Part shown: positions 1 to 64,000 of the stretch, one piece after another
Numbering within the stretch: position 1 is the stretch's first letter
How the letters are laid out: each line of letters begins with the position of its first letter
Assembly (NCBI GenBank): GCA_903831575.1
Contig: CAIKYB010000027.1
Span: 62,001 to 126,000 of the forward strand
Reading direction: 5' to 3'
Length of the DNA stretch: 64,000 nt
DNA from: an uncultured Bacteroidota bacterium
GTDB lineage: Bacteria; Bacteroidota; Bacteroidia; Chitinophagales; Chitinophagaceae
Made by a program: the position numbers and the translations under genes
Notes under the pieces: generated by a model
The model's input: the letters and a program-made list of their open reading frames with translations, nothing else
Told to the model about the DNA's origin: nothing
The model's database searches: none

Positions 1-88
1 AATCGCGATGGAAAAAGGGTTGAAATTTGCGATTCGTGAAGGCGGTCGTACGGTAGGAGCAGGTCAGGTTACTGAAATAATAAAGTAA
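1..88 (+). CDS. tuf: Elongation factor Tu, C-terminal end (partial)
   Basis: The first 88 bases hold the last 28 codons and the stop of an open frame that enters from outside the window. The readable tail includes KGLKFAIREGGRTVGAG and ends QVTEIIK, the classic C-terminus of EF-Tu domain III. EF-Tu is the cytoplasmic GTPase that delivers aminoacyl-tRNA to the ribosome. Its place just before tRNA-Trp, secE and nusG is the usual order in Bacteroidota and many other bacteria. Only the end is visible, so nothing can be said about the GTPase domain. Confidence 0.95.
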   Translation, partial: IAMEKGLKFAIREGGRTVGAGQVTEIIK

Positions 89-148
89 GCTTTTTGCTTA
101 AGTAAGAAGCATTTGTAAAAGATAGTTCATATCTTTACGATAATAAAA

Positions 149-185
149 CTAAAAGCTGTCCTGAGCATATCGGGATAGCTTTTAG
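149..185 (+). terminator. Hairpin between tuf and tRNA-Trp
   Basis: Bases 149-161 pair with 173-185, a 13 bp stem with one G-U pair and an 11-base loop. The T run lies inside the 3' arm and only a short pyrimidine stretch follows. The tRNA starts six bases later. It could be the tuf terminator, or a processing or structural element of a transcript that runs on into the tRNA. No good promoter fits between the hairpin and the tRNA; a TATCTTTA box at 130-137 is the only, weak candidate. Confidence 0.55.
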
Positions 186-191
186 CTTTCT

Positions 192-262
192 ACGGGCATG
201 GTGCAACGGTAGCATACGGGTCTCCAAAACCTTTGATCTGGGTTCGAATCCTAGTGCCCGTG
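192..262 (+). tRNA. tRNA-Trp (CCA anticodon)
   Basis: The seven-base acceptor arm 192-198 (ACGGGCA) pairs with 255-261 (TGCCCGT), with G262 as discriminator. The anticodon loop CTCCAAA at 222-228 places CCA at 224-226. The T arm contains GGTTCGAATCC. The 3' CCA end is not encoded. The lower anticodon stem pairs poorly (C217 opposite T233, G218-T232 wobble). The position between tuf and secE is common in Bacteroidota. Confidence 0.93.
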
Positions 263-344
263 CAAACTCTGGTTAGTAGTTTTGGGTATTTGGAAATCAT
301 CGTATTCTCAAATCTTCAAATTGAATAACTTTCAAATCGACATT

Positions 345-539
345 ATGAATAAGTTCACAGTTTTTTTAAAAGAATCTTACCAAGAATTGGTAGAACGCGT
401 AAGTTGGCCTAAATGGGAACAACTTCAACAATCTACAATGATTGTTTTGGGAGCTACTTTATTCATTACTGCAATTGTTGCACTTTTGGATTTTATAGCT
501 AACGGGTCAATGAAATTTATTTATTCTTTATTTAAGTAA
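345..539 (+). CDS. secE: Preprotein translocase subunit SecE
   Basis: This 64-residue protein has the single-membrane-span SecE form of most bacteria outside the enterics. A basic, amphipathic N-terminal stretch contains the conserved VSWPKWEQLQ, followed by one hydrophobic segment at about residues 30-55. SecE clamps the SecY channel in the inner membrane. I chose the ATG at 345 because it gives the usual length and begins MNKFTVFLKESYQEL. The frame is open back to 282, but that extension is atypical and lies just behind the tRNA. nusG starts two bases after the stop, so the two are surely cotranscribed. Confidence 0.93.
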   Translation: MNKFTVFLKESYQELVERVSWPKWEQLQQSTMIVLGATLFITAIVALLDFIANGSMKFIYSLFK

Positions 540-541
540 TC

Positions 542-1141
542 ATGGAAATAGAAGCAACAACATCTGTTGAGAAAGTAGAAAAAGAGTCAAAATGGTACGT
601 ACTAAGAGTAGTAAGTGGAAAAGAACGTAAAGTGAAGGAGTATCTTGATAAGGACATCATTCGTAATGGATGGGATAAATTAATTAAGCAAATCTTTCTG
701 CCTGTAGAAAAAGTATACAAGGTTCTAAATGGTAAAAAAGTGATGCGCGAAAGGAATTTTTATCCTGGTTATATCATGATGGAAGTAGCCAATTCGAAAC
801 TGAATGACGATATTATTCAGCATGTCAGCAATATTAGTAATGTTATGCATTTTCTTACAGATGGCAAAGGCTCTAAGGGGAAGATTATTTGTTTACGTAA
901 GTCAGAAGTGAATAAGATGTTGGGGAAAATGGATGAAATGTCTGATATTGGAGGAGTTACCATGAGTGAGCCATTTATCATAGGCGAAACTATTAAGATT
1001 ATTGATGGCCCTTTTAACGACTTCAATGGAGTTATTGAAGAGGTAAATGATGAGAAAAAGAAATTAAAGGTTCAAGTAAAAATATTCGGAAGGGCTACTC
1101 CAGTGGAGTTAAACTATATGCAAGTAGAAAAAGTAGCTTAA
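542..1141 (+). CDS. nusG: Transcription termination/antitermination factor NusG
   Basis: This 199-residue protein has the two NusG domains. The N-terminal NGN domain begins KWYVLRVVSGKERKVKEYL and contains the FYPGYIMMEV element that binds the RNA polymerase clamp. The C-terminal KOW domain spans about residues 140-195, with IIDGPFNDFNG and the FGRATPVEL end. NusG couples polymerase to Rho or to the ribosome. It follows secE by two bases and is followed by a strong terminator, so secE-nusG forms a short unit separate from the ribosomal protein genes. Confidence 0.97.
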   Translation: MEIEATTSVEKVEKESKWYVLRVVSGKERKVKEYLDKDIIRNGWDKLIKQIFLPVEKVYKVLNGKKVMRERNFYPGYIMMEVANSKLNDDIIQHVSNISNVMHFLTDGKGSKGKIICLRKSEVNKMLGKMDEMSDIGGVTMSEPFIIGETIKIIDGPFNDFNGVIEEVNDEKKKLKVQVKIFGRATPVELNYMQVEKVA

Positions 1142-1166
1142 CCCTAAGATTTAACCTAAGAATTTT

Positions 1167-1197
1167 AACCGCTCCAAATATTTAGAGCGGTTTTTTT
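1167..1197 (+). terminator. Rho-independent terminator after nusG
   Basis: AACCGCTC (1167-1174) pairs with GAGCGGTT (1185-1192) over a 10-base AT-rich loop and is followed by an unbroken T run to 1197. It ends the secE-nusG transcript. The last Ts are shared with the -33 element of the next promoter. Confidence 0.9.
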
Positions 1198-1226
1198 GTA
1201 AAATACACTAAAATGTTTTAGCTTTG
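1195..1226 (+). promoter_or_regulatory. Bacteroidota-type promoter of the rplK operon
   Basis: TTTG at 1195-1198, a 20-base spacer and TAGCTTTG at 1219-1226 match the Bacteroidota housekeeping promoter TTTG-N19-21-TAnnTTTG. Transcription would start near 1232, leaving a leader of about 90 bases before rplK. The -33 element sits in the T run of the upstream terminator. Confidence 0.75.
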
Positions 1227-1278
1227 CCGCCCCAATTAGTTCTTTATTAGAATTTATCCGTGTAGGATAGGTTTGGGA

Positions 1279-1298
1279 GTTTCGATAATTATCGAAAC
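1279..1298. other. Perfect 20-bp palindrome in the rplK leader
   Basis: GTTTCGATAA at 1279-1288 is followed directly by its exact reverse complement TTATCGAAAC at 1289-1298. It lies 26 bases upstream of the rplK start, inside the predicted leader. It could be a protein-binding DNA site or, in RNA, part of a fold used for autogenous control by L1. Neither use can be decided from sequence alone. Confidence 0.7.
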
Positions 1299-1324
1299 GT
1301 TATCACCAAAAAAAAGTAAAAAAA

Positions 1325-1771
1325 ATGGCAAAAGAAATCACCGGCTATGTGAAGCTCCAATGTAAAGGAGGGCAAGCCAACCCAGCGCCACCAATTGGTC
1401 CCGCGCTTGGTTCAAAGGGTATTAACATCATGGAGTTCTGTAAGCAGTTTAATGCAAGAACACAAGATAAACCCGGAAAAGTATTACCTGTATTGATTAC
1501 AGTGTATGCAGACAAATCATTCGATTTTATTATCAAAACTCCTCCTGCAGCAGTTCAATTAATGGACGCCGCAAAAATTACTAGCGGAAGTAAAGAATCT
1601 AACCGTGTAAAGGTTGGGAAAGTTACTTGGGCTCAAGTAGAGGAAATCGCTAAAGACAAAATGCCTGACTTAAATGCTTTTACGCTGAATAGCGCAATGA
1701 GCATGGTAGCAGGTACTGCTCGTAGCATGGGTTTAACCGTAGAAGGTAACGCTCCTTGGGATAATAATTAA
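1325..1771 (+). CDS. rplK: 50S ribosomal protein L11
   Basis: The 148 residues match L11 in length and motifs. The N-terminal domain has [20 protein letters not shown], and the C-terminal 23S rRNA-binding domain includes KITSGSKE and the AGTARSMGL segment near the end. L11 is part of the GTPase-associated centre of the large subunit. The start at 1325 is preceded by an A-rich run, as is usual for highly translated Bacteroidota genes. rplA follows after 41 bases. Confidence 0.98.
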
Positions 1772-1812
1772 TCGTCAATCTGCTCTTTTATATAGAGCAA
1801 TAAATTTTAACA

Positions 1813-2502
1813 ATGATTACTAAAAAAAGAAAAATAGCAAATGCTAAGGTTGACGAAAAGAAAGCTTATACGCTTAAGGACGCCTCAGCACTAGTAAAAC
1901 AAATCAATACCACAAAGTTTGACAGCTCTGTAGATTTACATGTTCGTTTGGGTGTAGATCCTAAAAAAGCAGATCAAGCTATACGTGGTACTGTTTCATT
2001 ACCTCACGGTACTGGAAAGACTAAAAAAGTCTTAGTACTATGTACCCCTGATAAAGAAGCTGAAGCAACTGCTGCCGGAGCTGATTTTGTAGGATTAGAT
2101 GAGTTTATTACTAAAATTGAAGGCGGTTGGACTGATATCGATGTTATTGTAGCTACTCCTTCTGTAATGCCAAAAATTGGTAAACTCGGTAAAGTATTAG
2201 GACCACGTAACTTGATGCCGAATCCCAAAACTGGAACGGTTACCAATGATGTGGCTGGTGCGGTTAACGATCTTAAAGGCGGCAAAATTGCTTTTAAAGT
2301 TGATAAGGTTGGAATTATTCATGCGTCAATTGGCAGGGTGAGCTTTTCACCTGAAAAAATCGCTGAGAATTCTCAAGAATTCATCAACGCTATCGTTAAG
2401 TTGAAACCTGCAACTTCTAAAGGTGTATACTTAAGAGGAATCAGCATGGCAAGCTCAATGAGTCCTGGCATTGCTGTTGATACAAAATCTGTTCAAAACT
2501 AA
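1813..2502 (+). CDS. rplA: 50S ribosomal protein L1
   Basis: This is a 229-residue L1. Typical elements are [20 protein letters not shown] near residues 41-60, the KKVLVL strand, the [16 protein letters not shown] segment of domain II and a C-terminal return to domain I. L1 forms the mobile stalk that helps release deacylated tRNA from the E site. In many bacteria L1 represses its own rplKA mRNA, which makes the structured rplK leader worth noting. rplJ starts 44 bases later. Confidence 0.98.
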
Positions 2503-2546
2503 ATCTCAATCGCCTAGGGCATATGTCCGGGAAAAAAATATTTGTT

Positions 2547-3173
2547 ATGACAAAGCAAGAGAAAAATGAAGTGATAGCATTGCTGAAAGGCAAGTTCGCT
2601 CAATATAATAACTTCTATATTACCGATACGGAAAGTTTAACGGTAGCGCAAGTTGGCAAACTACGTAATGTTTGTTTCAATAAGCAAGTAGAAATGAAAG
2701 TGGCAAAAAACACTTTAATAAAAAAAGCATTGGAAAGCTTAGATGCTGAAAAATATGCAGGCGTTTTTGAATCTTTACACAAAGTGACGGCTTTGATGTT
2801 TAGCGAAAATCCAAAAGATCCGGCTGTTATCATAAGTGCATTCCGTAAGGAAAACAATAATGAAAGACCGGTGCTTAAAGCAGCTTTCATTAACGGGGAT
2901 GTATTTGTAGGTGACAATCAATTGAAAGCACTTACTCAAATCAAAACTAAGAATGAGCTTATCGGTGAAATCATTGGTTTATTGCAATCGCCAATTCAAC
3001 GTGTATTGGGTGCATTAGAAAATAAGGATAAAGCTAAAAAAGAAGAAGCTCCAGTAGTAACGGAGGCTCCGGTTGCTGAAGTTGCAACAGAAGCAGCATC
3101 TACTGTTGTAGAAGCTATGCCAGAAGCGCCAGCAGCCGAAGAGGCAACTCCTGAAGCTCCAGCAGAAGCGTAA
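2547..3173 (+). CDS. rplJ: 50S ribosomal protein L10 with acidic Ala/Pro/Glu tail
   Basis: This is L10, the base of the L7/L12 stalk, which anchors L12 dimers through its C-terminal helix. The start at 2547 (MTKQEKNEVIALL) fits the family. The open frame begins eight codons earlier at 2523 (MSGKKIFV), which looks like leader. With the chosen start it has 208 residues, against about 165-175 usually. The excess is a low-complexity tail of roughly 40 residues built from E, A, P, V and T after the KDKAKKEEAP junction. The L10 core up to about residue 165 looks complete. rplL follows after 105 bases. Confidence 0.95.
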   Translation: MTKQEKNEVIALLKGKFAQYNNFYITDTESLTVAQVGKLRNVCFNKQVEMKVAKNTLIKKALESLDAEKYAGVFESLHKVTALMFSENPKDPAVIISAFRKENNNERPVLKAAFINGDVFVGDNQLKALTQIKTKNELIGEIIGLLQSPIQRVLGALENKDKAKKEEAPVVTEAPVAEVATEAASTVVEAMPEAPAAEEATPEAPAEA

Positions 3174-3278
3174 AAATTAATAAAAATACCTGGCCGGATG
3201 GGTAACAAAAGGCAATAAACAATTTTTATAATCTCCGCCGGAGTCTAAAACAATGAAGGCGGTAAAAATTCAAACAAA

Positions 3279-3650
3279 ATGGCAGACGTAAAAGTATTAG
3301 CAGAAAGCCTAGTAGGCTTAACAGTAAAAGAAGTTCAGGAATTAGCTGAATTCTTAAAGTCAGAATACGGTATCGAACCAGCTGCAGCTGCAGTTGTTAT
3401 GAGTTCTGGCGATGGCGGAGCAGCAGTAGTAGAAGAAAAAACTTCTTTCAATGTAATATTGAAAAGTGGTGGTCCAAACAAATTAGCTGTAGTTAAAATC
3501 GTAAAAGATTTAACAGGATTAGGTCTTAAAGAAGCAAAAGACTTAGTTGATGGTGCTCCAAAACCAGTTAAAGAAGGTGTTGATAAAGCTACAGCTGAAG
3601 AATTGAAAGCTAAATTAACTGAAGCAGGTGCTGACGTTGAAATCGCTTAA
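3279..3650 (+). CDS. rplL: 50S ribosomal protein L7/L12
   Basis: The 123 residues are typical L7/L12. An N-terminal dimerisation domain ([17 protein letters not shown]) leads to an Ala-rich hinge and the C-terminal factor-binding domain, with [15 protein letters not shown]-type helix residues ([20 protein letters not shown]) and the [16 protein letters not shown] loop. It recruits translation GTPases. It ends the rplKAJL unit and is followed by a strong hairpin terminator. The 105-base rplJ-rplL gap holds small GC-rich inverted repeats near 3232-3264 and no obvious promoter. Confidence 0.98.
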
Positions 3651-3673
3651 TTTAAAAATGTAATTTTATGATG

Positions 3674-3702
3674 AAGCCTGGAAGAAATTCCAGGCTTTTT
3701 TT
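3674..3702 (+). terminator. Terminator/attenuator between rplL and rpoB
   Basis: AAGCCTGGAA (3674-3683) pairs perfectly with TTCCAGGCTT (3688-3697) across a GAAA tetraloop and runs into a T tract ending at 3702. This 10 bp stem should stop most transcripts leaving rplL. It separates the ribosomal protein unit from rpoBC or attenuates readthrough. Confidence 0.92.
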
Positions 3703-3816
3703 ATTGAAAATCTTCAATATTTACTTTTTTTCTGGCTTTTTTTTGGGCTTTATCAAAAATCTTACCAAAAATCTAAAATTCTACATGTTTATATGTAAAA
3801 TCTAAGATAAAATCCC

Positions 3817-3874
3817 TAACTTCGCCGTCCTTTAATTTGGGAAGGGAATGTTATACCCCGTTTTCAAATTAAAG
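3817..3874 (+). promoter_or_regulatory. Candidate rpoB promoter -7 box and 5' stem-loop
   Basis: TAACTTCG at 3817-3824 resembles the Bacteroidota -7 element TAnnTTTG with one change and is followed by CCGTCC, as in other promoters here. No clear -33 TTTG is seen. Starting at the expected start point, CTTTAATTTG (3830-3839) is exactly complementary to CAAATTAAAG (3865-3874), with a 25-base loop that itself holds GGG and CCCC runs. The rpoB mRNA may therefore begin in a hairpin. Confidence 0.5.
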
Positions 3875-3902
3875 ACCTCACACTAAAAGTCTTAATTTAC
3901 AT

Positions 3903-6900
3903 ATGTCTGCAACTAAAACAAACGCTGCTAAACGCATCAATTTCGGAAAAGTTGAACTTATAGCAGAACAACCAGATTTGCTGGGAATCCAGATTCAATC
4001 TTTTAAAGATTTTTTCCAATTAGAAACGACGCCCGACAAAAGAAATGTCGAGGGTTTATTCCGAGTATTTAAAGAGAATTTTCCAATAACGGATACGAGA
4101 AATATTTTCGTATTGGAGTTCTTGGATTATTTTGTAGACCCTCCACGATATACTATTGATGAGTGTATTGAAAGAGGTCTTACTTATGCTGTTCCTTTAA
4201 AAGCAAAACTACGTTTGAGTTGCAATGATGAGGAGCACGTTGATTTCCAAACTATTGTACAAGATGTTTTTCTAGGAAATATTCCATACATGACACCTCG
4301 TGGTACTTTTGTGATCAATGGCGCCGAGCGTGTTGTCGTAAGCCAATTACATCGTTCACCAGGAGTGTTCTTCGGTCAATCAGTTCATCCCAACGGAACA
4401 AAAATTTATTCTGCTAGAGTCATACCTTTTAAAGGAGCTTGGATGGAGTTTGCAACTGACATCAATAATGTGATGTTTGCGTATATCGATCGTAAGAAGA
4501 AGTTTCCTGTAACTACTTTGCTGCGTTCAATTGGATTCGAAACAGATAAAGACATTCTTGAATTATTCGGAATGGCTGATGAGGTAAAAGCGGATAAAAA
4601 AACTTTAGATAAACAAATAGGAAAAAAATTAGCAGCTCGTGTATTACGTACATGGGTAGAAGATTTTGTCGATGAAGATACAGGAGAGGTTGTTTCTATA
4701 GAAAGAAATGAAATTATTCTTGAAAGAGATACCATCCTTGATGCAAGTAATATTGCCATGATCATAGAGATGCAGGCAAAGAGTGTGTTTATCCAGAAAG
4801 AAGAAGTGAGTGGTGATTATGCAATTATTTACAATACGCTAAATAAAGATACATCTAACAGTGAGTTAGAAGCGGTTCAACTTATTTACAAGCAATTGCG
4901 TGGTGCCGATGCGCCAGATGATGAAACGGCAAGAGGGATTATTGATAAATTATTCTTTAGTGATAAACGTTATGATTTAGGAGAAGTTGGTCGTTATAAA
5001 ATCAATCGCCGTTTGGGATTGAATTATCCTTTGAATAAAAAAGTATTGACAAAAGAAGATATTATTTCTATTGTTAAATACTTGGTTTTATTGACAAATG
5101 GTAAAAGTGAAGTTGATGATATTGATCATTTGAGTAACAGACGTGTTCGTACTGTTGGAGAACAACTTTACGCTCAGTTCGGAGTTGGATTGGCTCGTAT
5201 GGCCAGAACCATTCGTGAAAGAATGAACGTTCGTGATAATGAGGTATTTACTCCTGTTGATTTGATTAATGCAAGAACATTATCTTCTGTTATTAATTCA
5301 TTTTTTGGAACATCTCAGTTGTCTCAATTTTTGGATCAAACTAATCCTTTAAGTGAGATTACCCATAAGCGTCGTATATCGGCTCTTGGACCCGGAGGTT
5401 TAAGCAGAGAAAGAGCTGGTTTTGAGGTTCGTGACGTTCACTATTCGCATTATGGTCGTTTATGTACAATTGAAACACCAGAAGGACCGAACATCGGTTT
5501 GATCTCTACTTTATGCGTACACGCTAAGATTAATGATATGGGCTTTATTGAAACGCCATATAGAAAAGTGGATAACGGTAAGGTGGACATGAAGAAGATT
5601 ACTTTCCTTAGTGCTGAAGAAGAAGATACTGCAAAAATCGCACAGGCAAACGTTGAAATTGATGGCAAAGGAAACTTTGTTGAAGATAAAATTAAGTCAC
5701 GTCAGACAGGTGATTTCCCTATTCTTGATAAAGGAGATGTGGAATATATGGACGTTGCTCCAAATCAAATTGTTGGTTTGAGTGCCTCTCTAATTCCTTT
5801 CCTTGAACATGATGATGCCAACCGTGCATTGATGGGATCGAACATGCAACGTCAGGCTGTACCATTGCTTAGACCTGAAGCGCCTATTGTAGGAACAGGG
5901 TTGGAGGCAAAGGCCGCTCGTGATGCAAGAATTCAAATTCACTCAGAAGGTGATGGTGTGATAGAGTTTGTAGATGCAAATGAAATCCATGTTAGATACA
6001 AACGTTCAGAAATTCAACAACTGGTGAGTTTTGAAGACGATTTGAAAATTTACAAACTAACAAAATTCGTTCGTACGAATCAGGAAACTTGTATCAATCT
6101 TCGTCCTGCTGTAACAAAAGGACAAAAAGTTTCTGAAGGAGATTTCTTAACTGAAGGTTATGCAACTAAAGGTGGAGAAATTGCATTAGGCAGAAATCTT
6201 AAGGTTGCCTTTATGCCTTGGAAAGGGTATAATTTCGAGGATGCGATTGTAATCAGTGAGAAAGTAGTTAAAGAAGATTTGTTTACGTCTATCCATATCA
6301 GTGAGTTTGAAACTGAAGTTCGTGATACCAAATTGGGTGAAGAAGAATTGACTCCAGATATTCCTAACGTTAGTGAAGAAGCTACTAAAGATCTTGACCA
6401 AAATGGTATTATCAGAATTGGAGCAAGTATCAAAGAAGGAGATATTATCATAGGAAAAATTACTCCAAAAGGAGAAAGTGATCCTACACCAGAAGAGAAG
6501 TTGCTTCGTGCTATTTTCGGCGACAAAGCCGGGGATGCAAAAGATGCTTCATTGAAAGCACCAAGTGGTACTGAAGGTGTGGTAATTAATAAGAAATTGT
6601 TCCAACGTGCGAAGAAAGATAAAAATACCAAAGTGAGAGAAAAAGCTCAATTGGATAAAATCGAAAAAGCCCATGAAAAGAATGAAATCGATTTATTGGA
6701 TTTATTAAATAATAAATTGCAGTCATTGTTGAAAGACAAGACCAGTCAAGGTGTAAGTAATAATTTCGGCGAAGTTTTAGTAGGAAAAGGAACTAAATTT
6801 AATGCAAAAAATCTTGCAGCAATTGACTTCCAGAATGTTAATCCGCTTGCATGGAGTGGTGATGCAAAAACAGATGATTTGATCAATACACTTCTTCATA

Positions 6901-7712
6901 ATTATAGTATTAAGTTCAATGAAGAATTGGGTCGTTTCAAGAGAGAGAAATTCAATATTTCAATCGGAGATGAGTTACCTGCAGGTGTATTGAAACTAGC
7001 TAAAGTTTACATCGCTGTAAAACGTAAGTTGAAAGTGGGGGATAAAATGGCTGGACGTCACGGAAATAAAGGAATTGTGGCAAAAATTGTTCGCCAAGAA
7101 GATATGCCATTCCTTGAAGACGGAACTCCAGTTGATATTGTATTAAATCCACTTGGTGTACCAAGTCGTATGAATCTTGGCCAAATTTATGAAACAGCAT
7201 TAGGTTGGGCTGGAGAGAAATTAGGCGTTAGTTTCGCAACACCAATTTTTGATGGTGCTTCTGTGGATGAAATTGCTGAGCAAATTGAAAATGCCGGTTT
7301 ACCTAAGTTTGGACATACTTACTTGTTTGATGGAGAAACGGGAGATCGTTTTGACCAGAAAGCAACTGTAGGAATTATCTATATTATCAAATTGCATCAC
7401 ATGGTTGATGATAAGATGCATGCTCGTTCGATTGGACCATACAGTTTGATTACGCAACAGCCTTTGGGTGGTAAAGCTCAGTTTGGTGGTCAGCGTTTTG
7501 GAGAGATGGAAGTATGGGCTCTTGAGGCATATGGTGCATCTAATATTTTGCAGGAATTGTTAACGCTAAAATCTGATGATATCATCGGAAGAGCGAAAAC
7601 ATACGAGGCAATTGTTAAAGGAGATAATATTCCAAGAGCAGGTACACCAGAATCATTCAATGTTTTGGTACATGAATTAAGAGGTTTAGGATTGGATTTG
7701 AAATTTGATTAA
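3903..7712 (+). CDS. rpoB: DNA-directed RNA polymerase subunit beta
   Basis: The 1269 residues cover a full beta subunit. The rifampicin-binding region lies near residues 467-505 ([21 protein letters not shown], then [10 protein letters not shown]) with wild-type-looking residues. It is followed by the fork-loop [10 protein letters not shown]. Near the end are the conserved [16 protein letters not shown] segment and [18 protein letters not shown], which contacts beta'. With beta' it forms the catalytic cleft. The gene has its own probable promoter after the rplL terminator and is followed by rpoC after 58 bases, almost certainly on the same mRNA. Confidence 0.99.
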
Positions 7713-7770
7713 TGATTAGATGATTAATCGTTGACAAAATTTATAACAATAACTTTTATTAATTAATAAT

Positions 7771-10700
7771 ATGGCATTCAAAAAAGAAAACCGTCCAAGA
7801 GCAACATTTTCTAAGATTACAATTGGCTTGGCTTCTCCAGACAGTATATTGGAAAGAAGTTATGGCGAAGTAATCAAACCTGAAACTATTAATTATCGTA
7901 CATACAAGCCTGAAAGAGATGGTTTGTTTTGTGAAAGAATTTTTGGGCCAGTAAAAGATTATGAGTGTGCTTGTGGAAAGTATAAGCGTATCCGTTATAA
8001 GGGTATTGTTTGTGATCGATGCGGTGTTGAAGTAACCGAGAAAAAAGTTCGTCGTGAAAGAATGGGACATATCAAATTGGTCGTTCCTGTTGTTCATATC
8101 TGGTATTTTAAATCTCTTCCAAATAAAATCGGCTATCTATTGGGCATGAGTTCTAAGAAATTAGAAACGATTGTTTATTATGAAAGATTTGTTGTTATCC
8201 AGCCTGGTATCAGAGCAGATAAAGGACAGACTTATGCCGAATTATTAACTGAAGAAGAATACCTGGATATCCTTGATGAATTGCCGAAAGAGAACCAGAT
8301 GCTTCCAGATGAAGATCCAAATAAGTTCATTGCCAAGATGGGAGCAGAAGCAGTTCATGCAATGCTTGAGCGTCTTGACTTGGATCAATTGAGTTTTGAT
8401 TTAAGAAATTCAGCAGCAACTGAAACCTCACAACAACGTAAAGCAGATGCCTTAAAGCGTCTAAGCGTTGTAGAAAGTTTCCGTGAAGCCAATACAAGAA
8501 TTGTTAATCGTCCGGAGTGGATGGTAATGCAATATATACCTGTTATTCCACCAGAATTAAGACCATTGGTTCCTTTGGATGGTGGAAGATTTGCGTCTTC
8601 TGATTTGAATGATTTATATCGTCGTGTGATTATTCGTAATAATCGTTTAAAGCGTCTATTAGAAATTAAAGCTCCTGAAGTAATCTTGCGTAATGAAAAA
8701 CGTATGTTACAGGAGTCTATCGATTCTTTGTTTGATAACAGTCGTAAATCAAATGCTGTTAAAGCAGAAGGTGGACGTGCCTTGAAATCATTAAGTGATG
8801 TATTGAAAGGTAAGCAAGGACGTTTCCGTCAAAACCTTTTAGGAAAGCGTGTTGATTATTCAGGTCGTTCTGTAATCGTGGTTGGTCCTGAAATGAAAAT
8901 GCATGAGTGCGGATTGCCAAAAGATATGGCTGCCGAATTATTTAAGCCATTTATTATCCGCAAACTGATAGAAAGAGGTATTGTAAAAACAGTGAAGAGC
9001 GCCCGTAAGTTGGTGGATAAAAAAGAAGCGATTATTTGGGATATTCTTGAAAATATATTAAAGGGTCACCCAGTAATGCTGAACAGAGCCCCAACACTTC
9101 ATAGATTGTCGATTCAGGCCTTCCAGCCGAAATTGATTGAAGGTAAGGCGATACATTTACATCCATTGGTAACGGCTGCATTTAATGCCGATTTTGATGG
9201 AGATCAGATGGCTGTTCACGTTCCATTAAGTAATGCCGCTATTCTTGAAGCTCAGTTATTGATGCTTTCTTCTCACAATATTTTGAACCCTCAAAATGGT
9301 ACGCCAATTACACTTCCTTCTCAGGATATGGTGCTTGGTTTATACTATATCACCAAGGGTAAAAAAACTATGGGGGATGATATTGTAAAAGGAGAAGGGA
9401 AAGCATTCTATTCATCTGATGAAGTGATTATTGCATACAATGAAAAGCAAATTGACCTTCATGCTAATATCAGAGTGAGAGCTAATTTCCGTAATCCAGA
9501 TGGCACGCTTACTTACAAGTTGATTGAAACAACTGTTGGTCGTGTAATCTTCAACCAGTTTGTACCAAAAGAAGTAGGATTTGTAAATGCGTTGTTGACT
9601 AAAAAAGCACTAAGAGAAATTATTGGTGATATTATTAAGTGGACAAGTGTTCCTATTACTGCTAGATTCCTTGATGATATTAAAACACTTGGATTCCGTA
9701 TGGCATTCCGTGGTGGATTATCATTCAATATAAATGATTTGATTATTCCTGTGGTTAAGGAGGAATTGGTAGCTGCTGCACAAGTGGAAGTTGCTGAGGT
9801 TTGGGAAAGTTATAACATGGGTTTAATTACCAATAATGAGAGATACAACCAGATTATTGATATCTGGAGTCGTGTTGATACTAAGGTAACAGAAACGCTT
9901 ATCCGCGAATTGGCAATTGATAAACAAGGATTTAATTCTGTTTACATGATGCTTGATTCAGGTGCTCGTGGTAGTAAACAACAGATCAAGCAGCTGGCAG
10001 GTTTGAGAGGTTTGATGGCTAAGCCAAGAAAATCTGGTTCTTCAGGTAGTGAAATTATTGAGAATCCAATTCTTGCGAATTTTAAAGATGGATTAAGTGT
10101 ATTGGAATATTTCATTTCTACGCATGGTGCCCGTAAAGGACTTGCGGATACAGCTCTTAAAACTGCCGATGCGGGTTATTTGACTCGTAGATTGGTAGAC
10201 GTTGCACAAGATGTTGTAATTAATGAAGAGGATTGTCAAACGCTACGTGGTATTGCGATTACAGCATTAAAAGATAATGAGGATATTATTGAACCATTGA
10301 GTGATAGAATTGAAGGACGTACTTCATTGCATGTGGTAACTAATCCGCTAACTGATGAAATTTTAGTTGGAGCAGGAGAAGAAATCAGTAATGATATTGC
10401 GAAAAAAATAGAAGAAACAGGCATAGAAACTATAGAAATCCGTTCGGTACTTACTTGCGAAAGCAAGCGTGGTGTTTGTGTGAGATGCTATGGTAGAAAT
10501 TTGGCTTCGGGTGCATTGGCGCAAAGAGGTGATGCAGTTGGAATTATTGCAGCACAATCAATTGGAGAGCCTGGTACACAGTTGACACTTCGTACGTTCC
10601 ACGTTGGTGGTGTCGCTGGTTCAGCATCTGTTGAGTCTTCTTTATTAGCTAAGTTTGATGGCACATTACAATTTGATGGTCTTCGTACGGTAAATACTGA

Positions 10701-12063
10701 AAATGCCGAAGGTAAAAAGATTGTTGTTGTTATTGGACGTACTGGAGAAGTTAGAAATATCGATGTGAAATCCGATCGTTTGTTAAATACCATGCATATT
10801 CCTTATGGATCTATTTTAAATGTAAAAGACGGCCAGAAGGTTGCTAAAGGAGATCCGATTTGTACTTGGGATCCGTTCAACAACGTAATTGTTGCTGAAG
10901 CTTATGGCAAGATTAAATTTGATGCGGTATTAGAAGGTATAACTTATCGTGATGAGGCAGATGAACAAACTGGTCACAGAGAGAAAGTAGTTATTGAAAC
11001 AAAAGATAAAACTAAACTTCCTGCAATCATTGTAGATGGTAAGGATAAAAAGACTTACAATCTTCCCGTAGGATCACATATCGTTATTGAAGAAGGTGAT
11101 GAAGTAAGAAGTGGACAGGTTTTGGTAAAGATTCCTAGAGTATTGAGTAAGTTGAAGGATATCACCGGAGGTCTTCCTCGTGTTACAGAATTGTTTGAGG
11201 CAAGAAATCCAAGCAACCCTGCAGTGGTTTGTGAAATTGATGGTGTTGTTTCTTTTGGAGCAATCAAACGTGGTAACAGAGAAATCAGTGTAGAAGCTAA
11301 GGATGGCATCTTACGTAAATATTTAGTTCCACTGAGTAGACAAATTCTTGTTCAAGATGGTGATTTTGTTAAAGCTGGAGCAGCATTGAGTGATGGTCAA
11401 ATTGCACCTGCTGATATTCTTTCTATCAAAGGACCTTTCGCTGTTCAAGAATATGTTGTTAATGAAATTCAAGAAGTATATCGTTTACAAGGGGTGAAAA
11501 TTAATGATAAGCACATCGAAGTAATTGTTCGCCAGATGATGCGTAAGGTTACTATCGAAGATGCTGGAGATACTAAATTCTTAGAAGGAGATACTGAAGA
11601 CAGATTAGATTTCAACTTGGAGAATGACAATATCTACGATAAAAAAGTAGTTACTGAAGCTGGCGAAAGCACAAAATTGAAATCTGGACAGATTGTTACC
11701 ATCCGTGACATCAGAGAAGAAAATTCTATCTTAAGAAGATCTGATAAGAAACTTGTTGAATATCGCGATGCTCAACCTGCAACATCTTCTCCATTGTTAC
11801 TTGGAATTACCAAAGCTTCATTGGGTACTCATAGCTGGATCTCTGCGGCTTCATTCCAGGAGACTACTAAAGTGTTAAGCTCAGCAGCAATACTGGGTAA
11901 AACAGACGAGATGCTGGGATTGAAAGAGAATGTAATCACAGGACATCATATCCCGGCTGGTACAGGGTTACGTGAATTTGAAAATATGATTGTTGGTAGC
12001 AAAGAAGAATATGAATTATTGATGACTACTAAAGAAGCGATGACTTTTGACGAAGAAGAGTAG
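7771..12063 (+). CDS. rpoC: DNA-directed RNA polymerase subunit beta prime
   Basis: The 1430 residues form a full beta' subunit. An N-terminal zinc site has CACGKYKR and CDRCG pairs. The catalytic loop FNADFDGDQ starts near residue 471, with D474, D476 and D478 as the Mg ligands. The trigger-loop region and the second zinc cluster ([16 protein letters not shown]) follow, then an acidic C-terminus ending FDEEE. It closes the rpoBC unit and is followed by a clear terminator. Confidence 0.99.
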
Positions 12064-12089
12064 TTTGAAAATTTTTGAAATAGTAATAA

Positions 12090-12118
12090 AAATAGGCTGC
12101 CATTGGCAGCCTATTTTT
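12090..12118 (+). terminator. Terminator after rpoC
   Basis: AAATAGGCTGCC (12090-12101) pairs with GGCAGCCTATTT (12105-12116) over a three-base loop and ends in a T run. It closes the rpoBC transcript 26 bases after the stop codon. Confidence 0.9.
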
Positions 12119-12156
12119 ATGGGGTTAATCATTTACTAATTTATGGGGAACTGCTA

Positions 12157-12185
12157 TTGAATTATTCTACATTATTGATATCTTG
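12157..12185 (+). promoter_or_regulatory. Weak candidate promoter of the OmpH-like gene
   Basis: TTG at 12157-12159, a 19-base spacer and TATCTTG at 12179-12185 followed by CCGC resemble the Bacteroidota promoter with a shortened -7 box. It lies 18 bases before the coding start, so the leader would be very short. Confidence 0.35.
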
Positions 12186-12202
12186 CCGCAAAAATAAAAT
12201 AC

Positions 12203-12811
12203 ATGAAACCAGTATCTATCATCACAAACGTCGTTTTGATTATTGCCATCGCAGTTTTATACTATTTACATTTTACTGATCGGAATGGCGAAGGAAAAAA
12301 TGCAAAGCACCCCCAAGCTCAAGCGGTAAGTAAAAATGGCTCAACAATTTCGATTGCATATGTTGATTTGGATTCTCTTAATGAGAATATAAGTTTCATC
12401 AAAGACAATAGGAAATTATTGGAATCAGAGCAGCATGCGATTGAATTGGAATGGGAAAATGCCTATCGCAATTTAGAAAAACAAAAAAATGATTTTCTGA
12501 AAAGAGGATCTTCCATTACACAATCAGAAGCCGAAGAATTTCAAAATAAATTGTTGCAACAACAGCAGGAAGTAGATACGAAAAAACAGACGTTAACTCA
12601 AAAATTAAATCAGAAGAGTTATAAATTCATGGATGATATCCAGATGAAATTAAAGGCCTTTTTAAATGAGTATAATAGAGAAAAAGTGTATAGCTACATT
12701 TTCACAGTTGGGAATGGGTTGGATTATTTAGTATATAAAGATTCTTCAATGAACGTCACCCAGGATGTCATTACAGGGATGAATGAAATATTGAGTAAGG
12801 ATTCTAAATAA
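12203..12811 (+). CDS. OmpH/Skp-like periplasmic protein, membrane-anchored
   Basis: This 202-residue protein begins with a hydrophobic segment at about residues 5-23, probably an uncleaved anchor or a signal sequence. A beta-like stretch (TISIAYVDLDSLNENI) follows, then a long charged, Gln/Lys-rich coiled coil at about residues 75-155 and a small C-terminal region (YIFTVGNGLDYLVYK). This is the layout of OmpH/Skp family chaperones, which hold unfolded outer-membrane proteins in the periplasm. The AYVDLD start and the Y.YIF end fit Bacteroidota OmpH members. The exact client role is inference. A terminator follows, so it is a one-gene unit. Confidence 0.8.
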   Translation: MKPVSIITNVVLIIAIAVLYYLHFTDRNGEGKNAKHPQAQAVSKNGSTISIAYVDLDSLNENISFIKDNRKLLESEQHAIELEWENAYRNLEKQKNDFLKRGSSITQSEAEEFQNKLLQQQQEVDTKKQTLTQKLNQKSYKFMDDIQMKLKAFLNEYNREKVYSYIFTVGNGLDYLVYKDSSMNVTQDVITGMNEILSKDSK

Positions 12812-12835
12812 ATTTGAAAAAGAAATACTAACTTC

Positions 12836-12860
12836 AATCCCGTTAATAACGGGATTTTTT
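12836..12860 (+). terminator. Terminator after the OmpH-like gene
   Basis: AATCCCGTT (12836-12844) pairs with AACGGGATT (12848-12856) across a three-base loop and is followed by a T run to 12860. The next gene starts 20 bases later. Confidence 0.88.
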
Positions 12861-12880
12861 TATCTAATAAATTTTATTCT

Positions 12881-14305
12881 ATGTCAGAATCTACAAAAGG
12901 GTTTAAACCCACTTTAGGCTTGCTCGATGCAACAATGATTGTAGCAGGCTCCATGATTGGGTCCGGTATTTTTATTGTAAGTGCTGACATGTTGAAAGAC
13001 TTAGGTAGTGCTGGATGGTTATTGGCAGCATGGTTGATTACAGGAATCATGACGCTCATTGCTGCAGTAAGTTATGGTGAATTGAGTGGAATGTTTCCTA
13101 AAGCAGGTGGCCAGTATGTTTATCTTAAAGAAGCTTATAATCCTTTGGTGGGATTCTTGTATGGCTGGAGTTTTTTCTCCGTTATACAAACAGGTACTAT
13201 TGCAGCCGTTGCTGTTGGCTTTGCCAAATTTGCTGGTTATTTTTTTCCAGCACTTGCATGGGAAGATACCAATACATTTAGTGTCTTAGGATTAAGTATT
13301 CACTATGCTCAACTTGTTGCAATTGTATTGATTGTTATTTTGACTTTCATCAATACAAAAGGTGTGCAGACAGGAAAGGTTATTCAAACGATTTTTACTT
13401 CTACCAAATTGTTATCCCTTTTCGGATTAATTATTGCAGGTTTCATTGCGTTTAATTGGGATATCTGGCATGCAAACTGGAACAATGCATGGACTATTCA
13501 ACATATGACAAGAGGGATTGATGGCACTATTAGTTTTGAACCATTAGTTACAGGCGTTGCATTAGGTGCAATGGCAAGTGCTATGGTAGGTACAATATTT
13601 AGTAGTGATGCTTGGAATAATGTAACGTTTATCGCAGGAGAAATTAAAAATCCAAAAAGAAATATTGGGTTAAGTTTATTTTTCGGAACATTAATCGTTA
13701 CAGCTATTTATCTTTTAATCAATGTTGTTTATCTGGCCACAGTTCCTTTACATGATTTGGCATTTGCAAAAGACAACAGAGTAGCATTGAGTGCATCAGA
13801 AGCTATTTTTGGTAGTAGCGGAACGATTATTATTGCGATCATGATTATGATTTCAACTTTCGGTTGCAACAATGGATTGATTCTTGCCGGTGCGAGAGTT
13901 TATTATACGATGGCCAATGATCAGCTTTTTTTCAAAAAGGCAGGTACATTAAATAAAAATATTGTTCCGGAATGGGCTTTGTGGATTCAATGTGCAATGG
14001 CTTGTGTACTTTGTCTGAGTGGAAAATATGGCGACTTACTAGATATGGTTTCATTTATTGTGGTAATCTTTTATGTATTGACTATTGCCGGAATTTTTAT
14101 TTTGAGAAAATCAAGGCCAGATGCAGAGCGTCCTTACAAGGCATTCGGATATCCTGTTCTTCCGATTCTTTACATCATCATGGGGGTTAGTTTTTGTTCG
14201 TTATTGATTATTTACAAACCACAATTTACGTGGCCAGGGTTAATCATTACCTTGATTGGAATACCTCTTTATTACATGGCAGTTGCGAACAAGAAAAAAG
14301 ATTAA
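12881..14305 (+). CDS. APC-family amino acid permease
   Basis: The 474 residues are strongly hydrophobic, with about twelve predicted membrane segments. The first helix carries the APC signature MIVAGSMIGSGIFI, the unwound substrate-binding helix of the LeuT fold. Later marks are YGELSGMFPKAGGQYVYL and FGCNNGLILAGARVYYTMA, which fit the LAT/SteT-like serine-threonine or general amino acid exchanger branch. It would move amino acids across the inner membrane. Substrate and exchange mode cannot be read from the sequence. It stands between terminators and a 92-base gap, with no linked metabolic gene. Confidence 0.88.
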   Translation: MSESTKGFKPTLGLLDATMIVAGSMIGSGIFIVSADMLKDLGSAGWLLAAWLITGIMTLIAAVSYGELSGMFPKAGGQYVYLKEAYNPLVGFLYGWSFFSVIQTGTIAAVAVGFAKFAGYFFPALAWEDTNTFSVLGLSIHYAQLVAIVLIVILTFINTKGVQTGKVIQTIFTSTKLLSLFGLIIAGFIAFNWDIWHANWNNAWTIQHMTRGIDGTISFEPLVTGVALGAMASAMVGTIFSSDAWNNVTFIAGEIKNPKRNIGLSLFFGTLIVTAIYLLINVVYLATVPLHDLAFAKDNRVALSASEAIFGSSGTIIIAIMIMISTFGCNNGLILAGARVYYTMANDQLFFKKAGTLNKNIVPEWALWIQCAMACVLCLSGKYGDLLDMVSFIVVIFYVLTIAGIFILRKSRPDAERPYKAFGYPVLPILYIIMGVSFCSLLIIYKPQFTWPGLIITLIGIPLYYMAVANKKKD

Positions 14306-14397
14306 TTGTTATTCAATTGGTCTTAAAATAATATGCTGATTCCATTTCTGTTGATGGTTTTGAAAAAGGGTAAACTATTTTAAAAGGATTGTTGATT

Positions 14398-15399
14398 ATG
14401 GATAAATTTGATTTCGATTTATTGTTCTCTTCTTTTAATGATATCAGAGTAGGTGTTATTGGAGACATGATGCTGGATACCTATTGGTGGGGGAAAGCTG
14501 ACCGTATTTCTCCGGAAGCGCCAGTCCCTGTTGTATCTGTGTTGAAAAGAGAATACAGGATTGGCGGTGCTGGAAATGTGGCATTGAATTTATGCTCTTT
14601 AAATGCAAAAGTTCATGTTATTTCTGTTTTAGGAAACGATGAGGAAGGCAATCAACTCGTTTCTTTAATGGAATCAAATAATATGAATACTAAATTTGTA
14701 ATTAAAACTGATCATCGTCCAACAACAAATAAGATAAGAATAATCAGTCGAAATCAACAAATGATGAGATTAGATTCAGAAATAACTTCTTTTATTTCTG
14801 TTGATGAAGAAGATGCCATTTTAAAATCTTTTACTGCTTACATTGATGAAGTTGCTCCCCATATTATCATTTTGGAAGATTATAATAAAGGAGTATTAAC
14901 CGAAAGAGTAATTACAGAAATTATTAAGTTAAGCAAAGAGCACAATATTCTAATTGCCGTAGATCCAAAACGGAAGAACTTTTTTTGTTATCAAGCAGTT
15001 GATATTTTTAAACCTAATTTATCAGAAGTAAAAGAAGCATTAAATATTATTCAAGATGAAGTATCGCTGGGGGCATTAAAAGAAATTCATCAACAGCTTG
15101 CAGATAAACTAGGGCATCGGATTTCGTTAATTACATTGTCGGAGAAAGGGGTATTTTATCAATTGGCTTCTGAAAGTATGTTGATACCCACTCACATCAG
15201 ATCCATCAACGATGTAAGTGGAGCAGGTGATACCGTTATTGCTGTTGCTTCAATAGTTTATGCAGCTACTAAAAATGTGAGACTGATGGCTGAAGTAGCA
15301 AATATTGCTGGCGGATTGGTTTGTGAAGAGGTGGGAACCGCTGCAATAAATAGAGACAGGCTTTTGAAAGAATGTAAATTAGCACTAAATAAAAATTAA
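14398..15399 (+). CDS. rfaE1: D-glycero-beta-D-manno-heptose-7-phosphate kinase-like (RfaE domain I)
   Basis: This 333-residue PfkB/ribokinase-fold kinase begins with VGVIGDMMLDTYWWGKADRI and has SPEAPVPVV and GGAGNVALNL near the N-terminus, which are hallmarks of the RfaE/HldE kinase domain. The catalytic SGAGDT motif is at about residue 275. It phosphorylates heptose-7-phosphate at C1 for ADP-heptose synthesis, used in lipopolysaccharide and other glycans. The cytidylyltransferase-like domain II of fused HldE is absent. I chose the ATG at 14398; the frame opens with a TTG at 14389 that adds only three residues. Confidence 0.85.
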   Translation: MDKFDFDLLFSSFNDIRVGVIGDMMLDTYWWGKADRISPEAPVPVVSVLKREYRIGGAGNVALNLCSLNAKVHVISVLGNDEEGNQLVSLMESNNMNTKFVIKTDHRPTTNKIRIISRNQQMMRLDSEITSFISVDEEDAILKSFTAYIDEVAPHIIILEDYNKGVLTERVITEIIKLSKEHNILIAVDPKRKNFFCYQAVDIFKPNLSEVKEALNIIQDEVSLGALKEIHQQLADKLGHRISLITLSEKGVFYQLASESMLIPTHIRSINDVSGAGDTVIAVASIVYAATKNVRLMAEVANIAGGLVCEEVGTAAINRDRLLKECKLALNKN

Positions 15400-15458
15400 G
15401 GTTTAATTATTTCTACGAAATAGCTTTTAAAATTTAATATCTAATTCACTATAATTTT

Positions 15459-16415
15459 ATGCATCCATTTTCAATTGTAATACATGGCGGAGCCGGCACT
15501 ATTGTGAAATCAGATATGACTCCTGAATTAGAGAAAGCATATAAAATCGGTCTTGATAAATCATTGCAACAAGGGTTTTCTATACTTGAAAATGGTGGCA
15601 GCGCTATCAACGCAGTACGAGAAGCCATAACTCTTCTTGAAGATAATGTTTTGTTTAATGCGGGAAGAGGATCCGTCTTTACCAAGAAAGGAGTACAGGA
15701 AATGGATGCGGCTATAATGGACGGATCCAATCTGGCAGCAGGTTCTGTTACAGGAGTAAGAAATGTGATGAACCCTATTGAGCTTGCTTATGAAGTGATG
15801 ATAAATAGCAATCATGTTTTTTTAAGCGGTAAGGGCGCCAATGATTTTGCTATCAAACAAGGATTGAAATTAATGTCAGATGAATATTTCTTTTCGAAAT
15901 TCAGATATGACCAATGGAAAGAAATAAGAGACAGCGACAGCTATTCGCTTGATCATACTCACCAGGATTTAGCAGAGTTATTGAAAGATAAAAAATTCGG
16001 AACAGTAGGAGCGGTGGCTTGTGATCAACATGGGAATATTGCTGCTGCGACAAGTACTGGAGGAATGACGAATAAGCAGTATGGCAGGATTGGGGATAGT
16101 CCGATAATAGGCGCAGGGACTTACGCCAACAATAAAACATGTGCTATAAGCTGTACCGGTCATGGCGAACCATTTATCAGAGCTGTGGCCGCCCATGATG
16201 TGAATGCATTAATGGAGTACAAAGGCCTTTCCCTTCAGGAGGCGATGAATGAAGTTGTTCATCATAAACTTATTGAATTAAAAGGCGAAGGAGGTATGAT
16301 TGGTGTTGATGCAAATGGAAATACGGCCATGGTTTTTAATAGTACAGGAATGTACAGAGGAATGAAAAATAGTAATGGTGAAGAAAAGGTTGGAATTTAC
16401 AAAGAAGAGATATAG
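15459..16415 (+). CDS. Isoaspartyl peptidase/L-asparaginase (Ntn hydrolase)
   Basis: This 318-residue enzyme is the plant-type asparaginase. Its N-terminal half (HGGAGT, GGSAINAV, FNAGRGSV, MDAAIMDG) leads to the self-cleavage site. Thr182 in FGTVGAVA would become the catalytic N-terminal nucleophile of the beta chain after autoproteolysis. TSTGG and the IGAGTYANN segment complete the active site. It hydrolyses isoaspartyl dipeptides and asparagine. No signal peptide is seen, so a cytoplasmic role in peptide repair is likely. ispD begins 18 bases after the stop. Confidence 0.93.
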   Translation: MHPFSIVIHGGAGTIVKSDMTPELEKAYKIGLDKSLQQGFSILENGGSAINAVREAITLLEDNVLFNAGRGSVFTKKGVQEMDAAIMDGSNLAAGSVTGVRNVMNPIELAYEVMINSNHVFLSGKGANDFAIKQGLKLMSDEYFFSKFRYDQWKEIRDSDSYSLDHTHQDLAELLKDKKFGTVGAVACDQHGNIAAATSTGGMTNKQYGRIGDSPIIGAGTYANNKTCAISCTGHGEPFIRAVAAHDVNALMEYKGLSLQEAMNEVVHHKLIELKGEGGMIGVDANGNTAMVFNSTGMYRGMKNSNGEEKVGIYKEEI

Positions 16416-16433
16416 TAAACAATATAATCTGTA

Positions 16434-17108
16434 ATGAGTTCCCAAAAAAAATATCTAGTATTAGTAGCTGGTGGAAATGGAAGCAGGATGAATAATGATC
16501 TTCCAAAACAATTTTTATCTGTACGCCAAAAGCCGATTTTATTTTACACGATAAATACTTTCCTAACTGCATTCGAGGATTTGATGATTATTCTTGTCTT
16601 ACCAAAGGAATATATTTTCAAGGGAGAGGAAATCATTGCTACCTACTTTGATAAAAAAAATATTGCTATTGTTGAAGGAGGTAAAACAAGATTCGAATCA
16701 GTAAAAAATGGATTAAGTTATATTAAAGAGGAAAGTGTAATTTTTGTTCATGATGCTGTAAGATGCTTGCTGACAAAGGATTTGATTCTTCGTTGTCACA
16801 GCCAGGCTTTAGAAAAAGGTTCTGCAATTCCGGCTATTGAATCCAAGGATAGTGTTAGGATTGTAGAAAATGGTTCGAATAAAGCTATAGACAGATCTGC
16901 TGTAAGACTCATTCAAACGCCTCAGGTTTTTTTAAGTAAAATTTTACTTCCTGCTTTTACTTCTCCCTATAAAGATTTTTTTACTGACGAAGCTTCAGTT
17001 GTGGAGTATGCCGGGAATCTGATTCACTTGATTGAAGGTGAAGAAAATAACATCAAGATTACTTATCCGATGGATCTGGTATTGGCTGAAAAAATATTAG
17101 CAATATAA
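16434..17108 (+). CDS. ispD: 2-C-methyl-D-erythritol 4-phosphate cytidylyltransferase
   Basis: The 224 residues match IspD. The CTP-binding N-terminus LVAGGNGSRMNNDLPKQF is followed by VHDAVR near residue 103, and the end has ITYPMDLVLAEKIL. It joins MEP to CTP in the non-mevalonate isoprenoid pathway. It sits 18 bases behind the isoaspartyl peptidase gene and is probably cotranscribed with it. Its stop codon lies one base from the stop of the next, convergent gene, so no intergenic terminator fits between them. Confidence 0.95.
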   Translation: MSSQKKYLVLVAGGNGSRMNNDLPKQFLSVRQKPILFYTINTFLTAFEDLMIILVLPKEYIFKGEEIIATYFDKKNIAIVEGGKTRFESVKNGLSYIKEESVIFVHDAVRCLLTKDLILRCHSQALEKGSAIPAIESKDSVRIVENGSNKAIDRSAVRLIQTPQVFLSKILLPAFTSPYKDFFTDEASVVEYAGNLIHLIEGEENNIKITYPMDLVLAEKILAI

Positions 17109-17109
17109 C

Positions 17110-18036
17110 TCACCCTTTAAGCCACCTGATTATTTTAGGCAAATTATTGAATCTGATAAAAGGGTAGGGTTGATTGTTGTCAGTGAATTTTCTGTAAAAA
17201 AAAGCGATGCCTTCAATATCACTTCCTTCAAAGTCGAAAACCAGCTGTTGTCCAGAAAATTCTTTCATCATTGAATCATACAGAAAATAGTTAGCAGATA
17301 GCTTTTTGCCAGCTGGAAATAAACAAGGAACTAAATTATATATTCTGTTGTTATCTTTTATCATCAATACTGCTGCAAGTAAGCGCTTTTCAGTTGCATC
17401 ATAAACTTCTCTGATGAAGAGTTTTTTTTCTTTAGCAAAATGAATACATAATTCTTCGAAATGAGTGTAGTCAATATTTCGAACGGAAGGAATCTTTTTT
17501 TTATAAAGAGATTTGAATTGTTTTATTGTAGCATGGATGTCGTCGGAAGCTTTGTACTTCAGCTGATAAGTACTTGATTTTTTTAATTTCCTTTTTAGGT
17601 ATGGAGAGTAACATGCTGATAATGATTCGTAATTTTTTTGAAGATCAAGGATGAAATTATTTCTTATAATAATTTCAAATGAACCAGGAGACGCAGTAAT
17701 TGGGTTCCCATAATTAAGGGAGAATGTTGAAAATTTAAAATGTCTACAAGCTTCTAGTATAAATCTTTCTGTCGTTTTTTCGCTGATTTTGTTTCGACTA
17801 TAAATACCTCCTTGCTGATAAAAAGCTGGCTGGTATAAATATTTAATTCCGAATTTAATTTTCCAGGGAAGTGGCATTACGGCTTCGTAATCATTTAAAA
17901 TGATGGCATCCCAATTGCCGCACATTTTATCCAGGTATACCGACTCTGCATAAACAAGTTTATTTATAGCGTTATTGATGCAGAGATCCCACTCTTTTTT
18001 ATCAATATGTTCATGTTTAATATAAGTCAGTTTCAA
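17110..18036 (-). CDS. GNAT/FemAB-like acetyltransferase-fold protein
   Basis: This 308-residue protein has no signal peptide. It resembles the family of FemAB/GNAT-like proteins common in Bacteroidota. An N-terminal half contains YQPAFYQQGGIY and a C-terminal half contains LLAAVLMIKDNNRIYNL and FDFEGSDIEGIAFFYRKFT, a pattern of the second GNAT-type lobe. The substrate is unknown; an envelope or amino-acyl transfer role is only suggested by family. It starts two bases after the M1 peptidase gene and is the last gene of the minus-strand run from accA. Function confidence is low; it is clearly a real gene. Confidence 0.65.
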   Translation of the reverse strand: MKLTYIKHEHIDKKEWDLCINNAINKLVYAESVYLDKMCGNWDAIILNDYEAVMPLPWKIKFGIKYLYQPAFYQQGGIYSRNKISEKTTERFILEACRHFKFSTFSLNYGNPITASPGSFEIIIRNNFILDLQKNYESLSACYSPYLKRKLKKSSTYQLKYKASDDIHATIKQFKSLYKKKIPSVRNIDYTHFEELCIHFAKEKKLFIREVYDATEKRLLAAVLMIKDNNRIYNLVPCLFPAGKKLSANYFLYDSMMKEFSGQQLVFDFEGSDIEGIAFFYRKFTDNNQPYPFIRFNNLPKIIRWLKG

Positions 18037-18038
18037 AA

Positions 18039-20771
18039 TCAGAAGGATAGTTGAGGAAAAATATTTTTTAAAGTTAATTTTTCAAGATCAATACTAAATG
18101 AAATATTTTTTAAAAATATTTTTTCATTTAGAACAGATTTGAAATATTCTTGGTAAGACTTGCTATAGACAACAGGAAAATAAATAGTCAAAATGTCTTT
18201 AAATAAAGAAAGTTGAAAACCAGCATCATATAATATTTTCTCTGTTGGAGGATTCTTTTGCCAAGATGCAGCATATGTCCCTACATCTAAAAATAGTTTC
18301 AAATGTAAGTTCACTGGTAGAATGTCTAACGGGTTGATTTTTTTAGGAATTGTTGTGGCAAGATTTACTGATGCCAACCAATCATCTGATTTGCCAATTT
18401 TGTCACTCAAGAAATCGGTGTGAACTTTGAATGCGCCATCTTTCATCATCATTTGTCTTGTGGGGAAGCCCTCGAATTCATTTCTGCCAATGAAATAATT
18501 GTTGTACGTGTAATCTTCATATCCATTGGCACCACTCATATTGAGATGGTATCTGTCTGTTTCGTATTGTGTTAGAAATGTTTTTTCTGTAGTGTAAAAA
18601 AACTTTCCTGCAAATGCGCGTAATTCAAGCCCGCCTTCTTTTATGTAATTAAAAAAGCAATTACTGGTTAAGCCAACTTTTATAAATCCTTTTCCTTGTT
18701 CAGCTAGTAGCGAAGATTTGTAAGGATAAAGGACACGTTTGTTTTCTACAAGAAACCGCAATTGATTCAATACTCTTTTTTCAATCGGATAAGTGATGAA
18801 ATCAATTTGTTGAGCGAAGTCTCTTTTGAAAAGGAGTTCCGTTTCATTAATGAAGTAGGATTTCAAGCTGATAGACTTGTTAATGGTGCTTCTCGGTTTT
18901 TCATTTCCAAAATGTAAGGTAATGCCTGGAGCTATTTTTGAAAAAGGCATGTATTTGATTTGATTGTCAGCATCAGTAAAACTACTTTTGGTAAAAGTAG
19001 CTGCATCTATTGATAATGCTATCTTTCCGCCATTTTCTCCAATAGTTTTTGTATAAGATAGCTTTCCAATGCCATTTAGCCTTTTGGATGTATTTGAATA
19101 AAATGCCGATGTTACAAATTGAAATCGTGATGAGGGCAATGTATAATTATGAAGCAGCCCACCAATCATGAATTTGTCATAATAGTTGTAGCCAATGATA
19201 GGGGAGAAAAAGATATAGTTGTATTCAGTGGTGTTGTTGAAATTGAAATAAGGGTAAAATTTTATTTTCTTTTTTTCTGTTTTGATCAGACTTCCTTTTG
19301 CATCCAACAATGAAAAGAAACTTTTATAGTTTGCACTATCGCTGCTTTCAACAACCTTCTTAAAATCTTCAGGGTAAGGATGTTTGAATTTCCATTTATC
19401 AAAATATTTTTTCATCATCTTATCAAAGGGATCTTTTTTCATTTTCCTTTCAAGTGATTTCATCCAATCTGCTGTTTTCGAATATGCAATGACGTTATAA
19501 TTTAGTTCTGAAAATTCAGCAGCTTTTGTTGTAATGGGCTGGTCTTTTTTTTCTTTGTAAAGTTGATCAAGCATTAAACGTACCATATCATCAGGCATTC
19601 TTTTTTTAATAAATTTAGTTTGGTAATCCGTTTCCGGATAAAACAAACTGCTATATCTGTTATCGTAATAAGTATTCATGCCTTCATCCATCCAGGGGTA
19701 GTCTCTTTCATTGCTCGCCAAAATGCCGTAAAACCAATTGTGACCAACCTCATGATTGATGAGCAGATCATGTGAATACCATTCGAAATTATTCTCAATC
19801 AGTGCGATTGTTGTGTATTCCATCCCACCTATGTAATCTGCTTTGCTTTCAACAACGCTGACCATTTCAAAAGGGTATTCTCCAATCCATTGGCTTTTTG
19901 TTTTAATCGCTCGTTTGATATAATCGATAGTATTGATAGGCAGGCCATTATTTTTATCCTCTCTTTTATAATGATAATGGTATACGTCTATTATTTTTGA
20001 TTGAAGCTGTAGGGTGTCATGTTCGATGATAAAATCTTTATCTGTAAACCAGGCGTAGTCATGAATATTTTTTTCTTCATATACCAGCGTTGTTTTGTCT
20101 ATTGAATCTTTGGTTGTTAGTAATTTTCCTGTTGCAGCAACTTTATATCCTTTGGGGACAGTAATGGCAACATGGTAATTTCCAAACTCACTATAAAATT
20201 CCCCTTGATCTAAGTAAGGCATTTCGTGCCATCCCTTTTTATCGTAGACAGCCGGTTTTGGAAACCACTGTGTAATTTGGTAAGAATGATTTTGATAACC
20301 TGTCCTTGAAAACTGGAAAGGTAACTTTTCATGAAAGGGGGTTTCGATTGTGATGGAAGTGCCGGGCAGTAGGGGTTTTGGTAAAATTATTTTTACAATA
20401 TCTTCAAATTTGGGATGAATTTCCATGCGGCTTTTTATCTGATCAACTTTAAAATCGAGTTGATTAATATACCCTTTTTGTGCGTCATCAGAAAAATAGA
20501 AATCGGTTCTTCCATTTTCTAAAAGTTGTTCGCTGAATGCGGTACGATCGTTTTTATAAGCATTAGCCCAAAGGTGAAACCAAATGAATGATAATGTGTC
20601 TGGGGAGTTGTTGAAATATTGAATGGAAATATTTCCATTTAAGGTGTTGCTACTGTCGTTTAATGAAACTTCAATATTGCAATCTACTTTTTGTTGCCAA
20701 TAATCTTGTTCTTGTGAAAAAGCACTCCAAGAAATTAAAATAAAAATAGAAAGTGTAAGTATATTTTTCAA
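18039..20771 (-). CDS. M1-family metallopeptidase with barrel-like C-terminal half
   Basis: The 910 residues begin with a signal peptide (about 1-19, ending SAFSQ). The M1 part has the exopeptidase-type GGMEYTT motif, the zinc site HEVGH with H340, E341 and H344, and the third ligand E363 in WMDEGMN, spaced as in the gluzincins. The C-terminal 400 or so residues are rich in alternating aromatic and polar strands with no known peptidase motif, and the chain ends in Phe (FPQLSF), as outer-membrane beta-barrels do. I infer an outer-membrane-anchored aminopeptidase, though the barrel is not proven. It lies between the sugar transferase (56-base gap) and the acetyltransferase-like gene. Confidence 0.85.
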   Translation of the reverse strand: MKNILTLSIFILISWSAFSQEQDYWQQKVDCNIEVSLNDSSNTLNGNISIQYFNNSPDTLSFIWFHLWANAYKNDRTAFSEQLLENGRTDFYFSDDAQKGYINQLDFKVDQIKSRMEIHPKFEDIVKIILPKPLLPGTSITIETPFHEKLPFQFSRTGYQNHSYQITQWFPKPAVYDKKGWHEMPYLDQGEFYSEFGNYHVAITVPKGYKVAATGKLLTTKDSIDKTTLVYEEKNIHDYAWFTDKDFIIEHDTLQLQSKIIDVYHYHYKREDKNNGLPINTIDYIKRAIKTKSQWIGEYPFEMVSVVESKADYIGGMEYTTIALIENNFEWYSHDLLINHEVGHNWFYGILASNERDYPWMDEGMNTYYDNRYSSLFYPETDYQTKFIKKRMPDDMVRLMLDQLYKEKKDQPITTKAAEFSELNYNVIAYSKTADWMKSLERKMKKDPFDKMMKKYFDKWKFKHPYPEDFKKVVESSDSANYKSFFSLLDAKGSLIKTEKKKIKFYPYFNFNNTTEYNYIFFSPIIGYNYYDKFMIGGLLHNYTLPSSRFQFVTSAFYSNTSKRLNGIGKLSYTKTIGENGGKIALSIDAATFTKSSFTDADNQIKYMPFSKIAPGITLHFGNEKPRSTINKSISLKSYFINETELLFKRDFAQQIDFITYPIEKRVLNQLRFLVENKRVLYPYKSSLLAEQGKGFIKVGLTSNCFFNYIKEGGLELRAFAGKFFYTTEKTFLTQYETDRYHLNMSGANGYEDYTYNNYFIGRNEFEGFPTRQMMMKDGAFKVHTDFLSDKIGKSDDWLASVNLATTIPKKINPLDILPVNLHLKLFLDVGTYAASWQKNPPTEKILYDAGFQLSLFKDILTIYFPVVYSKSYQEYFKSVLNEKIFLKNISFSIDLEKLTLKNIFPQLSF

Positions 20772-20827
20772 AACTATTGGTGTTTGTTCAAAAATACGAA
20801 TAACTATGTTCTACTTTGAAATGAAGA

Positions 20828-22225
20828 TTACTTTCCTTTTCCAGAAAAAATAATCTTAAAAGTATAAATCAAAATTTTCAGATCGAGCAAGATCGTTACA
20901 TTTTCTACATAAAGTAAATCATAAGCCATTCTTTCAACCATTTCGTCTACAGATGAAGCATATCCGAATTTCACCATGCCCCAACTTGTAATACCCGGCT
21001 TAACTTTGAAAATATATTTGTATTCAGGATGCTGGCTTGTTATTTTATCAATAAAAAATTTTCGTTCAGGCCTTGGGCCAACAATACTCATTTCTCCTTT
21101 TAAGACGTTCCATAATTGAGGCAACTCATCCAGTCTCCACTTTCTCATTCTCCGTCCCCAGTTTGTGATTCTTTCATCATCGGCTTTGCTCAACTGTGGT
21201 CCATTTATTTCTGCATCCACTACCATTGATCTGAATTTGTACATGTTAAAAGGCTTCCCTTTGTATCCAATTCTTTCTTGTGAGAAGAAAATGGGTCCTT
21301 TAGAAGAAAAGTAAACTTTGATGAGGGTATAAATAAATAGTGGAAGTAAAATGATTCCTGCTGCAATAGAGATGACGATGTCAATAATCCTTTTGATATT
21401 TTGTTGCCATTCAGGAAGTATGCCGGCGTGAATATCAATCAATGGGATGCCCATAATGCTGTTGGTTTGCAATGCTCCAGTAATAATATCAACAGTATCA
21501 GGTGCTATTTTTATATTAACATCTTCATCAATTGCTATTTCAAGTATTTTACTGATGAGAGTTCTTTCGTTTTTTTCAACAGTGATAATAATTTCCTCAA
21601 TATGGTTTTCTTGTATGTTTTTTTTCAGGTTGGAGAAATCGACAAATCTTTTTATTTCGCTGGGCAATGAAGAGCTGTCGAGAGTATCTGTGTTGATGAA
21701 TCCTATAATTCTAAAACCTGAATCGCTTTTTGAATTTATAAATTCATTATAAAAAACAGAAGCTTTATTTGAAGATCCTATCAGTAATGCATTGAAATAA
21801 ACCTCGCCATTTTTTATTTGTTTTTTTACATAATTAAGAAATAAGATTCTTGTTATTAATGTAGTAATAAGAAGAGGAAAGATTAAGCTAACAAATTCAA
21901 GGTAGTAAAAGCTGTTTTTGTTTTGAGGATTTTTTAAAATAAAAAAAAACAATAAAAATAAACATCCAATCAAACTGATTAGAATAGTTTTTATAAATTC
22001 AGCAATTCTTGATTTTTGATAAAGAGAATGGTAAGTTCCGCTGATGAAATATAAAAATAGCCAACCTGCATCGAAGAGTAAAAGACCTAAATAGAATCCA
22101 GGAGGGATATGGAAATCATCATGGTAAATAAGTGTTCTTAAATAGTAAAAACAAATCCAGGAAAGTGTAGCAATGATTAAATCTGCCAAAATATACCAGC
22201 TGATATTTATTCTAGTTTGATTCAC
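20828..22225 (-). CDS. Undecaprenyl-phosphate sugar phosphotransferase (WcaJ/WbaP-like)
   Basis: This 465-residue protein has four or five N-terminal membrane helices (to about residue 135), a CoA-binding-like middle domain (LLIGSSNKASVFYNEF) and a C-terminal bacterial sugar transferase domain from about residue 270. The latter shows RIIDIVISIAAGIILLP, GPIFFSQERIGYKGKPF, YKFRSM, WRLDELPQLWNVLKGEMS and VGPRPE. It starts exopolysaccharide, capsule or O-antigen repeat units by moving a sugar phosphate to undecaprenyl phosphate. No other glycan assembly genes are nearby. It is 25 bases behind the Gfo/Idh gene. Confidence 0.92.
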   Translation of the reverse strand: MNQTRINISWYILADLIIATLSWICFYYLRTLIYHDDFHIPPGFYLGLLLFDAGWLFLYFISGTYHSLYQKSRIAEFIKTILISLIGCLFLLFFFILKNPQNKNSFYYLEFVSLIFPLLITTLITRILFLNYVKKQIKNGEVYFNALLIGSSNKASVFYNEFINSKSDSGFRIIGFINTDTLDSSSLPSEIKRFVDFSNLKKNIQENHIEEIIITVEKNERTLISKILEIAIDEDVNIKIAPDTVDIITGALQTNSIMGIPLIDIHAGILPEWQQNIKRIIDIVISIAAGIILLPLFIYTLIKVYFSSKGPIFFSQERIGYKGKPFNMYKFRSMVVDAEINGPQLSKADDERITNWGRRMRKWRLDELPQLWNVLKGEMSIVGPRPERKFFIDKITSQHPEYKYIFKVKPGITSWGMVKFGYASSVDEMVERMAYDLLYVENVTILLDLKILIYTFKIIFSGKGK

Positions 22226-22250
22226 AGATTGTATTTTCCATCACAGCAGA

Positions 22251-23219
22251 TTAATGTTGTGCGTTATTTATTTTTTCAAGAATGAGATGAGCGATTTCCA
22301 TTGCGCTGAAGCCATCCAAAATAGTTACAGGTGTTTCGGTATTGTTTAAGATGGCATTTTTGAATTCCTGTAATTCCATTTTAATAGCATTTACAGGTTG
22401 GATAGGAGGGTTTGAAATTCCAATGGTTTTTGTTCCATTATTCGTTTCGATATCAAAACTAAAATCATTTTTATCATCATTTTGATTGAGGCGAATAATT
22501 TCTGTTTTCTTTTCCAGAAAGTCAATTCCTATGTAGGCATCTTTTTGAAACAATCTGATCTTCCTCATTTTCTTTAAGGAAATTCTGCTGCTTGTTAAAT
22601 TGGCAACACAGCCATTATCGAATTCTATTCTAACATTTGCAATGTCTGGCGTGTCACTCATTACAGCTACACCATTTGCCGAAATATAACTGACGTTGCT
22701 TTTAACCAGGTGAAGAATAATATCTAAATCGTGAATCATGAGATCGAGTATTACGCTTACATCGGTTCCTCTTGGGTTGAACTCTGCAATGCGATGCACT
22801 TCAATAAACATCGGTTGAAGATGGTAACCTTTTAAGGCAAGAAATGCAGGATTAAATCTTTCTACATGACCGACCTGAAATTTAAGATTGGATTCTTTAG
22901 CAAGTTTTACAAGAGTTCTTGCTTCTTCCATAGTGTTGGCCAACGGCTTTTCTACGAATACATGCTTGCCCTTGCGCAAGGCCATTTCGCAAAGTTCAAA
23001 ATGATAAATAGTAGGTGCCACAATATCTACAGCATCGCACTCATTCATCAGTAATTCTGGATCGGTGTATCTTTTGATTTGGTATTGTGATGTCACAGCA
23101 GTTGCATTCTCATCATTGGGATCAAAGAATCCAACGATTTCAACTCCTTCTATTTCTTTCCAGTTATTTAAATGAAATTTTCCCAGGTGACCTGTACCAA
23201 ATACCGCGATTTTAAGCAT
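22251..23219 (-). CDS. Gfo/Idh/MocA-family NAD(P)-dependent oxidoreductase
   Basis: The 322 residues start MLKIAVFGTGHLGKFHL with a Rossmann GxGxxG site. The family motif EKPLANT lies near residue 95, and the DLMIHDLDIIL helix provides the usual Asp-His pair. The reading frame is open another 27 codons upstream into accA, but that part is not family-like, so the second of two adjacent ATGs is used. Substrates in this family are sugars or nucleotide sugars. The sugar transferase next door suggests, without proof, a nucleotide-sugar role. The gap to accA is about 25 bases. Confidence 0.88.
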   Translation of the reverse strand: MLKIAVFGTGHLGKFHLNNWKEIEGVEIVGFFDPNDENATAVTSQYQIKRYTDPELLMNECDAVDIVAPTIYHFELCEMALRKGKHVFVEKPLANTMEEARTLVKLAKESNLKFQVGHVERFNPAFLALKGYHLQPMFIEVHRIAEFNPRGTDVSVILDLMIHDLDIILHLVKSNVSYISANGVAVMSDTPDIANVRIEFDNGCVANLTSSRISLKKMRKIRLFQKDAYIGIDFLEKKTEIIRLNQNDDKNDFSFDIETNNGTKTIGISNPPIQPVNAIKMELQEFKNAILNNTETPVTILDGFSAMEIAHLILEKINNAQH

Positions 23220-23244
23220 CATTATTTTTTTCTCTTGTCTAATA

Positions 23245-24240
23245 TTATTGTGCAGTAGTTTCGTTGACTTCTTTTTCTTCCCAAAAGCCCATGTTCCCAA
23301 ATTTCTTAATTCTGTTGTCGATTCTTTCGGCAGCTGAGATTTTTTCTAATTCATTAATGGTGGGAATAAGATATTCTTTGAGTAAAGTGGCTGCCTGATC
23401 ATAATCCCAATGCGCGCCGCCTAATGGTTCTGGAACGACTTGATCTACTAGTCCGAACTTTAGCATATCCGTACCCGTTAGTCTTAGCTGTTCTGCAGCC
23501 AGTTCTTTTTTATCCCAACTGCGCCACAAGATACTGCTGCAACTTTCGGGAGATATTACGGTGTACCAGGTATTTTCCATCATGACTACTTTGTCGCCCA
23601 CGCCAATACCCAATGCACCACCACTCGCGCCTTCGCCAATGATTACGCAAATGACAGGGACTTTAAGACTAATCATTTCATAAATATTTCTTGCAATGGC
23701 TTCTCCTTGTCCTCTTTCTTCCGCTTCCAATCCAGGGTAAGCGCCTGGTGTATCGATAAGTGTAATGATGGGTTTATTGAATTTTTCGGCCAATTTCATC
23801 AAACGTAATGCCTTTCTATAACCTTCAGGATTTGCCATACCGAAGTTTCTATATTGTCGGGATTTGGTATTATTGCCTTTTTGCTGACCAATAATCATCA
23901 CTGTTTTGTCTCCCAGTTGTGCAAATCCTCCTACCATGGCTTTATCGTCTTTTACATTACGATCGCCGTGAAGTTCAATAAAATTGGTACACATTTTATT
24001 GATGTATTTCAAGGTGTAAGGTCTGTCGGGGTGCCGGCTTAACTGTACGCGTTGCCATGGGGTTAAATTCTCGGTGAGGTATTTTTTAGCTTCCTCTATA
24101 TTCTGTTCTACTAATGCTATTGCATCACTCAAATCTGTTTTTGAATTTTCCTGCGTAATCATTAGCTCCTCAATCTGTTCGTATAAGTCTTTGATGGGCT
24201 TTTCAAATTCAAGAAATTGTCTGTTTTTTAGCGCTATCAT
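23245..24240 (-). CDS. accA: Acetyl-CoA carboxylase carboxyltransferase subunit alpha
   Basis: The 331 residues match AccA. The N-terminal helix has [15 protein letters not shown], and the core has [50 protein letters not shown] and the oxyanion-type [11 protein letters not shown]. Together with AccD it transfers carboxyl from biotin to acetyl-CoA, the first step in fatty acid synthesis. It is the first gene of the minus-strand run of five. No accD is nearby, which is normal. It diverges from tRNA-Asp across a 161-base gap. Confidence 0.97.
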
Positions 24241-24317
24241 GAAAAAAAATTAATTTGTCAGTATATAAAAGTATTGAACTTGGCTGTAAAAATACTCGAT
24301 ACAAGTTTTTTATAAAA

Positions 24318-24351
24318 TTTTGTTTTAAAAAACTAAAAGTACTTATCTTTG
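24318..24351 (+). promoter_or_regulatory. Bacteroidota-type promoter of tRNA-Asp
   Basis: TTTTG at 24318-24322, a 21-base spacer and TATCTTTG at 24344-24351 fit the Bacteroidota consensus. The box is followed by CCGTCC. Transcription would begin near 24357, about 45 bases before the tRNA. Confidence 0.75.
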
Positions 24352-24401
24352 CCGTCCTTAAAATGAGGTGTATTAATTGCCACTTATTTTAGAAAGGTTT
24401 T

Positions 24402-24475
24402 GGATCGGTAGTTCAGTTGGTTAGAATGCTGCCCTGTCACGGCAGAGGTCGCGGGTTCGAGTCCCGTCCGGTCCG
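24402..24475 (+). tRNA. tRNA-Asp (GTC anticodon)
   Basis: The acceptor arm 24402-24408 (GGATCGG) pairs with 24468-24474 (CCGGTCC) with one wobble, and G24475 is the discriminator. The anticodon stem CTGCC/GGCAG encloses loop CTGTCAC with GTC at 24436-24438. The T arm has GGGTTCGAGTCCC. CCA is not encoded. Confidence 0.97.
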
Positions 24476-24489
24476 CAACTATAACAGAT

Positions 24490-24529
24490 AATGCCTTGTA
24501 AATCAAAAATTTACGAGGCATTCTTTTTT
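24490..24529 (+). terminator. Terminator after tRNA-Asp
   Basis: Bases 24490-24503 pair with 24509-24522, a 14 bp stem with one G-U pair, over a five-base loop (CAAAA), and are followed by a T-rich stretch to 24529. It ends the single-tRNA transcript. Confidence 0.9.
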
Positions 24530-24701
24530 CTGGGGTACGTTCCAGGGGATGGTTAAATTTTTTTGAGAAACTTTCTTTTGGATTTGTCATTTACTCTAAC
24601 ATCGTCAAAACAAACACATATATAAAATCAATTTGATTATTTCTGATAATCTCTGTTGGTTTCATTACTTTCACCATTATATCATTTATTTAATTTTATT
24701 T

Positions 24702-25247
24702 ATGAAAAAGATATTATTATGTTTCTTATTACTATGGTCATCTGTTGGGAAGTCCCAAAAAACTATCACTTTCGATGAAATGAAAACTATTACAAAAGGA
24801 GCTTTTGAAAATATTGATTGTGATGTTTACATTGCAAAAGATGGTCATTCATATAAAGTAGGAGATACATTAAAAATTGGAAGACCTTCCTCAAGCAAAA
24901 CATTTGCATTTATTTCAACAGGGAGTGCAATGGGAGGGTTGCATTCTTTAGAAGTTGGTTCAAGTGGAAAAAATACAATAATTAAAAAGTTATATGTTAA
25001 TGGAACTAGAAAATCCGGATTTTATATGTGCGCAAAAACTTCTGGTTATTGTGATATCTGTGGGAATAACTTTATTGATTTTGAACAAGCAATTGAATCC
25101 GGAGAGTTACAAACTATGGGTATGACAAGAGAGCAAGCCATCGCAAAACTTAAAGAAGCAAAAGATTTAGTTGATTTAGGAATGATGTCCAAAGAAGATT
25201 ATGAAAAATTAAAAGCTGAGTTAACTCCGCTAATAATGAATAAATAA
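24702..25247 (+). CDS. Secreted hypothetical protein with C-terminal SHOCT-like domain
   Basis: This 181-residue protein has a signal peptide (about residues 1-18, WSSVGKSQ). I chose the ATG at 24702 (MKKILLCF) because the upstream extension to 24633 is unlike a signal. Residues 46-137 (VGDTLKIG, SSSKTFAF, then FIDFEQAIESGELQ) align by eye with the protein at 26443-26826. Residues 139-176 look like a SHOCT short helical hairpin ([18 protein letters not shown], then KEDYEKLKAEL). Function is unknown. It opens a small accessory stretch behind tRNA-Asp. About 170 bases after the tRNA terminator hold nothing recognisable. Confidence 0.75.
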   Translation: MKKILLCFLLLWSSVGKSQKTITFDEMKTITKGAFENIDCDVYIAKDGHSYKVGDTLKIGRPSSSKTFAFISTGSAMGGLHSLEVGSSGKNTIIKKLYVNGTRKSGFYMCAKTSGYCDICGNNFIDFEQAIESGELQTMGMTREQAIAKLKEAKDLVDLGMMSKEDYEKLKAELTPLIMNK

Positions 25248-25350
25248 GATTAAATGTATTATTAGAAATTGGATATTTGTTTTTTTTGTATCTAATTCTA
25301 GTTTAAAGGTTAATGGTTTTTATTTTATATTTTTGAGAAAAATTAATAAT

Positions 25351-26175
25351 ATGGCAATGTCAATACCAACAAAAGTTCAATCTCGGATAGTCGAAGGGTT
25401 AAAGAAATTTCAACCTATTGTTGAATCTGCAAAAATCAGAGATGCAAATGAGTCGGACACAGTTGTTCTTTTAACTGGTATATTATCTGACATACTTGGA
25501 TTTGATAAGTATACAGAAATCACAACAGAGCATTCAATTCGTGGTACATTTTGTGATTTGGCAATAAAGATTAATGGCAATATTTCAATTATTATTGAAG
25601 CAAAGGCTATTGGTATTGATTTAAAAGACCAACACGTTAAACAAGCGGTTGACTATGGGGCAAATAAAGGAATTGATTGGGTAATCCTAACAAATGGAGT
25701 TACTTGGAGAGTTTATAAACTTCTCTTTACAAAGCCGATACAACATATTCCAGTATTTCAATTTGAGTTCTTACAGATTAAAAGTAAGTCATCTGAGGAC
25801 CTTGAATTATTATTCAATATTTCAAAAGAAGGAATTCTGAAAAATAGTTTAGAGAACTTATATGTCCAAAAACAAGCAACCAACAAGTTTATGATTGGCA
25901 ATCTTCTTTATACAGAATCTGTCTTAACAACTATAAAAAAGGAATTAAAAAGCATTTATCCTGATTTGAAAGTAACCAATGAAGAAATAGAAAAGGTTCT
26001 TTTTAATGGTGTAATTAAAAGAGAAATTAATGAAGGTGATGAATCTGATGAAGCAAAGAAAAAAATAGTAAAGTCTTTGCGGAAAAAAGATAAAATAAAA
26101 AACGATAAGAGCATTAATTCGCCAAGTGCAGAATCTTCAATTTCAAATGAATTGCCGAGTATTCCAATTGATTAA
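25351..26175 (+). CDS. Lone HsdR N-terminal-like (PD-(D/E)XK) protein
   Basis: The 274 residues have no signal peptide. The first 170 residues resemble the N-terminal domain of type I restriction enzyme R subunits. D69 in FCDLAI, then IIIEAKA with E83 and K85, gives the PD-(D/E)XK nuclease pattern, followed by QAVDYGANKGIDWVILTNG. No helicase, methylase or specificity gene is nearby, so it is not a restriction system by itself. The tail (about 230-274) is Lys/Ser-rich and low in order. I chose the ATG at 25351 over the TTG at 25333. Biological role is unknown; a defence or nuclease function is an inference. Confidence 0.75.
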   Translation: MAMSIPTKVQSRIVEGLKKFQPIVESAKIRDANESDTVVLLTGILSDILGFDKYTEITTEHSIRGTFCDLAIKINGNISIIIEAKAIGIDLKDQHVKQAVDYGANKGIDWVILTNGVTWRVYKLLFTKPIQHIPVFQFEFLQIKSKSSEDLELLFNISKEGILKNSLENLYVQKQATNKFMIGNLLYTESVLTTIKKELKSIYPDLKVTNEEIEKVLFNGVIKREINEGDESDEAKKKIVKSLRKKDKIKNDKSINSPSAESSISNELPSIPID

Positions 26176-26442
26176 TTCTATTCATAATAAACTATAAGTT
26201 TTTTACAAACTAGAACTTAATTAAAAATTTAAAAGAATGACAATCCTACTTTCTAATCTCAAATCAATCCTTGGATATTTTATCCTAATTCTAATTGGAA
26301 AAAATCTTCCTTGCCTGTGGGTATAAAAAACCGTGCAGCGTAATTAAATTAGTGAGAATTAATTTGGTGCTTTTTTTACAAAAACTGTCAACAAAAAAAA
26401 TATTTACTAACTTTAATGACTTTTTAATAAAACTGAATAAAA

Positions 26443-26826
26443 ATGAAAAAAATCTTAGTAGCCTTGGCTTTAATTTTTGTAACAAATGTTATGTATGCTC
26501 AAAGTTATCCAAAGTTTGAAAATGACACAATATTTTACTCGAAAAGTAAAATATATGTAGGTGATACCATTTACCTTGGATATGGAAGTTCTGATAATAA
26601 AGACTTTACCTATGTTTTATATGGCTCAAACTCAACGATGGTTCCATCGAAGCATCTAGAAAGTAAATACCATAATCAACCAGTGGTCATCAATAAAGTG
26701 TATAAAAAACAAGGAAAATATATTGCCAGAGGTGAGATGTATGAACTTAATACAAGGGGTGTTATAAAATTATTTATTGATGTTGAAGGAGCAATAGAGA
26801 ACGAGGAATTAAAAGAAAAAAAATAG
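26443..26826 (+). CDS. Small secreted hypothetical protein, paralogue of the SHOCT protein
   Basis: This 127-residue protein has a clear signal peptide (MKKILVALALIFVTNVMYAQ). The mature part carries IYVGDTIYLGYGSSDNKDF, then a Lys/Tyr-rich middle and LFIDVEGAIENEELKE. These match in order and spacing residues 46-137 of the protein at 24702-25247, though this one lacks the C-terminal SHOCT-like part. Function unknown. It is preceded by a 267-base gap that contains only a 29-codon hydrophobic open frame with no other support, and it converges on the PrsW-like gene with seven bases between stops. Confidence 0.7.
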   Translation: MKKILVALALIFVTNVMYAQSYPKFENDTIFYSKSKIYVGDTIYLGYGSSDNKDFTYVLYGSNSTMVPSKHLESKYHNQPVVINKVYKKQGKYIARGEMYELNTRGVIKLFIDVEGAIENEELKEKK

Positions 26827-26833
26827 CTCATTT

Positions 26834-27538
26834 TCATTTGACTTCAGAAATTGCAATATCTCTTTGATAGTGCAAGGAAATTTTATGTAGCCCATGCTTC
26901 CAGCTTCTAATAACTAAAAGGGTAAATGATATCATTAATATTGCAGCCAATGTTGGATTGTCCTTGCTGTTGCCCGCATAAATTAAGGTGAAATCGTATA
27001 AGCCATGCATAATTACGGGGACTAATAAACTTTTTAAAATAAATGTTCTTTTTTGGGGTCCTTTATGAAATTTCGCCAAAGAAAAATAATAGCCCATTAC
27101 TACTGCAAAGAAAAAATGACCAGGTACTGCCAGTACTGCTCTGAAAAAAGCAACACTTAAGCCCCCATGGTAGATGTACATCAGGTTCTCCACCAACGCA
27201 AATCCCATAGACACAAATACGGCATATATAATTCCATCAAAATGCTGATCAAATTCTTTTCTTTTCCATACCAACCAATAAAGAAGTATGAATTTGGAAA
27301 ACTCTTCAGGTAATCCTGCCTGCAAAAAAGCTTCGAAAAACGAACGAAGAAATGGACCAGAAAATCCAAGGCCAAAGGGTTGCAAAAGCTTATCTAAAAT
27401 CAAAGTAAGGATTATGGATAAAAATCCTCCAAAGAAACATTTCAATAATAAACCAATCGGCTCTTTAATACTGTCTTTATTATAAATCAAAAAAAGAAAG
27501 ATGATTACAGGTGTTATGGAGGAGATAATAAAACTCAT
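26834..27538 (-). CDS. PrsW-family intramembrane metalloprotease
   Basis: This 234-residue protein has about seven or eight hydrophobic segments. It carries the family motifs in order: PEEFSK with E78 and E79, MGFALVEN with E117, PGHFFFAVVMGYY with H141, and IMHGLYDF with H178. These are the probable metal-binding and catalytic residues. PrsW proteases cut anti-sigma factors and similar membrane proteins; the target here is unknown. It is convergent with the preceding accessory gene and divergent from the cytochrome gene, so it is a monocistronic unit. Confidence 0.85.
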   Translation of the reverse strand: MSFIISSITPVIIFLFLIYNKDSIKEPIGLLLKCFFGGFLSIILTLILDKLLQPFGLGFSGPFLRSFFEAFLQAGLPEEFSKFILLYWLVWKRKEFDQHFDGIIYAVFVSMGFALVENLMYIYHGGLSVAFFRAVLAVPGHFFFAVVMGYYFSLAKFHKGPQKRTFILKSLLVPVIMHGLYDFTLIYAGNSKDNPTLAAILMISFTLLVIRSWKHGLHKISLHYQRDIAISEVK

Positions 27539-27630
27539 TTGATTGTTTTTTTATCAGGTTATAAATAAAGTTTAAGAAAATCAAAGTTCATTAAGTTAAT
27601 GGTTATATTTATAAATATTTACTCAAAATC

Positions 27631-28677
27631 ATGAATCAACAAAACACTACAGATAAACTTCTTGCCATTATCAATAAACTGGTTATTATTATTGTTATCC
27701 TTGTTGCAGGAATAGTAGCAATGCTTTATCTATTTAGCAAAAGCAGTAAGGATGATATAATTGCTTCGAATCAAAAAGATACGAAGCAAATAGTTACTAC
27801 AGATACAAATCATTATTGGCAGCCCAAAGACCTGAATCTTATTACAGACAAAGCTTTGAAAGAAAAAGTGGAATATGGCAGAGAACTGCTTGCACATACA
27901 GCTACCTATTTGGGACCCAATGGAACTGTTTCAAAAAGCACCAATGGATTGAATTGTCAGAATTGTCATTTGAACGCAGGTACGGTGATTTTTGGCAATA
28001 ACTATGGATCAGTAAATTCGCTTTATCCCAAATTCAGGGCAAGAAGTGGAACAATAGAAAACTTATATAAAAGAGTAAATGATTGTATTCAAAGAAGTTT
28101 AAACGGAACTGCAATTGATTCTAACAGCAAAGAAATGCAATCAATTACAGCGTACATAAATTACATAGGATCCGACGTAGAGAAAGGTAAGAAAGCCGTG
28201 GGATCAGGGTTTAAAGATTTAGGGTATCTCGACAGAGCTGCCAATATTAAAAATGGGATGGCTGTTTACGAAGCTAAATGTCAGAGTTGTCACCAGCCCG
28301 ATGGTAAAGGAATGCTGAATGCAACAAAGAATGAATTTATTTATCCTGCTTTATGGGGAGATCATAGTTTTAATGACGGCGCAGGTTTGTATAGAATCAG
28401 CAATTTTGCCAAGTATGTAAAATATAATATGCCCCAGGGTACAACTTTCAAAAATCCTGTACTTTCTGATGAAGAAGCCTGGGACGTTGCCGCTTTTGTG
28501 AATTCACAGCCAAGGCCCCATAAAAATGTTCCGAATGACTGGCCCGATATTTCAAAAAAACCTGTGGATCATCCTTTTGGCCCTTACTCGGATATCTTTT
28601 CGGAACAGCAGCATAAATATGGTCCTTTTAAACCTATCGCAGATGCGCAGAAAAAAAAGGAGACAGCAAAAAAATAA
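27631..28677 (+). CDS. Dihaem c-type cytochrome, TsdA-like
   Basis: The 348 residues have an N-terminal membrane anchor (about 17-36) and two haem c sites, C109-QNC-H113 and C217-QSC-H221. Around them are NGLNCQNCHLNAGT, YPKFRARSGTIENL, ALWGDHSFNDGAG and DEEAWDVAAFVNSQPRPH, a pattern of the TsdA/SoxA-like cytochromes that oxidise thiosulfate or pass electrons. It therefore sits on the periplasmic side of the inner membrane. The SoxB-like gene starts two bases after its stop, so the two work together. The exact substrate is an inference from relatives. Confidence 0.85.
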   Translation: MNQQNTTDKLLAIINKLVIIIVILVAGIVAMLYLFSKSSKDDIIASNQKDTKQIVTTDTNHYWQPKDLNLITDKALKEKVEYGRELLAHTATYLGPNGTVSKSTNGLNCQNCHLNAGTVIFGNNYGSVNSLYPKFRARSGTIENLYKRVNDCIQRSLNGTAIDSNSKEMQSITAYINYIGSDVEKGKKAVGSGFKDLGYLDRAANIKNGMAVYEAKCQSCHQPDGKGMLNATKNEFIYPALWGDHSFNDGAGLYRISNFAKYVKYNMPQGTTFKNPVLSDEEAWDVAAFVNSQPRPHKNVPNDWPDISKKPVDHPFGPYSDIFSEQQHKYGPFKPIADAQKKKETAKK

Positions 28678-28679
28678 CC

Positions 28680-30371
28680 ATGACTAAAAATAGAAGAGAC
28701 TTTTTAAAGAAAATAGGGTTGATCAGCGGAGCAGGTCTTGTAGCAACTTCTCCTTTGCATGCTGCAATGTCAACATCAAAAAAAAATGAGGAGCTGGATG
28801 AGGAAGAGAAAAAAAAATCCTTCACGATAAAGATTCTGCAAACTACAGATGTGCATTGCCAGGTTCATCCTCATGATGAATTGTTTTGGGAAAACGAAAA
28901 AGCTGTTTTTAGAAAAGCAGGAGGCTATGCCTTTTTGAGCAGTTATTTTGAGAAAGAAAAACGCGATAATCCCCATACTTTTCTGATAGATACTGGCGAT
29001 ATGTTTCAGGGGAGTGAGTTGTCTGTGAAAACAACCGGACAAGCCATGGTTCCTATTTTGAACGAAATGGGATATGATTTATTCCTGCCTGGGAACTGGG
29101 AAGTGATTTATTATAAAAAAGCAATGCAAACTTTATTAGGTGCCCTACACGCTCCGAAAGTTTGTGCGAACATGTACCATGATCTCGGTGAGGGAAAAAG
29201 AGGGGAATTGATTTTTCAGCCGTATCATATCTGGACAGTCAAGGGAATTAAAATAGGATTTATCGGGTATACCGATCCGTTAGTACCCATAAGGCAATCA
29301 CCAAATTATTCAAAAGGGATCATTTATTCCAAACCTGAAGAAAATATTGCGCATTATATTGACACTTTAAAAAATCAGGAGCAGTGCTCCTTTATAATTG
29401 TTGTAGCACATCTTGGATTATCACAGCAGCTAAGCCTTGCCGATATGGAAGTATGCAAAGGCGTTGATTATATTCTGGGAGGAGATACACATGAAAGGGT
29501 TCGTATTCCTATTCAATGCAAGTATGCTAAAGTAGTTGAACCCGGTGCTTTTGGATCCTTTGTTGGCAAACTGGAACTGACTGTAAAAAACGGCGTTATT
29601 GTAAAAGATGAGTATCATTTAGATGAAATCAATACAGCTACATTAACCCCATCAACAAAAACTACTTCAATCATACAGCAAAATGAAATTGCCTTCTCCG
29701 AGGATATTTATAAAATTGCTGGATACAGTACCATTCCCTTGTACAGATATTTTGTGGTAGAAAACCCTATTGATACTTTGGTTTTAGATTCACTTAAATG
29801 GAAGCTCCCTGAAATAGATATTGTACTATCCAATGGTTTCAGATTCTGTCCTCCGAGAGTTACCCCTGATGCAACAGGAAATATTCCCATTACTAATGGT
29901 TATATCTATGATATGTTACCTGTAAACAGTACCGTTAGAACTGCAAATGTTACCGGTAAGCAATTGACGGATTGGCTGGAGAAAGAACTGAATAATGTAT
30001 TTGCAGCTACTGCAGCAGAGCGGCTTGGAGGATGGGTAGTGAAGTTTAAAGGGATGAGCATGGAATTTAATGCATTTGGTGAAAAAGGTAAAAGAGTAAA
30101 AAAAATACTTGTTGCTGGAGAAGCTATAATATTAGATAAAATATACAGTATTTGTGCTTGCGAACGTGATGGAGATCCTGTTGATATGTTATGTAGAATA
30201 AAAAATGTGACCAACGCGAAAAATACGGAACACTCTCTTCATTCGATAATGAAAGAGTACCTTTTGGCGAACAGTCCGGTATCGCCAGTTCCTCCACTAA
30301 GCGCTAAAATACTGGATGCGCCGCAATCATTGTTATCGCAGGTAACAGGGGTTGATTATACTTTCAGATAA
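28680..30371 (+). CDS. Tat-exported SoxB-like metallophosphatase/5'-nucleotidase
   Basis: This 563-residue protein starts with a twin-arginine signal (NRRDFLKKIGLISGAG, cleaved near PLHAA). The dimetal phosphoesterase domain has D57 and H59 in TTDVH, then DTGDMFQGS, PGNWE in place of the usual GNHE, VVAHLG and GGDTHE in place of GHTHE. The altered NWE motif resembles SoxB rather than plain 5'-nucleotidases. A C-terminal nucleotidase-like domain covers about residues 350-540. SoxB removes sulfate from thiosulfonate groups. No soxXYZ is visible here. It is translationally linked to the TsdA-like cytochrome. Confidence 0.82.
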   Translation: MTKNRRDFLKKIGLISGAGLVATSPLHAAMSTSKKNEELDEEEKKKSFTIKILQTTDVHCQVHPHDELFWENEKAVFRKAGGYAFLSSYFEKEKRDNPHTFLIDTGDMFQGSELSVKTTGQAMVPILNEMGYDLFLPGNWEVIYYKKAMQTLLGALHAPKVCANMYHDLGEGKRGELIFQPYHIWTVKGIKIGFIGYTDPLVPIRQSPNYSKGIIYSKPEENIAHYIDTLKNQEQCSFIIVVAHLGLSQQLSLADMEVCKGVDYILGGDTHERVRIPIQCKYAKVVEPGAFGSFVGKLELTVKNGVIVKDEYHLDEINTATLTPSTKTTSIIQQNEIAFSEDIYKIAGYSTIPLYRYFVVENPIDTLVLDSLKWKLPEIDIVLSNGFRFCPPRVTPDATGNIPITNGYIYDMLPVNSTVRTANVTGKQLTDWLEKELNNVFAATAAERLGGWVVKFKGMSMEFNAFGEKGKRVKKILVAGEAIILDKIYSICACERDGDPVDMLCRIKNVTNAKNTEHSLHSIMKEYLLANSPVSPVPPLSAKILDAPQSLLSQVTGVDYTFR

Positions 30372-30482
30372 AAAACAGGTTCATCCAGATTTTTTTCTTT
30401 AAGAATAAATAATTTAGTAATTCTAATCTAAACCCTGTTTATAACTTGTTATATTTGTTGTTAATTTAAATAAAATTTCAGT

Positions 30483-31994
30483 ATGAGTTTTATAAATAGA
30501 AAAAAAGTATGGATTATAATTTTGTTATTATTATACGGAAACGCCTATTCGCAAGTGAAAGATATAGCATACTACACTGCAAAATCTCCTTTTGCGATGC
30601 CTATGGTTAAAGTGCCTATTTTTAAAAATAAGGTTTATTCAGTGTTGGATTATGGTGCTTTTCCTGGGGGTAAAACTTTAAATACTGAAGCGTTTGCTAA
30701 AGCAATAAAAACCTGTGCTGATGGGGGTGGCGGCATTGTTGATATCCCTAAAGGAATATGGTTAACCGGTCCAATTGAATTCATGAGTAATGTCAATATT
30801 CATACGAATAAGGGTACACTTGTTCAATTTACGGGTGATCGAAGTCAATATCCAATTTTCAAAGCAAAAGGGAGTAATTCTTTTGCGGTGAAGTCGCCAA
30901 TCTTTGGAGACAATGTAGAGAATATTGCATTAACAGGGGAAGGCGTTTTTGATGGAGCTGGTGAAAGTTGGCGGCCTGTAAAAAAAAGTAAAGTAAGTGC
31001 TGCTCAATGGGCAAAGTGTATTGAAAAAGGAATCGTGAGTGCTGATGGAAAAGTATGGTGGCCAAGCGCAGATGCTATGAATGGAGAATCCTATTTGAAT
31101 GATTTAAAAAATAACCCCAATGCAACGACAGATGATTATTTAAAAGCGAGAGATTTCTTGAGGCCATATATGTTTATGCTAAACAAATGCCGCAACATTC
31201 TGATTGATAGTATTGGGTTGAAAAATTCTCCCAAATTTGTATTTTATCCAACAAGATGTACAGATTTATCTATGACTAATGCAATCGTGTATAATGAAGA
31301 TTGGGCACAAAACGGAGATGGTATTGATATCAGCGCCTGTAAAAATGTTGTCATCTTTAATACGATGGTTAACGCCGGAGATGATGGCATTTGCATGAAA
31401 AGCAGTGCCAGTAATAGTGATACGGCAGAGGCGCAATTGCAAAATGTACTTATTGCAGGTTGCACTGTTTTAAAAGGTCATGGCGGATTCGTAATTGGAA
31501 GTAACACCGACGGTGGAATGAAAAATATTTTTGTAACAGACTGTATTTTTAATGGAACAGATATTGGTGTTCGTATTAAAAGCAATATTGGCAGGGGAGG
31601 AAACGTGAGGGATATTTATATTGACAATATCAGGATGGATAATATTATTCATGAAGCAATTTTATTCAGTACTTCTTATGATGATAAAACAGTGGGCAAG
31701 TCAAGCAGCACTTCTACTGATCAAAAAAATATAAAAGTGCCTCATTTTAATAATTTTCATTTCAGTAATATAGTTTGTGGATCAGCAGATAAAGCTATTT
31801 CGATTGCTGGCTTAGAAGAGCAACCTTCTCATGATTTGTATTTTGAGAATATGGAATTGACTGCGAAAAAAGGGTTTGATGCCACCGATGCCAATAATGT
31901 TTTCATGAAGAATGTAAAGATTATTTCTCAAGACCCTGTTTTTACGTTGACGCGTTCCTCAAATATATTTGCAGATGGGATTCCATTAAAATAA
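30483..31994 (+). CDS. Glycoside hydrolase family 28 (polygalacturonase-like)
   Basis: The 503 residues have a signal peptide (about 1-23) and a right-handed beta-helix domain. The N-terminal GH28 stretch is VLDYGAFPGG, then IPKGIWLTGPIEF. Catalytic signatures appear as NGDGIDI (about residue 276), GDDGI (about 298), GHGGFVIGS (about 332) and RIKS (about 363). The family cuts galacturonan or rhamnogalacturonan backbones. It is closely similar to the partial GH28 gene at 63347. A TATATTTG box lies at 30450-30457 with no clear -33 element. The 111-base upstream gap carries no copy of the 17-bp motif. Confidence 0.92.
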   Translation: MSFINRKKVWIIILLLLYGNAYSQVKDIAYYTAKSPFAMPMVKVPIFKNKVYSVLDYGAFPGGKTLNTEAFAKAIKTCADGGGGIVDIPKGIWLTGPIEFMSNVNIHTNKGTLVQFTGDRSQYPIFKAKGSNSFAVKSPIFGDNVENIALTGEGVFDGAGESWRPVKKSKVSAAQWAKCIEKGIVSADGKVWWPSADAMNGESYLNDLKNNPNATTDDYLKARDFLRPYMFMLNKCRNILIDSIGLKNSPKFVFYPTRCTDLSMTNAIVYNEDWAQNGDGIDISACKNVVIFNTMVNAGDDGICMKSSASNSDTAEAQLQNVLIAGCTVLKGHGGFVIGSNTDGGMKNIFVTDCIFNGTDIGVRIKSNIGRGGNVRDIYIDNIRMDNIIHEAILFSTSYDDKTVGKSSSTSTDQKNIKVPHFNNFHFSNIVCGSADKAISIAGLEEQPSHDLYFENMELTAKKGFDATDANNVFMKNVKIISQDPVFTLTRSSNIFADGIPLK

Positions 31995-32302
31995 CTATTC
32001 ATTTCAAGTTGAAATATTTAGGAAGGAGACCAATCAAAGAGTGGAGCTAGTAAAAGAGGTTGCTTTATTTTTTTGATTGATTTTCGATGAAGATTACGTT
32101 TGGTAACGATTGCGTAAAAATATTCAAGTTGATTATTAGATACCTCCTTAAAGTTGAGTAATATTACCTCAAAATAAATACTCAATTGCTTTGCAGAACT
32201 TGGCTTTTTCAAAACATTTCATATTTATCCACATAATAGGTTGGAAAAAATCGGATTGTTTTTATGTATTAATTAAATCTGCGAAAGGAAATTGCTTGAA
32301 AA
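31995..32302. other. 308-base intergenic region before the type A surface protein
   Basis: No open frame of note is present. A short palindrome ATTTCA-AGT-TGAAAT begins just after the GH28 stop but lacks a T tract, so it is not a convincing terminator. The region contains motif copy A (32102-32119). The last 100 bases are AT-rich and probably hold the promoter of the 2099-residue protein, though I cannot place it with confidence. Confidence 0.6.
32102..32119 (+). promoter_or_regulatory. Candidate operator, copy A of the CGWTTGCRTAAA motif
   Basis: GGTAACGATTGCGTAAAA lies 184 bases before the start of the 2099-residue surface protein. It contains the half-palindrome ACG-N4-CGT and is flanked upstream by TTACG, giving TTACG-N14-CGTAA. 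It matches copies B and C. A LacI-type regulator would be a reasonable guess but is not shown. Confidence 0.45.
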
Positions 32303-35300
32303 ATGAAAAAAAAGTCCATTCTTTTTAAATCTGATTCTCCTGAAAATAATATTATTCATTCTATATTTATGCAATTCAACTGCATCTCTTTAGGAAAAAA
32401 AAAGTTTGCTAAGCGTCTTGGTGCTTTTCTTGTCTCACTTGTTTTTTTTACTACAGGTTCAACGAAAGTGAATGCACAGTTGTTTGAGCAAACATTCAGT
32501 TCTGGGCCGCTTACACCTTCTATAATCAGCAATACAGCTGCTACTAACCCTTCAACTTATGTAAATAGTGCTGCCCCGAATAATGGACAGTTTACATTTC
32601 TTAGTTCCAATAGTCTTTCAACTAGTATTTCTATCAATAGTGCAGCAAAGTTAGAAATTGTCAAAACAACCAAAAATGGATATTTCATGAGAAATTTTCC
32701 TTTCCCTGGCTTACCTACATCCTTATTTTTTCGTTTTGATTTTAATGTTGAAGTCGGAATAGCTGTTACTGGTAGTACAACATTCAATGTTTTTATTGGT
32801 GATGATATATCAAATAGTGGGAGTTCTCCTTCGGCTTATCATACAAACTTTAGAATTGTAGCGAATCCTTCAAATCCTTTAGAGTGGAAGGTTGATGGTA
32901 CGGTAAACACATGGGTAACTGGTTCGCATACCATAATAGTTGCTGTGAATAATAGCGGAGCATCTTTAAATTACCTTGCCCCAAATGGATCATGTGAGTC
33001 AGTTCTTGATGATACTTATGACATATGGGTTGACACAGTTCTATATTCTGATAATAAAGTTTCATTAGGAGCTTCAAATACACAAGGGTTAAGCAAATTT
33101 GCAATCACTTCAAACTCTGGAAGTAGCACTACATCAACAATTGATAATATTTTAATTGACCCTATTCCGCCAACTCCAACAGTGTTACCTGAAACTCCAA
33201 TAACAGGAGGCGGTGTGGGTTTTAATGCCAACTGGACGCCGGTATCTAGTGTTACAGGTTACTATATAGATATTGCAGATGATAATGCGTATACCACTAA
33301 TTTAAATACGATTTATGTTTCAGGAGCTGCAACCAGTTCTTATACATTTTCCTCTTTGACTTTGGGTAACACTTATTATTACAGAGTAAGAGCTGCATCG
33401 CAATACACTATTGGTACTTACCAAAGTTGTAATTCAGCTACTGAATCAGGTTTTGCAAGCTCGGCATTGTCTTTCAGTACACAGCCTCAAAATATTTCAC
33501 AATGTTTGGGAGTGTCAAATATTCTTAGCGTAAGTTCAACTCAAGCGATATCATTTCAATGGTATTCCAACACAATTAATTCAAATGCCGGGGGTACTTT
33601 AATTGGAGGAGCTACTGGTACAACTTATACGCCGTCATCGGCAGTTGCGGGAACGAAATATTATTATTGTTTGATTGGTAATGCTACTGTACAAATTGCT
33701 TCCAATGTTGTAACAGTTAGAGTTGATCAATCGCCAACATTAACTGGCGTTTCCCAGTCAAGTGCAGTATGCGGCGGACAAAATGCTACAATTCTTTTAA
33801 CAGGATTAGTTTCAGGATCTGTAAACAAAGTGTATTATCATGTTGGGTCAGGCGGAGCTTTGCTTGCTGACAGTGTTTTGGAAACAGGTGGGGGAAATGG
33901 TAGTTTCTTGTTTATGACCACCAATGCAAATAATGGTCAGAACTTAGTAATTGACAGCATTAGATCATCATGTACTTCATTCTTTAATAATAGTGTAACC
34001 CTAACCGTTAATACCAGTCCTTCCAACTCAGCTGGAGGAAGTACAGTTACTGGTTGTACTGTAGGAAATTTAACCTTAAGTGTGAGTGATCCCGGAGCAG
34101 GTTTTACCACAAACTGGTATGCTGCTGCAACAGGAGGAAGTGTTTTGTCGGGTGTTTCAGGAACGAATAGTTACACAACCCCAAGTTTTAGCAACGATAC
34201 TTCAGTAACGTATTATGCACAAACTTTCTCTGCAACTACAGGATGTTCATCTCCAACAAGAGTGGCTGTAAACGGAAGTGTTACGATACCAGTTTTTACA
34301 TTAACGAATTCAACTTTGTACAGTCCAGTACCCGTATCGCCTTACACTGTAAGTCTGCCTTACAGCTTTGCAACATCCGGATTAAATCAGTACAGCATAG
34401 CTTGGACGAGTGCAAATGCAACAACAGCTTTATTCCCACCAGTTAACAATGGAACCCTACCAGCAAGCCCTGTTTCAATAACATTAAATGCTAATGCTGT
34501 TGCAGGTCAAACTTATACAGGTACAATTACTGTCAGAAATTCATCTACTGGATGTTCTACGGCAGCGATACCTTTTACAATCGTAGTATTAAATATTCAA
34601 GTTGGAGATTATGGAAGTGTCGCTACAGGAAACTGGACAGCCACTACAACCTGGAAAATGTATCGTTCTACAACTGGAAGATTTGATTCAACAGTAACTG
34701 CCGCACCAACTGCTGCAACAAATATTTGGATCATAGATGGATATACAGTTACAGCAAATTTGGGAGGTTCTTGTAAAACCATACATGTATTAAATGGCTC
34801 ATTAATTTCAGGTACTAATGTTGCAACTAATCAGAATTTGTCAGTTGCAGGAACTATTCTGGAAGTAGCTGCAGGGGGATATATAGGTACAACTGGAGTG
34901 GATGACAATGCAGATGGTATATCATTTAGTTTTAATAGTGCAAATACTACCACTACAATTTCAGGAATTGGGGGTAGAATAGACGTATCAAAATTTATCA
35001 TTGGTGGTATTAATGCAAATGTTGTTATTGATCATGATATTACAGTGCATTTTCATGGTGCTTCAAATAATGGTTATGGCGCGGCCTTATATGCTAATGC
35101 GACAGGCGTTAATGTAACTATTAATGCAGGCAGAACCCTAACCATGGCTAAATGGGCAAGTATTTGCAACTCATCGGCTCCTTTAACGAACTCAGGATCA
35201 ACTTCACTAAAATTAAACGTAAATGGAGTGTTGAGTTTTCTTCCTGGTGCACCCATAGGTCATTCTGGAGCGCAACAAACCTTTCCTTCGAACAGCGGTT

Positions 35301-38300
35301 TCTTATGTTTGAATACGACTAGTACAAAAGCGGATACTTTAAATATTGGTGCAACAGGAATGGTAAATGTTACAGAATTTTATCCAAATGGAATTGTCGC
35401 TAATGGATCTATAGGAACTGGTAATTTGTCATTACTAACCGTAGCTACAAATGGTGTTTTCAATATTGATTCTGTTGCTGATTTTAGAAATCCATTACAA
35501 ACAATAACTGGAGGTGGTTCTTTTTATTTAAGAGGGACTGCATTAATTCGAATTGGCTCTCTTTTAGGGATCCCTTCTACAGCAACTGGTCACATTCAAA
35601 CAACAACTCGAAATTTTAGTACTACTGGCAGGTATAGTTATGATGGTATCGCAGCCCAATTTACTGGTGATGGATTGCCTTCATTTATCGGGTCTTTAAT
35701 TATCAATAATACAAGCAATACCAGTTTGACTAATGATGTTACAGCAATTGACTCTATAAGACTTACTGCAGGCAAATTAATATTAGGGTCTAAAAATGCA
35801 ATTACAGCTATAGTGAAAAATGGCAGTTCGGCAACATTTGTTGTTACTGATGGATTGGGAGCATTGAAAATAAAAAACGTATCAAATACCGATGTATTTT
35901 ATCCTGTAGGCATAAGTACATCAGCATATAATCCTGTTACAATAAACAATATAGGTACAGTCGATAATTTTGCTGTAAAAGTTGCTACAGGAGCTCCTGC
36001 TGGTATATCTTCTTCTCCAAGATTAGATTCTGCCATAAATCGGAATTGGAGTATTGTTGAAGATGTTCAAGGTGGAAGTAATGCAACGGTAACACTTCAA
36101 TGGGTTCCAGCTGATGCTAATGCTGGTTTTTTGAGTAATTATTGTGCAGTACTTCATTCTAATGGAACGATAATTGACAATGCAGGATCAGTTGGTCCTG
36201 CAACTGGTGTAAATCCTTACGCAAAATATGGTAGCGGTTTTACAAGTTTTGTATCAACAGATAAATTTGGAGTAAGTACGTCTCCGAAAAAATTCAGAAG
36301 TAGGCAATCAGGTTTGTGGAATGAAATAGAGTCATGGGAATTATATAATGCAAGCGGAAGTTATTCGCCATCAGAAGCTGATTATCCTTCAGTAAATCCT
36401 TATGATGTAATTATACAAAATACTCATACTATTGCTACCTTAAGTGGAACATTTCCAATTGTCGGGAATATTCAAATTGATGGTTTGTTGTCCTTATTAT
36501 CTGACGATATCAGTGTGTATGGCAACTGGAACAGATCAGCAACAGGAGGCTTTGACCACAACAATAAAATAGTGAAATTTGTAGGGGCAACTAATAGTAC
36601 TATTGCTGCGAATGGCGCTGTGGAATATTTCCCTTATTTAACTTTGTCTAAATCATCATCTGCGAATACCCTTTCCATCTTGGATAATGTAAATATTGGA
36701 AAACAGTTAACTGTAACATCGGGTGCACTGGCATTGGGTTCTAAAGATATCACGCTGCAATCAAATGCATTAAATGGAACCGCAAGTTTTGGTGCAGTAG
36801 GTGCATCAGGCTTACTAACTTATGGGACGGGAAGATTTATTGTAGAAAGATATATATCAACAGGAACGGGTAGTGGCCAGCATATAAAATCATGGCAATT
36901 TTTAGCAACACCGACAAACGGCGATAATCAAACAATTAAAGCTGCATGGCAGGAAGGTGCTATTTTACAATCAGATAATCCTAATCCTGGTTATGGTACT
37001 CAGATTTCTGGAACAGGTTCAGGCTTTGACGCTTCTTCTTTCTTACCATCTTTAAAAACCTATGATGCGACAAATAATTTATGGGTTGGAGCTGGCAGTA
37101 CTTATAATGAATTGTACAACAAAAAAGGGTATATGGTTTTTGTACGGGGGGATCGGGGTGTAAGTTTTGGTCAAGCAGCAACTCCAACTAAACTTCGTAC
37201 AAGAGGTAAGCTTTTTGAGCCTGGTAATGTTGCTCCTGTAGATACAGTTCCAGCTAATTCATTTCAGTCTGTTGGTAATGCATATGCATCTCCAGTCGAT
37301 TTTTCATTATTGACAAAATCAAACATTGATAATGTGTTTTATGTTTGGGATCCATTATTATCAGGGACTAGTGGGTTTGGGGGTTACCAAACTTTAAGCA
37401 GTACTAACGGTTACCTACCAATGCCTGGAGGGACAGTTAGCTATCCTTTAGGTAAAGCAACTAAAATTATACAATCGGGTCAAGCTTTCTTTGTTCATAA
37501 TGCTACTTTGTTAAACGGAACACTTTCGTTTTCTGAAGCAGCAAAGCTGGTAGCGGATAGCAGCAGATTAGTAAACAGGGTGCCTGTGAATCTAAATGAT
37601 ATTGTAAAGCTGACCACTTATTTATTAGATGTAAATAGCGGCTCCATGAATTTGCTTGATGGGAATAGTGTTGTATTTGATAATGCTTACATCAATAATG
37701 TAGATGAGAACGACGCGATTAAGATTTTTAATCCTGGAGAGAATATTGGGTTGTCAAAAAATAGCCAAACACTTGCAGTAGAAGCAAGAAATGAGTTAGC
37801 CTCATCAGACACTATTTTTTATTATTTATCAGGATTAAAGCAAATGAATTATCAATTAAAGTTTGTTCCGCAGTTACTTGCTTCATCATTGTTATCAGCG
37901 GAGCTAATTGATAATTATTTAAATACACGAACTGCTGTAAGTTTAAGCGATACAACAAACTTTGATTTTTCGGTAACTTCTGATTTATTGTCTAAAGATT
38001 CAGGCAGGTTTATGCTGGTATTTCAACGCGCCACTACTGCCTTACCTGTTACGTTTGTATCTATCACGGCTAATCGCAATCAAGAGCATAACATCAGTGT
38101 AAATTGGAGTGTTGAAAATGAAATAAACATCAGCCATTACGAAGTAGAGCGCAGTAATGATTCCCGGACTTTTGATAAAATTGCTACCCAAGCCGTGGCT
38201 ATAAATAATGGAGGGTCTGCAACTTATTCTTATTTGGATAACAATTCATTTTTATCCGATAATTTTTATCGCGTAAAAGCTATCAGTCAAAATGGGCAAA

Positions 38301-38602
38301 TTCAATATAGTAAAATAGTAAAAGTCGCATCAGGCAACAAACAACCTTCAATAAGCATTTACCCCAATCCTGCAACAGGAGGACAAATAAATGTTTTATT
38401 CGGAAATCAACAGCCGGGCATTTGCAGTATTCAATTGATGAATATGCAAGGGCAGGTATTGTATGAAGACAAATGGCTTTTAAATGCTGCCGATCAGCGT
38501 CATATTATAAAATTAGGTTCAAAGCCTGCGACAGGTGTATATCAATTAAGAATAGCATTCGCAAGTGGTGAAACACAGGTTTTGAGCGTAAATGTCAAAT
38601 AG
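32303..38602 (+). CDS. Giant secreted surface protein with T9SS type A sorting domain
   Basis: This 2099-residue protein has a long N-terminus with its hydrophobic signal core at about 42-58 (ending KVNAQ). An ATG at residue 23 is an alternative start. The order after that is a jelly-roll-like N-terminal domain (to about 285), a fibronectin-III-like domain (about 290-392), Ig-like segments (about 393-700), a long beta-helix-like Gly/Thr/Asn-rich stretch, and an FN3-like unit with FDKIATQAV. The final 85 residues are the Por secretion type A tail (SIYPNPATGG to the end). It is exported by the Sec system, then across the outer membrane by T9SS. A function in adhesion is probable but unproven. 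Confidence 0.85.
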   Translation: MKKKSILFKSDSPENNIIHSIFMQFNCISLGKKKFAKRLGAFLVSLVFFTTGSTKVNAQLFEQTFSSGPLTPSIISNTAATNPSTYVNSAAPNNGQFTFLSSNSLSTSISINSAAKLEIVKTTKNGYFMRNFPFPGLPTSLFFRFDFNVEVGIAVTGSTTFNVFIGDDISNSGSSPSAYHTNFRIVANPSNPLEWKVDGTVNTWVTGSHTIIVAVNNSGASLNYLAPNGSCESVLDDTYDIWVDTVLYSDNKVSLGASNTQGLSKFAITSNSGSSTTSTIDNILIDPIPPTPTVLPETPITGGGVGFNANWTPVSSVTGYYIDIADDNAYTTNLNTIYVSGAATSSYTFSSLTLGNTYYYRVRAASQYTIGTYQSCNSATESGFASSALSFSTQPQNISQCLGVSNILSVSSTQAISFQWYSNTINSNAGGTLIGGATGTTYTPSSAVAGTKYYYCLIGNATVQIASNVVTVRVDQSPTLTGVSQSSAVCGGQNATILLTGLVSGSVNKVYYHVGSGGALLADSVLETGGGNGSFLFMTTNANNGQNLVIDSIRSSCTSFFNNSVTLTVNTSPSNSAGGSTVTGCTVGNLTLSVSDPGAGFTTNWYAAATGGSVLSGVSGTNSYTTPSFSNDTSVTYYAQTFSATTGCSSPTRVAVNGSVTIPVFTLTNSTLYSPVPVSPYTVSLPYSFATSGLNQYSIAWTSANATTALFPPVNNGTLPASPVSITLNANAVAGQTYTGTITVRNSSTGCSTAAIPFTIVVLNIQVGDYGSVATGNWTATTTWKMYRSTTGRFDSTVTAAPTAATNIWIIDGYTVTANLGGSCKTIHVLNGSLISGTNVATNQNLSVAGTILEVAAGGYIGTTGVDDNADGISFSFNSANTTTTISGIGGRIDVSKFIIGGINANVVIDHDITVHFHGASNNGYGAALYANATGVNVTINAGRTLTMAKWASICNSSAPLTNSGSTSLKLNVNGVLSFLPGAPIGHSGAQQTFPSNSGFLCLNTTSTKADTLNIGATGMVNVTEFYPNGIVANGSIGTGNLSLLTVATNGVFNIDSVADFRNPLQTITGGGSFYLRGTALIRIGSLLGIPSTATGHIQTTTRNFSTTGRYSYDGIAAQFTGDGLPSFIGSLIINNTSNTSLTNDVTAIDSIRLTAGKLILGSKNAITAIVKNGSSATFVVTDGLGALKIKNVSNTDVFYPVGISTSAYNPVTINNIGTVDNFAVKVATGAPAGISSSPRLDSAINRNWSIVEDVQGGSNATVTLQWVPADANAGFLSNYCAVLHSNGTIIDNAGSVGPATGVNPYAKYGSGFTSFVSTDKFGVSTSPKKFRSRQSGLWNEIESWELYNASGSYSPSEADYPSVNPYDVIIQNTHTIATLSGTFPIVGNIQIDGLLSLLSDDISVYGNWNRSATGGFDHNNKIVKFVGATNSTIAANGAVEYFPYLTLSKSSSANTLSILDNVNIGKQLTVTSGALALGSKDITLQSNALNGTASFGAVGASGLLTYGTGRFIVERYISTGTGSGQHIKSWQFLATPTNGDNQTIKAAWQEGAILQSDNPNPGYGTQISGTGSGFDASSFLPSLKTYDATNNLWVGAGSTYNELYNKKGYMVFVRGDRGVSFGQAATPTKLRTRGKLFEPGNVAPVDTVPANSFQSVGNAYASPVDFSLLTKSNIDNVFYVWDPLLSGTSGFGGYQTLSSTNGYLPMPGGTVSYPLGKATKIIQSGQAFFVHNATLLNGTLSFSEAAKLVADSSRLVNRVPVNLNDIVKLTTYLLDVNSGSMNLLDGNSVVFDNAYINNVDENDAIKIFNPGENIGLSKNSQTLAVEARNELASSDTIFYYLSGLKQMNYQLKFVPQLLASSLLSAELIDNYLNTRTAVSLSDTTNFDFSVTSDLLSKDSGRFMLVFQRATTALPVTFVSITANRNQEHNISVNWSVENEINISHYEVERSNDSRTFDKIATQAVAINNGGSATYSYLDNNSFLSDNFYRVKAISQNGQIQYSKIVKVASGNKQPSISIYPNPATGGQINVLFGNQQPGICSIQLMNMQGQVLYEDKWLLNAADQRHIIKLGSKPATGVYQLRIAFASGETQVLSVNVK

Positions 38603-38704
38603 GTTAACGCCTCATTTGCCAATAAACTTCAATTCTTTAATAATCAATTATTTAAATACCCTTTTCATATGTGTTTATAAAAATGGTATTCTCTAAATTT
38701 TATT

Positions 38705-38722
38705 GGGAACGATTGCATAAAT
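38705..38722 (+). promoter_or_regulatory. Candidate operator, copy B of the CGWTTGCRTAAA motif
   Basis: GGGAACGATTGCATAAAT lies 108 bases before the chosen start of the first IgGFc-type surface protein. It differs from copy A at two positions within the 17-base core. The 227-base gap around it holds no other recognised feature and no terminator for the preceding gene. Confidence 0.45.
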
Positions 38723-38829
38723 AGGCGGGTTCTACATGTCCTTAAAATAGTCGTTTTTTGATAACTTACGCCGTTATTGCTAACGAGGTTAGCTATATTA
38801 TTATTAATCACTTTTTTGTCTTGATTCAA

Positions 38830-41800
38830 ATGCATGCTATGAGAAAAATAAGATTACTATTTTCGATTTTTACAACCAAAAGCCAATCCGTTTTTTTGAG
38901 AACAAGCGCACTGTTAATGATAGCAGCGATGAGTGTTTTTTTAATTGCTGGTAAAGCTAAAGCCCAGTTTACTTCAACTTGGGGATTAACGGCAACAACG
39001 CTTAAAACTTCCGCTGTTGCTGGAGTTCAAGCTGCAAATATTATTGCCGGGGATATGGTTCCAGGGACCAATTTTGCTACTCCAGGTTCGCATAATACGA
39101 GTGGTTATGAATGTGCTCAAACAATAGGCAATTGGCCCAATGTTGCTACTGATAATTATAATATCGATTTTCCCATCTCTCCAGTAGGGTCAAATGATTT
39201 GACGATAGCAGGAGTAGTTTTCGATGGTAAAACTTCAAATAGCAGCGGTGATAATCTGGCGAGTTTGGCTTATCAAGTTGATGGAGCGGGTGCATGGACT
39301 AGTTTTGGTGCTCCCATAACTATACCAAGCGGTGGTACAACTCTTGGTATTTCCTTTGGGACCTTAACTACAACATTTGTAAATGGACACACTTATAAAA
39401 TGCGTATGTATATCTACGCTGCTGGTACTTCAACCAACTCTGGACGTAAAGTTTTTATCAAAAATTTAATTTTATCAGGTTATACTGTACCTGGAGGTCC
39501 GCCTCCTTCAGTGTTAACAACAGCTGCAAGTGCAACAGGTAGAACAACTGCAACTGCCAGTGGAAATATTACTTCTCCATCTACATTGGGTGTTACAGCG
39601 AGCGGATTTTGCTGGGACATCAATATTAACCCAACGATTGCATTAAGTACTAAAACAACCAATGGGCCAACAACAGGTGTGTATACTCATGCTATTTTAG
39701 GGTTGACTGCAGGTACATTGTATCATGTTCGTGCATATGCAACAAATGCAGTTGGTACTTCTTATGGTGATGATGTTACTTTCACAACAGACCCTGCGAT
39801 TGTGCCTGTTTTAACAACGTCTGCAACAAGCAACATTAACATATTCTCTGCAACCAGCGGAGGTAATATTTCTGATAATGGTGGTAGTGTCATATCTGCA
39901 AGCGGAATCTGCTGGAGCACTTCACCCAATCCTACAATAGCGAACAGTATTACAACAGACGGAAGTCTTTCTGGTACTTTTGTTAGTAATATCACGGGGC
40001 TTTTGCCATCAACAACTTATTATGTAACCGCTTATGCTACAAATGCTGTTGGTACAGGTTACGGAAATCCACAAACTTTTACGACGCCGGCTCCTTCTCC
40101 AACTTTGATTATTTCAGCAGCAGGAACTGTGCTTAGTTTTGGTTCGATTTTACAAAATACCACTTCGCCCACTCAGACATTTAGTTTAACAGGATTTTAT
40201 TTAAGTCCTGCTTCTGGGAATATTACAATTAATGCTCCCGCAGGATTTAGAGTTTCCTTAAACAGTACTACTGGGTTTGCTCCATCTATACAGTTACCCT
40301 ATACCGGTAGTGCATTGTCCAGTACTATTATTTATGTAAGATTTGCTCCAACTTTGGTTAGAGATTATAATGATAGTGTAAGAGTTGTTACTACAGGATC
40401 TTCAATGGTTTATGTGAATGTTACCGGAACGGGATTGCCTGTAGGGCTTCAGTCTGGACAGGGCTTCAGCAATAAAGGGAAAGAATTTTGGGTTGGATAT
40501 GGTGCATCGGAAAAAATGTACGGCGATAACAGTCAGGATTTAAGATTCACATTTTACAATAGTAATAATGCTCCAGCAACTGTAACCTTGTCCATACCAA
40601 ATCATCCTACATTTGCTCCTGTTAGTTATACAGTTCCAGCAAATGATGCGATTACTACTAATGCAGGTGATTTTCCAGAGAGTGGAACAGATGATGCAAG
40701 ATTGGTGAATGAAGGTGTTTATACAACGGGAATTAAGATAGTCAGCGATACACCTGTTGTTGTTTACTGTCATGCTATTACAAGCTCTGTATATGCGGCA
40801 TCTGTTCTTTTCCCAACTCCTACCTTAGGAAAAGAGTATACGTCTCTCAATTTTAATCAAAGAAGTAATAACTCGGTTGGAAAATCTTATTTGTTTGTAG
40901 TAGCAACTGAAGATAATACGACTATAGAGGTAACATTACCAACTGGAGTAGAAACAGATACACATGCAGCGGGATCTACATTTACGCAGTTATTAAACAA
41001 AGGAGAGATTCTTAATTTGTTTGGGAAATCAATCGGTCATCCAAATTTGTATACCGGCAATGATTTGTCTGGAACAATTGTAAAATCAATCAGTACAACT
41101 GGAAGCTGTAAGCCGTTTGCGATGTATTCAGGAAGCAGTAAAATTACAATTGATTGTGATAATGGAAGCAGTGGTTCAGGAGATAATTTATTCCAGCAGA
41201 TGTTTCCAAAACAAGCATGGGGAAATAAAGTTATTGCGATTCCAACATTGCCTTTGATTCATAATCACTATAGAATATTGGTTGGCGATCCATTGACTGT
41301 TGTAAAAAGAAATGGCGTTGCACTAACAGGAATTATCAACAATAAATACTATGAGTATTATAACGATCTTGGAACAGTAGATATATTAGAAGGCGATAAG
41401 CCCATCATGGTTGCTCAATATATGACTACTCATGGAGAATGTAATAATGCTGGTTCAGTAGGTGATCCGGATATGATTTATTTAAGTTCTATACAACAAA
41501 CCATTGATACGGTTTCCTTTGTTTCTTCTCCTCTTGGAACTTCAGGAGGTCGCGCGCATTATTTAAATGTAGCCATACCAACTGCTGGAGTATCTACATT
41601 CAAACTGGATGGCGTGTTGCAATCAGCAGCATTCGCTCCTTTGGCAAATGACCCCTCAATATCTTATGCTCAGTTGTCTGTTGCAGAGGGTTTCCATAAT
41701 ATTAATTCTACTTCAGGTTTCAATGCCACTGCTTATGGCGTTGCAAACGATGAAAGCTATGGTTATAATGCCGGAACCAATGTCAAAAATTTATTAACAG

Positions 41801-43647
41801 GATTTTCTTTACAAAATCAGTTTGGAACAGGAACGGCGAGTAACGCTTGCCGTGATAATGAGTTTTTTGTCAGAGTAACTTTGCCTTATATGCCAATAAG
41901 TATTACCTGGGATTTCGCTGGAAATACTAACCTTTCACCTAATGCAGCTTTCATCCAGAGCAATCCTGTCCCTGAAGATAGTTTTGTGGTGAATAACCAG
42001 ACCTTATATGTATTTAAAAATCCAACGCCATACTTGTTTCATGCTGTAGGATCATTACCTGTACTGGTAACAGTAATTAGTCCAATTCCAGATGGTTGCA
42101 ATGGAGAACAAAAATTCAGTTTTAATGTAAATGTGATTCAAAGTCCTACAGCAAGTTTTGATTTGCCTGTGATTAATGGCTGTTTGAATCCTCCAATACA
42201 ATTCATTGATAATTCAATTGGCAATGGTATGACATTGGATTTATACCAATGGAATTTTGGGGACGCTGGAAGTGGTGCAAACAATACATCAACATTACAA
42301 AGTCCTACTCATACGTTCTCTACAGGTGGAACATTTGTAGTTTCTCAGAGAGTAATTACGTTAGAAGGTTGTTATGATGATTCTACCTCAACCATTGCAC
42401 TTTCAGACAAACCTGCTGCGGTTTTCAATATGCCATTAACCGGATGTCAGGGACTGCCAATAACTTTTACTAATTCATCAACAATCACATCTGGTAATAT
42501 CAGTCAATGGAATTGGAATTTTGGAGATGGCTCTGCTGTAGTAAATGCTACAAACGGTAATGCACAAACGCACACATTTGCCACTACAGGTCCGTTTACT
42601 GTTTCACTTACTGTAGTTTCATCTACAGGTTGCACTTCAGATGCAGTTACTCATTCCATTGCCATCAGTGCTATACCAACAGTAACATTAAATCCGCTAT
42701 CAAGTGTTTGTAATAATGCTGCTTCATTTGCGTTGACAGGCGGATCTCCTGCAACGGTAAGTGGTGTAGGAACAGGGGTGTATTCTGGAACTGGAGTGAG
42801 CAATGGTATTTTTGATCCTTTAGTTTCCGGATCGGGCACCTTCCCCATAACATATACTTATACCACTGCTGCAGGTTGTCAGAATGCTGCAACAGCAAAT
42901 ATTGTAGTTAATCCATCACTTACTTTATCTGTAGCTTCATTAACGGCACCAGTTTGTATAAATGATGCGCCTAAAACAATGGTGCCAAATGTTGCCGGTG
43001 GTGTATTCGCAGGGCCTGGAGTAACAGGGTCTTCTTTTAATCCATCTACTGCAGGAGTTGGAGCTCACGCTATCACATATACATTGCCAGGAAACCCTTG
43101 TTCTGTTCCTGCTGCATTTACCATTGATGTTCATCCAAATCCAACAGTAGATGCGGGAACATCACCAGTTACTATTTCAAATGGTACATCAGTAACGTTA
43201 ACGGCTACTGCCAGCGCAGGTACCTATTTGTGGACACCAGCTTCAGCATTAACTTCAACTTCAACCTTAATTACAATAGCAAACCCCTCAAGTGATATCA
43301 CTTATACATTAACGGTAACAAATACCTTTGGTTGTAAAGCGAGTGACGATGTTGCCATTACTGTACTTGGACCTTGCCTTGATCCTTCTCCTGTATTTAC
43401 ACCGAATAACGATGGTAATTATGATGTTTGGGTCGTTTCTCAGGGAAGTTGTGTAAAGCAATTGAAAGTTGATGTTTACAATAGATGGGGCGGGCTTGTC
43501 TATCATTCAGATGACTATAGAAACAATTGGAACGGGACCTGTAAAAACGCTGCGTTGCCAGATGGTACTTATTACTATGTGGTAAGTGCTACTTTATCAA
43601 CTAACAAACAGGTAGTATTAAAAGGCAATGTAACTATAATGCGTTAA
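38830..43647 (+). CDS. IgGFc-type/PKD surface protein with gliding-type (type B) CTD, copy 1
   Basis: The 1605 residues use the ATG at 38830 (38839 is also possible); the frame opens at a TTG at 38758. The signal segment ends AGKAKAQ near residue 46. Domains by eye are an N-terminal beta domain; two FN3-like repeats (about 227-320 and 325-418), each with GxCW and YATNAVGT; an Ig-like domain (422-537); an IgGFc-binding-type module (about 550-970) with EFWVGYG, DNLFQQMFP and FNATAYG; two PKD domains with WNFGD (about 1107-1290); and a C-terminal CHU_C domain (about 1515-1605) starting at FTPNNDG. T9SS probably secretes it with the PorP/SprF partner that follows 29 bases later. Confidence 0.85.
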   Translation: MHAMRKIRLLFSIFTTKSQSVFLRTSALLMIAAMSVFLIAGKAKAQFTSTWGLTATTLKTSAVAGVQAANIIAGDMVPGTNFATPGSHNTSGYECAQTIGNWPNVATDNYNIDFPISPVGSNDLTIAGVVFDGKTSNSSGDNLASLAYQVDGAGAWTSFGAPITIPSGGTTLGISFGTLTTTFVNGHTYKMRMYIYAAGTSTNSGRKVFIKNLILSGYTVPGGPPPSVLTTAASATGRTTATASGNITSPSTLGVTASGFCWDININPTIALSTKTTNGPTTGVYTHAILGLTAGTLYHVRAYATNAVGTSYGDDVTFTTDPAIVPVLTTSATSNINIFSATSGGNISDNGGSVISASGICWSTSPNPTIANSITTDGSLSGTFVSNITGLLPSTTYYVTAYATNAVGTGYGNPQTFTTPAPSPTLIISAAGTVLSFGSILQNTTSPTQTFSLTGFYLSPASGNITINAPAGFRVSLNSTTGFAPSIQLPYTGSALSSTIIYVRFAPTLVRDYNDSVRVVTTGSSMVYVNVTGTGLPVGLQSGQGFSNKGKEFWVGYGASEKMYGDNSQDLRFTFYNSNNAPATVTLSIPNHPTFAPVSYTVPANDAITTNAGDFPESGTDDARLVNEGVYTTGIKIVSDTPVVVYCHAITSSVYAASVLFPTPTLGKEYTSLNFNQRSNNSVGKSYLFVVATEDNTTIEVTLPTGVETDTHAAGSTFTQLLNKGEILNLFGKSIGHPNLYTGNDLSGTIVKSISTTGSCKPFAMYSGSSKITIDCDNGSSGSGDNLFQQMFPKQAWGNKVIAIPTLPLIHNHYRILVGDPLTVVKRNGVALTGIINNKYYEYYNDLGTVDILEGDKPIMVAQYMTTHGECNNAGSVGDPDMIYLSSIQQTIDTVSFVSSPLGTSGGRAHYLNVAIPTAGVSTFKLDGVLQSAAFAPLANDPSISYAQLSVAEGFHNINSTSGFNATAYGVANDESYGYNAGTNVKNLLTGFSLQNQFGTGTASNACRDNEFFVRVTLPYMPISITWDFAGNTNLSPNAAFIQSNPVPEDSFVVNNQTLYVFKNPTPYLFHAVGSLPVLVTVISPIPDGCNGEQKFSFNVNVIQSPTASFDLPVINGCLNPPIQFIDNSIGNGMTLDLYQWNFGDAGSGANNTSTLQSPTHTFSTGGTFVVSQRVITLEGCYDDSTSTIALSDKPAAVFNMPLTGCQGLPITFTNSSTITSGNISQWNWNFGDGSAVVNATNGNAQTHTFATTGPFTVSLTVVSSTGCTSDAVTHSIAISAIPTVTLNPLSSVCNNAASFALTGGSPATVSGVGTGVYSGTGVSNGIFDPLVSGSGTFPITYTYTTAAGCQNAATANIVVNPSLTLSVASLTAPVCINDAPKTMVPNVAGGVFAGPGVTGSSFNPSTAGVGAHAITYTLPGNPCSVPAAFTIDVHPNPTVDAGTSPVTISNGTSVTLTATASAGTYLWTPASALTSTSTLITIANPSSDITYTLTVTNTFGCKASDDVAITVLGPCLDPSPVFTPNNDGNYDVWVVSQGSCVKQLKVDVYNRWGGLVYHSDDYRNNWNGTCKNAALPDGTYYYVVSATLSTNKQVVLKGNVTIMR

Positions 43648-43676
43648 TTAAATTATTGAAGATAAAACAAAGAGAC

Positions 43677-44582
43677 ATGCGATATAAAGTATTAAGAACA
43701 TCTTTACTCCTCATTACATTATTGACATTTAATAACGTAATAAAATCACAGCAGATTTTTAAAATAAGTCAGTTTGTGCAACATAATTATCTCTATAATC
43801 CTGCAGCAGCTGGCGCAAATGAGGAAGCGTCAATTGGGCTTGCCTATAGAAAAATGTGGTCAGGTATGCCCGGAGGCCCACAAACTAATATTGTATACGG
43901 CGATAAATATTTTTCAAAAATGAAAACTGGATTAGGCGTTGTTTTATACAGCGATAAAACTGGTCCAACAAGTAGAACAGGAGGTCAGGTTGACTTGTCA
44001 TATAGTATAGATTTCGAAAAAGGAAGAAGATTAATGTTTGGCCTGGAAGGAATTTTTATGCAATATCGAATCAACAAAGAATCATTTGCACATTACATTC
44101 CCAATGACCCATTATTATTAAGCAACAGTTCAGAAATGAAAGGTGACGCAGGCGCAGGGGTTTATTACCGCTCTTCAAAACTTAACCTTGGGTTTTCAGT
44201 TCAACAACTTATGCAATCAAAACTGAATTTTCTTAAAACAAGTAGTAATTCGGAAGGTAAATTGTATCGCCATTATTTTGTTGGAGGTCATTACAATTGG
44301 AGAACCGATGAATCAAATGTGTTGATTCCTAATGTCATGATTAATTTCGTTCCAAATTTGCCTGCAGAGGTTGAGTTGGGAGTAAGATTAGAACACCAGG
44401 ATATATTATCTATAGGGGTTAGTTATCATTATCATCAAGGGTTTAGTGCATATACGGGCATAAAGGCTTATAAGAAATTAGCTATCGGTTATGCGTTATC
44501 GGTATATAAAACTCCCCTTGGTGTTTTTGAAGATGGGGGAGAGGCTCATGAGTTTTCATTAAGATATTTCTTTGCTAAGTAG
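43677..44582 (+). CDS. PorP/SprF-family T9SS outer-membrane protein
   Basis: The 301 residues begin at the ATG at 43677 (MRYKVLRTS); the TTG at 43656 is less likely. After a signal peptide the mature protein starts QQIFKISQFVQHNYLYNPAAAGANEEA, the PorP/SprF signature, and continues as an amphipathic beta-barrel with GVVLYSDKTGP and a Phe-Ala-Lys end. In Flavobacterium the SprF protein is needed for secretion of its type B partner SprB. The position directly behind a type B surface protein fits that pairing. Confidence 0.88.
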   Translation: MRYKVLRTSLLLITLLTFNNVIKSQQIFKISQFVQHNYLYNPAAAGANEEASIGLAYRKMWSGMPGGPQTNIVYGDKYFSKMKTGLGVVLYSDKTGPTSRTGGQVDLSYSIDFEKGRRLMFGLEGIFMQYRINKESFAHYIPNDPLLLSNSSEMKGDAGAGVYYRSSKLNLGFSVQQLMQSKLNFLKTSSNSEGKLYRHYFVGGHYNWRTDESNVLIPNVMINFVPNLPAEVELGVRLEHQDILSIGVSYHYHQGFSAYTGIKAYKKLAIGYALSVYKTPLGVFEDGGEAHEFSLRYFFAK

Positions 44583-44638
44583 TAACAACGATTTGATTTT
44601 AATTATAGACCTATAAATAATTGCTTGATTCATATTCC

Positions 44639-47600
44639 ATGTTTTACATAAAATCCAATAAATTTTTAAGCTTCATTAATAGAAGCGTTTGCTTGTCAAT
44701 CCTATTTTTAGTTTATTTCAATACCAACGCACAAGACTTTTCTAACAGAGGTACTGACTTTTGGACGGGCTATGGTCCGCACGAAAAAATAAGCAGTGGT
44801 AATAGTGACATGACTTTGTATTTTACTTCAGACAATGCGGCTACTGTTACAATTTACATCGGGAATGCTCTTTTTCAAACTTTAAATATTCCTGCAAATT
44901 CTATTACCGCTTCAAATAATATTCCTGAAACAGGAGCTTCAGATGCGCGCTTACAAAATGAGGGTGTATACATTAACAAGGGGATTTATATACATAGCAC
45001 AAGCCCTATAGTTGCTTATGCGCAAATTTGGGGAAGTCAGGTAACGGCAACGACTATCCTGTTTCCATTAAAAACGCTCGGAAGAAAATACACCTCCTTA
45101 AATTACACCCAGGTTTCCAATGCAACGGGTATGAGATCTTATGTATTTGCCATTGCAACTGAAAATGGAACGATCATAGAAGCAAAGCCTTCTGCAGCAA
45201 CATCTACTGCATTACCTGTTGGCAGCTGGACATCAAGGACTTTAAACAAAGGAGACGTTTGGCTGATTCGTGGTGCAGCTGATAATACAGATTTGACTGG
45301 TACGCAATTTCGGTCAGTGGCGAGTGCAACAGGGGCTTGTAAACCCATAGCCGTTTTTGCGGGGAGTCAAAAAATATCAGTTACTTGTTCAAGTTCATCA
45401 GCATCAAGTGACAATCTCTTTCAGCAATGCTTTCCCGTTGCAGCTTGGGGAAGAAAATTTGTAAGTGCTCCAACAGCAGGATTAAATTATTCCAATAATA
45501 TTTACCGAGTAATGATTAATCCCGACAGTATGTCTACTGTTGTGAAAGTAAATGGGATATCATTGCCTGGATCAGTGCCTGGCTTAAGTCCTGTAAGTAC
45601 ACCACTAATAGTTGGAGCTCCAATATCCATGACCGGTTCTTTGTATTATGATTTTGTAACTGCTGTGCCGATTAAAATAGAAACGACTTCCCCTGTAATG
45701 GTGGCTCAATATCTTACAAACAAAGACAAATGTGGTAATAGCTTTGGTTCAGGAAGCGATCCGGATATGGTTTATGTCAGTCCTGTAGAACAGACGGTAG
45801 ATTCCATTATTGTTTCTCCAGTTCCAACCAGTAATAATGATGCACTCAATTATATCAATGTAAATATTAAGACAACAGATGTCGCAGGATTTTCGATTAG
45901 AAATCAGGCGAATGTTATTGTGCCGGCAATTTTTCTGCCAAATCCTGCAGACCCTACTTATTCTTATGCTCAAATTGTACTAACTGCGGGGTATTCCACT
46001 GGTGTTTTCTACAAATTAAAAACAATTACCGGAGGATTTAATGCCATTGCCTATGGCTATGCTTCGAGTGAAAGTTACGCTTATAATGCAGGAACGAATG
46101 TGAGAAATCTGAATCACTATTTAACCAGTACAAATCCTTTTAGTGCGAATCCGGTGTCCAGAATATGTAAGAGTACGCCTACAAGATTGTCCGTTACCTT
46201 GCCATATATTCCTTCTTCCTTTACATTCGATTTCTTTAATAATATTCATATTGCACCTAATGTTAGTGTAACAAGAACAGCTCCTGCTGTAGACAGTACC
46301 TATATTTTAAATGGTACAACATTGTATGTATTTTACCTGCCAGGGCTATACAAATTTGATTCATTAGGGAATTATCAGGTTCGGGTTTCTTCAAATAATC
46401 CATCCCCTGATGGATGTAATGGCTTAGAAGAAGTTAATTATGATTTGGAAGTGACTGGCGGACCGTTAGCAAGTTTTACTACTTCATTCTCAGGTTGTGC
46501 ATCAAATGCAGTTACGTTTTTAAATACGTCTATTGATACACTTAACACTATATCTCTTTATGATTGGCAGTTTGGTGATGGCTCAGGGTTATCAAATGCA
46601 TCGAATCCGAATTATACCTATACAGGAGCAGGCCCTTATGCTGTTCGTTTCAGAGTAATTAATAATGACGGGTGTTATGATGACACTATAAAAATTTTGA
46701 GTTTTCAAAATGTGCCCATTTCGAATTTTGGATTTACCGGAATTTCATGTGTGAGTAATACCATTTCCTTCAGTGATTCATCAACTATTTCCAATGGATC
46801 TATTGTAAAGTGGACATGGGATTTTGATGATGGAAGTCCTTTATTGATATCAAACACTTCTGTAAATCCAACTCATGTGTTTACTGCTGCCAGAACGTAT
46901 AGAGTGAAACTAACGGTAGAAAATGCAAGCGGATGTTCAGTTACCCATTTTGAAGATGTCGTGATTGGAAATATTCCTTTTGCAAATTTTGATTTGCCTG
47001 GAAATGTTTGTTTGCCCAACTCAGCGACATTCAACAATACGTCAACGGTTAGTGGCGGAGGTGTATTGACATATACATGGGATTTTGGTGATGGCTCTTT
47101 AATAAGTACAGCTACAAATCCGATTCATAATTACATTTCAACAGGCTCATTTCCTGTGAAACTCACCGCATCATTAGGTACATGTAAAAAAGATACTACC
47201 AAAACTTTCAATACATTATATAAGAATCCAATTGTAAAATTTGGCGTGAAGGCTGAAAATTGCATCAATACTTTAACTGTTGTTTCTGATAGCAGTACTT
47301 CACAAAACTCTCTTATCAATAATTGGAGTTGGTTGATGGATGGTGCGGTAACTTCCAATTCGCAAAACGCTTCTTATTCTTTCTCAACAGTAGGCCCTCA
47401 TAGTATAAAGCTGGTTGTAACTACAGATAAAGGATGTGTAGATTCATTAGAAAAAACAGTAACTATAAATCCATTGCCAGATGCGGTTTTCAGTGTTGTG
47501 AATCCGGCATGCGAAACAAAATTAGTTTCATTTACAGAAGCTTCTGTACCTAATGCAGGCAGTATTGTAGAATGGGACTGGGATTTTGGTGATGGTGCAC

Positions 47601-49042
47601 ATCAAGTGTTTACAAGTGTAACAACGGTTAGTCATATTTATCCAGCCGCAGGTGTTTATCCGGTTAAACTTGTTGTTAAAACAGACAAAGGATGCTATAG
47701 CAATACTGCTCCACAAAATATCACCATCAATGCAACTCCTTTAGCTGGCTTTGATTACTTACCGTTAAGCCTATGCGCACCAGCAAGTGTGAATTTGAAT
47801 AATACAACAATAATCGGCGATGGTACAATTACACAAGTTGCCTATTCATGGAATTTTGGAAATGGGAATACAAGTATATTGTCAAATCCTGTCATGAGCT
47901 TTCCAAACGGAGGACAGTTTCCTGTTTTACTAGTTGCAACAAGTGTTGCAGGATGCGTTGACAGCGCATCAAATACTATTGATGTGTATTCATTGCCCAA
48001 TGCCAGTTTTAATCTAGTGAATGCAGGAAATGTTTGCAGTAATAAACCATTAACAATACAAAGCAGTTCAACGCTTTCAGGATTTGGCAGTATAGATAAA
48101 GTAGAAATATTTTGGGATTATTTAAATAATATTTCAGCTGTTACTATAGATAATAATCCATTGCCCAATGAAAACTATAATCACAATTACGCAACATTTG
48201 GTTCTCCATTGATTAAGCAGTATCGTGTTTTGGTAAGAGTATATAACGGTAACTCCTGTACTAAGGATTATTATCAGGATATAGATGTGCATGCTGCCCC
48301 TGATATCAATTTCCCTGCTTTAAATGCAGCATGTCAGGAAGTGCCTGTATTTACTTTAACAATGCCTATTAATAATAACCCCGCATTAATAGGGATAGGA
48401 TTATTTTCTGGAACGGGCGTTACTTCAGCTGGTGTTTTTAATCCGGAAATAGCCGGTAGCGGAATTCATCATATTCTATATACATTTACTGGAACTAATG
48501 GATGCGAGGATTCGGCTTCTCAACAAATTGAGGTTTATCCAACACCAATACTTAACTTTCCTCCTTCATTTAATATATTAGAAGGAGATGCGGTGCAATT
48601 GACCCCTAATGTTTTGCCGGCTAATCCAGCCAATTACAGTTGGACTCCTGCTGATTATTTAGATGCGGCCAATCTTTTAACGCCAATTTGTAAACCCACT
48701 CAAGACATAACTTATACCGTTTCTGCAATTTCTGCGAACGGCTGTAAAAATGAAGATCTGATTATTGTGAAAGTAGTGAAGGATTTCATCGTCCCTAATA
48801 CATTTACACCTAATAACGATGGTATCAATGACAAATGGATTATAGAGAACCTATCTCTTTATCCCAAGTTTCAAATTCAAGTATTTGATCGTTATGGACA
48901 AATTGTTTTTGAATCAAAAAACTATTCAAATTGGGATGGCAAATTTAAAGGGAAGCCTTTGCCTGCGGGAACTTATTATTACATTATAGATCTAGATGGA
49001 CAGAGAACAACAAAAAAAGGATACGTGACAATAGTTAGATAG
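44639..49042 (+). CDS. IgGFc-type/PKD surface protein with type B CTD, copy 2
   Basis: This 1467-residue protein uses the ATG at 44639; a TTG at 44621 is upstream. The signal peptide ends NTNAQ, and the IgGFc-type module follows at once (about 34-495) with DFWTGYG, SDNLFQQCFP, DPDMVYVSPVEQ and FNAIAYG. It thus lacks the FN3 and Ig-like lead of copies 1 and 3. About seven PKD units cover residues 605-1220. The fourth is degenerate, with WLMDG in place of WDFGDG. The CHU_C type B domain (about 1381-1467) begins at FTPNNDG. No PorP/SprF gene follows before copy 3, so it may share a neighbour's partner. Confidence 0.85.
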   Translation: MFYIKSNKFLSFINRSVCLSILFLVYFNTNAQDFSNRGTDFWTGYGPHEKISSGNSDMTLYFTSDNAATVTIYIGNALFQTLNIPANSITASNNIPETGASDARLQNEGVYINKGIYIHSTSPIVAYAQIWGSQVTATTILFPLKTLGRKYTSLNYTQVSNATGMRSYVFAIATENGTIIEAKPSAATSTALPVGSWTSRTLNKGDVWLIRGAADNTDLTGTQFRSVASATGACKPIAVFAGSQKISVTCSSSSASSDNLFQQCFPVAAWGRKFVSAPTAGLNYSNNIYRVMINPDSMSTVVKVNGISLPGSVPGLSPVSTPLIVGAPISMTGSLYYDFVTAVPIKIETTSPVMVAQYLTNKDKCGNSFGSGSDPDMVYVSPVEQTVDSIIVSPVPTSNNDALNYINVNIKTTDVAGFSIRNQANVIVPAIFLPNPADPTYSYAQIVLTAGYSTGVFYKLKTITGGFNAIAYGYASSESYAYNAGTNVRNLNHYLTSTNPFSANPVSRICKSTPTRLSVTLPYIPSSFTFDFFNNIHIAPNVSVTRTAPAVDSTYILNGTTLYVFYLPGLYKFDSLGNYQVRVSSNNPSPDGCNGLEEVNYDLEVTGGPLASFTTSFSGCASNAVTFLNTSIDTLNTISLYDWQFGDGSGLSNASNPNYTYTGAGPYAVRFRVINNDGCYDDTIKILSFQNVPISNFGFTGISCVSNTISFSDSSTISNGSIVKWTWDFDDGSPLLISNTSVNPTHVFTAARTYRVKLTVENASGCSVTHFEDVVIGNIPFANFDLPGNVCLPNSATFNNTSTVSGGGVLTYTWDFGDGSLISTATNPIHNYISTGSFPVKLTASLGTCKKDTTKTFNTLYKNPIVKFGVKAENCINTLTVVSDSSTSQNSLINNWSWLMDGAVTSNSQNASYSFSTVGPHSIKLVVTTDKGCVDSLEKTVTINPLPDAVFSVVNPACETKLVSFTEASVPNAGSIVEWDWDFGDGAHQVFTSVTTVSHIYPAAGVYPVKLVVKTDKGCYSNTAPQNITINATPLAGFDYLPLSLCAPASVNLNNTTIIGDGTITQVAYSWNFGNGNTSILSNPVMSFPNGGQFPVLLVATSVAGCVDSASNTIDVYSLPNASFNLVNAGNVCSNKPLTIQSSSTLSGFGSIDKVEIFWDYLNNISAVTIDNNPLPNENYNHNYATFGSPLIKQYRVLVRVYNGNSCTKDYYQDIDVHAAPDINFPALNAACQEVPVFTLTMPINNNPALIGIGLFSGTGVTSAGVFNPEIAGSGIHHILYTFTGTNGCEDSASQQIEVYPTPILNFPPSFNILEGDAVQLTPNVLPANPANYSWTPADYLDAANLLTPICKPTQDITYTVSAISANGCKNEDLIIVKVVKDFIVPNTFTPNNDGINDKWIIENLSLYPKFQIQVFDRYGQIVFESKNYSNWDGKFKGKPLPAGTYYYIIDLDGQRTTKKGYVTIVR

Positions 49043-49101
49043 TTGATTGGTCATTAGTCTTGAAATATTGATAAAGTGCTTGAAATAATTTAAAATAAAC
49101 C

Positions 49102-52100
49102 ATGATGAGAGTATATCTATTAGTGCTGTTTTGCTTTTTGGGGTTATCAAATGAGGCCTCTGCTCAACCCTATAATTACACATTAGAAGGGTTTGATGAT
49201 GTCGTTGCTTTCCCAGCTGCAAGTATGCAAACGGCTACAGTTGCAACTACTTATATATCTTCAACAGGGTTATGGACCATTTTTAAGGGATACCCTGTAA
49301 TAGGTTCTGATCCTTGTCTTGATGATGGCGTTAACAGAGCGCTAAGATTACCTAGTGGCGCTGCGGCTTATGTAGTATCCCCAACTTTAACTCAAGGGGT
49401 AGCTACGATAACATTTAATAATAAAAGAACCAATAAAATATTTACTTATTACACTTCATTGGATAATGGAGCAACCTGGAGTGCCGGTGCAAATATTACA
49501 AGTCCACTCACTGCATGTGGCACCATGACAATTACAATTAATAGTGGTGTTATCAATAGAATTAAGATTGCAAATAATCAGGCTAATGACATGGGGATTG
49601 ACAATCTGTTGATCACTAGTTTCACCATAAATCCTCCATTAGTTACTACCGCTACCGTTAGTGCTGTTACAGCTGTTAGCTCCTCATGTGGTGGCAATGT
49701 TACTGCAGATGGTGGGGCGCCTGTAACAGCAAGGGGTGTTTGCTGGAATACTGCAGCCAATCCAACCATTGTAAACTCTATTACAAATGATGGCACTGGT
49801 CTTGGAGCATTCAACAGTTCTCTTGCTGGTCTTTTGCCATCTACAACTTATCATGTTAGAGCTTATGCAACTAACTCATCAGGTACCGGTTATGGAGGTG
49901 ATTCTGTATTTACAACTTTACCACCCTTGCCAACTATTACAGTTAGTCCATCATCACTTTCTTTCGGAACTGTTTACCAGGGTTCTTATTCTTCAGAGCA
50001 AACCTATACCGTTTCTGGAATTTTTCTAACACCTGCTGCAGGCAACATAACTATAACAGCTCCTGCGGGATATATTATTTCTACAACAAGTGGAGCAGGG
50101 TATACTTCTACACTTACTATTCCATATTCTGGAACAACATTGTCACCAACAGTAATTTATATCAGATTCTCTCCTCCAACTAATGGCGCATTTAATACAA
50201 CTATACTGCATAGTGGCGGTGGAGCTCCTTCAGTAAATCTTATCGTTACTGGCATAGGATCGTTATTGACATCAGCGGGTAACTTAACCAATATGGGTAC
50301 AGATTTTTGGACAGGATATGGATTTCATTCAAGAATGGTAAATAATGACGCTACTAACGGTTCCTGGATGTCATTATATATTTCCGCAAAGCAAGCAACA
50401 ACTGTTCGTGTATCCTTACCCGGTATAGCAGATCCTACATTTCCAAGAATCGTTAATATCCCTGCGAATTCATCAGTAGAAGTTACCAATTTTCCTCAAG
50501 GCAATTTTGGAGTTAATAACGATAATCCTACAAACTTGCCTGATGCGAGATTGTATTTTACTGGTACAACACCCCGAGGAATACATATAGAGAGTTTGAG
50601 TGGTGTTCCCGTTGCAGTTTATGAACATACTTATGGTAAAGATGCAGCTGGTGCGATGTTACTTTTCCCGACGAATACTTGGGGAGCTACTTACAATGTT
50701 TTGTCTTTGGGGGGTAAATCAAATAGTGGTTCTCCAAATTCCTTTTTCTTTGTAATGGCATCAGAAGATAATACAGTTATTGAAATCACTCCAAGTGCAA
50801 ATATTATAGACTCTTCATCAAACAGCTTATTTAATACGAGTACTACAACTAATATAAAATATCCTGCAAATACTCCTTTCACCATTACCTTGAATAAAGG
50901 ACAGGTATTCAATGCAATGGGTGAGCTTGTAAACGCTGTAGGGGCTGATCTTACCGGTTCTCTTGTAAGGTCAGTCAACTGCGATAAAAAAATAGCAGTG
51001 TGGGCTGGTAATGGCAGAACATTTGTAAATACTACTGGTTGTAGCGTAAGTAGTGGTTCAGATAATATGTTGCAACAAATGTTCCCACGTGTAGCCTGGG
51101 GTACAAAGTATCTCACCACTCCAACAAAAACGATGGAGTACAGTATATATAAAATTTGTGTTCAGGATCCTACTACAAGAGTATGGGTTAATAATCCTAC
51201 TCATACAACTCCATTAACTGGTTTGGTTGGTGCTTTTTATTATCAGATTGAGAATAACACCTACAATTTGATTGAAAGTGATAAGCCAATAATGCTAATT
51301 CAATATGTTGTTACTGGCGGCTGCAAAAACAATACGTTTGGGAATAACGGAAATGGAGATCCGGAAATGATTATTCTTAGTCCAGTACAACAAGCCATCA
51401 ATAATGTTTCAGTGTTTTCTGCCGGAAGAATGACCATTTCAACAAATGGAGCCAGTTATATAAATGTAGTCATAAAAAATGGCGGTATTCCTAGTTTTAG
51501 ATTAGATCCAACAGTTAATACTACTCAAATGGTGGATACAGGAACATCGAGTTATGGAACCACATCAATATATGGATCGTCAACGCTTATCCCAATTGCA
51601 AATGCATTTAAGTTGCATCCTAACGATCCAGGATATTCATATGCAAGATTTAGAGTTTCATCTAATCTATTTCATAATCTATTATCAGACACGGGGTTTA
51701 ATGCAATTGCTTATGGTATGGCTCAAGGAGAAAGTTATGGTTTCAATGCAGGTACTGCAATCAAAAATTTATCTGCAATTGTTCAGACCATCAATCCATT
51801 CGATTCTGTGAGTGGAACCAAAACATGCCGGGGAAATCCTGTTACTTTACAAATAGCTGTTCCATACCTGAGTTCTCAAATTACATCTATCAACTGGGAT
51901 GTTACAACCAATAGCAATATTTCACCTAATGGTTCATTTCCTGTATTTAATCCAGTGCCTATCAGAACTTATGTTCAAAATGATATTACTTATTCTGTAT
52001 TTACTTCGCCTACTCCAATTGTATTTAACGCAACTGGTGTTTTTCGTTTGACTGCAACTATTTCAGGAACATTTTCAAGCGAATGCGGTAATTCGCAAGT

Positions 52101-55100
52101 AGTACCGATTGATATGGTAGTCATTGCAGACACGCCGCGTTTTAAAATTGTTACAACAGGTTGTTCAAGCACTCTGGTAACTTTTACGGATTCTTCTGGC
52201 GTATACAGTGGGAATAATATTGTTAAATGGCTATGGAATTTTGGAGATGCAACAACGTCAACCGTGCAAAATCCACCGCAACACAACTATCCATCTATTG
52301 CTGTGTATAATGCAAGTCTTCGTATCATTAATAATATCGGATGCTTCTCTGATACATCTGCACTGATTGATCTTACAGGAGGCATCAAAGCAAAATTTGG
52401 AGTTGCACCAAACGACACTATTTGTAGCACAACAACTGTATTTTTTTCTGATACTTCTTTAAGTTCAGGTGCTTATGGTCCAATAACAGAATGGCATTGG
52501 GATTTTGGGGAAGGTGCGCCGGTTGTTGCAATAACAAATGCTAATCAATCACACACCTATAATACTTTAGGAAATTATTTTGTGACCCTTCAGGTGAAAA
52601 CAAGTAATGGATGTTTAAGCAATATTTTTAAAGATACCATTGTTGTTAATGCTACACCTTCAGTTTCGGTTACTGCAAGTTTAAATACTTGTTTGAAAGA
52701 TAGTATACAATTTACCGGCAATGTAACCTATCCGGGAACAGTGTCTGAATTTCACTGGAATTTTGATGATTTGTCTTCTGGGGCTAACAATACAAGTCTT
52801 ATTCAGAATCCTAAACATCTCTTTTCAACTTCAGGATTACATAATGTCAAGTTTTATGTGGTAGCTCCGGGAGGTTGCAGCTCTAATATTTATAATCTTC
52901 CTGTAACTATTCAGCCTCAGCCAACAGCCGCTTTCAATTATACATCACCGGCTTGTGCTAAAAGTGCTGTAACTTTTACTGATTTATCCACTCCTAATGC
53001 AGGCACAATTACGGAATGGAACTGGGATTTTGGTGATGGTGCTACCGAACTACATTTGAATGGAAATTCTTTTACGCATCAATATTTGACTGGAGGAACT
53101 TACAATATTAAGCTAACGGTTAAAACAAATAACGGTTGCTATGATGATTCTATAAAAGTAATTACAGTTAATGCAACTCCTGAAGTGAAATTTACGTTGC
53201 CCGGAAATTTATGTTTGCCTAATGCCTCTGCAACATTTACAAATAATACCACCATAAATGACGGCACAATTGCTACTGTAACATATTTGTGGGATTTTGG
53301 AGATCCTTCATCAGGAGCTTTGAATGTTAGCGCACTACAAAATCCAATACATATTTACAATGCAACAGGAAACTATTCAGTGAAACTTACAACTACAAGT
53401 GCTTTAGGTTGTGCTCATGATACTACTATTGTTTTCAATGCAATCTATCCTGCACCACTTGCTGTGTTTACCCCACCAGTTCAGGTATGTATGAATGACA
53501 GTATTCAGTTTGCAGATCAAAGTACTCCTGCTGGCGGCATCAGTTCGTGGAGCTGGAATTTTGGAGATGGAGGAGTCGCAGGTACATCTGCTTTGCAAAA
53601 TCCTAAACACAGATGGAATACAGCGGGTCCATTTACGGTTACCTTAACTGTTACTTCTTCTTTCGGTTGTTCTTCAATATCAACAGCACAATCTTCTCAA
53701 CTTATTACTGTTAATACAGCGCCAACTATTTCATTAAATACAGCTTCTGCAACAACTACACAATCATTGTGTTTAGGAACCGCAATTACGAACATTGAAT
53801 ATAATTTAGGAGGTAGCGCTACATCCGCAACAGTTACAGGTTTGCCAGCTGGTGTCACGGGTTTGTATGTTGCTGGAGTATTTACCATTTCAGGAAGTCC
53901 TAGTTCAGGAGGGATTTATAATTATACTGTTACAAGTGTAAGTCCTTGTACGAATGTCTCTTTGGGAGGCACAATAACAGTTCAAACATTGCCAACTATA
54001 AATTTATCTTCAGCTGCAGGTACAGACAATCAATCCGTTTGTGTTAACACAGCCATTGCGGATATAACTTATACATTGGGTGGAAATGTAAATGGAGCCG
54101 TGCTATCTGCCGGGAGTCTTCCTGTGGGAATAACGGGTAGTTTTAATGCAGGAGTATTCACCATAAGCGGCATTCCAACTTCTACGGGAGTATTTAATTA
54201 TACAGTAACGTCGGTGAGTACATGTAGTAATGTTTCAATGAATGGAACCATAACTATAAATGCATTGCCAGACGCTAATTTTACTTTCAGCACGATTCGT
54301 TGTGAAGGAGAGGACGTAACATTTACTTATACAACAACAGCTGGAGCTGCTGCAATTTCTCAATGGCAATGGAATTTTGGTGATGGAACAGCAGTACAAA
54401 CTCAATTGGTACAAGCAACAATAAATCACACGTATGTTTTGCCGGGCAATAATACCGTACAATTAAGTGTTACAAATATTAATGGCTGTGTTAGTCCTGT
54501 AAATACATCTCCTGTAGTTGTTACAATTAATCCAAAGCCAGTTTCTGCATTTAATTTTTCAGATGTTTGCCTTCCTGTTGATATTGCCACATTTACAGAC
54601 TTGAGTACTCCTGTAGGGAATATAAATTTGTGGGAATGGGATTTTGGAGATGCAAGTCCAATTCAGACTTCGACTACTGCAGGTAATATAACGCATCAAT
54701 ATCTTAATGGGGGTGAGTATGATGTAACGTTGACAACAACATCATTGGATGGCTGTAAAAAAGATTCTATCCGAAAAATAAAAGCATTTACTCCTCCAAA
54801 TGCATCTTTTACAATAAATAATACAGGAAATATTTGCAGTAATGTGCCTTTAGAAATTACCAATACCAGTAGTGGTTCAGCATATGGCAATATAAATCAA
54901 GTTGAAATTTTGTGGAATATTCCAGGAACAAATAATACAATTGATAATACGCCAACAGCTAATGAAGTTTATGCTCATTTATATCCTTTGTTTGGAACAC
55001 CTGCAACACAATCATACCAGGTTCTCATAAAAGCGTCTACAGGTAACAGTTGTATGGGACAATCAATACCTCAGACTATTACATTATATGCTGCACCGGA

Positions 55101-55839
55101 TGTGATATTTAACGCAATATCTTCTGTTTGTGAGGAAGCTCTAAGTGTTACACTTAACTCTGCAAGTGATATCTATAACAATATCGGCACTGGCATTTAT
55201 TCAGGATCAGGTATTGCAACAAGTCCAGTATTAAACCCTTCAACAGCAGGAGCCGGATCTCATTCCATCCTTTATACCTTCACAGGAAATAATGGTTGTA
55301 TGGATACTGCTAGTCAAAATATTTTCATTTATCCAACACCTAAAATTGAACTTGGTGCGGATAGGAATGTCTTGGAAGGGGATCAATTGACTTTAGTGCC
55401 TGTTTTGTTATCTGGCTCTGGGCTTGTCTATTCTTGGACACCTTCTACTTATTTAGATAATCCTTTATCAGCAACACCCATTACCACTCCATTAAATGAT
55501 ATTAGTTATTTAGTGGACATTACTTCTATTGACGGATGTAAATCCAGCGACTTAGTTAATATAAAAGTGGTAAGAGACTTTATCGTTCCAAATACGTTCA
55601 CTCCAAATGGAGATGGCATAAATGATAAATGGGAAATTGAATTTTTGTCTTTGTATCCAAATCATCATATTCAGATATTCAATAGATATGGCCAGGTGAT
55701 TTTAGATACTAAAAATTACATTACGCCATGGGATGGAACATACAAAGGGAAGCCATTGCCGGCAGGAACTTATTATTATATCATTGATTTGGATGGATTA
55801 AGAGCTACCAAAAAAGGATATATAACGATAATAAAATAA
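49102..55839 (+). CDS. IgGFc-type/PKD surface protein with type B CTD, copy 3
   Basis: This is a 2245-residue secreted protein with a short signal peptide (ends SNEASAQ). The order is an N-terminal beta domain (about 30-175), one FN3-like repeat (176-273), an Ig-like domain (276-390), an IgGFc-type module (398-890; DFWTGYG, SDNMLQQMFP, FNAIAYG), about six PKD units (1009-1536), two tandem 90-residue repeats (1541-1722), three more PKD units and a CHU_C type B domain (2156-2245). It is the largest of the three and most similar in its last 90 residues to copy 2. A PorP/SprF gene follows 43 bases later. Confidence 0.85.
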   Translation: MMRVYLLVLFCFLGLSNEASAQPYNYTLEGFDDVVAFPAASMQTATVATTYISSTGLWTIFKGYPVIGSDPCLDDGVNRALRLPSGAAAYVVSPTLTQGVATITFNNKRTNKIFTYYTSLDNGATWSAGANITSPLTACGTMTITINSGVINRIKIANNQANDMGIDNLLITSFTINPPLVTTATVSAVTAVSSSCGGNVTADGGAPVTARGVCWNTAANPTIVNSITNDGTGLGAFNSSLAGLLPSTTYHVRAYATNSSGTGYGGDSVFTTLPPLPTITVSPSSLSFGTVYQGSYSSEQTYTVSGIFLTPAAGNITITAPAGYIISTTSGAGYTSTLTIPYSGTTLSPTVIYIRFSPPTNGAFNTTILHSGGGAPSVNLIVTGIGSLLTSAGNLTNMGTDFWTGYGFHSRMVNNDATNGSWMSLYISAKQATTVRVSLPGIADPTFPRIVNIPANSSVEVTNFPQGNFGVNNDNPTNLPDARLYFTGTTPRGIHIESLSGVPVAVYEHTYGKDAAGAMLLFPTNTWGATYNVLSLGGKSNSGSPNSFFFVMASEDNTVIEITPSANIIDSSSNSLFNTSTTTNIKYPANTPFTITLNKGQVFNAMGELVNAVGADLTGSLVRSVNCDKKIAVWAGNGRTFVNTTGCSVSSGSDNMLQQMFPRVAWGTKYLTTPTKTMEYSIYKICVQDPTTRVWVNNPTHTTPLTGLVGAFYYQIENNTYNLIESDKPIMLIQYVVTGGCKNNTFGNNGNGDPEMIILSPVQQAINNVSVFSAGRMTISTNGASYINVVIKNGGIPSFRLDPTVNTTQMVDTGTSSYGTTSIYGSSTLIPIANAFKLHPNDPGYSYARFRVSSNLFHNLLSDTGFNAIAYGMAQGESYGFNAGTAIKNLSAIVQTINPFDSVSGTKTCRGNPVTLQIAVPYLSSQITSINWDVTTNSNISPNGSFPVFNPVPIRTYVQNDITYSVFTSPTPIVFNATGVFRLTATISGTFSSECGNSQVVPIDMVVIADTPRFKIVTTGCSSTLVTFTDSSGVYSGNNIVKWLWNFGDATTSTVQNPPQHNYPSIAVYNASLRIINNIGCFSDTSALIDLTGGIKAKFGVAPNDTICSTTTVFFSDTSLSSGAYGPITEWHWDFGEGAPVVAITNANQSHTYNTLGNYFVTLQVKTSNGCLSNIFKDTIVVNATPSVSVTASLNTCLKDSIQFTGNVTYPGTVSEFHWNFDDLSSGANNTSLIQNPKHLFSTSGLHNVKFYVVAPGGCSSNIYNLPVTIQPQPTAAFNYTSPACAKSAVTFTDLSTPNAGTITEWNWDFGDGATELHLNGNSFTHQYLTGGTYNIKLTVKTNNGCYDDSIKVITVNATPEVKFTLPGNLCLPNASATFTNNTTINDGTIATVTYLWDFGDPSSGALNVSALQNPIHIYNATGNYSVKLTTTSALGCAHDTTIVFNAIYPAPLAVFTPPVQVCMNDSIQFADQSTPAGGISSWSWNFGDGGVAGTSALQNPKHRWNTAGPFTVTLTVTSSFGCSSISTAQSSQLITVNTAPTISLNTASATTTQSLCLGTAITNIEYNLGGSATSATVTGLPAGVTGLYVAGVFTISGSPSSGGIYNYTVTSVSPCTNVSLGGTITVQTLPTINLSSAAGTDNQSVCVNTAIADITYTLGGNVNGAVLSAGSLPVGITGSFNAGVFTISGIPTSTGVFNYTVTSVSTCSNVSMNGTITINALPDANFTFSTIRCEGEDVTFTYTTTAGAAAISQWQWNFGDGTAVQTQLVQATINHTYVLPGNNTVQLSVTNINGCVSPVNTSPVVVTINPKPVSAFNFSDVCLPVDIATFTDLSTPVGNINLWEWDFGDASPIQTSTTAGNITHQYLNGGEYDVTLTTTSLDGCKKDSIRKIKAFTPPNASFTINNTGNICSNVPLEITNTSSGSAYGNINQVEILWNIPGTNNTIDNTPTANEVYAHLYPLFGTPATQSYQVLIKASTGNSCMGQSIPQTITLYAAPDVIFNAISSVCEEALSVTLNSASDIYNNIGTGIYSGSGIATSPVLNPSTAGAGSHSILYTFTGNNGCMDTASQNIFIYPTPKIELGADRNVLEGDQLTLVPVLLSGSGLVYSWTPSTYLDNPLSATPITTPLNDISYLVDITSIDGCKSSDLVNIKVVRDFIVPNTFTPNGDGINDKWEIEFLSLYPNHHIQIFNRYGQVILDTKNYITPWDGTYKGKPLPAGTYYYIIDLDGLRATKKGYITIIK
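53722..54267 (+). repeat. Tandem 90-residue repeat inside surface protein copy 3
   Basis: Two adjacent units begin at 53722 and 53992, each reading P-T-I-x-L, then a Gln-Ser-x-Cys motif, a GG turn, GVF(T)ISG and NYTVTSVS. The repeat period is 270 bases between equivalent codons. The copies differ at many codons and are not recent duplicates. This looks like a putative-Ig/cadherin-type spacer rather than a PKD domain. Confidence 0.75.
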
Positions 55840-55882
55840 CAATTAGAAAAAAATTGAATTAATAAAAATTGCAAAGCAAAAA

Positions 55883-56914
55883 ATGAAAAAGATATTTTAT
55901 TTAGTATTTCTTATTCTGGGGTGTAAAATTTCAATTGCCCAACAGAAGCCCTATTACACTCAATACATTTTGAACAACTATATTCTCAATCCCGCGGTAA
56001 CGGGAATAGAAAATTATGTTGATTTAAAAGTGAGCCGCCGCAATCAATGGAATGGATTGGATGGAGCCCCTGTTACTTCATACATTACCATTCATGGTCC
56101 AATTGGAAAAGCTGATAACAGAACAACTGCAACTTCATTTGAACAAACAGGCGATAATCCGTATAAATCTAAAGTATTAGAATCTTCAGAACCAGCAACA
56201 GCTCATCATGGAATAGGAATGACTGCCATTTCTGATAAAACAGGATATATCAATAGAACTACGGTGTGCGCATCTTATGCATATCATATGCCCATCAGTA
56301 CTTCAACATTAATCTCTGCAGGATTTATGGCTGGAATTACCAACGTTAGTATGGATAAAAGTAAAATCGTTTGGGGCTCGTTAAATCCTAATGATCCTGC
56401 TATTGGAATTAATAGCGGAGAAATAGCGAAAACAATGCCTGAGTTTGGCGCAGGGTTATGGTTGTATGGTAAAGATTTTTTTCTAGGTACTTCAGTATTA
56501 AATATTGTGCCTGGGAAATTTCGTTTTGTGACAAATGATAAATATGGAGATAGTTTTCATCCGCATTTTTTTCTTCAAGGCGGGTATCGATTTTTTTTAT
56601 CTGATGATATAAGCGTATTGCCTTCATTTGCTATTCAACAAATTTCACCATTGCCTACATTCATTCATGCTAATGTAAAAATGCAATACCAGGATTTATT
56701 ATGGATCGGAGGCGGTTATAGAATAAAAGACGAATTGAGTGGAATGGCATTGATGACTGGCATTAACTTAGGGCATAAACTTAACATTGGCTATTCATAC
56801 AATTCTTCTGTAAGCCAAAGACTAAATACTTACGTAGGAAATACCCACGAGTTTGTAATAGGACTTGTTTTAGGAAATAAGGGCAGTGATAGTTGTCCTA
56901 AAAATGTCTGGTAA
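55883..56914 (+). CDS. PorP/SprF-family T9SS outer-membrane protein
   Basis: The 343 residues begin MKKIFYLVFLILGCK with a signal peptide (ends SIAQ). The mature start is QKPYYTQYILNNYILNPAVTGIENY, and the rest looks like an amphipathic beta-barrel. It carries a longer loop at about residues 78-110 (RTTATSFEQTGDNPYKSK) than the first PorP/SprF copy. It follows surface protein copy 3 by 43 bases and precedes the pectate lyase gene by 37, so it joins the adhesin run to the pectin genes with no visible terminator. Confidence 0.88.
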   Translation: MKKIFYLVFLILGCKISIAQQKPYYTQYILNNYILNPAVTGIENYVDLKVSRRNQWNGLDGAPVTSYITIHGPIGKADNRTTATSFEQTGDNPYKSKVLESSEPATAHHGIGMTAISDKTGYINRTTVCASYAYHMPISTSTLISAGFMAGITNVSMDKSKIVWGSLNPNDPAIGINSGEIAKTMPEFGAGLWLYGKDFFLGTSVLNIVPGKFRFVTNDKYGDSFHPHFFLQGGYRFFLSDDISVLPSFAIQQISPLPTFIHANVKMQYQDLLWIGGGYRIKDELSGMALMTGINLGHKLNIGYSYNSSVSQRLNTYVGNTHEFVIGLVLGNKGSDSCPKNVW

Positions 56915-56951
56915 TTTTTACAAGATATTAAAATCGATTTTACTTATAAAA

Positions 56952-58421
56952 ATGAAAACTAAAATAACGTGTAATTTATTTTTTAATTTTTCATTTGTGC
57001 TTACTTGTATAAACCTCATTTGTGTTTTATTTTTTACAGGATGTTCCACTTCCCAAAAAAGCAACATAGCCCAATCTGACAAAGAAATCCCTGATTCATT
57101 TTCTTTAGCATTCCCGGGAGCAGAAGGCTTTGGAAAGTATACAACTGGCGGACGTGGCGGTAAAATTATGGTTGTAAATAATCTCCATGATTTGGGTAAA
57201 GGTAGTTTTAGAGAAGCCGCAGAATCTACCTTCCCAAGGACAATTGTATTCGCCGTTTCTGGTACAATTCATTTAGAAAAAAAAGTAACTATTCAGGGGG
57301 ATGTTACCATCGCTGGACAATCTGCTCCAGGTGACGGGATCTGTATAGCTGATAAATCTGTTGTTATTGGAGGTAATAATATTATTGTAAGATTTTTAAG
57401 ATTCAGATTAGGAGATAAATATCAAAAAGGAGGAATGATTGATGGAAATGGTGGAGATGACGCATTTGGAGGAACTAAAAAGAAAAATATTGTAATTGAT
57501 CATTGTAGTTTTAGCTGGAGTACGGATGAAGTTTTCAGTATTTATGCAGGCGACAGTACATCAGTGCAATGGAATTTAATTGCAGAGCCATTAAATTACT
57601 CTTATCATTTCGAAACAGGAGATTCCGATTATGAAAAACATGGATTCGGCGCTATTTGGGGCGGTATTCATGCAAGTTTTCATCACAATCTTTTTGCACA
57701 TTGTAAAAGCAGAACGCCAAGATTCAATGGTATCAGGCATACAAATGAAGAGCATGTGGATTACCGTAATAATGTGATTTATAACTGGGGAATTAATAAT
57801 GTCTATGCAGGAGAAGGCGGACGTTACAATATTGTGAATAATTACTACAAGCCTGGTCCATCAACTGAATCCAATAAAAGAGAACAGATTGTGAATCCAT
57901 TTAAAAGAGCAGATATTCCTTTTGGGAAATGGTATGTGAATGGAAATTACGTTTATAGTTCTACGTTAGTTACTAATGAAAACGTCTTAGGGGTCAAATT
58001 AAACGAAGGAAACGAGAACGATTTAAAGGATGCAATTGTTTCTGCTGCTTTTCCTTATTCCCCAATTGCTACAGAACATGCAACTATTGCTTTTGATCTG
58101 GTATTGAAAAATACAGGTTGCATTTATCCTAAAAGAGATACGCTGGATCAAAGAATTATTAATGATGTTATCAATGGAACAGGAAGGATTATAGATGTTC
58201 AGGGAGGTTATCCGCATGGTACAGCATATGAACTTACCTCTAAAGCATGGCCAGATTTGAAACAAGCTCCGGCACTTTCAGATAGTGATTCAGATGGGAT
58301 ACCAGACGAATGGGAGAAATTAAATGGTTTAGATTCAAATAATCCAAATGATGCAAACGAATTTAAATTTCATAAGCATTACACAAATATTGAAGTATAC
58401 TTAAATAGCCTTTTAAAATGA
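56952..58421 (+). CDS. Pectate lyase, family PL1, lipoprotein
   Basis: This 489-residue lyase starts at the ATG at 56952. The frame opens upstream at a GTG at 56886 overlapping the previous gene. A lipoprotein signal ends at LFFTGC (Cys about residue 31), so it is tethered to a membrane. The PL1 beta-helix begins AFPGAEGFGKYTTGGRGG and carries IDHCSFSWSTDE and GGIHASFHHNLF. The arginine and metal sites of the PL1 fold cannot be fixed by eye, but the overall match is strong. It cleaves polygalacturonate by elimination. It overlaps the next gene by four bases (ATGA). Confidence 0.9.
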   Translation: MKTKITCNLFFNFSFVLTCINLICVLFFTGCSTSQKSNIAQSDKEIPDSFSLAFPGAEGFGKYTTGGRGGKIMVVNNLHDLGKGSFREAAESTFPRTIVFAVSGTIHLEKKVTIQGDVTIAGQSAPGDGICIADKSVVIGGNNIIVRFLRFRLGDKYQKGGMIDGNGGDDAFGGTKKKNIVIDHCSFSWSTDEVFSIYAGDSTSVQWNLIAEPLNYSYHFETGDSDYEKHGFGAIWGGIHASFHHNLFAHCKSRTPRFNGIRHTNEEHVDYRNNVIYNWGINNVYAGEGGRYNIVNNYYKPGPSTESNKREQIVNPFKRADIPFGKWYVNGNYVYSSTLVTNENVLGVKLNEGNENDLKDAIVSAAFPYSPIATEHATIAFDLVLKNTGCIYPKRDTLDQRIINDVINGTGRIIDVQGGYPHGTAYELTSKAWPDLKQAPALSDSDSDGIPDEWEKLNGLDSNNPNDANEFKFHKHYTNIEVYLNSLLK

Positions 58422-59173
58422 AAAAAACAATGTTGATTATTCTGGCAGGGTTGTCACTCGCTTTTATTTTGCCTGAAAAAAAGAAAATTAAAATTTGGAT
58501 GTGTGGCGATAGCACCATGAGTATAAAGGAAACGAAAGCTTATCCCGAAACTGGATGGGGTATGCCATTTGCCTATTTCTGGGATACATCTGCAGTTTCG
58601 GTGGTGAACAAAGCCAAAAACGGAAGAAGTACCAAAACTTTTATTACTGAAGGTATTTGGCAATCTGTAATTGATCAAGTGGAAGAAGGTAATTATGTAT
58701 TTATCGAATTTGGACACAATGATGAATCGAAAGAAAAAAAAGAAAGATACACCACATTGGAAGAGTATAAAGCTAATCTTGAAAAGTTTATAAATGAAAC
58801 CCGAGCTAAAAAAGCTATACCTGTTTTGTTTACTCCAGTAAGCCGCAGAAAATTTGATACAGATGGTCATGCTTTTGAAACACACAAAGAATATTCAGCA
58901 GCAGTAAGAGAGGTAGCAATAGCACAAAATATGCCATTGATAGATCTCGATAAAAAAACAATGGCGCTTTACGAGAAGTTCGGAGTAGAAAATTCTAAAT
59001 TATTATTTCTGCAATTGCAACCAGGAGAACATCCCAATTATCCTGATGGCAAAGAAGACAATACACATTATGGAGAATTAGGCGCAAGGTTAGTAGCACA
59101 AATGGCCCTGGCAGAATTGAAGGTTAAATTTCCGGAACTTAATGACATGCTTATAAAGCCTGTAAAAAAATAA
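58418..59173 (+). CDS. SGNH hydrolase, rhamnogalacturonan acetylesterase-like
   Basis: The 251 residues begin with a signal peptide-like segment. SGNH blocks are in place: GDST with nucleophile S32, the NGRST stretch with its conserved Asn, GHND with N101 and the D214-x-x-H217 pair in DNTHYGELGA. These fit CE12-type rhamnogalacturonan acetylesterase or closely related esterases. It would deacetylate pectin so the lyase and GH28 enzymes can act. It is translationally coupled to the pectate lyase, with its ATG overlapping that gene's stop. Confidence 0.88.
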   Translation: MKKTMLIILAGLSLAFILPEKKKIKIWMCGDSTMSIKETKAYPETGWGMPFAYFWDTSAVSVVNKAKNGRSTKTFITEGIWQSVIDQVEEGNYVFIEFGHNDESKEKKERYTTLEEYKANLEKFINETRAKKAIPVLFTPVSRRKFDTDGHAFETHKEYSAAVREVAIAQNMPLIDLDKKTMALYEKFGVENSKLLFLQLQPGEHPNYPDGKEDNTHYGELGARLVAQMALAELKVKFPELNDMLIKPVKK

Positions 59174-59176
59174 TTC

Positions 59177-60127
59177 ATGAGGAGTACATTATTTTTCTTT
59201 TTGCTGCTGATAACATTTTTTTCATTTGCTCAGAAAAAAATAACAGTAGCTAAGTTCGGCACTGCAGATTACAGAACTGTTCAGGAGGCTTTAGATGCAG
59301 TTCCTTCAGATAATAAAAATCGGATAGTGATTGATATTAAAACAGGGGTTTACAACGAAGTTATTACAGTAGATGCGAGAAAAAACTTTGTCACACTTCA
59401 AGGCGAATCAAAAGAAAATACTATACTCTCATTTAATAATCATGCTGGCACTAAGCTGGAAAATGGCGACACGTTGAATACATGGACTTGCGCATCTACA
59501 TTTATTTATGGGAATGATTTTCATGCAGAAAATTTGACCTTTCAGAATAATGCAGGTTTTACTGCAGGGCAAGCTGTTGCTTTAAGAGTTGAAGGGAACA
59601 GAGCTTCTTTTGCAAATTGTAAGATGGTCGGTTTTCAGGATGTTTTATTCTTAAGTGGAAGCGGCGTTAAACATTATTTTGCTAATTGTTTTATTGAGGG
59701 GACTACTGATTTTATTTTTGGCGCAGCTACTGCAGTATTTGAAAGTTGTCACATCCATTCTAAAAAGAATTCTCATGTAACGGCAGCTTCAACAAACAGT
59801 ATCATTCCTTTCGGATTTGTTTTCAGAAACTGCAGATTAACTGCTGACAGTAACATTAATAAAGTCTCTCTTGGTAGACCGTGGAGTCCCACAGCCAGTG
59901 TCACTTATTTGAATTGCGAAATGGCTAGCCATATTATTCCGGAAGGATGGAATAATTGGAAGAATCCAATGAATGAATTAACAGTTAGATACGCAGAATA
60001 TCAAAGTAGTGGTCCGGGTGCACATGAAGAGTCGAGAGTGAAATGGAGTAAACGACTTACTGATCAGGAAGCAGCATTATTCACCAATGAAAAAATCTTA
60101 GGCAATTGGAATCCCGGCAAACTATAA
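59177..60127 (+). CDS. Pectinesterase (CE8)
   Basis: The 316 residues have a signal peptide (ends FSFAQ) and the pectin methylesterase beta-helix. The catalytic residues are in the expected frames: D155 in GFQDVLF, D178 in GTTDFIFG and R234 in LGRPW. It removes methyl esters from homogalacturonan, giving the substrate for pectate lyase and GH28. It begins three bases after the acetylesterase stop and overlaps the next gene by 22 bases. Confidence 0.93.
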   Translation: MRSTLFFFLLLITFFSFAQKKITVAKFGTADYRTVQEALDAVPSDNKNRIVIDIKTGVYNEVITVDARKNFVTLQGESKENTILSFNNHAGTKLENGDTLNTWTCASTFIYGNDFHAENLTFQNNAGFTAGQAVALRVEGNRASFANCKMVGFQDVLFLSGSGVKHYFANCFIEGTTDFIFGAATAVFESCHIHSKKNSHVTAASTNSIIPFGFVFRNCRLTADSNINKVSLGRPWSPTASVTYLNCEMASHIIPEGWNNWKNPMNELTVRYAEYQSSGPGAHEESRVKWSKRLTDQEAALFTNEKILGNWNPGKL

Positions 60128-61176
60128 ATAATTCACCTATCAATACAGCGCTTTGTTCAATTGGAATGAGCGGTATCGTATTTCATGCGCCATTTATTGA
60201 GGTGAATCCTGATTTTCGATTGACTGCAATTTTGGAAAGAACAAAAAATATTACAATTGAAAAATATCCTCATGCAAAGCAATATCGAGAGTTAGATAAA
60301 ATGCTTGCTGATGAAGATATTGAATTAGTAATTGTTAATACGCCGAATGTTACCCATTACGAGTATGCCAAGAAAGCATTGTTGGCCGGAAAACATGTAA
60401 TTATAGAAAAGCCATTTACCCCAACAATTGAACAAGGCCTGGAATTGATTGAATTGTCCAAGAGACAAAATAAAATACTATCAGTATATCATAACAGAAG
60501 ATACGACAGTGATTTTCTCACTATTCAAAAAGTTATTAAGGATCATTTAATTGGTGAGATCAGAGAAGCCGAGTTTCATTATGACCGATTTGATGAAAAT
60601 CTTAGTTATAAATTACATAAAGAAAAAAAAGAAAAAGGGACAGGTTGTTTGTATGATCTTGGCTCACATTTAATCGATCAGGCGTTAACGTTATTTGGCA
60701 TGCCCGAATATATTTTTGCTGATATTTTTATAATGAGGCCCATATCTGAAGTAGATGATTATTTTGAACTCTTACTTTATTATACAGATTTCCGCGTACG
60801 TTTAAAGGCGAGTTACCAGGTACGTGAAGCATTACCAGGTTTTGTTCTTCATGGAAATAAAGGATCATTTATAAAATACAAAGCAGATGTGCAAGAAAAA
60901 AATTTAATGCTTGGGCTCCTCCCTGATACTATAGAATGGGGTAAAGAGTCCATAGAATCTTTCGGGTTGCTGCATACTGAATTAGATGGGAGTATTGTCA
61001 GACAATCGATCGAATCCCTACGGGGTGATTATATGAACTATTATAATTTGATGTATAAAAGTATTCGTTTGGGAAGCCCCTTACCGGTATCTGCTGAGGA
61101 GGGATTAAATGTGATCAGGATAATAGAAGCGGCATTTAAAAGTAATGAAGAAAAAAGAGCCATTAAACTCATTTAG
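60106..61176 (+). CDS. Gfo/Idh/MocA oxidoreductase in the pectin run
   Basis: The 356 residues have a Rossmann start (INTALCSIGMSGIVFHAPF), EKPFTPT near residue 100 and the DLGSHLIDQAL helix with its catalytic His. It lacks a signal peptide and would act on a sugar or uronate in the cytoplasm. The start is a TTG at 60106, inside the 3' end of the pectinesterase gene. The first ATG is at 60166, within the Rossmann motif, and would destroy the cofactor site, so a TTG or a rarer start must be used. It resembles only distantly the other Gfo/Idh protein of this window. Confidence 0.85.
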   Translation: MESRQTINNSPINTALCSIGMSGIVFHAPFIEVNPDFRLTAILERTKNITIEKYPHAKQYRELDKMLADEDIELVIVNTPNVTHYEYAKKALLAGKHVIIEKPFTPTIEQGLELIELSKRQNKILSVYHNRRYDSDFLTIQKVIKDHLIGEIREAEFHYDRFDENLSYKLHKEKKEKGTGCLYDLGSHLIDQALTLFGMPEYIFADIFIMRPISEVDDYFELLLYYTDFRVRLKASYQVREALPGFVLHGNKGSFIKYKADVQEKNLMLGLLPDTIEWGKESIESFGLLHTELDGSIVRQSIESLRGDYMNYYNLMYKSIRLGSPLPVSAEEGLNVIRIIEAAFKSNEEKRAIKLI

Positions 61177-61179
61177 AAA

Positions 61180-62778
61180 ATGAAAATAAAAAACCAGTTT
61201 AAACTGAGTGGTATAATTATTTTTAGTTTATTTTTTAATACAGCATTCTGCCAAAATGCAGTTTATGAAAATCCGATTATTCATCAGGATTTTAGTGACC
61301 CTGATGTGATAAGAGTAGGGGATACATATGTGATGACGTCATCAAGTTTTAATCATGTGCCTGGATTGCCCCTTTTAACTTCAACAGATTTAGTCAACTG
61401 GAAATTGAATGGATATGCTTTGAATCGGTTGGTTCCCGAAGATTACTATTCCAATGTTCGTCATGGTTGTGGTGTGTGGGCCCCTTCAATACGTTTTCAT
61501 CAAAATGAATTTTATATCTACTATCCCGATCCTGATTTTGGTATCTATCTGATAAAATCAAAGAGTATCAATGGCCCTTGGTCAAAACCCATTTTGGTTT
61601 TAGCAGGAAAAGGATTAATTGACCCCTGTCCATTATGGGACGATAACGGTAAGGCATACATAGTACACGCTTATGCAGGAAGTCGCGCTGGTATCAAAAG
61701 TATTCTTGCAGTAAAAGAGATGAGTGCTGATGGATCAAAAATAATTTCAGATGGAAAAGTTGTGTACGACGGACATCAGGATGACCCAACTGTGGAAGGT
61801 CCAAAGTTTTACAAATACAATGGCTACTATTACATTTTTGCACCTGCAGGAGGTGTTGGTACAGGCTGGCAAATTGTTTTGAGAAGTAAATCTGTTTATG
61901 GACCCTATGAAAGGAAAGTGGCGATGAGTCAGGGACAATCTAAAGTAAATGGTCCTCATCAGGGCGCCTGGATTCAAACACAAAACGGAGAAGATTGGTT
62001 TATACATTTTCAGGATAAAGAGGTTTATGGCAGAATCGCGCATCTTCAACCAATGCGATGGGGAAATAATTGGCCTGTGATCGGAGTTGATAAAGATAGT
62101 GATGGTATTGGCGAACCGGTCATAAAATATTCAATGCCATCATCAAAAATTAAATCACTTGAAAGTTCATTCAATCAACAGGTTGCAATTGACGATTTTA
62201 ATGAAGGGAAACTAAATGTAAACTGGCAATGGCAAGCCAATTCTCATGATGCCTGGTATTTTTTAAAGCCACATCAATTAAGACTTTACGCAAGATATTT
62301 TTCAGACAGTCTAAAAAATCTCTATGATGTTCCGAATTTGCTGCTACAGAAATTTCCGGCAGAACAATTCGAAGCTACCACTAAATTGACTTTTAATCCT
62401 TTGGTTGAAAATGAAAAATGCGGATTGATTGTTTTTGGTTATGATTACAGTTTTATCGGATTGCAAAAAATGGGCAAAATGATTTTTATAGTAAACAATA
62501 CCTGTAAAAAAGCTGCTGCATCAAATCCAATTGAGGTTAAAGTATATGATACTGTCAAAAACAACCAGCCTGTTTATTTAAGAGTAAAAATGCTGGATGA
62601 TCATACCTGTAAATTTAGTTATAGTTTTGAAGATAAAAATTATACAGAGCTGCAAGATGTTTTTATCCCAAAGCAGGGCAAATGGGTTGGAGCAAAAATT
62701 GGAATATTCGCCAATGGCGAAATAAAAAACAATGATTGTGGTTCGGCAGATTTTGAATGGTTTAAAATAAAAAAATAA
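61180..62778 (+). CDS. Glycoside hydrolase family 43
   Basis: The 532 residues have a signal peptide (ends AFCQ) and a five-bladed propeller. The catalytic base Asp is about residue 40 in QDFSDPDVI, the pKa-modulating Asp is in LIDPCPLWDDNG, and the acid Glu is in DPTVEGPKFYK. About 200 C-terminal residues form a second beta-sandwich (FEATTKLTFNP, KCGLIVFGYDYSFIGLQ). The family acts on arabinan, galactan or xylan side chains. Here side chains of rhamnogalacturonan are the sensible target. Three bases separate it from the upstream oxidoreductase gene and two from the next. Confidence 0.9.
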   Translation: MKIKNQFKLSGIIIFSLFFNTAFCQNAVYENPIIHQDFSDPDVIRVGDTYVMTSSSFNHVPGLPLLTSTDLVNWKLNGYALNRLVPEDYYSNVRHGCGVWAPSIRFHQNEFYIYYPDPDFGIYLIKSKSINGPWSKPILVLAGKGLIDPCPLWDDNGKAYIVHAYAGSRAGIKSILAVKEMSADGSKIISDGKVVYDGHQDDPTVEGPKFYKYNGYYYIFAPAGGVGTGWQIVLRSKSVYGPYERKVAMSQGQSKVNGPHQGAWIQTQNGEDWFIHFQDKEVYGRIAHLQPMRWGNNWPVIGVDKDSDGIGEPVIKYSMPSSKIKSLESSFNQQVAIDDFNEGKLNVNWQWQANSHDAWYFLKPHQLRLYARYFSDSLKNLYDVPNLLLQKFPAEQFEATTKLTFNPLVENEKCGLIVFGYDYSFIGLQKMGKMIFIVNNTCKKAAASNPIEVKVYDTVKNNQPVYLRVKMLDDHTCKFSYSFEDKNYTELQDVFIPKQGKWVGAKIGIFANGEIKNNDCGSADFEWFKIKK

Positions 62779-62780
62779 AT

Positions 62781-63209
62781 ATGAAGAATTGTTTTTTAAT
62801 GTTGGCTTTCGTCGCGCTTTATTATTCATCTCATTCGCAGAGTAAAGCTGAGAAAACAGTACAACAAAAAATAGTACAATTGAAATTAGCCATGATAAAT
62901 GCAGATAGTGTAATGCTTGATAAGTTAACGACTGCTTCATTGAGTTATGGTCATTCTGGTGGAACCGTGGAAGGGAAAGATGCGTTTATAAAAAAAATAA
63001 TTTCAGGGAAATCTGATTTTGTTTCTATAGATATTTCTGATCAGACTATTTTGATGTCTGGTAAAACAGCCGTGGTAAGATACCTAATGAATGCCAAAAC
63101 AAATGATAATGGAAGCCCTGGGGAAGTTCATTTAAGGGTACTATTAATATGGCAAAAAACTCGTGGGGCATGGAAATTATTAGCAAGACAAGCCATAAAG
63201 TTAACATAA
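62781..63209 (+). CDS. Secreted DUF4440/NTF2-like protein
   Basis: This 142-residue protein has a signal peptide (about 1-19, ends SHSQS) and a small cone-shaped alpha+beta fold pattern: a long N-terminal helix (VQQKIVQLKLAMINADSV), SYGHSGGTVEGKDAFIKKI and a last strand WKLLARQAIKLT. That matches DUF4440/SnoaL-type domains. A periplasmic or secreted location is odd for a simple enzyme helper. It sits in the pectin run, two bases after GH43. Its function is unknown. Confidence 0.75.
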   Translation: MKNCFLMLAFVALYYSSHSQSKAEKTVQQKIVQLKLAMINADSVMLDKLTTASLSYGHSGGTVEGKDAFIKKIISGKSDFVSIDISDQTILMSGKTAVVRYLMNAKTNDNGSPGEVHLRVLLIWQKTRGAWKLLARQAIKLT

Positions 63210-63239
63210 TGAAAATTAGTATTTTTTGGCAAGGTTATC

Positions 63240-63257
63240 GGTATCGTTTGCGTAAAT
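63240..63257 (+). promoter_or_regulatory. Candidate operator, copy C of the CGWTTGCRTAAA motif
   Basis: GGTATCGTTTGCGTAAAT lies 90 bases before the second GH28 gene, on the same strand as copies A and B. It is preceded by GGTTATCG, a partial direct repeat of its own first half. No clear promoter of the TTTG/TAnnTTTG type could be placed around it. Confidence 0.45.
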
Positions 63258-63346
63258 ATATATCCTTATTTAGCCTTGACTCTATGGACAAAAGCTATAA
63301 TTAATGGTATCTTGAAATTCGATTTTTATAAAAAAAATGATTGAAA

Positions 63347-64000
63347 ATGAACAGGTGTATATATATAATATTATTATTGACAATCGTCTCCAACCTTGGC
63401 TTTACTCAAGTTAAAAAGCTCGAATCATTCGCCATTCCTAAGTTTAAGAAAGATACTTTTAATATTATCAATTATGGCGCTAAAGGGGACGGTGTTTTTC
63501 TTAACACGAAAATTATAAATGAAGCAATTGAGACTTGTACAAAAAAGGGTGGAGGATTGGTGCTGATTCCTTCAGGAATTTGGTTGTCTGGTCCTATCGT
63601 TTTGAAAAATAATGTAAACCTTTTTCTTGCTACTGGAGCTACATTGCTTTTTACCAAAAATTTCAATGAATACAAACTGGTAAAAACGAATTGGGAAGGG
63701 ATACCCCAGATGCGAAATCAATCACCAATATCTGCAGATAATGCTGTGAATATTGCCATTACTGGGCATGGAATAATTGATGGTAATGGTGAGGCATGGA
63801 GAATGGTCAAAAAAGATAAATTAAATCCCAATCAATGGAAAAGATTTTTGGATAGAGGGGGCGTTTTGAGTGACGATAAAAAAACATGGTACCCTTCAAT
63901 AAAAACTTTGAAAGGCACAACCTATGTTAACCCTGGTGCCATCAGTGAAAATAAGTCTCCCGAATTTTATGATAGCATAAAAGATTTTCTTCGTCCGAAT
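63347..64000 (+). CDS. Glycoside hydrolase family 28, N-terminal part (cut by window end)
   Basis: An ATG at 63347 opens an uninterrupted frame of 218 codons that runs off the window. A signal peptide (about 1-21) is followed by the GH28 start INYGAKGDGVFLNTKII, IPSGIWLSGPIVL and IIDGNGEAWRMVKKDKL. It matches the GH28 protein at 30483 in the same order (IWLTGPIEF, FDGAGESWRPVKKSKV) and has the same DFLRP stretch. The catalytic residues lie beyond the edge, so activity cannot be judged. Confidence 0.9.
   Translation, partial: MNRCIYIILLLTIVSNLGFTQVKKLESFAIPKFKKDTFNIINYGAKGDGVFLNTKIINEAIETCTKKGGGLVLIPSGIWLSGPIVLKNNVNLFLATGATLLFTKNFNEYKLVKTNWEGIPQMRNQSPISADNAVNIAITGHGIIDGNGEAWRMVKKDKLNPNQWKRFLDRGGVLSDDKKTWYPSIKTLKGTTYVNPGAISENKSPEFYDSIKDFLRPN

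Follow-up and report, generated by a model that had tools for sequence, protein, structure and literature searches.

The window, a 64,000-nucleotide stretch of contig CAIKYB010000027.1, carries a block of five genes on the + strand in the order copy 1, PorP/SprF carrier 1, copy 2, copy 3, PorP/SprF carrier 2. The three copies are encoded by large + strand open reading frames (38758-43647, 44621-49042 and 49102-55839), each specifying a surface protein with an IgGFc core, PKD repeats and a type B sorting tail. Copy 1 (38830..43647; the frame opens at 38758 and its first ATG is at 38830) consists of a lead, an Ig-like part, the core (40798..41739, residues 681-994), two PKD_4 stretches and a tail of the carrier-1 type (43393..43644). 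Copy 2 (44621..49042) is without a lead and joins its core (45050..46057) to six PKD_4 stretches and a tail of the carrier-2 type (48788..49039), and copy 3 (49102..55839) has a lead, an Ig-like part, the core (50653..51717), eight PKD_4 stretches and its tail (55582..55836). The first-pass annotation of this DNA had described the three genes as tandem; the set is broken by a PorP/SprF gene, PorP1 (43656..44582; PF11751 201.8 bits, TIGR03519 208.5 bits), and a second, PorP2 (55883..56914; PF11751 214.5 bits), follows copy 3.

Pfam and TIGR profiles, above cut-off, bore out the reading of all three as IgGFc-type, PKD-repeat, type B-tailed proteins. PF17517 (IgGFc_binding) recognised the proposed core, with one full-length match per copy at 182, 138 and 166 bits for copies 1, 2 and 3 (cut-off 25.6; E-values 2e-53, 4e-40 and 1e-48); the cores cover profile positions 2-297 and contain no internal stops. 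The tails matched TIGR04131 at 60.6, 77.8 and 78.6 bits (cut-off 35), and CHU_C was also above its cut-off. The earlier by-eye PKD counts of 2, 7 and 9 agree with Pfam for copy 1 but not for copies 2 and 3, where PKD_4 gave 6 and 8. FN3 and Ig-like parts had likewise been placed in front of copies 1 and 3: this lead is real sequence and is absent from copy 2, but its naming falls below Pfam cut-offs, with FN3 reaching 21.6 bits in the copy 1 lead (cut-off 25) and not listed in the Pfam scan of the copy 3 lead, and with no Pfam match above cut-off for the Ig-like part ahead of the core. Searched against each other, the Ig-like parts of copies 1 and 3 score 65.9 and 69.8 bits, and the copy 3 lead finds copy 1 at 125 bits, although copy 3 was not listed when the copy 1 lead was the query. 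The tails of copies 2 and 3 match at 160 bits and are 72% identical over the last 100 aa; core identity among the copies is only 38-45%. A fourth copy lies on another contig (C20) of the same genome, and Gx (L040) was left out of the segment comparison.

Structure prediction for the copy 2 core yielded confident AlphaFold2 models made almost entirely of beta strands, both for the core alone (pLDDT 88.1, pTM 0.90) and for the core with the following domain (pLDDT 85.8, pTM 0.85). A profile search of PDB chains for a solved relative of the core gave 0 matches at E up to 1. Foldseek/VIA-align returned local matches only, of the kind that the tool calls common (the best at Z 8.3 over residues 460-577; the core alone at Z 6.9 over 92 residues), and we claim no fold name.

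The block sits within a large pectin-use locus, where pectin hydrolase, lyase and esterase genes are clustered with uronate catabolism. The most upstream of the pectin genes seen is a GH28 polygalacturonase-like gene (30483..31994; PF00295, 124.6 bits), followed by a gene for a 2099-aa secreted protein with a type A T9SS tail (32303..38602), in which Ig_7 and fn3 are above cut-off, TIGR04183 scores 29.1 bits (cut-off 23) and Por_Secre_tail 23.6 bits, under its cut-off of 27. Downstream of the block lie genes for a PelZ-related, pectate lyase-like enzyme (56886..58421; NF041900 118.7 bits, far under the equivalog cut-off of 840, with no match in the Pfam scan), a GDSL esterase resembling the pectin acetylesterase PaeY (58418..59173; NF041897 94.4 bits, far under the cut-off of 1000), a pectinesterase (59177..60127; PF01095, 235.7 bits), a GFO/IDH/MocA oxidoreductase (60106..61176), a GH43 and GH43_C2 glycosidase (61180..62778), a DUF4440 protein that is a conserved member of the locus (62781..63209) and the start of a second GH28 enzyme (63341..64000), all on the + strand. 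Beyond the window the locus goes on with GH88, a second pectinesterase, UxaB-, UxaA- and UxaC-like enzymes, a PfkB kinase and SusC, which lies at the far end of the fetched stretch; the congener G034 has both SusC and SusD. In its GH28, pectate lyase-like, pectinesterase, acetylesterase-like, GH43, GH88, SusC and uronate genes the locus resembles the pectin polysaccharide-utilisation loci of Bacteroidota, but, unlike them, it has type B adhesins and carriers of its own in the middle. The carrier genes and the pectin context, both missing from the first-pass annotation, hold most of the functional information.

Three Chitinophagaceae MAGs preserve this arrangement, with adhesins and carriers 56-70% identical. 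All three MAG loci followed through (L171/L257, L172/L258 and L174/L259) share one order: type A giant, copy 1, PorP1, copy 2, copy 3, PorP2, pectate lyase-like, GDSL, pectinesterase. The type A gene before copy 1 has relatives in L171 (52%), L172 (39%) and L174 (59%), and the GH28 gene has an orthologue upstream of the block in both L171 (65%) and L174 (72%, on the opposite strand). In the congener G034 the order is copy 1-like, PorP1, an S74 protein, copy 3-like, PorP2, flanked by pectin enzymes, and the heads are exchanged. Copy 2 measures 1463-1473 aa and copy 1 1447-1743 aa across the four genomes, and copy 3 about 2060-2360 aa by coordinate arithmetic across relatives. These differing lengths, like the set itself, are thus old and stable.

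Tails and carriers vary together. Distances between tails correlated with those between neighbouring carriers at r 0.776 over 106 pairs, compared with 0.183 for cores and carriers; for the 62 CPxxW-type pairs the values were 0.666 and 0.297. In the 20 CP(R/G/A)L-type pairs, tails did not follow carriers beyond what cores did (partial r 0.08, reached by 543 of 2000 permutations), while cores did follow carriers (0.38). One tail type is common to IgGFc proteins of two clades and to propeller-type proteins. Copy 1 tails form a 100/100 clade with the tails of four non-IgGFc proteins that precede PorP1-type carriers (L114, L117, L122 and L129, of which the domain scan covered L114 and L117). A SprB-repeat match in L114 was under cut-off. 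Heads (lead, IgGFc core and PKD stalk) have been exchanged in evolution on a conserved dock, the tail-carrier pair; because of this exchange, whole-protein comparison of such giants misleads. A single carrier for all three copies is disfavoured, the tail clades being separate and the two carriers unlike.

The two carriers differ at their C-termini. PorP1 ends in SLRYFFAK and its mature form is without cysteine, while PorP2 ends in SDSCPKNVW, with a single cysteine in the tail; its Cys-Pro end (CPKNVW, 56894..56911, + strand) would supply the proposed track-linking residue. Among the cassette genomes the Cys-Pro tail is present in 5/5 PorP2 and 0/5 PorP1 proteins. More widely, 82 of 106 carriers have Cys-Pro within their last 12 residues (shuffle mean 0.2), and all 82 such pairs among the 33,231 mature residues of those carriers sit there; the figure for other open reading frames is 7/1809. 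The tail cysteine is missing in the other 24 carriers, three of which are otherwise like the Cys-bearing class. The L058 carrier has Thr in place of Cys in a CPxxW-type tail. Since the Cys-Xaa-Cys hallmark of the SprF C-terminal tail is absent from both PorP2 and PorP1, we did not file either as SprF.

In Flavobacterium johnsoniae, the tail cysteines of SprF bond GldK, and loss of either cysteine of its Cys-Xaa-Cys motif abolishes gliding on agar; a SprF retaining only the second cysteine still moves some adhesins along sustained paths, and one cysteine is enough for PorG of P. gingivalis (PMC12635249). Mobile or static fate is set by cognate pairs of type B tail and carrier (PMC12618676). The genome studied here encodes a GldK in which RNRKGC aligns to PorK RTGRGC, its cysteine falling opposite PorK Cys356. 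GldD and GldH are above cut-off, although the GldH profile also matches in a Bacteroides control, and a GldJ-like protein matches below the curated cut-off. Like SprB-SprF, the block pairs giant type B T9SS proteins with a following PorP/SprF carrier whose short C-terminal tail contains a cysteine, and the GldK partner cysteine is kept; it differs in the single cysteine of the Cys-Pro tail, in heads made of an IgGFc core and PKD repeats, and in having three cargos on two carriers within a pectin locus.

These observations suggest a two-carrier adhesin cassette in which PorP2 cargo moves, PorP1 cargo is static and the heads hold the pectic wall, a reading to which we give an even chance of being right. 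By homology, the type B tails of the three rod-like proteins are predicted to direct their export by the type IX system and their pairing with carriers, copy 1 being handed to its own carrier PorP1 and copies 2 and 3, with their near-duplicate tails, sharing PorP2. The PorP2 Cys-Pro tail would be joined by a disulfide to the track cysteine of GldK; by analogy with SprF-GldK, copies 2 and 3 are thus proposed to ride the gliding track and be pulled along the surface as gliding-type adhesins; PorP1, lacking such a cysteine, would leave copy 1 in place, a static anchor. Wall material of plants or algae, rich in pectin, would be bound by the heads, so that the cell would grip and move over the polymer that it digests, and the set may tie the eating of plant cell wall to movement over it. 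The proposed model for copy 1 and PorP1 is Fjoh_3952-Fjoh_3951 and, in Porphyromonas gingivalis, PG1035-PorP, likewise type B cargos with their own PorP/SprF carriers. Those pairs work with PorE or a PorE-like protein (a PorE-like gene accompanies the static F. johnsoniae pairs; PMC12618676), whereas the window genes scanned around PorP1 included none recognisable as OmpA/PorE-like. This absence counts against the cassette model, as do the 24 carriers without a tail cysteine, the CP(R/G/A)L-type subset, the sub-threshold GldJ and the GldH match in the control.

More broadly, pectin loci of these bacteria may carry their own motility hardware: tail type alone would sort swappable heads to a cysteine-tailed, track-coupled carrier or to a cysteine-free, static one, and the Cys-Pro tail would be a portable moving-versus-fixed code across Chitinophagaceae and perhaps Bacteroidota, providing the link that has been missing from pectin uptake to expansion by gliding. 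We advance this broader proposal tentatively and regard it as rather doubtful. Moving and fixed type B adhesins have been sorted for a handful of F. johnsoniae proteins in PMC12618676; a carrier-tail motif that predicts the two, with both kinds in one locus, would make the question testable in a single genome. In flavobacteria, pectin uptake is reported to be linked, in a way not yet explained, to colony expansion that depends on gliding, and pectin-induced expansion requires gldJ (PMC8056085); adhesins sited in a pectin locus also offer a concrete candidate for that link. Within the literature library searched, no paper joined IgGFc-binding with type IX secretion or gliding motility; among the matches listed, those for IgGFc-binding with Bacteroidetes or FCGBP included no bacterial protein by title, and only PMC12635249 dealt with the carrier disulfide (SprF, GldK, cysteine), judged by title and the start of the abstract, the rest treating the T9SS in general or unrelated subjects.

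All carriers could instead be static anchors, the Cys-Pro tail serving a disulfide with a PorE- or OmpA-like partner or barrel folding and the cassette acting as a sticky coat for plant particles. We place this on the unlikely side. It agrees with the static behaviour of Fjoh_3952 and its carrier (PMC12618676), and with the single cysteine of most carriers compared, which does not fit the SprF motif and counts against the cassette model; the Cys-Pro tail may also be a generic feature, since most carriers of this genome have it (5/9, within the final 6 residues). Yet the partner demonstrated in PMC12635249 for a carrier tail cysteine of this kind is GldK, and the genome holds GldD, GldH, GldK and a GldJ-like protein.

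The position in the pectin locus could also be incidental, with heads that serve contact between cells, flocculation or protection from grazers or phages and are merely co-expressed on plant debris; we consider this unlikely. Of the 117 family genomes sampled, 63 encode IgGFc proteins, as many as 18 in one genome, and in the stretches searched these proteins are mostly not accompanied by pectin-type genes: only 12/177 IgGFc loci, the window included, have a gene like the window's pectin genes in the fetched stretches (the G034 pectin genes, outside the cut locus, being uncounted), and G068 has its pectin genes and its lead-type copies on separate contigs, both of which observations count against the cassette model. 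The pectin linkage is nevertheless kept in the four genomes, at the adhesin and carrier divergence given above, and in the more distant G034, and a lead-type copy in G047 adjoins GH88-, UxaB- and UxaC-like genes.

The first-pass annotation had explained the set by local tandem duplication of one gene with module gain and loss, giving rods of graded length. Module gain, loss and exchange are supported, and profile recognition of the IgGFc core removes one ground on which that annotation said its reading would fall, but as a recent event local duplication is refuted, and as an origin of the set we find it improbable. Copies 1, 2 and 3, a group named before the AU tests were run, do not form a clade (cores p 1.9e-10, tails p 4e-66), which rules out a recent tandem triplication; the set is common to four genomes, and the cores share no more than the 38-45% identity given above. 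Core trees were built from 63 cores and then from 31 hand-chosen out of 126 non-redundant IgGFc proteins, tail trees from 31 and then 36 chosen rows, and the carrier tree from 29 rows; L175 and L176, which end in something other than a type B tail and distorted the first tail tree, were left out of the 36-row tree, and seven rows were added. The copy 3 core falls in a 100/100 clade with the three congener cores at hand and lead-bearing copies of other genomes. In the best core tree copies 1 and 2 pair elsewhere, as weakly joined sisters on long branches (94/89), which favours duplication, as do the matches between Ig-like parts, between the copy 3 lead and copy 1, and between tails 2 and 3; the tails of copies 1 and 2 (W1+W2) were nonetheless rejected as a clade (p 5e-7), a value that, like those for W1+G1 and G1+G3, is less clean because the groups were picked after identities had been seen. 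A much older duplication with parts later replaced may have occurred. Tails 2 and 3 of L171 group as sisters (99/93), a pattern resembling homogenisation.

Binding of IgG Fc or mucin by the core is very improbable, being suggested by the family name of PF17517 only, while samples of relatives include pond, lake and groundwater and the neighbours are pectin enzymes. That family is named after vertebrate FCGBP. The cores match its profile end to end, at 138-187 bits, and differ from FCGBP in belonging to bacterial proteins with a T9SS tail and PKD repeats.

Three proteins with an IgGFc-type core are encoded on the forward strand of the window, copy 1 at 38830-43647 (within an open reading frame of 1629 codons that opens at 38758), copy 2 at 44621-49042 (1473 codons), and copy 3 at 49102-55839 (2245 codons). 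In line with the first-pass annotation, profile searches recovered a full-length PF17517 match and a type B tail (a T9SS sorting tail class) above cut-off in all three copies. Its estimate of about 2, 7, and 9 PKD units held for copy 1 (2) but not for copies 2 and 3, which have 6 and 8 PKD_4 stretches, respectively. Similarly, while the three genes are close together on the same strand, the tandem is not uninterrupted, since a PorP/SprF carrier gene (PorP1, 43656-44582) sits between copies 1 and 2. A second PorP/SprF gene (PorP2, 55883-56914) lies downstream of copy 3, and the gaps between the reading frames range from 8 to 59 bases. The window's genome (2.44 Mb, 99% complete) encodes nine PorP/SprF proteins, 12 type B tail matches (11 above cut-off), and, on a different contig, a fourth IgGFc copy with its own carrier. 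The adhesin set is real, conserved, and modular, and type B T9SS proteins paired with PorP/SprF carriers are a known general kind; its pectin setting is unusual, and the division of labor proposed for its two carriers is testable.

The three copies had initially been read as duplicates of one gene, but both the cores and the tails argue against this interpretation. Forcing the cores of copies 1, 2, and 3 together cost 100 log units (AU test, p = 1.9e-10), and a clade of their three tails was rejected (p = 4e-66). In a tree of 31 cores, the copy 3 core formed a clade (support 100/100) with lead-bearing copies from other genomes and three cores of a congener genome (G034), in which four PF17517 matches were counted, while the cores of copies 1 and 2 were sisters (94/89) on long branches apart from copy 3. 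Forcing the copy 1 core to group with the congener's same-place copy was 114 log units worse (p = 4e-92).

The tails and carriers grouped differently from the cores. The copy 1 tail fell in a clade of 10 rows (100/100) with that of the congener's copy 1 and those of four non-IgGFc proteins preceding PorP1-type carriers, although the six copy-1 tails were not secure on their own (95/66). Two of these four proteins were scanned and gave BNR-type, Vps10-type, and SprB-repeat matches (one SprB match below cut-off), the first two types suggesting beta-propellers. Tail clades of copies 1 and 2 (p = 5e-7) and of the congener's copies 1 and 3 (p = 4e-4) were rejected, and tails 2 and 3, whose predicted common carrier is PorP2, are 72% identical over their last 100 residues in the window. 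At L171, one of the MAG loci with the cassette, tails 2 and 3 were sisters (99/93), as expected of gene conversion, whereas those of L172 and L174 clustered by position. A quick carrier tree placed PorP1 of the window, G034, L171, L172, and L174 together (support 98), and grouped the two PorP2 proteins, of the window and of G034, with the carrier of the fourth copy (support 99). Taken together, these tail and carrier groupings, compared with those of the cores, indicate that the tail follows the carrier and that heads have been swapped on the tail.

Across 106 non-redundant IgGFc-carrier neighbors (carrier ≤500 bases downstream), the distance correlation was 0.776 between tail and carrier compared to 0.183 between core and carrier, values in which the relatedness of the genomes remains. 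For the 62 pairs whose carriers end in the CPxxW tail class, the corresponding values were 0.666 and 0.297. The tail-carrier value given cores was matched in 0 of 2000 permutations for both sets, while the core-carrier value given tails was matched in 1/2000 (106 pairs) and 42/2000 (62 pairs). However, the 20 CP(R/G/A)L-type pairs showed the reverse (0.370 for tail-carrier vs 0.505 for core-carrier; partial 0.079 vs 0.378), so the rule that tails track carriers is not universal.

The cassette lies among putative pectin genes. On its 5' side are a GH28 enzyme and, directly before copy 1, a 2099-aa giant with a type A tail (32303-38602). The first gene on its 3' side encodes a pectate lyase-like protein, and a PaeY-like GDSL esterase is also found there, with the matches to the PelZ model and to that of the esterase both below the equivalog cut-off. 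Further 3' inside the window are a pectinesterase, a GFO/IDH/MocA enzyme, GH43, and DUF4440, and past the window edge GH28, GH88, a second pectinesterase, UxaB-, UxaA-, and UxaC-like enzymes, a PfkB kinase, and SusC. Judging from these annotations, the genes flanking the surface cassette on either side would account for most of the route by which pectin enters uronate catabolism.

Scanning named genomes identified four loci (L171-L174) with copy 1 identities of 76-78% over the core. The order type A giant, copy 1, PorP1, copy 2, copy 3 is kept in L171, L172, and L174, where PorP2 and then pectin genes continue on the same contigs; L173 is a short contig terminating in PorP1. Of the onward stretches, that of L172 (L258) stops inside a UxaB-like gene, and no GFO gene was seen in that of L174 (L259). 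Relatives of the giant also lie 5' of copy 1 in L171, L172, L173 (partial), and L174, with L172 having two giants adjacent to each other. In G034, the order is a copy 1-like protein, PorP1, an S74-domain protein in copy 2's place, a copy 3-like protein, and PorP2, flanked by GH43/SusC/SusD on one side and GH28-, GH88-, pectinesterase-, UxaB-, UxaA-, and UxaC-like genes on the other. The S74 endosialidase-chaperone protein (756 aa, L038:7931-10201, 34.7 bits) carries a domain known from trimeric phage fibers. The arrangement is thus an old one, with the pectin setting kept in 5/5 genomes. Beyond the cassette group the pectin link is thin: genes similar to the window's pectin genes occurred in 12 of 177 IgGFc-bearing loci (fetched stretches, counting the window and the cassette MAGs), and another genome of the family (G068) has its pectin genes and lead-type copies on separate contigs. 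Two further loci (L175, L176) encode copy 1-like proteins (51% identity) that end in something other than a type B tail and lack a recognized adjoining carrier.

The carriers themselves frequently end in a Cys-Pro tail. This pair was present within the last 12 residues of 82/106 carriers, a non-random sample drawn from a single family through a best-match scan limited to 80 loci. The 33,231 mature residues of the carriers contain no Cys-Pro pair outside these 82 tails, shuffling gave 0.2 such tails, and 7/1809 comparison ORFs had Cys-Pro at such a position. The 24 carriers without it comprise five PorP1-type carriers (window, G034, L171, L172, and L174), three CPxxW-like ones (L058:7845-8885, L212:14485-15489, and L223:4756-5754), and 16 of a third kind. 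Cys is replaced by Thr in L058, and the tails of L212 and L223 are shortened. The third kind, found behind IgGFc genes (L191, L192, L197, L199, L204, L207, L209, L211, L217, L218, L220, L226, L233, L236, L246, and L248), lacks a tail cysteine, ends near (L/M)(K/R)S(I/L)F, and has a cysteine 64 residues before the end (66 in L220). Within the window's genome, Cys-Pro is in the last six residues of 5/9 carriers and further in in one more, while three, PorP1 included, have no mature cysteine. PorP2 of three MAGs and the congener also carries the Cys-Pro tail.

Type B tails of F. johnsoniae are reported to depend on cognate PorP/SprF carriers, although some crosstalk occurs, and tail/carrier pairing is reported to set whether cargo is mobile or static (PMC12618676). 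A disulfide between SprF tail cysteines and GldK is described as necessary for sustained adhesin movement but not for export, with P. gingivalis being served by a PorG with a single cysteine (PMC12635249) and anchoring type B cargo by binding to PorP (PMC9143113). GldK in the window's genome has a cysteine aligned to PorK Cys356; GldD and GldH were above cut-off, although the GldH profile also matches a Bacteroides control. The match to a GldJ-like protein fell below cut-off. Based on these reports and matches, we propose that PorP2 could couple copies 2 and 3 to the gliding track, while PorP1 would keep copy 1 static. This proposal is weakened by the report that losing either SprF cysteine stops gliding on agar (PMC12635249), since the carriers here mostly have a single cysteine. 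The L058, L212, and L223 carriers represent natural test cases for the track-linking idea. Pectin-induced colony expansion of flavobacteria reportedly requires gldJ and coincides with SusC/D induction through a link described as unknown, without induction of known gliding proteins; the part of this study drawn on contains no mention of adhesins encoded in pectin loci (PMC8056085).

No sequence relative of the IgGFc core was found among PDB entries. AlphaFold2 models predict beta strands almost throughout, and the segment following the core gave local matches to Ig-like domains; model comparison found no solved fold that matches the core as a whole, which is not proof of a new one. The strongest full-length match in a viral library was the predicted structure of FirrV-1-C4 from Feldmannia irregularis virus a (BFVD Q6XLX4; TM 0.50, rmsd 6.7, 8% identity, Foldseek E 2.8e-9), with the next viral match at E 1.1e-5 and TM 0.14. 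By model comparison, this brown-algal virus may also carry an IgGFc-type module.

PF17517 was found in 63/117 sampled genomes of the family, two of which have 17 and 18 copies. A common arrangement elsewhere in the family is a long-lead IgGFc protein, then a short-lead one, then usually a carrier that ends in CPRL or similar (L041, L043-L048, L053, L054, L090, L092, L094, L095, L098, L099, and others). The tail ends of the two IgGFc proteins mostly differ (e.g. KKGSINLIR vs TGSVTIIR), and very long leads span ~1570-2150 residues in the 5'-complete ones checked, with some cut ones being longer. Stretches 30-32% similar to the end of copy 2 (residues 1280-1473, including the type B tail region) are also encoded by two metagenomic phage records of very large size, LR745206.1 (635 kb) and LR756502.1 (642 kb).
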